Virus record (IMG/VR): IMGVR_UViG_3300036770_002569
Coordinates: 1 to 22,606 of that record
Strand: one strand, 5' to 3'
Origin: a virus
Length of the DNA: 22,606 bases
The position numbers and the translations under genes are program-made. Below are positions 1-22,606 of the stretch, piece by piece. The notes under the pieces are model-generated. The model had not been told where the DNA came from, did not search any database, and was given only the letters and a program-made list of their open reading frames with translations. Every line of letters begins with the position of its first letter. The first letter of the stretch is position 1.

Positions 1-2
1 TT

Positions 3-2348
3 CGTGTTCGTTTATCAAATACCGATACCGCAGATACGAAGAAGGTAATGACGGAAATTAAATTGAGATATGGTATTGATGATTTTACAATTATTAGAAC
101 CGATTCTCTTTCTAAATTAAAAAGTGGCAATAGAGTAAACAAATTAGATTTTGAAGATGTTAGTGATATCAATTATCAAAATTCTTTGATAAAAGAATAT
201 GTAGAAAGAATGATGCCATTTGCAACTTCTGAAGATTTGGATGGATTGGAATTAATTAATAGAGATGTAAATAGTAGAATACATCAAGAAGATATTCAAA
301 GAAACATATTTTGGAAACCAATAAGTTTTAGATTCTCAAATATGTTTTCTTATGGTGAAGATAATAAAATTGACTTTACAAAGTTAGGTGGATTGATGGG
401 TTTGTTTGCAGCAAATGCAAGTGGTAAATCATCAATTTTTGATGCAATATCTTTTTGCTTATACGATAAGTGTAGTAGAGCATTTAAGGCACAAAATATA
501 ATGAATAATCGTAAAACCAATTTTTGGTGTGAATTACGTTTTCAAATAAACGGTGAGGATTATACTATTCGTAGAGAAGCAAAAACTGTTAATAAAGGAA
601 AGAATGTAAAAGTAGATGTTCAATTCTGGAAAATAGAAGATGGCCAGTCCATATCATTAAACGGAACGGAAAGACGTGATACAAATCAAATCATTGAACA
701 ATATGTTGGTAAATACGAAGATTTTGTATTAACCGCATTATCTCTACAAGGTAACAATGCATTGTTTATTGATAAATCCCAATCGGAGAGAAAAGATTTG
801 TTAGCACAATTTATGGGATTGAATGTATTTGATAAATTATACGAAACGGCTAGTGAAGATATTAAAGAAGTTTCCGTTTTGATTAAAAATTTCAAAAAAA
901 CAAATTTCACATCAGAACTTGCTGATAAAGGAATTGAAATAAAAGATAAAAAAGATAAACTAAAAGTATTGCAATCTAATTTAGATAAAAAGACCGAAGA
1001 AAGGGATTCTTTGATAAAGGATATTGTAGAATTGAATAAACAATTAACACCTATTGATAAAAATTTAGATTTACCTAATTTGGAATCAAAAAGAGATTCA
1101 ATTCAAAAATCAATTGAATTATTGGATGTAGATAGACAAAGTAAAGAATCCAAAATAGTAGAATACGCAAATCAATTATTAGAAATTTCACAATCAATTG
1201 ATGAAATAAAAATATACAATGGCCAACCAATTGAAGATGCTAAAAATGAATATGATTTGTTGAAAAAACAAATTATAGAAACAACGCATCAAATAGAATT
1301 AATAAATCAATCATTATCTTCAAATAAAGAAAAGTTATCTCATTTGGAATCACATGAGTATGATCCTAATTGTAAATTTTGTATGAATAATGTATTTGTT
1401 AAAGATGCTATTGATACAAAAAATAAAGTTAGAGAACAAGAACAACAATTGGAAACATTTGATGTTTTAATATCAACATTAAAAACACATGAACAAACAT
1501 TATCAGATGTTAATTCTAAATGGGATACTTTAGTAGATTTGAAAGCTAAATATCAAAAAGCAATTGTTATCAAAGAAAAGACAGAAGCTGAGTTAAAAGG
1601 TATAGAAACAAAAGAGGAACTATTACAAACTCAATTGGATAATGTTGAAAATGATATAGAACTATATTATGAAAATGAAGATACAATTGAAAGAAATAAA
1701 AATCTTCAAATTGAAATAAATACGATAGAATATAGTAAGTCAAAAATTGAAGGTGATATAAAAGAATTGAATAAGGATATAACCACAATCAATGGTGCTA
1801 TAGCAAGCCTGGCTTCATTTGTAGAAGGTATAAAGCAAAAGATGAATGAAGTTAAGGATTTGGAAGAAAAGAACCGCCTATACACATACTATTTAGATGC
1901 AGTAAAGAGAGATGGGATACCTTATGAACTAATTTCAAAAGCATTACCGGTAATCGAAACAGAAGTAAATAATATACTTGCACAGGTTGTAGATTTTGGA
2001 TGTGTTATGGAAGTGGATGGTAAATCAATCAATGCAAAGATTGTTTACGATGATCAAGAGTGGCCTTTGGAGATGTGTAGTGGTATGGAGAAGTTTGTTA
2101 GTGGATTGGCAATTAGAGTTGCATTAATTAACATATGTAATTTACCACGTCCTAATTTCCTTGTAATTGATGAAGGTTTCGGTACATTGGATGCGGATAA
2201 CTTATCATCTTTGTTTATGATGATGCAGTATCTTAAAACTCAATTTGATTTTATATGGATGATTTCACATTTGGAACAAATGAGAGATATTGTAGATGGA
2301 TTAATTGAAATAAAAAAAGAGAATGGATTTAGTAAGATTGATTTTTAA
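3..2348 (+). CDS. 46: Rad50/SbcC-type recombination endonuclease ATPase (T4 gp46-like), 5' partial
   Basis: ABC/SMC-family ATPase subunit of the phage Mre11-Rad50-type nuclease that resects DNA ends for recombination-dependent replication. Counting from the ATG at 48 (766 aa): Walker A ends in SGKSS at 125-129, Q-loop Gln234 (SLQGNN), long coiled coils about 270-435 and 455-615 around a zinc-hook CKFC at 442-445, ABC signature CSGMEK at 677-682, Walker B LVIDEG at 705-710, D-loop around 714 and the H-loop His741. The glycines before the P-loop lysine are partly replaced by alanine (AANASGKS). The ATPase core starts only near residue 88. The frame is open to position 3 with plausible coding upstream of 48, and a start at 48 would split a probable helix, so I treat the gene as entering from the left; 48 remains an alternative start. 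The first 87 residues do not look like Rad50 and may be an Mre11 (gp47) C-terminus. The 3' end overlaps the convergent minus-strand gene by 20 nt. Confidence 0.93.
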   Translation, partial: RVRLSNTDTADTKKVMTEIKLRYGIDDFTIIRTDSLSKLKSGNRVNKLDFEDVSDINYQNSLIKEYVERMMPFATSEDLDGLELINRDVNSRIHQEDIQRNIFWKPISFRFSNMFSYGEDNKIDFTKLGGLMGLFAANASGKSSIFDAISFCLYDKCSRAFKAQNIMNNRKTNFWCELRFQINGEDYTIRREAKTVNKGKNVKVDVQFWKIEDGQSISLNGTERRDTNQIIEQYVGKYEDFVLTALSLQGNNALFIDKSQSERKDLLAQFMGLNVFDKLYETASEDIKEVSVLIKNFKKTNFTSELADKGIEIKDKKDKLKVLQSNLDKKTEERDSLIKDIVELNKQLTPIDKNLDLPNLESKRDSIQKSIELLDVDRQSKESKIVEYANQLLEISQSIDEIKIYNGQPIEDAKNEYDLLKKQIIETTHQIELINQSLSSNKEKLSHLESHEYDPNCKFCMNNVFVKDAIDTKNKVREQEQQLETFDVLISTLKTHEQTLSDVNSKWDTLVDLKAKYQKAIVIKEKTEAELKGIETKEELLQTQLDNVENDIELYYENEDTIERNKNLQIEINTIEYSKSKIEGDIKELNKDITTINGAIASLASFVEGIKQKMNEVKDLEEKNRLYTYYLDAVKRDGIPYELISKALPVIETEVNNILAQVVDFGCVMEVDGKSINAKIVYDDQEWPLEMCSGMEKFVSGLAIRVALINICNLPRPNFLVIDEGFGTLDADNLSSLFMMMQYLKTQFDFIWMISHLEQMRDIVDGLIEIKKENGFSKIDF

Positions 2349-2508
2349 TCTTATCCGCTTTTAGTATAGTAGGTTGAGTTTTAATTATTCCTATATGTTT
2401 TTTAATTAGGTTTTCAACCAAACTACCCATTTTAAACCCATGTTCTTCGCAATAGTTTTTGAGAAGTTCGTGGGTTTCTTTTTTTATCTGTAACATTGCA
2501 TATTTCAT
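2329..2508 (-). CDS. Small ribbon-helix-helix-type DNA-binding protein (59 aa)
   Basis: A short minus-strand reading frame, read by hand from ATG at 2508-2506 to TAA at 2331-2329. The product begins MKYAMLQIKKETHELLKNYC and continues with EEHGFKMGSLVENLIKKHI. The pattern is a short beta-strand (AMLQIK, about 4-9), a helix (ETHELLKNYCEEH, 11-23), a tight GFKMGS turn, and a second helix (LVENLIKKHI, 30-39). This is the layout of RHH/CopG-type dimeric regulators, whose strand residues contact the DNA major groove. The tail (40-59) is Lys-rich. It is the only minus-strand gene here, lies divergent from the tail gene 92 nt away, and its 3' end overlaps the end of the gp46-like gene. It could regulate the shared intergenic region. 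Met5 at 2496 is an alternative start. The family call rests on sequence pattern only. Confidence 0.72.
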   Translation of the reverse strand: MKYAMLQIKKETHELLKNYCEEHGFKMGSLVENLIKKHIGIIKTQPTILKADKIKNQSY

Positions 2509-2546
2509 AATCTTTATTTTTCTTTAGTTTATATTAGTTTTCTATA

Positions 2547-2554
2547 TATAAATA
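2547..2554 (+). promoter_or_regulatory. T4-type late promoter box TATAAATA upstream of the tail gene
   Basis: A perfect copy of the T4 late -10 consensus TATAAATA, ending 45 nt before the ATG at 2600. In T4 this box is read by the gp55 sigma factor with gp33 and the gp45 clamp, and it drives virion genes. The placement fits, but an 8-nt A/T motif is expected several times by chance in a window of this composition; another copy lies inside the tail gene at 9439-9446. Confidence 0.4.
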
Positions 2555-2574
2555 TGATTACTTTATTTTTTAAG

Positions 2575-2585
2575 GATATTTATTC
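2575..2585 (+). promoter_or_regulatory. GATATTTATWC leader element
   Basis: GATATTTATTC lies 14 nt before the tail-gene ATG. The same 11-nt pattern (GATATTTATAC) occurs at 12193-12203 before the polyprotein gene, and ATATTTATA occurs at 19852-19860 before the small basic protein gene. It could be a phage promoter element, a Bacteroidota -7 element (TAnnTTTG-like) or a translation-enhancing A/T leader. Confidence 0.25.
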
Positions 2586-2599
2586 AAAATAAGGTAATA

Positions 2600-5500
2600 A
2601 TGGCAATACTCAAAAAAACATCATTTAAACAAAATTTAGAACAAATAAGTGTTTTCATAAATGATTTTGACCCAAATAGTCAGTATTTTAGGGTTACGGA
2701 TTTGCCCGATACATTTACGGGTGGTAAGAATGCATTTTTAGTGCAAGGTTCTACAAATTTAGTTCCTGATACTTTGGTTAAGATTGAAATTAAGGATTCT
2801 TTGGGTAACGTTATATATTCAGAACCATCTGCAGGTATTCCATCTTATTATGAGGGTACATCTAAAGTTGTATCCGTTCATATTTATCCAGATACCGCAT
2901 TTGGACCTTGTACTATAACTATTTTAGGTGAATTAAGTAGTTACACAGTTGATGGAATAAATGTACCCGTTCCATTAGATTGGGTGGGTAAATATAATGT
3001 AAAGTGGCAAAGAACAATAAATGTAAATCCATTTAAGAAAAACATAACACCAATTCGTTTTTATAGGAGGCCACAAGTAGAAATAACAGAATCGGTTTTA
3101 CCAATATATAATAGAAATGTAACAAGCGTTACACTTTCAGGAAGTATAAATGGAACATCCATATTACCAATTCAAGATACGGATTATAGAACATATAGAG
3201 GACCTATTTCTTACGAATTATCAACAACATCCAGTTTTTTTTCACAATCAATGGAAGGATTCAATATAAATGTTTCTGGATTATCTTCTTCGTATTCACC
3301 ACTATTGACAGATGTTATTAATGATAAAAAAGCATTAGTATCGATACCATATTATATAACAGGATCTACACCCGATCCTTTCTATGAAAGAATTAGAAAT
3401 TTTTCAAACAAACCGTTTAGTATAACATATGATGAAAGTGTTTCTATAACAAATTCAAATATAAATTCATCATTTGCTAAAATAAGAATTACGGATTTAG
3501 AAACGTTTACAGGCGATGCATCCAGAATAAAAGTATATGCATCATCAAAAAATGATTTAGGTGATTATCAACTATTAGAGGATGCGTTATTAGAAAGTAA
3601 TGAAATTTTACAAGTAGATGAATTCAATGGGGTACTAAATGTAAGAACTGGTATTTTTTCACAACCAGTTATAGATTCTTATTGGCAAACAGAAAATATA
3701 ACAACTTCTCCAATTGTTTCTATTGATAATTCTTTATTAATACGTTCTGTTAAATTACAACCAACTACGGATGTAAATAGTCCTGTAAATTTACAAGGAT
3801 TGTTTAAATTTATGACAAGTGGTTCTATAAATTTTTCTAGATTTACTCAATACCAATTGGATTTTACTCCGTTAATGAGTTCATCTTTGGGTAACTATGC
3901 TTTATTGGAAATTTATGGTAGCGGTTCTGCATTTGTAAATAGTAATAGTTCAAATACCTTTGGAAAGTTTTTGGGTGAATTAGAAACAAATACACCATTT
4001 AGAAGATACGATAGACAAACTATAAATTTTCAACCAGATGCAAATGGTGATGGTAAGCTTGTATTTTTGGTAAAAGCGGGTACATGGCATATATCAAATG
4101 TAAGTTTAAAAGCTGCACAGGAAAGTTCTTTTTCACCAAACGAAATTTCTTTAGTTGTAAATGTTCCAACTAAAATTAATAATGAAACTTTTGATTTCAA
4201 ATTTGAAATTTATGACATAAATAATAATTATGTTCCAATAACCTTACAAACATCATCTTTGTTTGTAGGTGGTAATGATGTATCCGTTACTAGAAACTTA
4301 GAACTTAATTTATCAAATAATAGTTTTAATTTTTCTACATCATCCGTTATTCCATCATTTATTACAATTGATTTTACAAAAAGTGGATTAACAGGATCAT
4401 TATTATTTGCATCTTCTGCTGTAGATACTACTGGTAATGAGATATCGCCACAAGCTGGTTTTCCAGGTACATTAGAAGTTGTTGATGAAAATACATATAA
4501 ATTAACAGCTGCGAATTTCACCGGTTCTATATCAGGCGTTACCGTTGGAGCAATAAGTTATACTGCAAGTTGTGAAGATATAAATCGTTATTTTACAGTA
4601 TTTAGAACCGAACAGGGTGCACCCGCTTATTTATTTTATGCAACTGCCGATAAAAATAATTTTACATTTAATCCGGATGCTGGATACAAATCAGTAGTAC
4701 AGAATGATTACATTGATATACGATTAGTTCAGCAGAATTTACCTGATAATGGTCCTATGGGTCTTGTAATTAATTCTGCATCTGAGGCCGGTTCTCCACC
4801 TCCACTTTATTATACATCTAGTGTTGGTAATGCAAGTATTTACAGATTATTTGTTTCTACTTCTTCCGATATAACTCCTGACAATAAGAATGGATATACT
4901 TTTGCAATAGGTCAATCAAATTATGATTTTGAATTACATACAATAGATGGTGTATTTACATCATCTATAACAATAGATGCAATCCCAAAAGGAGATGCGG
5001 CAAAAGGTATTATAGCTACCTCTGATAAAAATCAATTTTTTTATAAAATGTCAAATGCTGATCCGGATCCTAATCCACAATCAGCGACTATTTTTGTAAA
5101 AAGATTAAATTTAACATCACCATCATCATCTATAACAGTAAATAGTGGGAGTGGAAAACCTGCATTAACATTGATAAGTAATAATATAGGAAACGGAGTT
5201 GCGCAATATAGTATTTCAACTATAGAATACCCATATTCGGCCGGGTCTACCACATATTATTTTACAGGATCAGATTCCAATGATATAGAATATATTGATG
5301 AGGTTACATTAGATGCGTTAATTGTAAAATCACAAATAGGTGTATTAGCTTCTAATGAAAATACAACGTTAACGGCATACTCTACTGGGTTCGTACCATC
5401 TGCATCATTTTTATCAACAACAGGATCAATAATTGTTACCGTTGGAAATGAAACAGCATCATATGCACCAACGTTAACAACAAATAGATTTAGTGCAAGT

Positions 5501-8500
5501 ATTTCACAATCAACGGGTGTTTCAAATCCAACGATTGTAGATGGTGTATATAGTATAGGACAATTAACAAATGATACAGGAAGTGTTACTTTGAATGTAT
5601 CATATCAAGATGCAACGGGAGTTATTACTAATTTTCCAAAAATTATTACATATTCAAAAGCAAAAAAAGCTGCGCCGGTACTTGCTATAAACATAACAAA
5701 TAATAATCAAACTGTAAATGCAAAATCAACCGGAGTACAATTATCCGAATTTGCATCTGCTAGTATTGAAATTTTAGAAACATATGATGGTGTAACAACC
5801 GCCAAATCTATATATGGAACGCCTACAATAACTACGTTATATGGGTATAGTAATTATTTTTATAATTCAGTAAATCAAACTATAGCGCTTAGAACATTGA
5901 GTACCGATTTTGAACAACTTAGTATTTCTCTGGAAGTTTTAGATTCGGAAAATGTTATAAGAGCATTGGATGGAAACATTTCATTAGCAAAAGCAAGAAA
6001 TGCGGTTCCAAATGTTGAAGTATCATTAGTACCCGTTGCGCAAACTATTTTAGCAAATTCAAGAGGAAGTGGTTCTGTAACACCACAACCCATTACTGTA
6101 ACTGCAGCAGAAGGTGGAACTGATAGATTTACAAGTATAGGAACTTTATCATTTACAAATGGATTAGCCGGAACTGCAACTGGAAACACTATAAACTTTA
6201 GTTCGAATGCAACTTCTATGTTAAGAGATAGTGGTTCTGTTTTTATTCCAATAAACTATACGGATGGTGAAGGAAATACAGGATTAAAAACAATAGTAGC
6301 AAGTGTTACAAGAGTTCGTTCAGCTGCACCACTTACTGCAATTTCAGTAACCCCACAAACCCAAACGGTAACATCATCTAGTATTGGATATGGAACACCT
6401 CAAAATGTAACATTAACTTTACAAGAAGTAGGGGGTACACCATATACATACACATCAACATTAGGTTCAACAATAAATACTTTTAGCGCATCAGTAACAA
6501 ATGCTACAATTGATACATTGACGGGAATAATAACCCCAAATACACCCAATACATCTTTGGGTGTAAATGCATCATCTTTGATTACATATATAAATTCAGA
6601 AGGTACTATATTAACATCTTCTGTTAGTTATAGTGTTGGTGTTGCATTGGAAGGAAATGATGGTGGACAAGGTCCTGGTGTAGTTTATAGAGGAACATAT
6701 GTAGCAGGAACTACATACTTTCACACAGATATTAGAAGGGATATAGTGGTATATTCTGGTCAATACTATTTGGCAAATAATACAGCAAAAAGTGGATTAA
6801 CAACGTGGGGAACACCACCAACGGATTGGACTGCATTTGGTGCTACGTTTGATGCAGTCGCTACCAACGTATTATTAACTGCGGATGCAACTATAACCAG
6901 AGGGTTGGTCATGGGAACATTGGATGGATTTAGTGGATTTATTAGAAGTGCAAATGCAACCTCTTTAACTGCTGGTAAGGGTTATTATTTTAATTATGAT
7001 GGTACATTTAGATTTGGTGATACCGGTTCATCTGTTGTATCTTGGGATGGTACAAATCTAACAGTTAGTGGTACAATAAAAGCACAAACGGGTTCTATTG
7101 GTGGAGTAATAATAGCAGGAAATTCTATATACACCGGAACAGGAACGTATGCAAATAATAATACCGGGTTCTTTTTAAGTTCTTCGGGACACTTTTCATT
7201 AGAAGATAAATTGAGTTGGGATCCAGTAAACAATTATTTGAATGTTAGTGGAACTATAACTGCAACAACAGGATCAATTGGTGGAATTACAATGTCCAAT
7301 GCTTCAATCTACGCAGGAGCAGGTCTTTGGAATGATAAAGCAACTGGATTCTTTATCAGTTCTTCGGGACACTTTTCATTGGAAGATAAATTGAACTGGA
7401 ATCCAATAACTGAAAATTTAAACATAAGTGGGACTATAACTGCTACAACTGGATCAATTGGTGGAATTACAATGTCCAATGCAGCAATATATACGGGTGT
7501 TGGTCTTTGGAATAATAAAAATACTGGATTTTTTATAAGTAGAAGTGGACACTTCTCATTGGAAGATAAATTAAGTTGGGATCCAATAGGTGAGCATTTA
7601 AACATTAGTGGTACTTTGAGAGCAAATACAGGTTCTTTGGGTGGATGGACAATTGATTCCGATTCTATATTTTCTGGAACAAAAAGAGCCAGTTCTTATA
7701 ACCAATTCAATAGTGCAAGTATGATAACTATTGGATCTGCCGGTTATATAAGTGCTCCTGGATTTTACATATCAACTACTGGTCAAGGTGTATTTAGTGG
7801 TAGTTTACAAGCAAATGGTGGAACGGTTTTAACAACCACCAATCTATTATTATTTACCGCATCAATGCATTCATTTACATCATCCGTATCAAGTAGTTTA
7901 ATAAATATAAGTTCTTCTATAAGTGTATCTATTGCTACATTAGATGATGCAATTTTTACAAATTCAAATGGTTTAATTGATAAACTACCAAATGCATCCA
8001 CAAGTGGATTATATACTGGAAAAGAATATCTTGGATATTTCAAAGTAGGTTCGGGTTGGACTTCATTTTTAAGTTCATCTGGTGATTTTTATCTATCTGG
8101 ATCAGGAACGCAAGGGTTGGTTTGGAACTCTACTGCTAATACATTATCAATAGATGGTAGGGTGGTTGCAAGAACGGGATTGATAGGTGGATGGGGAATC
8201 GGAACATCCGAAATAAGTAGTTCAGGTACAGTTGGTGGTAGTGATGGTGTATTTACTACTACCGGTATGAGAATTGGTGGAACCGGATATATATCCGCTA
8301 AAAACTTTTCAATTTCATCTGCAGGTAATGTAGTATTGAGTGGTAGTATAGCTGCTAATTCTGGTTTCATTGGTGGATGGGTAATCGGTGCAAGTTCAAT
8401 ATCTACCGCAAATGTAGTTGGTGGTAGTGATGGTGTGGGAACTACAAGTGGTGTAATTTTATCTAAAGATGGTTGGATATCTACTAAAAATTTTACAGTA

Positions 8501-11500
8501 TCATCTACGGGCAATGTTTCTATGACGGGAACGGTCAGTGCAACTGCGGGTGCAATAGGTAGTTGGGTTGTAGATACGGATTCTATTTATGTGGGTACAA
8601 AAAGAAATAGTAGTTACAATCAATTCAATAGTGCAAGTATGATAACCATTGGATCTGCGGGTTACATAAGTGCTCCTGGATTTTTTATAACAACAACAGG
8701 ACAAAGTAGCTTTAGTGGTAGTTTGAGAGCAAATGGTGGTCAATTAATAACACCAACTCAATTATTACAATTTACTGCATCGATTCAATCATTTACATCA
8801 TCCATATCTCAAAGTTTAATAAATGCAAGTGCATCAATAAGCCAATCAATATACGTTACAGATCAATCTATTTTTACAAATGCGAATGGTTTAATAGATA
8901 AGTTACCAAATCCTAGTACAAGTGGTTTATATACAGGTCAACAGTATTTGGGATATTTTAAAGCAGGATCGGGATGGACTTCATTTTTGAGTTCATCTGG
9001 TGATTTTTATTTATCCGGATCTTCAACCCATGGATTTGTTTGGAATGCAACAAGAAATACATTATCCGTTGATGGTAATATAATAGCCAGAAGTGGTTCA
9101 ATTGGTGGATGGGGAATAGGAACTAATGAAATCTCATCATCAAATACCGTTGGAGGAGGTGATTCATCACATACTACAACAGGTATGAGAATAAGCGCTG
9201 TTGGGTGGATTTCTGCTCCAAATTTTTATTTAGCAAGTAATGGAAATGTTAGAATTAGTGGTTCAATATATGGTGGTGATATAACAATAGGAACGGCGCC
9301 TAGTGTTTTCAAAGCGGACTTAAATGGTATATACTTAGGAAATGGAACATTTGCTTCTGCACCGTTCAGAGTTACTCCAGGTGGTGCATTAACGGCTACA
9401 AATGCAACACTTAGTGGTGGTACGATTGGTGGGTGGAGTATAAATACTAACAATATATCAAGCGCCGGAACATCCGGTGGTGGGGATGGTTCATTCACAA
9501 ATAGTGGTATAATTTTAAATAAAGATGGTTGGATATCATCTGAAAAATTCTTTATAAGTAGTAGTGGTGATGTAAGTTTTGCAGGTAAATTGGCATATGG
9601 TGTTAGAGGTTCTGGTGTAAACATCATGCCGTTAGTTTGGCGATATGATCCAAAACCTTCATCAGGAATTTTAGCAAGTAGTTATGAAAATTTAACTATA
9701 AATGGTACAGCTGCGGAAAATGCCATAAATTATGGAACTGATCCTTTTGGTAAACAATCTTTATTATGGGAATGTTATCCATCAGGAGATGGTAATGCAG
9801 ATGGTGGATGGAATTCGACTCCAACTGAAATTGATAACAACAAAACTTATAAGTTTATAACTTATGCAAAAATAAACAATAATGCGGATGGCGATTTATA
9901 TTTTGGTTTTTATTCAATAAGTACAACAGGTGCACTGGTTAGTTCTTCTTTTTTAAATAATACGGTATCAGATAATACTTACTTCTTTTTCTCACAAAAT
10001 CCATCAGGAGTAAATCCTATACCATTTACAAATAGATGGTATTTGATGGTTGGATATGTTCATGGTAAAGATTATACCGGAACAACAAATATGGGTGGTG
10101 TTTATGATGTAGAAAGTGGAAGAAAAGTTTTTGAATGTTATGATTTTAAATGGAAAACTGATGGAGTGAATCCAATTGCAAAAGCATTGCATAGATGTTA
10201 TCATTTCTATAATACAGCAGGTAATGGAACAACACTTTATCAACAAATGTTTGGTCCGGCAGTTTTTGAGGTAGATGGAACTGAACCTGATTTAAATAGG
10301 TTATTAGATAAAGCTCAAAGTTTAGCCGATGGTAAGGGTTCTGGTTCGTTTTTTGATGGAAAAACTTTTTATGCACCTATAATATCGGGTTCATCCGGAG
10401 ATTTTACAGGCAAAATAACCGCAACATCGGGTGAAATTGGTGGTTGGTTAATTGATAGTGATAGATTATATTCATCAGGTTCGGGTTCAAATAATATAAT
10501 AAAAATGAAACTTGAACCAAACTACGCAAATCCACAATTTACACTAACCGATGTAGCTGGTGCGCCTGCAGTCGTTATTAAAACAGGACAATTATTAGAT
10601 ACTGCAGTTGGTGCGGCATCTATAAATGTTACTTGGAACGCAGATAAATCCGGCTTTACCGCTGGTACTACTACCGATGAAGTAAATGAAACAAAATATA
10701 ATTTAGCATCATCTTTTACAGTTAGTACTACGGGCTTATATACGGGCACAATAACGTTATCATCAGCAAATGCATTTACTCCACTTTCATCTGGATATTA
10801 TGGGTATAGTTTATCAATGCAAATAGCATCGGATAATCTATTTGCAAATGTTGTGTATGATTCCGGAGTTTCATCAATAACATCAACTACGGTTGGTGTA
10901 CAAGCGGTTATACCGGCAGTTGCAGCAAAACAGATTGAACTGACATTTAATTCTACGGGAACATATTACATACGATCATATTGGAAAAGATTTGCATTTG
11001 GTCCTGATAATCCTAGTGCAAGTTGGAATACAATATCTCATAATTTTCCTTCATTTACATTAAGTAAAACTACTGCATATACAGAATTAACAGATTTTGG
11101 ATTTCAATCTATAAGAAGTGCAGATAGGTACGTTAAAATTCAGAGGATATCTTCAACGGATGCAACAATGTTACAAGTTGGTGGTGATATAACCGCAACC
11201 GGAAATATAACGGCATACTATACATCGGATGAAAGATTAAAAGAAAATATAAAACAAATAGATTCTGCGGTTTCAAAAATAAATAAAATAAATGGTGTTG
11301 AATTTGATTGGATAACTGATTTGATTGAATCAAAAGGTGGTGAAGATGGGTATTTTATAAGAAAACACGATGTTGGTGTAATTGCACAAGAAATAGAAAA
11401 AATTTTACCAGAAGCAGTTGCTACTAGAGATGATGGTTTTAAAGCAGTTAGATATGAAAAAATTGTACCTCTTTTGATTGAAGCAATTAAAGAACTTAAA

Positions 11501-11533
11501 AACGAAATTGAAGAATTAAAAAAGAATAAATAA
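2600..11533 (+). CDS. Giant tail/receptor-binding protein with S74 self-cleaving chaperone domain (2977 aa)
   Basis: Probable long tail fibre or baseplate-attached adhesin. The N-terminal ~200 residues (motifs FRVTDLPDTFTGG, GIPSYYEGTSK, RFYRRPQVEI) resemble a domain I recall at the N-terminus of large virion proteins of marine T4-like phages, likely the virion attachment part. Residues ~200-1350 are Ser/Thr/Asn-rich beta-sandwich segments. Residues ~1355-1412 (GVVYRGTY...IVVYSGQYYLANN...WTAFG) look like a CBM5/12-type carbohydrate-binding module. From ~1498 on come G-x-I-G-G-W repeats of 60-62 residues, then an insert at ~2335-2610 rich in Trp/Tyr that may be a second binding domain. The C-terminus is a peptidase S74 intramolecular chaperone: SDERLK at 2876-2881 gives the Ser2876/Lys2881 dyad known from phage endosialidases, followed by DVGVIAQEIE and a final coiled coil. 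The chaperone should release itself after trimer folding. The stop overlaps the next start (TAATG). Confidence 0.88.
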   Translation: MAILKKTSFKQNLEQISVFINDFDPNSQYFRVTDLPDTFTGGKNAFLVQGSTNLVPDTLVKIEIKDSLGNVIYSEPSAGIPSYYEGTSKVVSVHIYPDTAFGPCTITILGELSSYTVDGINVPVPLDWVGKYNVKWQRTINVNPFKKNITPIRFYRRPQVEITESVLPIYNRNVTSVTLSGSINGTSILPIQDTDYRTYRGPISYELSTTSSFFSQSMEGFNINVSGLSSSYSPLLTDVINDKKALVSIPYYITGSTPDPFYERIRNFSNKPFSITYDESVSITNSNINSSFAKIRITDLETFTGDASRIKVYASSKNDLGDYQLLEDALLESNEILQVDEFNGVLNVRTGIFSQPVIDSYWQTENITTSPIVSIDNSLLIRSVKLQPTTDVNSPVNLQGLFKFMTSGSINFSRFTQYQLDFTPLMSSSLGNYALLEIYGSGSAFVNSNSSNTFGKFLGELETNTPFRRYDRQTINFQPDANGDGKLVFLVKAGTWHISNVSLKAAQESSFSPNEISLVVNVPTKINNETFDFKFEIYDINNNYVPITLQTSSLFVGGNDVSVTRNLELNLSNNSFNFSTSSVIPSFITIDFTKSGLTGSLLFASSAVDTTGNEISPQAGFPGTLEVVDENTYKLTAANFTGSISGVTVGAISYTASCEDINRYFTVFRTEQGAPAYLFYATADKNNFTFNPDAGYKSVVQNDYIDIRLVQQNLPDNGPMGLVINSASEAGSPPPLYYTSSVGNASIYRLFVSTSSDITPDNKNGYTFAIGQSNYDFELHTIDGVFTSSITIDAIPKGDAAKGIIATSDKNQFFYKMSNADPDPNPQSATIFVKRLNLTSPSSSITVNSGSGKPALTLISNNIGNGVAQYSISTIEYPYSAGSTTYYFTGSDSNDIEYIDEVTLDALIVKSQIGVLASNENTTLTAYSTGFVPSASFLSTTGSIIVTVGNETASYAPTLTTNRFSASISQSTGVSNPTIVDGVYSIGQLTNDTGSVTLNVSYQDATGVITNFPKIITYSKAKKAAPVLAINITNNNQTVNAKSTGVQLSEFASASIEILETYDGVTTAKSIYGTPTITTLYGYSNYFYNSVNQTIALRTLSTDFEQLSISLEVLDSENVIRALDGNISLAKARNAVPNVEVSLVPVAQTILANSRGSGSVTPQPITVTAAEGGTDRFTSIGTLSFTNGLAGTATGNTINFSSNATSMLRDSGSVFIPINYTDGEGNTGLKTIVASVTRVRSAAPLTAISVTPQTQTVTSSSIGYGTPQNVTLTLQEVGGTPYTYTSTLGSTINTFSASVTNATIDTLTGIITPNTPNTSLGVNASSLITYINSEGTILTSSVSYSVGVALEGNDGGQGPGVVYRGTYVAGTTYFHTDIRRDIVVYSGQYYLANNTAKSGLTTWGTPPTDWTAFGATFDAVATNVLLTADATITRGLVMGTLDGFSGFIRSANATSLTAGKGYYFNYDGTFRFGDTGSSVVSWDGTNLTVSGTIKAQTGSIGGVIIAGNSIYTGTGTYANNNTGFFLSSSGHFSLEDKLSWDPVNNYLNVSGTITATTGSIGGITMSNASIYAGAGLWNDKATGFFISSSGHFSLEDKLNWNPITENLNISGTITATTGSIGGITMSNAAIYTGVGLWNNKNTGFFISRSGHFSLEDKLSWDPIGEHLNISGTLRANTGSLGGWTIDSDSIFSGTKRASSYNQFNSASMITIGSAGYISAPGFYISTTGQGVFSGSLQANGGTVLTTTNLLLFTASMHSFTSSVSSSLINISSSISVSIATLDDAIFTNSNGLIDKLPNASTSGLYTGKEYLGYFKVGSGWTSFLSSSGDFYLSGSGTQGLVWNSTANTLSIDGRVVARTGLIGGWGIGTSEISSSGTVGGSDGVFTTTGMRIGGTGYISAKNFSISSAGNVVLSGSIAANSGFIGGWVIGASSISTANVVGGSDGVGTTSGVILSKDGWISTKNFTVSSTGNVSMTGTVSATAGAIGSWVVDTDSIYVGTKRNSSYNQFNSASMITIGSAGYISAPGFFITTTGQSSFSGSLRANGGQLITPTQLLQFTASIQSFTSSISQSLINASASISQSIYVTDQSIFTNANGLIDKLPNPSTSGLYTGQQYLGYFKAGSGWTSFLSSSGDFYLSGSSTHGFVWNATRNTLSVDGNIIARSGSIGGWGIGTNEISSSNTVGGGDSSHTTTGMRISAVGWISAPNFYLASNGNVRISGSIYGGDITIGTAPSVFKADLNGIYLGNGTFASAPFRVTPGGALTATNATLSGGTIGGWSINTNNISSAGTSGGGDGSFTNSGIILNKDGWISSEKFFISSSGDVSFAGKLAYGVRGSGVNIMPLVWRYDPKPSSGILASSYENLTINGTAAENAINYGTDPFGKQSLLWECYPSGDGNADGGWNSTPTEIDNNKTYKFITYAKINNNADGDLYFGFYSISTTGALVSSSFLNNTVSDNTYFFFSQNPSGVNPIPFTNRWYLMVGYVHGKDYTGTTNMGGVYDVESGRKVFECYDFKWKTDGVNPIAKALHRCYHFYNTAGNGTTLYQQMFGPAVFEVDGTEPDLNRLLDKAQSLADGKGSGSFFDGKTFYAPIISGSSGDFTGKITATSGEIGGWLIDSDRLYSSGSGSNNIIKMKLEPNYANPQFTLTDVAGAPAVVIKTGQLLDTAVGAASINVTWNADKSGFTAGTTTDEVNETKYNLASSFTVSTTGLYTGTITLSSANAFTPLSSGYYGYSLSMQIASDNLFANVVYDSGVSSITSTTVGVQAVIPAVAAKQIELTFNSTGTYYIRSYWKRFAFGPDNPSASWNTISHNFPSFTLSKTTAYTELTDFGFQSIRSADRYVKIQRISSTDATMLQVGGDITATGNITAYYTSDERLKENIKQIDSAVSKINKINGVEFDWITDLIESKGGEDGYFIRKHDVGVIAQEIEKILPEAVATRDDGFKAVRYEKIVPLLIEAIKELKNEIEELKKNK
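7091..7630 (+). repeat. Three tandem 180-nt (60-aa) repeats in the tail gene
   Basis: Three in-frame units begin at 7091, 7271 and 7451, each exactly 180 nt. Each encodes G-S-I-G-G-[VI] followed by IY.G.G, then TGFF(I/L)S..GHFSLEDKL and ending with a [NL]SGT(I/L).A.TG segment. Units 2 and 3 share 32 identical bases at their start (7271-7302 and 7451-7482), which indicates recent duplication rather than only protein-level conservation. The array leads directly into the next G-S-L-G-G-W unit at 7631. Confidence 0.93.
7631..9274 (+). repeat. Large in-frame duplication in the tail gene (918-nt copy plus ~726-nt copy)
   Basis: Copy 1 runs 7631-8548 and copy 2 from 8549 to about 9274. Both start with a G-x-[IL]-G-[GS]-W unit, continue with NQFNSASMITIGSAGYISAP, a helical FTAS..SFTSS stretch and LGYFK.GSGWTSFLSSSGDF, then reach a further G-G-W-G-I-G unit after exactly 546 nt in each copy (8177 and 9095). 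Copy 1 carries two 186-nt units (8177 and 8363) where copy 2 has only one (9095), so copy 2 is shorter by one unit. The exact spacing supports duplication by unequal recombination. Confidence 0.9.
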
Positions 11534-12078
11534 TGGGAATAAATAGTTCCGGACCTATTGCACTAGGAAGTGGTTCAATAGGACAATCAATAAATTTAGA
11601 ATTAGGAAAAGCAATAGATGCTACAATTAGTATGAATGATAATGATGTTAGAGTATTGGCAGGAAAGGTTGGAATAAATCCAATATCTTTTTCCGATTTC
11701 TATGGTAAGCCCGTTACACCATCTATAACACCTACTAGAACCGTAACCCCTACTGTAACTATGACACCATCCAGAACACCAAGTGTAACCATAACACCTA
11801 CTCCAACAATGACGCCAAGCATTACTGTAACACCATCTCCATCTGTACTTGTTGTAAATTATACTGCAACTCAATATAGTTGTAGCGATTGTCCTGCACT
11901 AAGTACACCATTGGGTAGTGTTGTTATTAAGTTCTTCGGAACACCAACATATAGTTATTATGGTGATGGGTTTGGTAACGTATTCTTCTTAACAGGAACT
12001 ACATTTGCAACGGAAGATTTTGATGAAACTGCAGTTCCGCTTGGTGCAAATTCATGTAATATAGTTTGCTTTGGCTAA
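11533..12078 (+). CDS. Small virion-associated protein with Thr/Pro-rich linker (181 aa)
   Basis: Three parts are visible. Residues 1-59 (GPIALGSGSIGQSINLELG, then MNDNDVRVLAG and ISFSDFYGK) match a short N-terminal module I recall at the start of many phage virion accessory proteins. Residues ~60-105 are a low-complexity linker of TP, TPS and TPT repeats, probably an extended spacer. Residues ~106-181 form a compact Cys-containing domain (CSDC at 117-120; two more Cys in NIVCFG and before it) of unknown fold. Its ATG overlaps the stop of the tail gene (TAATG), which implies translational coupling and a role with the same virion substructure, perhaps as a tip or decoration protein. No enzyme motif is seen, and the function is inferred from position and module type only. 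Confidence 0.7.
   Translation: MGINSSGPIALGSGSIGQSINLELGKAIDATISMNDNDVRVLAGKVGINPISFSDFYGKPVTPSITPTRTVTPTVTMTPSRTPSVTITPTPTMTPSITVTPSPSVLVVNYTATQYSCSDCPALSTPLGSVVIKFFGTPTYSYYGDGFGNVFFLTGTTFATEDFDETAVPLGANSCNIVCFG
11711..11850 (+). repeat. Low-complexity Thr/Pro/Ser-coding tract
   Basis: The DNA is a degenerate run of ACA/ACC/ACT and CCA/CCT codons encoding about 45 residues of TP, TPS and TPT repeats. It contains no Arg/Lys-rich or hydrophobic segments beyond isolated Val, Ile, Met and Arg. Such tracts act as flexible or extended linkers in virion proteins. Confidence 0.75.
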
Positions 12079-12225
12079 TACATAATTTGGTAAACTAAAA
12101 AATTTTTTGTATGTTTGAATAAAAAAAGACAGCACTGATCAGCACTATAAAAATTAAAAGTATAAATAAAAAATAAAAAGAAAAGAAAAAAAGATATTTA
12201 TACTGACTAAAGTTAAAGAATTCAA
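12079..12225. other. Non-coding gap with direct repeat, palindrome and inverted repeat
   Basis: A 147-nt gap between the Thr/Pro-linker protein and the polyprotein. It contains AAAAAATTTTTT at 12097-12108, a direct repeat AGCACT-GATC-AGCACT at 12131-12146 centred on the palindrome CTGATCAG (12135-12142), and a perfect 10-bp inverted repeat AGTATAAATA (12159-12168) with TATTTATACT (12195-12204) around an A/G-rich spacer. I find no convincing intrinsic terminator: there is no GC-rich stem followed by a U-run. The gap most likely carries the promoter of the polyprotein gene. Confidence 0.6.
12161..12168 (+). promoter_or_regulatory. T4-type late promoter box TATAAATA upstream of the polyprotein gene
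   Basis: A second perfect TATAAATA, 57 nt before the ATG at 12226, inside the left arm of a 10-bp inverted repeat. The paired presence in both longest non-coding stretches supports a gp55-type late promoter, with the caveat that the motif is common by chance in A/T-rich DNA. Confidence 0.38.
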
Positions 12226-15200
12226 ATGATTAATGAAGTAGATAAACCAAAGGTGACCAAAACTGTAGTTGTATATTCTGGTAGATTTCAACCATTCCAT
12301 AAAGGACATTATGCATCTTATCAAAAATTAGTTTCAAAATTTGGAGCGGATAATGTTTTTATAGGAACATCTAATGATACATCAGGACCAAAATCACCTT
12401 TTAATTTCAAAGAAAAAAAGAAGATAGCAACTACAATGTTTGGAATACCTTCTAACAGGTTTGTCCAAATTAAAAATCCATATAAACCAGTTGAAATACT
12501 TTCTAAATTTGATGGACAAACTACTCAATATATTGCAGCAGTTGGTGAGAAAGATGCAGATAGATTACAAGGTAAATACTTTAAAGCATACAAAGGAAAG
12601 CAAGGATACGGGTATGATGAAATTGGTTATGTATATGCAGTACCAGCAGAACCAAATCCTATTAGTGGAACGGATGTTAGAAATAATTTAGGAAGTGGTG
12701 ATGATAAGAAAGCAAAGAAATTCTTCTTAACAGCTTATCCTAAATTTGACAAAAATATATTTGATTTAATTACAGGAAAACTTATTAGTGAAAACTTATA
12801 TAGAGGATATCCATCAAAAGAGCAAGTATTGGATATTGAAAAGAAAAATAAAGAGTTGAGAAATAAATTAGATACGGATAAAGAATTTTTATATGATCCA
12901 ATAAAAGAAATAATTGCAAATACAATTACAGATGATTTATTTGAAGATTGGTTGAATTCTTATTTGCAAGAAGAACCAAATCCACAATTGGATAAGGATA
13001 TTGAATATACAAATACAAAAGGACAGAAAGCAAAAATAAAAGCAAGAGATGCATTAAGATTACCGAAAGAACATCCAGCACACGTTGCGGCTAAAAAATT
13101 AGTCCCAGATGATAATACACCATTATCTGATACCGATAAGGAAAAAAAAGAAAAAGGATTACCGTCTGATAAACAAGAAAAACCAAAAGAAACTGATACT
13201 AAAAATCAAGAACAACCTGAACAAGAACCACAAAAATTAAGTGGAGATGAGTTTAAATCAGATGCAGAACGTGGTGAAAAAGATAGAAAGCAAGATAAGA
13301 TAAAAGAAACTTTGGATAATGCTAGGAAAGAGTTATCATCGGAAGAAAATGAAACAATTGATAAATTAAATGATCCTAATTCAGAAGAAAGAAGTTCTTT
13401 TTTTGATGATATAATAGATGGATATAAAGAAGCATATGAATATGTTGCTAAAGGTGTAAAACACGTTATTGACCATAAAAAAGAAATGGTGGGTGGTTCA
13501 ATGAAAGCAGTAAAATCATTGGCAACTACTGGAAATGTTGGAAGTGTAAAAGATAAAGATGGTAACGATAGACATTGGAGTGAATTTACAAGTGTTGGTA
13601 GAGGTGGGGATAGTGAATGGGAAGAAAATGAAGTAGATGTATTGGATAGTCACGGACATTCAACTGGTAAAAAGAAAATTGAGAAAAAACCAAAAGTTTC
13701 AGAATATGCAACGGATGAAGAAAAAGAATTATTTGACCAATCTTGGGGTGAATATAAAAAACAAACAAAAGCATTAAAAGGTTTGGCAACTGAAACTGCG
13801 GTAATAATTGGTTCAATCGCAGTTACAGGTGGGATAATTGGTGGAGTTGGTGCAGCTGCTAAAGGTGCAGGTGCAACGGGAATTGCTAAAGGTGCAGCTG
13901 CAAAGGCAGGATATAAATTAGCAGGTGGGCATTTGGGTGAATATGTGGTGAAAGATATAATTAAACATTCCGCATTTGAAGCATTGGGTGCAAATACCGC
14001 AACAGCATCTAGTGGTGGTATTGCAATGGGTGCAACTGGTATATTTGAAGGAATTGATGATAATATAGATAGTAAAAAATTCATGTCTAATTTAATTAAA
14101 AAGACATTGAAAACAATGAAAACATATAAACTATCCGATGAACAATTATTGAAAACAATAGAAAGATATAAAAAAGAAGAACCAAAAAATGATGCACAAG
14201 ATTTATTAAAAGAAAATCTTTCGGAAACAAAACAACAATCTATTAAAAGGTTTGTAGAATATGCAACCAAAAGATTAAAATTAAAAGAAACTCCAAAAGT
14301 AACATTGGTTGGTGGTAGAGAGTTTGCAGAAACTAAAACAAGTTTAGGTGGATTTGACCCGGTAACAAAAGAAATATATGTTGCAACGGAAGGTAGATTA
14401 ACCGCAGATATATTGAGAACACTTGCACATGAAATGGTTCATAGAAAGCAAGATGAATTGGGTTTGGTTAGAAATCCAGAAAAAGATGGTGCCGATGGTT
14501 CACCAATAGAAAACCAAGCACATGCAGTAGCAGGTATATTGATGAGAGAGTATGGTAGAGTAGATAAGCAAATATATCAAGAAGCACATACTGTAAAAAA
14601 TCATGAACCTGTTAGTAAAGCAGATAAAGATTTTACACAAAATCATGCTTCTGAAATAGGATACGAAGCAGAATTGGATACCATTGATTTTGATGATGAT
14701 AGAGAAAGAGAACCAGGACATCAATCAAATACAAAGGATACCGAAAATAAAGGATATGAGCCTGTAAAAGAAGATATAAATGTAAAAGTTGATAAAGGTG
14801 ATACTGTTTTAATGGGTAAATTCAAAAACAAAAAAGTTGATGTAAAGGATATTGGAAAGGATTCTCACGGAATGCCAACCATAAACGGCAAACAAGCAAC
14901 TACATTTAGAACTATGAATGAAATGGGTAATAGAGATATTCATTTCAAAAATGTTATTGAACTTTATAGAAATCAAAAATTCAAAAAAAGAATAAACGTA
15001 TATCTTTTTGATAATCCAAATGGTAATAAAGCAGATGAAGTTGCAAGAAGATTAAGAAATATGGATTATCAAGAAATAACTAAATTGGAAAAAGAATTAA
15101 ATCTTCCGAATAAGTATTTGCAAGAATTGAATTATAATAAATCAAATAATTCAAAAATTAAAAAAGTATTTGATACATTTGTAAAGAAATATAAAAGTTT

Positions 15201-16896
15201 AAGTGATATAAATTTTGAAACATCAAAAAAAAGTTATACATTTATTTTTAATGATAAAAAAGATGCTCAAAAATTTGAAAAAGAATTTACATCAATGGGT
15301 TCTAACAAAATGAAATTAGTTAGAAGTGCAGAATATAAAGATGAAAATCCTCCTGTTTTTATAAAAGTATTTGGAATAGTAGATGAAGTTGATAATTTCT
15401 TAAATGAACTATTTGGATTAAACGAAGTTAGTACAGTAACAATATCTAATACAGCAGATATTCCAGATGGAGCATTTGTACCAAAAGGTAAAAAGAGAAA
15501 ATTGAACACATATAAAGGTGAAGATTGGTATAAAAATGGTGGATACACTCAAACCGATTTTCCAAAAGCAGATACTATATTTGGAGATGAGGATGCGGAT
15601 GAAAGAACTATTAAATATACAATAGATAATTTACCAAGAGTTGCGTTTACACCTACTAAATTTATAAAAGAAAATAAATTAGAGACTAAAAAATTATTAT
15701 CAGAAGGTGGTGCATATGGTCATATGTCACATCCATTTGATGATATGCAATTGACATTTGGTGAATTAAAAGATATTATTGTAAAAGCACTAAATGGTGA
15801 ATTGGGAGTAGTTAGAGAAAAAACCGATGGACAAGCATTGGCAATTAGTTGGAAAAATGGCAGATTGATTGCTGCAAGAAATAAAGGACATTTAGCAAAT
15901 GCAGGAGCAAATGCAATGGGTATCGAAGATGTTGCATCTAAATTTGGAGGAAGGGGTGGATTGACTGATGCATATAATTTCGCAATGAAAGATTTGACAG
16001 CGGCAATTAGTGGATTGAGTGATAAACAAAGAAAAAAGATATTCAATGAAGGTAAATGTTTTATGAATTTGGAAGTAATTTGGCCTACATCTGTAAACGT
16101 TATACCTTACGGACAAGCATTACTTATATTCCACAATACAACTTGCTACGATGAAAGTGGTGTAGCAATTGGTGCAGACCAAAGTGCAGCATCTATATTA
16201 GCAGGAATGATAAAACAAGTAAATGCGGATGTTCAATCAAAATACACAATACAAGGACCTCCTGTTACAGAAATACCAAAAAGTGAAGATTTAAGTTCAA
16301 AGCAAGGAAGATATTTATCTAAATTAAGTAAATTACAATCAGAATTTAAGTTAAATGATAGTGATACGATGGCATTATATCATCAAAAGTGGTGGGAAAA
16401 TTACATTGATAAAAATGCACCAACAAAGATTGATAAACTTACAAAGAATGCATTGGTAAGAAGATGGGCATTTGGTGATAAATCATTCCGTTTGAATACA
16501 ATATCAAATCCAGAATTACAAAAATGGTCAATCCAAAACGATAAAGTTGATGTTGTAAAGAAGCAAAAAGAAAATATGAAAAGATTTGAAGAAATCTTTT
16601 TAGGAGTTGGTGCGGATGTACTGGACTTTGTAAGTTCGGTATTAACTGTACATCCTGATAAAGCAATTCGTTCAATGAAAGTCAAATTAAAACAAGTAGC
16701 ATCTCAAGTAAAAACATCAACGGATGCAACTAAAATTGCAAAGTTTAAGTCGGAATTACAAAGATTAAATTCATTAGGTGGAATAGATAGAATAGTTGCA
16801 TCGGAAGGACTTGTTTTCTTTTATAATGGAAAAACCTATAAACTAACAGGCACATTCGCACCACTAAACCAATTGCTTGGAATTTTTTACGAATAA
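12226..16896 (+). CDS. Multi-enzyme modular protein: HxGH nucleotidyltransferase, HExxH zincin, KxDG adenylation domain (1556 aa)
   Basis: Probable polyprotein. Residues ~10-185 are a cytidylyltransferase-like nucleotidyltransferase (NMNAT/PPAT fold): PFHKGH at 23-28 and ISGTDVR at 146-152. Residues ~258-295 are a small module (TNTKGQKAKIKARDALRLP), then a Lys/Glu/Asp-rich linker to ~395 and a Gly/Ala-rich hydrophobic region at ~523-610. Residues ~670-780 hold a zincin: HEMVH at 735-739, probable third ligand Glu762. Residues ~850-895 form a small GDTVLMGKFKNKK...GMPTING module. Residues ~1161-1556 are a ligase-like adenylation domain: motif I KTDG at 1199-1202, motif III NLEV at 1281-1284, motif IV EGLV at 1527-1530, motif V YKLTG at 1538-1542, and no OB fold after it. 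L-x-E sites flank several modules (after 189, 667, 1067 and 1160), as for T4 gp21 cleavage. It is followed 33 nt later by the Cys-motif gene. Substrates are unknown and the capsid-cargo role is inferred. Confidence 0.82.
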   Translation: MINEVDKPKVTKTVVVYSGRFQPFHKGHYASYQKLVSKFGADNVFIGTSNDTSGPKSPFNFKEKKKIATTMFGIPSNRFVQIKNPYKPVEILSKFDGQTTQYIAAVGEKDADRLQGKYFKAYKGKQGYGYDEIGYVYAVPAEPNPISGTDVRNNLGSGDDKKAKKFFLTAYPKFDKNIFDLITGKLISENLYRGYPSKEQVLDIEKKNKELRNKLDTDKEFLYDPIKEIIANTITDDLFEDWLNSYLQEEPNPQLDKDIEYTNTKGQKAKIKARDALRLPKEHPAHVAAKKLVPDDNTPLSDTDKEKKEKGLPSDKQEKPKETDTKNQEQPEQEPQKLSGDEFKSDAERGEKDRKQDKIKETLDNARKELSSEENETIDKLNDPNSEERSSFFDDIIDGYKEAYEYVAKGVKHVIDHKKEMVGGSMKAVKSLATTGNVGSVKDKDGNDRHWSEFTSVGRGGDSEWEENEVDVLDSHGHSTGKKKIEKKPKVSEYATDEEKELFDQSWGEYKKQTKALKGLATETAVIIGSIAVTGGIIGGVGAAAKGAGATGIAKGAAAKAGYKLAGGHLGEYVVKDIIKHSAFEALGANTATASSGGIAMGATGIFEGIDDNIDSKKFMSNLIKKTLKTMKTYKLSDEQLLKTIERYKKEEPKNDAQDLLKENLSETKQQSIKRFVEYATKRLKLKETPKVTLVGGREFAETKTSLGGFDPVTKEIYVATEGRLTADILRTLAHEMVHRKQDELGLVRNPEKDGADGSPIENQAHAVAGILMREYGRVDKQIYQEAHTVKNHEPVSKADKDFTQNHASEIGYEAELDTIDFDDDREREPGHQSNTKDTENKGYEPVKEDINVKVDKGDTVLMGKFKNKKVDVKDIGKDSHGMPTINGKQATTFRTMNEMGNRDIHFKNVIELYRNQKFKKRINVYLFDNPNGNKADEVARRLRNMDYQEITKLEKELNLPNKYLQELNYNKSNNSKIKKVFDTFVKKYKSLSDINFETSKKSYTFIFNDKKDAQKFEKEFTSMGSNKMKLVRSAEYKDENPPVFIKVFGIVDEVDNFLNELFGLNEVSTVTISNTADIPDGAFVPKGKKRKLNTYKGEDWYKNGGYTQTDFPKADTIFGDEDADERTIKYTIDNLPRVAFTPTKFIKENKLETKKLLSEGGAYGHMSHPFDDMQLTFGELKDIIVKALNGELGVVREKTDGQALAISWKNGRLIAARNKGHLANAGANAMGIEDVASKFGGRGGLTDAYNFAMKDLTAAISGLSDKQRKKIFNEGKCFMNLEVIWPTSVNVIPYGQALLIFHNTTCYDESGVAIGADQSAASILAGMIKQVNADVQSKYTIQGPPVTEIPKSEDLSSKQGRYLSKLSKLQSEFKLNDSDTMALYHQKWWENYIDKNAPTKIDKLTKNALVRRWAFGDKSFRLNTISNPELQKWSIQNDKVDVVKKQKENMKRFEEIFLGVGADVLDFVSSVLTVHPDKAIRSMKVKLKQVASQVKTSTDATKIAKFKSELQRLNSLGGIDRIVASEGLVFFYNGKTYKLTGTFAPLNQLLGIFYE

Positions 16897-16929
16897 TTTT
16901 GATATATATAATATAAACAATTAGTTACT

Positions 16930-17598
16930 ATGGCAAAAAGAAAAAGTTTTGAAGAAAAAAGTAAAGGGATGCACAAATCCCGTAAACTAATAATAGATAC
17001 GGTATTTGGTAGAGAAGATAATACACAAAGAGTCTTTGGTTATGAGGGAGAAACGGCTCAAAAAAGAGAAGTTGGTGAAAGATGGGTAGATGGTGATGGT
17101 AAAGAGTGGGAACAAAAAGAAGGTTACAAAGTTGCAGTTAGTCAGATGGATGATGTTAGGCAATTTTTACAAAAACTAACAACATGTCATTCTGAAAATT
17201 GTGAAACAAAGCAGTATAGTAAAGCTGATAAAAAACTTATAGTAAAAACAGGGTACTGTATAATTTGTTTGGATAGATTGGAAAGGAAGTTAAAAGAAGA
17301 TGGAACCTTTGCATTCTATCAGGATTATAAAATAACTCTTAATAAACTTGGATTTATTAGAGATTTTAAACAAAAATGTGAAGATAGTTTGAATTCTTTG
17401 AAAAAAGATTTTCAAATGGTTACAGAAGATGGTAGAATGGAAAATTGGACATGGGAAGTTGATATAGAGCAAGTTAGAAAGGATTTAAAAAGTGATATAG
17501 ATAATTCATATGATGCAATAGAATTACTATTAGAAAGAAGAAGATTACTGGAGGAAAAGTTAATAGAACTAAACCATCCAGAATTGGTTAAAAAATAA
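16930..17598 (+). CDS. Zinc-ribbon-like protein upstream of terminase (222 aa), possible small terminase
   Basis: I do not recognise a named family. The N-terminus is very basic (MAKRKSFEEKSKGMHKSRK), followed by a conserved-looking DTVFGRED...RVFGYEG stretch. Two cysteine pairs, C86/C91 and C110/C113 (CX4C and CX2C, 18 residues apart), could bind one zinc. The C-terminal ~100 residues are charged and helical (ELLLERRRLLEEKLIELN), suggesting a coiled coil and oligomerisation. The gene starts 33 nt after the modular protein and is followed by a short membrane protein and then the large terminase. Position and the helical oligomer-like C-terminus make a DNA-binding small terminase (gp16 role) a reasonable guess; a transcription or DNA-binding accessory factor is an alternative. 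The leader contains TATAAACA at 16912-16919. Confidence 0.6.
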   Translation: MAKRKSFEEKSKGMHKSRKLIIDTVFGREDNTQRVFGYEGETAQKREVGERWVDGDGKEWEQKEGYKVAVSQMDDVRQFLQKLTTCHSENCETKQYSKADKKLIVKTGYCIICLDRLERKLKEDGTFAFYQDYKITLNKLGFIRDFKQKCEDSLNSLKKDFQMVTEDGRMENWTWEVDIEQVRKDLKSDIDNSYDAIELLLERRRLLEEKLIELNHPELVKK

Positions 17599-17602
17599 AA
17601 AA

Positions 17603-18235
17603 ATGAAAGGATTACTAAACATTAGAAATATAATAATACTAATACTATTAGGAATTTTAGTTTTTAGTAGATACACAAATTGTGCAGGAAAAAATCAAAA
17701 GACAAAAATAGTAAGAGTAGATGGTAAACCATATAAAGTTATTGAACATAAAATTGATACAGTTGAAATAATAAAGAAACTATTCATAGATAGACCTGGT
17801 AAGGATATTTATCACGATACTACAATATATGTACAAATACCAATTTCAATAGATACACTTGCTATAATAAGAGATTACTTTGCAAAGAATGTATATAAAG
17901 ATACTTTAAGATTGAATGATAGTTTGGGTTTTGTATTCATACAAGATACTATAAGTAAAAATTCAATCGTACATAGAACTTATACGGCACAAGTTAGAGA
18001 AAGAATAATAAACGAAACCACATACTTATCAGAACCACCAAAAATACAATTATATTATGGATTTGAAGGTATATTTGATAAACAAGATTTATTCAAAGGT
18101 GTAGGTGGTGGTTTGTTATTAAAAACAAAAAAAGACAAGATATTCAAAGTCAATTTGGGATTATTGAATGGTGAAGAAAAATTAAATCCATATGCAAACT
18201 TTGGAATGTATTGGAAAATAGGTAAGAAACAATAA
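17603..18235 (+). CDS. Membrane-anchored protein with extracytoplasmic domain (210 aa)
   Basis: Function not recognised. A single hydrophobic segment (IRNIIILILLGILVFS, about 7-22), with basic residues around it, should anchor the protein in the inner membrane with the rest outside the cytoplasm. Cys27 lies just after the segment, but the preceding residues (RYTN) do not make a good lipobox. Residues ~30-145 are polar with repeated aspartate-threonine stretches (KIDTVEI, ISIDTLAII, YKDTLRL). The C-terminal ~60 residues (LYYGFEGIF, GVGGGLLLKT, YANFGMYWKIG) alternate like amphipathic beta-strands. It sits between the Cys-motif gene (4-nt gap) and the terminase (1-nt gap). A spanin-like lysis protein is possible from topology, but lysis genes are not otherwise seen here. 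Confidence 0.6.
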   Translation: MKGLLNIRNIIILILLGILVFSRYTNCAGKNQKTKIVRVDGKPYKVIEHKIDTVEIIKKLFIDRPGKDIYHDTTIYVQIPISIDTLAIIRDYFAKNVYKDTLRLNDSLGFVFIQDTISKNSIVHRTYTAQVRERIINETTYLSEPPKIQLYYGFEGIFDKQDLFKGVGGGLLLKTKKDKIFKVNLGLLNGEEKLNPYANFGMYWKIGKKQ

Positions 18236-18236
18236 T

Positions 18237-19844
18237 ATGACAGTTCAAGGTAAACCACAAAAAACCTTAAAAGAATTAATAGCAGAGGAATATCGTAAAT
18301 GTGCTTCCGACCCAATATACTTTATGAAAAAGTATTGTGTCATCCAACATCCGACTAGAGGCAAAATTCCATTTCATTTATATAAATTTCAAGAAAATTG
18401 TTTAGATGATTTTAAAGATAATAGATTTAACATCATTTTAAAATCACGCCAGTTAGGTCTTTCAACCCTATCAGCCGGATTCATTCTTTGGAAAATGATA
18501 TTTAATCAAGACTTCAACGCATTGGTTATCGCAACTAAAGTAACTGTTGCAAAAAACTTGGTTGAAAAAGTTAGGGTAATGCATGATTTATTACCAATTT
18601 GGTTAAGAGATGGTAGTAGTGGTTCGGTTGAAGATAATAAACTTTCCCTTAAATTAAAAAATGGTTCTCAAGTAAAAGCAATTACATCTTCTCCAGATGC
18701 AGGACGTTCTGAAGCATTATCATTGTTAGTAATAGATGAGGCTGCATTTATTAGAGATATTGATGAAATTTGGATATCAGCACAATCAACTCTTTCAACC
18801 GGTGGTTCTGCAATAGTATTATCTACTCCAAATGGTGTAGGTAACTGGTTTCATAAAATGTGGGTGGAAGGTGAAAACGGAACAAATGGTTTTAATTGTA
18901 TAAATTTACATTGGACAGTTCATCCTGAAAGAAATCAATCTTGGAGAGATGAACAAACTCGTATTTTAGGAGTCAAAGGAGCAGCACAAGAATGTGATTG
19001 TGATTTTATAGGTTCCGGTGATACGGTTATAGATCCTGTATTACTAAGTTGGTACAAAGATACATACGTTATGGATCCTATTGAAAAACGAGGATTTGAT
19101 AATAATCTTTGGGTTTGGGAATATCCAAACTATAATAAACAATATATGGTGGTGGCGGATGTTGCACGTGGTGATGGTTCGGATTACTCTACTGCACAAA
19201 TTATTGATATTGAAGATTCATCACAAGTTGCAGAATATAGAGGAAAAGTAGAAACAAAAGATTTTGGTAATTTTTTAGTTGCATTATCAACCGAATATAA
19301 TAACGCTTTATTGGTTGTTGAAAATTCAAATGTAGGTTGGGCAACTATACAACAAATAATTGACAGAGGGTATCCTAATTTGTTTTATATGAGTAATGAT
19401 TTGAAGTATATTGATGTTGAAAGACAAATTACAAATAAACATTATAGAGAAGAAAAACAAATGGTTGCCGGATTTTCTACTACATCAAAAACACGCCCTT
19501 TAATTATTTCTACTTTGGATAGTTACATAGGTGATAAAGATATATTAATAAGATCATCTAGATTAATAGATGAATTATTTACTTTTATATGGAGTGGTGG
19601 TAGAGCAGAAGCTATGAAGGGATATAATGATGACTTGGTTATGGCGATGGCAATAGGACTTTGGGTTAGAAATACTGCATTAAGATTAAGACAAGAAGGA
19701 ATTGATTTGACAAGAACTATGTTGAACTCTACACAGATGGCAAAGTACGATGGAGTATATTCAACAGGATATTCTGGTCAAAATCCATATGAAATGGATT
19801 TAGGTAGAGGAGAGAAAGAAAACTTAACTTGGTTACTTCGTTAA
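18237..19844 (+). CDS. terL: Terminase large subunit (T4 gp17-like)
   Basis: ATP-driven DNA-packaging motor and headful nuclease that docks on the portal. The 535 aa hold both expected domains. ATPase: P-loop region KSRQLGLST at 69-77, Walker B LLVIDEAAF at 163-171 (Asp167, Glu168) and the coupling motif STP at 196-198. Nuclease, RNase H-like: Asp308 in VADVARGDGSDYS, Glu362 in LLVVENSN, and Asp465/Asp466 in YNDDLVMA. The P-loop has Leu where T4 gp17 has the Walker lysine (SRQLGKT), with Lys69 and Arg71 upstream likely supplying the positive charge. This variant is familiar from other marine T4-like terminases as I remember them. It begins 1 nt after the stop of the membrane protein gene. The small terminase is not identified with certainty. 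Confidence 0.97.
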   Translation: MTVQGKPQKTLKELIAEEYRKCASDPIYFMKKYCVIQHPTRGKIPFHLYKFQENCLDDFKDNRFNIILKSRQLGLSTLSAGFILWKMIFNQDFNALVIATKVTVAKNLVEKVRVMHDLLPIWLRDGSSGSVEDNKLSLKLKNGSQVKAITSSPDAGRSEALSLLVIDEAAFIRDIDEIWISAQSTLSTGGSAIVLSTPNGVGNWFHKMWVEGENGTNGFNCINLHWTVHPERNQSWRDEQTRILGVKGAAQECDCDFIGSGDTVIDPVLLSWYKDTYVMDPIEKRGFDNNLWVWEYPNYNKQYMVVADVARGDGSDYSTAQIIDIEDSSQVAEYRGKVETKDFGNFLVALSTEYNNALLVVENSNVGWATIQQIIDRGYPNLFYMSNDLKYIDVERQITNKHYREEKQMVAGFSTTSKTRPLIISTLDSYIGDKDILIRSSRLIDELFTFIWSGGRAEAMKGYNDDLVMAMAIGLWVRNTALRLRQEGIDLTRTMLNSTQMAKYDGVYSTGYSGQNPYEMDLGRGEKENLTWLLR

Positions 19845-19850
19845 TTTTTT

Positions 19851-19860
19851 TATATTTATA
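19851..19860 (+). promoter_or_regulatory. TATATTTATA element before the small basic protein gene
   Basis: The only gap after the terminase (32 nt) contains TATATTTATA ending 16 nt before the ATG. It matches 7 of 8 positions of the Bacteroidota -7 consensus TAnnTTTG, and a TTGG at 19829-19832 sits about 19 nt upstream, where the -33 TTG element would be. It also shares ATATTTAT with the elements near 2576 and 12194. Confidence 0.28.
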
Positions 19861-19876
19861 GATTGAAACTATTAAT

Positions 19877-20230
19877 ATGATAAAACTAACCGACATATTG
19901 TTAGAAATTGATGAAGACCTTCGTAAGTGGTTTGGTAAAGGTAAGTGGGGTGGTAAAGGTGGAGGTGGATGGGATAGATATAATAGTAAAGGTGAGAGAA
20001 TAGGAAAGTGTGGTGGTGGTAAAGAAGGTGAAGCATACGCTGCTTGTTTATCATCAGCAGCTGCATCTAAATTGGGTAAAAAAGGTAGAGCAAGTTTTGT
20101 TAAAAGAAAAAGAGCAAAACAAAATGATAAAGGTAGAGGAGATAAAGGAGATGGTGGAAAAGGAAAAGCACCTGTTAGAGTGAGTTGGGATAAAAAAGGA
20201 AGTGATAAAAAATATAATCCACCTAGTTAA
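19877..20230 (+). CDS. Small basic Gly/Lys-rich protein, candidate packaged internal protein (117 aa)
   Basis: The protein starts MIKLTDILLEIDEDLRKWFG, then becomes extremely rich in Gly, Lys and Arg (GKGKWGGKGGGGW, KRKRAKQNDKGRGDKGDGG). The centre (RYNSKGERIGKC...EGEAYAACLS, with GKKGRASFVKRKRAKQ) resembles small basic modules I recall in other T4-like phages and giant viruses, without a known function. The N-terminal hydrophobic/acidic stretch ending in ILLE resembles a T4 capsid-targeting sequence, which is cut after L/I-x-E by the prohead protease; the mature product would then be a strongly basic, DNA-compatible internal protein. It lies between terminase and the modular protein, one base before the latter's preferred ATG. 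Charge and motif are seen; the cargo role is inferred. Confidence 0.6.
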   Translation: MIKLTDILLEIDEDLRKWFGKGKWGGKGGGGWDRYNSKGERIGKCGGGKEGEAYAACLSSAAASKLGKKGRASFVKRKRAKQNDKGRGDKGDGGKGKAPVRVSWDKKGSDKKYNPPS

Positions 20231-20231
20231 T

Positions 20232-21356
20232 ATGAACGAAAAGTGGAGTCAAAAATATAAACGCTCAATTGACTGTAATAATCCAAAAGGATTTAGTCAA
20301 AAAGCACATTGTCAGGGACGTAAAAAAAATGAAATGAATATAGAAGAAAAACTAAATTTATTTTTAGAAAAAAATTGCCCAACCGATCCAGGAAAATGGT
20401 CGGCATCAAAAGCAGCAGCTAAATCTAAATTTGATGTTTATCCATCGGCTTATGCAAACGGGTGGGCTGCAAAAAACTATAAAAAGAAAGGTGGTGGATG
20501 GAAAACTTGTAAAGAAAGTGTTGAATTGAATGAAGCATGTTGGGAAGGATATAAACAAGTTGGTGGAAAAATGAAAAACGGAAAAATGGTTCCAAATTGT
20601 GTACCAAATAATAAATCAATTAAAGAATCAGCATTTGTAAAAGGTAAAACTTATGGTGGAACTAAATGTGAAGGTGGATGCTATATGGGAAAGCCTGGTT
20701 TAATGAAACTAATTAAGATTTCTAAAGATAATCCTGATAGTGTATTTATGTTTAGAGATGATAATTATTCAGGTATTCAACCACATTTCATTAAAAATGG
20801 AGTAATTGCAAAAGCAACTACGGTTAATCCATCATACGATTTACAAAAAAGTAAAGTAAAAAATCTAAAGATAGGTAAAGATGTTATTCTTTCGGTTAGA
20901 TTATTTGAATCAGTAAATGAAACAGAAATGAAATTAAAAAAAGAAAATCACATGCCAAATCACCCTGAAAGACGGGATAGTGATGATGAAATTAATTATG
21001 GTAAAGTAGAACCATTAGAATACGATGTTGATAACTATGATGATCATATTGATTTTATTGCATTTATGAGAGAATATACTCAACAATTGAATGAAGCAAC
21101 TTGTCCATGTATGTTTGAAGCGGAATATCAAGGTAGAACTGTAAAATTAGGTAAACCAATGCAAGGTGATGTTAAGAAGTTCAAAGTATATGTTAAAAAC
21201 GGACAAGGTAATGTTGTGAAGGTAAACTTTGGAGATCCTAATATGAGAATTAAAAAATCCAATCCAGAAAGAAGAAAATCCTTCAGAGCAAGACATAATT
21301 GTGATAATCCTGGTCCAAGATGGAAAGCTAGATATTGGTCTTGCAGAAAATGGTAA
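20232..21356 (+). CDS. String of small Cys/Lys/Arg-rich modules, candidate processed capsid cargo (374 aa)
   Basis: I chose the ATG at 20232, one base after the upstream stop; an in-frame ATG at 20202 would add 10 residues and overlap the upstream gene by 29 nt. Modules in order: 4-32 (KWSQKYKRSIDCNNPKGFSQ, ending CQGRKK); 49-90 (KWSASKAAAKSKFDVYPSAY, then ANGW); 102-125 (ACWEGYKQVGGKMKNGKMVP, then NCV); ~135-230, a less familiar domain with CEGGC and FMFRDDNYSG; and ~289-374 (YQGRTVKLGKPMQGD, VNFGDPNMRIKKS, FRARHNCDNPGPRWKARYWS). I recall these as free-standing or recombined modules in many marine T4-like phages; none has a known activity. Two of them are preceded by L-N-E followed by A (after E101 and E288), matching the T4 gp21 cleavage rule. 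Next to the portal gene, a head-internal role is plausible. Confidence 0.68.
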   Translation: MNEKWSQKYKRSIDCNNPKGFSQKAHCQGRKKNEMNIEEKLNLFLEKNCPTDPGKWSASKAAAKSKFDVYPSAYANGWAAKNYKKKGGGWKTCKESVELNEACWEGYKQVGGKMKNGKMVPNCVPNNKSIKESAFVKGKTYGGTKCEGGCYMGKPGLMKLIKISKDNPDSVFMFRDDNYSGIQPHFIKNGVIAKATTVNPSYDLQKSKVKNLKIGKDVILSVRLFESVNETEMKLKKENHMPNHPERRDSDDEINYGKVEPLEYDVDNYDDHIDFIAFMREYTQQLNEATCPCMFEAEYQGRTVKLGKPMQGDVKKFKVYVKNGQGNVVKVNFGDPNMRIKKSNPERRKSFRARHNCDNPGPRWKARYWSCRKW

Positions 21357-21392
21357 AAAAATAAAATTAGGTTACAAAAATAAAATTAAAAA

Positions 21393-22606
21393 ATGGCAGA
21401 TAAAACTATATTCGGCAGGCTTCAGAAATTATTTTCAACAAACACTATTGTTCGTAAAACGGAAAAGGGTGTAAAAGTTGTTGATACTGATGAGTATCAA
21501 AATATGACAACAAATTTGGTTGATAGATATATGCGATTAAAAATATCCAATATGTCTACGGGACAAATAGAACAATCAATGGCGTATCACCAGGTTCGTA
21601 TTGATTTGTTTAGAGATTACGATTCAATGGATATGGATCCAATTCTATCCTCTGCATTGGATGTATATGCTGATGAGTGTACTGCAAAAAATGAAATGGG
21701 TAGTGTTTTAAAAATTCATCATGATGATGATAATGTTAAACAAATACTTGAAAATTTATTTTTTGATATTCTAAATGTTGAATTTAATTTATGGCCATGG
21801 ACTAGAAATTTAGTTAAATACGGTGACTTTTTTCTTCAATTAGAAATAGCAGAAGATTTGGGAATTGTGAATGTTATGCCAATGTCCGTATATGAAATGA
21901 GTAGGATTGAAGGATTTGATATTGAAAATCCACAAAGAGTAAAATTCATATACGCACCATATCAAAACCCATATAGTTCTGTTCAACAATCCGCAAAAAA
22001 AGAATATGAGAATTACGAAATAGCACATTTCAGATTGAATTCGGATTCTAACTTTTTACCATATGGAAAATCTATGATTGAAGGTGGTAGAAGGGTTTGG
22101 AAGCAATTATCTTTGATGGAAGATGCTATGTTGATTCATAGAGTAATGAGAGCTCCTGAAAAGAGAATTTTCAAAATTGATGTAGGAAATATACCACCAA
22201 ATGAAGTGGATAATTATATGCAAAAAATTATCAATTCATCCAAAAAAGTTCCATTCGTAGATGAAAGAACGGGTGATTATAATTTAAAATATAATATGCA
22301 AAATCTAATTGAAGATTATTATATGCCAGTTCGTGGTAGTGATAACGGAACTTCAATTGATACATTGAAAGGATTGGAATATAATATGATTGAAGATATT
22401 AACTACTTAAAAGGTAAGTTAATGGCGGCATTAAAAATTCCAAAAGCATTCTTAGGATATGAAGAAGATATAAATGGTAAAGCAACTCTTGCAGCACAAG
22501 ATGTAAGATTTGCAAAAACAATTGAAAGAGTACAAAGAGTTTTAGTTTCAGAATTAACAAAGATTGCAATTGTTCACCTATATGCACAAGGAATTAAAGA
22601 TGGATC
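21393..22606 (+). CDS. 20: Portal vertex protein (T4 gp20-like), 3' partial
   Basis: The frame opens at ATG 21393 and runs without a stop through the right edge (404 full codons). The product matches gp20-type portals, the dodecameric ring at the capsid vertex through which the terminase pumps DNA and on which the head assembles. Recognisable features: MDMDPILSSALDVYADECT near 90, FNLWPWTRNLVKYGD mid-domain, HFRLNSDSNFLPYGKSMIEG, then MRAPEKRIFKIDVGNIP from residue 252, and the stretch with LIEDYYMPVRGSDNGTSIDT and INYLKGKLMAALKIPKAFLG. These correspond to the conserved clip/stem region of T4-like portals. It follows the module-string gene after an A-rich 36-nt leader with no Shine-Dalgarno. 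In T4 the prohead protease, scaffold and major capsid genes (21-23) follow gene 20, so they are likely just outside the window. Confidence 0.96.
   Translation, partial: MADKTIFGRLQKLFSTNTIVRKTEKGVKVVDTDEYQNMTTNLVDRYMRLKISNMSTGQIEQSMAYHQVRIDLFRDYDSMDMDPILSSALDVYADECTAKNEMGSVLKIHHDDDNVKQILENLFFDILNVEFNLWPWTRNLVKYGDFFLQLEIAEDLGIVNVMPMSVYEMSRIEGFDIENPQRVKFIYAPYQNPYSSVQQSAKKEYENYEIAHFRLNSDSNFLPYGKSMIEGGRRVWKQLSLMEDAMLIHRVMRAPEKRIFKIDVGNIPPNEVDNYMQKIINSSKKVPFVDERTGDYNLKYNMQNLIEDYYMPVRGSDNGTSIDTLKGLEYNMIEDINYLKGKLMAALKIPKAFLGYEEDINGKATLAAQDVRFAKTIERVQRVLVSELTKIAIVHLYAQGIKDG

Follow-up and report, generated by a model that had tools for sequence, protein, structure and literature searches.

Cleavage of polyproteins by a viral protease is a hallmark of many RNA viruses; phages have a prohead protease, whose known role is to trim the proteins of capsid and core. 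Are there phage proteins in which the two features meet? The nearest described kind is the polyvalent protein, e.g., P1 DdrB and N4 vRNAP, in which a zincin and other enzymes are likewise joined in one chain with shuffled modules, encoded near virion genes (PMC5512222), and for which packaging and injection have been inferred (Iyer et al. 2017, PMC5512222). There, however, the embedded zincin is credited with the processing, whereas the protein described here has T4-type prohead-protease sites at its junctions and an Alt-like leader. Such sites are not discussed in the text of PMC5512222, as searched for prohead protease, T4-like and polyprotein, nor are gp21 sites at module junctions described in the open-access literature that was searched. 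The other relevant comparison is with T4 itself, where the gp21 motif is L/I-x-E with cleavage after the E (PMC9026906). T4 Alt and IPI-III are late, head-packaged cargo with a short N-terminal propeptide ending in L/I-x-E; the capsid-targeting leaders (CTS) of the internal proteins have 10–19 residues (PMC9026906), and Alt is cut at ITE-6, with loss of six residues, and at LTE-619 near its C-terminus (PMC5694885). While the propeptide is a shared feature, the T4 cargo proteins are single-function and the present protein strings several enzymes together, with sites at several junctions.

The window, the whole stretch of 22,606 nucleotides that was analysed, is a 22.6-kb virus fragment that ends ahead of any protease gene. 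Its ORF 12226-16896 (+ strand) is uninterrupted from an ATG start and encodes 1556 aa. With a probability of roughly 0.6, we take its product to be a ‘polyvalent’ effector precursor that a freshwater phage related to T4 would express late and package in its head, where the prohead protease would cut it in trans; its packaging, cutting and injection, and what the enzymes act on, are what we infer from comparison of sequences. More than 450 relatives of the gene, of 937-2026 aa, are present in IMG/VR, and it is widespread in lake and river phages; the best 80 of these loci were retrieved, and the conservation counts below are on 44 dereplicated full-length homologues. The full architecture was found in no isolate of the phage collection searched, and the sole bacterial-genome match is a Pelagibacterales MAG contig. 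Both ends are kept in full-length relatives and the middle region is variable: four relatives of 937-985 aa are without the residues matching about 200-640, that is, most of the variable middle (190-667), which has a Gly/Ala-rich helical stretch near 520-567. The neighbours, all on the + strand, are an SbcC-like ATPase, an S74 tail-fibre-like protein, small ORFs, the terminase, two small-module proteins and a portal-like ORF. The tail-fibre-like protein (2977 aa, window 2600-11533) has repeated segments and an S74 intramolecular chaperone.

Table 1. Positions in the window of the features discussed (a slash marks a putative cut)
Feature	Nucleotides	Residues or motif	Strand	Remark
Late-promoter-like box ATATTTATA	12194..12202		+	upstream of polyprotein gene
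Leader MINE/	12226..12237	putative cut after residue 4	+	putative capsid-targeting propeptide, gp21-type site
N-terminal nucleotidyltransferase	12238..12792	5-189	+	NMNAT/NadD fold
Nucleotidyltransferase motifs	12298-12309; 12661-12681	HxGH (25-28); ISGTDVR (146-152)	+	
Candidate cut after E189	12790..12792	ISE/N	+	L/I-x-E at column 188/189 in 39/44
Variable middle	12793..14226	190-667	+	several low-confidence stretches
Candidate cut after E667	14224..14226	LSE/T	+	35/43; low-pLDDT 652-665 just ahead
Zincin	14227..14574	668-783	+	homologous to stand-alone phage zincins L004, L112 etc.
Zincin motif	14428-14442	HEMVH (735-739)	+	
Small modules	14770..15426	849-1067	+	shuffled between relatives; end at LNE-1067/V
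Linker module	15427..15705	1068-1160	+	conserved IKE-1149 and LSE-1160/GG
C-terminal ligase-like adenylation domain	15706..16893	1161-1556	+	
Ligase-like motifs	15820-15831; 16804-16815	KTDG (K1199-G1202, in EKTDG); EGLV (1527-1530)	+	
Terminase	18237-19844		+	
117-aa basic protein	19877..20230	MIKLTDILLE/	+	CTS-like leader; ATATTTATA box ahead at 19852-19860
384-aa late ORF	20202..21356	SKFDVYPSAYANGWAAK; CWEGYK...VPNCVP	+	modules with LxE in between
Portal-like ORF	from 21393		+	

The sequence-only reading had placed three enzyme signatures in the one frame, HxGH/ISxTxxR, HExxH and KxDG...EGLV, and all are there. The nucleotidyltransferase scores above the cut-off for Pfam CTP_transf_like, matches phrog_395 and has Foldseek matches to NadD (probability about 1.0); with HxGH, ISxTxxR and a NadD-like fold it is of NMNAT/NadD type as judged by sequence and fold. 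The window zincin itself is unmatched, but a stand-alone zincin (L112) matches Peptidase_M78 above the cut-off (25.1 vs 22 bits; its match to Pfam MPTase-PolyVal, E 0.03, is below), and it is through such stand-alone phage zincins that the window zincin appears to be related to that family. The C-terminal domain keeps the KxDG/EGhV residues (motifs I and IV) in 12 aligned relatives. These motifs it has in common with T4 Rnl1 and Rnl2, which with archaeal RNA ligases are also its best fold matches, at E of only 0.07-0.3 and with no significant sequence match; the RNA_ligase profile gives a weak match (E 0.028) in one member of the family, and Pfam and PDB sequence searches with the domain alignment gave no significant family. 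Cyanophage KxDG proteins (phrog_455-like) were considered as homologues and set aside, as the likeness is at motif level only and profile comparison was non-significant. Two relatives encode a separate canonical RNA ligase (PF09414; G001:C1:2880-3473 and G002:C1:66963-67553), so in them the polyprotein domain is not the only ligase-like enzyme. As in polyvalent proteins, then, at least two unrelated enzyme domains stand in one chain with shuffled modules, near portal and terminase genes.

What of the candidate cleavage sites? The four that had been named (ISE-189/N, LSE-667/T, LNE-1067/V and LSE-1160/G) are all present, though the list missed the strongest, INE-4/V, as well as those at 228, 608 and 1149. 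The caution that came with it, that the number of L/I-x-E tripeptides would itself prove nothing, was apt: 16 are observed and 14.9 expected, and the raw count was dropped as evidence. It is the conservation, not the number, of L/I-x-E that exceeds chance, and absence of such conservation among homologues, which would have counted against the idea, is not what was found. L/I-x-E is present at the N-terminal site in 42 of 44 homologues, after 228 in 43 of 44, after 608 in 35 of 36, at 1067 in 19 of the 25 that possess that module and ahead of the ligase-like domain (1160) in 44 of 44. In a blind scan for a conserved L/I, a variable residue and a conserved residue, which does not favour E, E is the last residue in 6 of 15 hits. 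Its share of the conserved columns is 36 of 598 (binomial P about 1.5e-4). The six, where about one was expected, are at window residues 4, 188, 228, 608, 688 and 1160.

On a tree of the 44 homologues, where columns change 6 times on average and linker columns 9 times, P3 of the N-terminal site is I in 17, L in 25 and K in 1 (L081), P2 is any of seven residues with 18 changes, and P1 is invariably E (43 of the 43 with the site, 0 changes). Ahead of the ligase-like domain P3 is only L or I, P2 has 17 changes, and the P1 E and P1' G are unchanged. At both sites the pattern, as read from the alignment, matches the published specificity of T4 gp21. In contrast, the 667 site falls short of what had been claimed for it: S fills its middle position almost without exception, and some relatives have another residue in place of its E; it behaves as fixed sequence rather than as a motif.

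At the N-terminus, MNLI-x-E/ is similar to the site at which T4 Alt is cut, ITE-6. Homologues begin MNLINE/V, MNLLTE/K, MNLITE/V, MNIKE/I or MNLNE/K, i.e., with a putative short propeptide like that of T4 Alt and the internal proteins. L075, which starts later, is without the site, and L075 and L077 both lack the leader. It had also been suggested that shorter relatives might begin at the predicted cuts, and several start close to them. A stand-alone ligase-like protein (L003) reads MKFLKSYEEFLNE/NLILE/GGSYGHL; stand-alone zincins (L112-L116) have leaders such as MKTFVEFLTE/SKRSHI..., others being MNLQQFLTE/S and MISFKDFIKE/E; and cyanophage nucleotidyltransferases begin MKKFSAFLTE/A, MKGFSNFLIE/A and similar. 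Among 40 non-redundant stand-alone zincins, 23 have L/I-x-E at positions 5-14, against an internal background of 8.7% and 28% in neighbouring ORFs (Fisher P 4e-4). L002 also has a leader. In contrast to these, the jumbo coliphage relatives of the nucleotidyltransferase have none at the N-terminus. There is no genome-wide enrichment of N-terminal LxE in the relative G001 (12% vs 10% background), and the leader is restricted to particular genes.

Two described proteins are especially close. The ‘cytidylyltransferase like protein’ of Microcystis phage Mel-JY01 (WWT39297.1) joins the nucleotidyltransferase to the same C-terminal KxDG domain, at about 38% identity, with a leader ...NILLSE/ and IAE/GG ahead of the ligase domain, but with its 639 aa it is without the middle region, zincin and small modules. 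The S-SCSM1 ORF91 type of cyanophage NMNAT/cytidyltransferase (phrog_395) is of a related family and has a CTS-like leader (ORF91 begins MKSFLQFLKE/A), though it is a separate gene of about 400 aa, not fused to a zincin or ligase-like domain; mass spectrometry of purified virions detected ORF91 (PMC9602691). Packaging of the window protein is supported by its Alt-like N-terminal site, its late gene context and this published virion proteome.

If packaged, is the protein cut anywhere other than at its leader? T4 Alt, P1 DarB and N4 vRNAP, large proteins that are packaged, remain whole for the most part, and the N-terminal site is the best supported, so that a protein trimmed only there, as in T4 Alt, with the remainder acting as one multi-domain enzyme, has some claim to attention. 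We nevertheless hold it to be unlikely, as the pre-ligase site is equally strict and as modules bring a site along with them where they are inserted. The predicted structure bears on the same question. Low-confidence stretches in AlphaFold models, in which low pLDDT partly reflects thin alignment coverage, include 1-4, 195-198, 214-251, 591-603, 609-611, 652-665 and 1066-1169, and the candidate cuts at 4, 189, 228, 608, 667, 1067 and 1160 are in them or at their edges. The 189 site follows a helix (176-188), after which pLDDT falls; near 1067 the fold is confident to residue 1062, with low pLDDT from 1066 and predicted disorder over 1066-1169. Cuts within folded domains, which were to speak against processing, are thus not what the models give for 189, 228, 608, 667, 1067 and 1160, each of which lies at the border of a domain or in a linker of low confidence. 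Of the six E sites from the blind scan only 688 lies within a confident fold, that of the zincin, and because of it a conserved LxE cannot alone be proof of a cut. The original proposal of a packaged and cut protein therefore stands in part, and fares better than the argument first made for it: sites are conserved and at edges, but that at 667 is weak and that at 688 is inside a fold.

Which protease would do the cutting? A gp21-type prohead protease (PF03420) is encoded in 10 of the 10 contigs of relatives searched. The contigs of other zincin carriers are often fragments, and 10 of 20 have it. The protease carries LFE/A near its own N-terminus, and in the seven major capsid proteins read, a conserved KQLLDE/A stands ahead of the expected mature start; the same motif is thus on capsid protein and protease, as in phages with Alt- and IP-type cargo. 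Could the embedded zincin serve instead, in the head or after injection, with LxE other than the N-terminal one being irrelevant to cutting? Autoprocessing by an embedded zincin has been proposed for polyvalent proteins, P1 DdrB among them (PMC5512222), and the HExxH and a downstream Glu are conserved among relatives of the window protein. However, the junctions bear the gp21 motif with its free middle residue, the Mel-JY01 protein keeps the motif without a zincin match, and leader-bearing stand-alone zincins, which have nothing to process, are common, so that an effector role fits better; processing by the zincin is, in our view, quite improbable.

Modules similar to those of the window protein recur in other long proteins. 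In L079, L021, L046, L081, L140, L149, L175 and L184 the same or similar cassettes are reordered, and LxE often stands between one and the next. Directly ahead of a P-loop module, L/I-x-E is present in 6 of 7 stand-alone and 5 of 5 embedded copies, the background being 14%; the DLRKWF module proved ambiguous for this purpose, as VDE and TNE are also found ahead of it. L149:2908-6237 encodes a 1109-aa protein with a zincin, proline-rich spacers and a HAD-like C-terminal domain, repeats ‘LNE/LLAE/’ or ‘LNDLLAE/’ ahead of several modules, and is an independent polyprotein lineage. L175:2383-6009 and L184:2383-5289 join nucleotidyltransferase, zincin, P-loop kinase and late-gene modules, without an N-terminal leader but with LxE ahead of several modules. 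Two genes of the window itself, those for the 117-aa and 384-aa proteins, have embedded counterparts in polyprotein L175: the modules of the latter have homologues there, and the DLRKWF module of the former follows INE/.

Late transcription is suggested by the late gene cluster together with the box ahead of the gene, ATATTTATA, which on sequence grounds is a candidate late promoter of the phage group. TATTTATA is found upstream of the start codon in 43 of 43 relatives, whereas the T4 late promoter, TATAAATA, considered on the coding strand, is upstream in only 1 of the 43 and was rejected in favour of the conserved ATATTTATA. In a 245-kb relative (G001, L190-L202) 29 of 32 matches to ATATTTATA are on the coding strand, mostly 12-70 nt upstream of genes that are largely late or structural. 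In most polyprotein genes only a few bases separate the end of the box from the ATG; the mRNA would then have a very short 5′ leader or none. That the protein might be a cytoplasmic late multi-enzyme rather than a virion protein, its conserved LxE being structural or docking residues, is the least credible of the alternatives: NAD- and RNA-repair enzymes are common as cytoplasmic phage proteins, the authors of the cyanophage proteomes warn that enzymes detected could be contaminants, and leaders are missing from the jumbo coliphage relatives, but T4-CTS-like leaders are present on independently arranged homologues, L/I-x-E conservation is position-specific and the context is late and structural.

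For the head-packaged precursor cut by the prohead protease, the course of events would most likely be as follows. The short propeptide, M-N-L-I-x-E, would dock the precursor into the prohead core, as with T4 Alt and the internal proteins; the activated gp21-type protease would remove the leader after L/I-x-E and cut between modules, after about 189, 228, 608, 1067 and 1149/1160 and possibly 667. The nucleotidyltransferase of NMNAT type, the zincin together with small modules and the RNA-ligase-like enzyme would thereby be set free. Ejected with the DNA into the cell, the freed enzymes would probably act at once on NAD or nucleotide pools and damaged nucleic acids as counter-defence. Their possible tasks early in infection are restoring NAD or nucleotides, sealing RNA or DNA and cleaving host proteins. 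Many effectors would then be loaded in fixed ratio by a single address tag. Whether this extends to a general cargo-loading grammar of aquatic T4-related phages, with L/I-x-E ahead of each effector module be it stand-alone or embedded, we regard as evenly balanced; the gene described here would be a widespread example of it. Under it, modules could join, come apart or change places, and in the head the prohead protease would still free them from one another. LxE-flanked modules might then predict injected effectors from sequence, and the rule would allow injected counter-defence proteins, now ‘hypothetical protein’, to be listed for uncultured phages by the thousand. The recurrence of nucleotidyltransferases in cyanophage virions would also find an explanation.

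Some further features of cyanophage genes deserve mention. The neighbours of the virion NMNAT of S-SCSM1 (ORFs 89-93; L217 26358-31836) are also listed as virion proteins, and the C-terminus of the DUF3008-like ORF93 resembles a CTS (TFKEFLEYIE). In Synechococcus phage Bellamy gene 170 (L097) the annotated start is apparently 16 codons late; the longer frame opens MKSLFQFLNEAQ..., a CTS-like leader lost in annotation.
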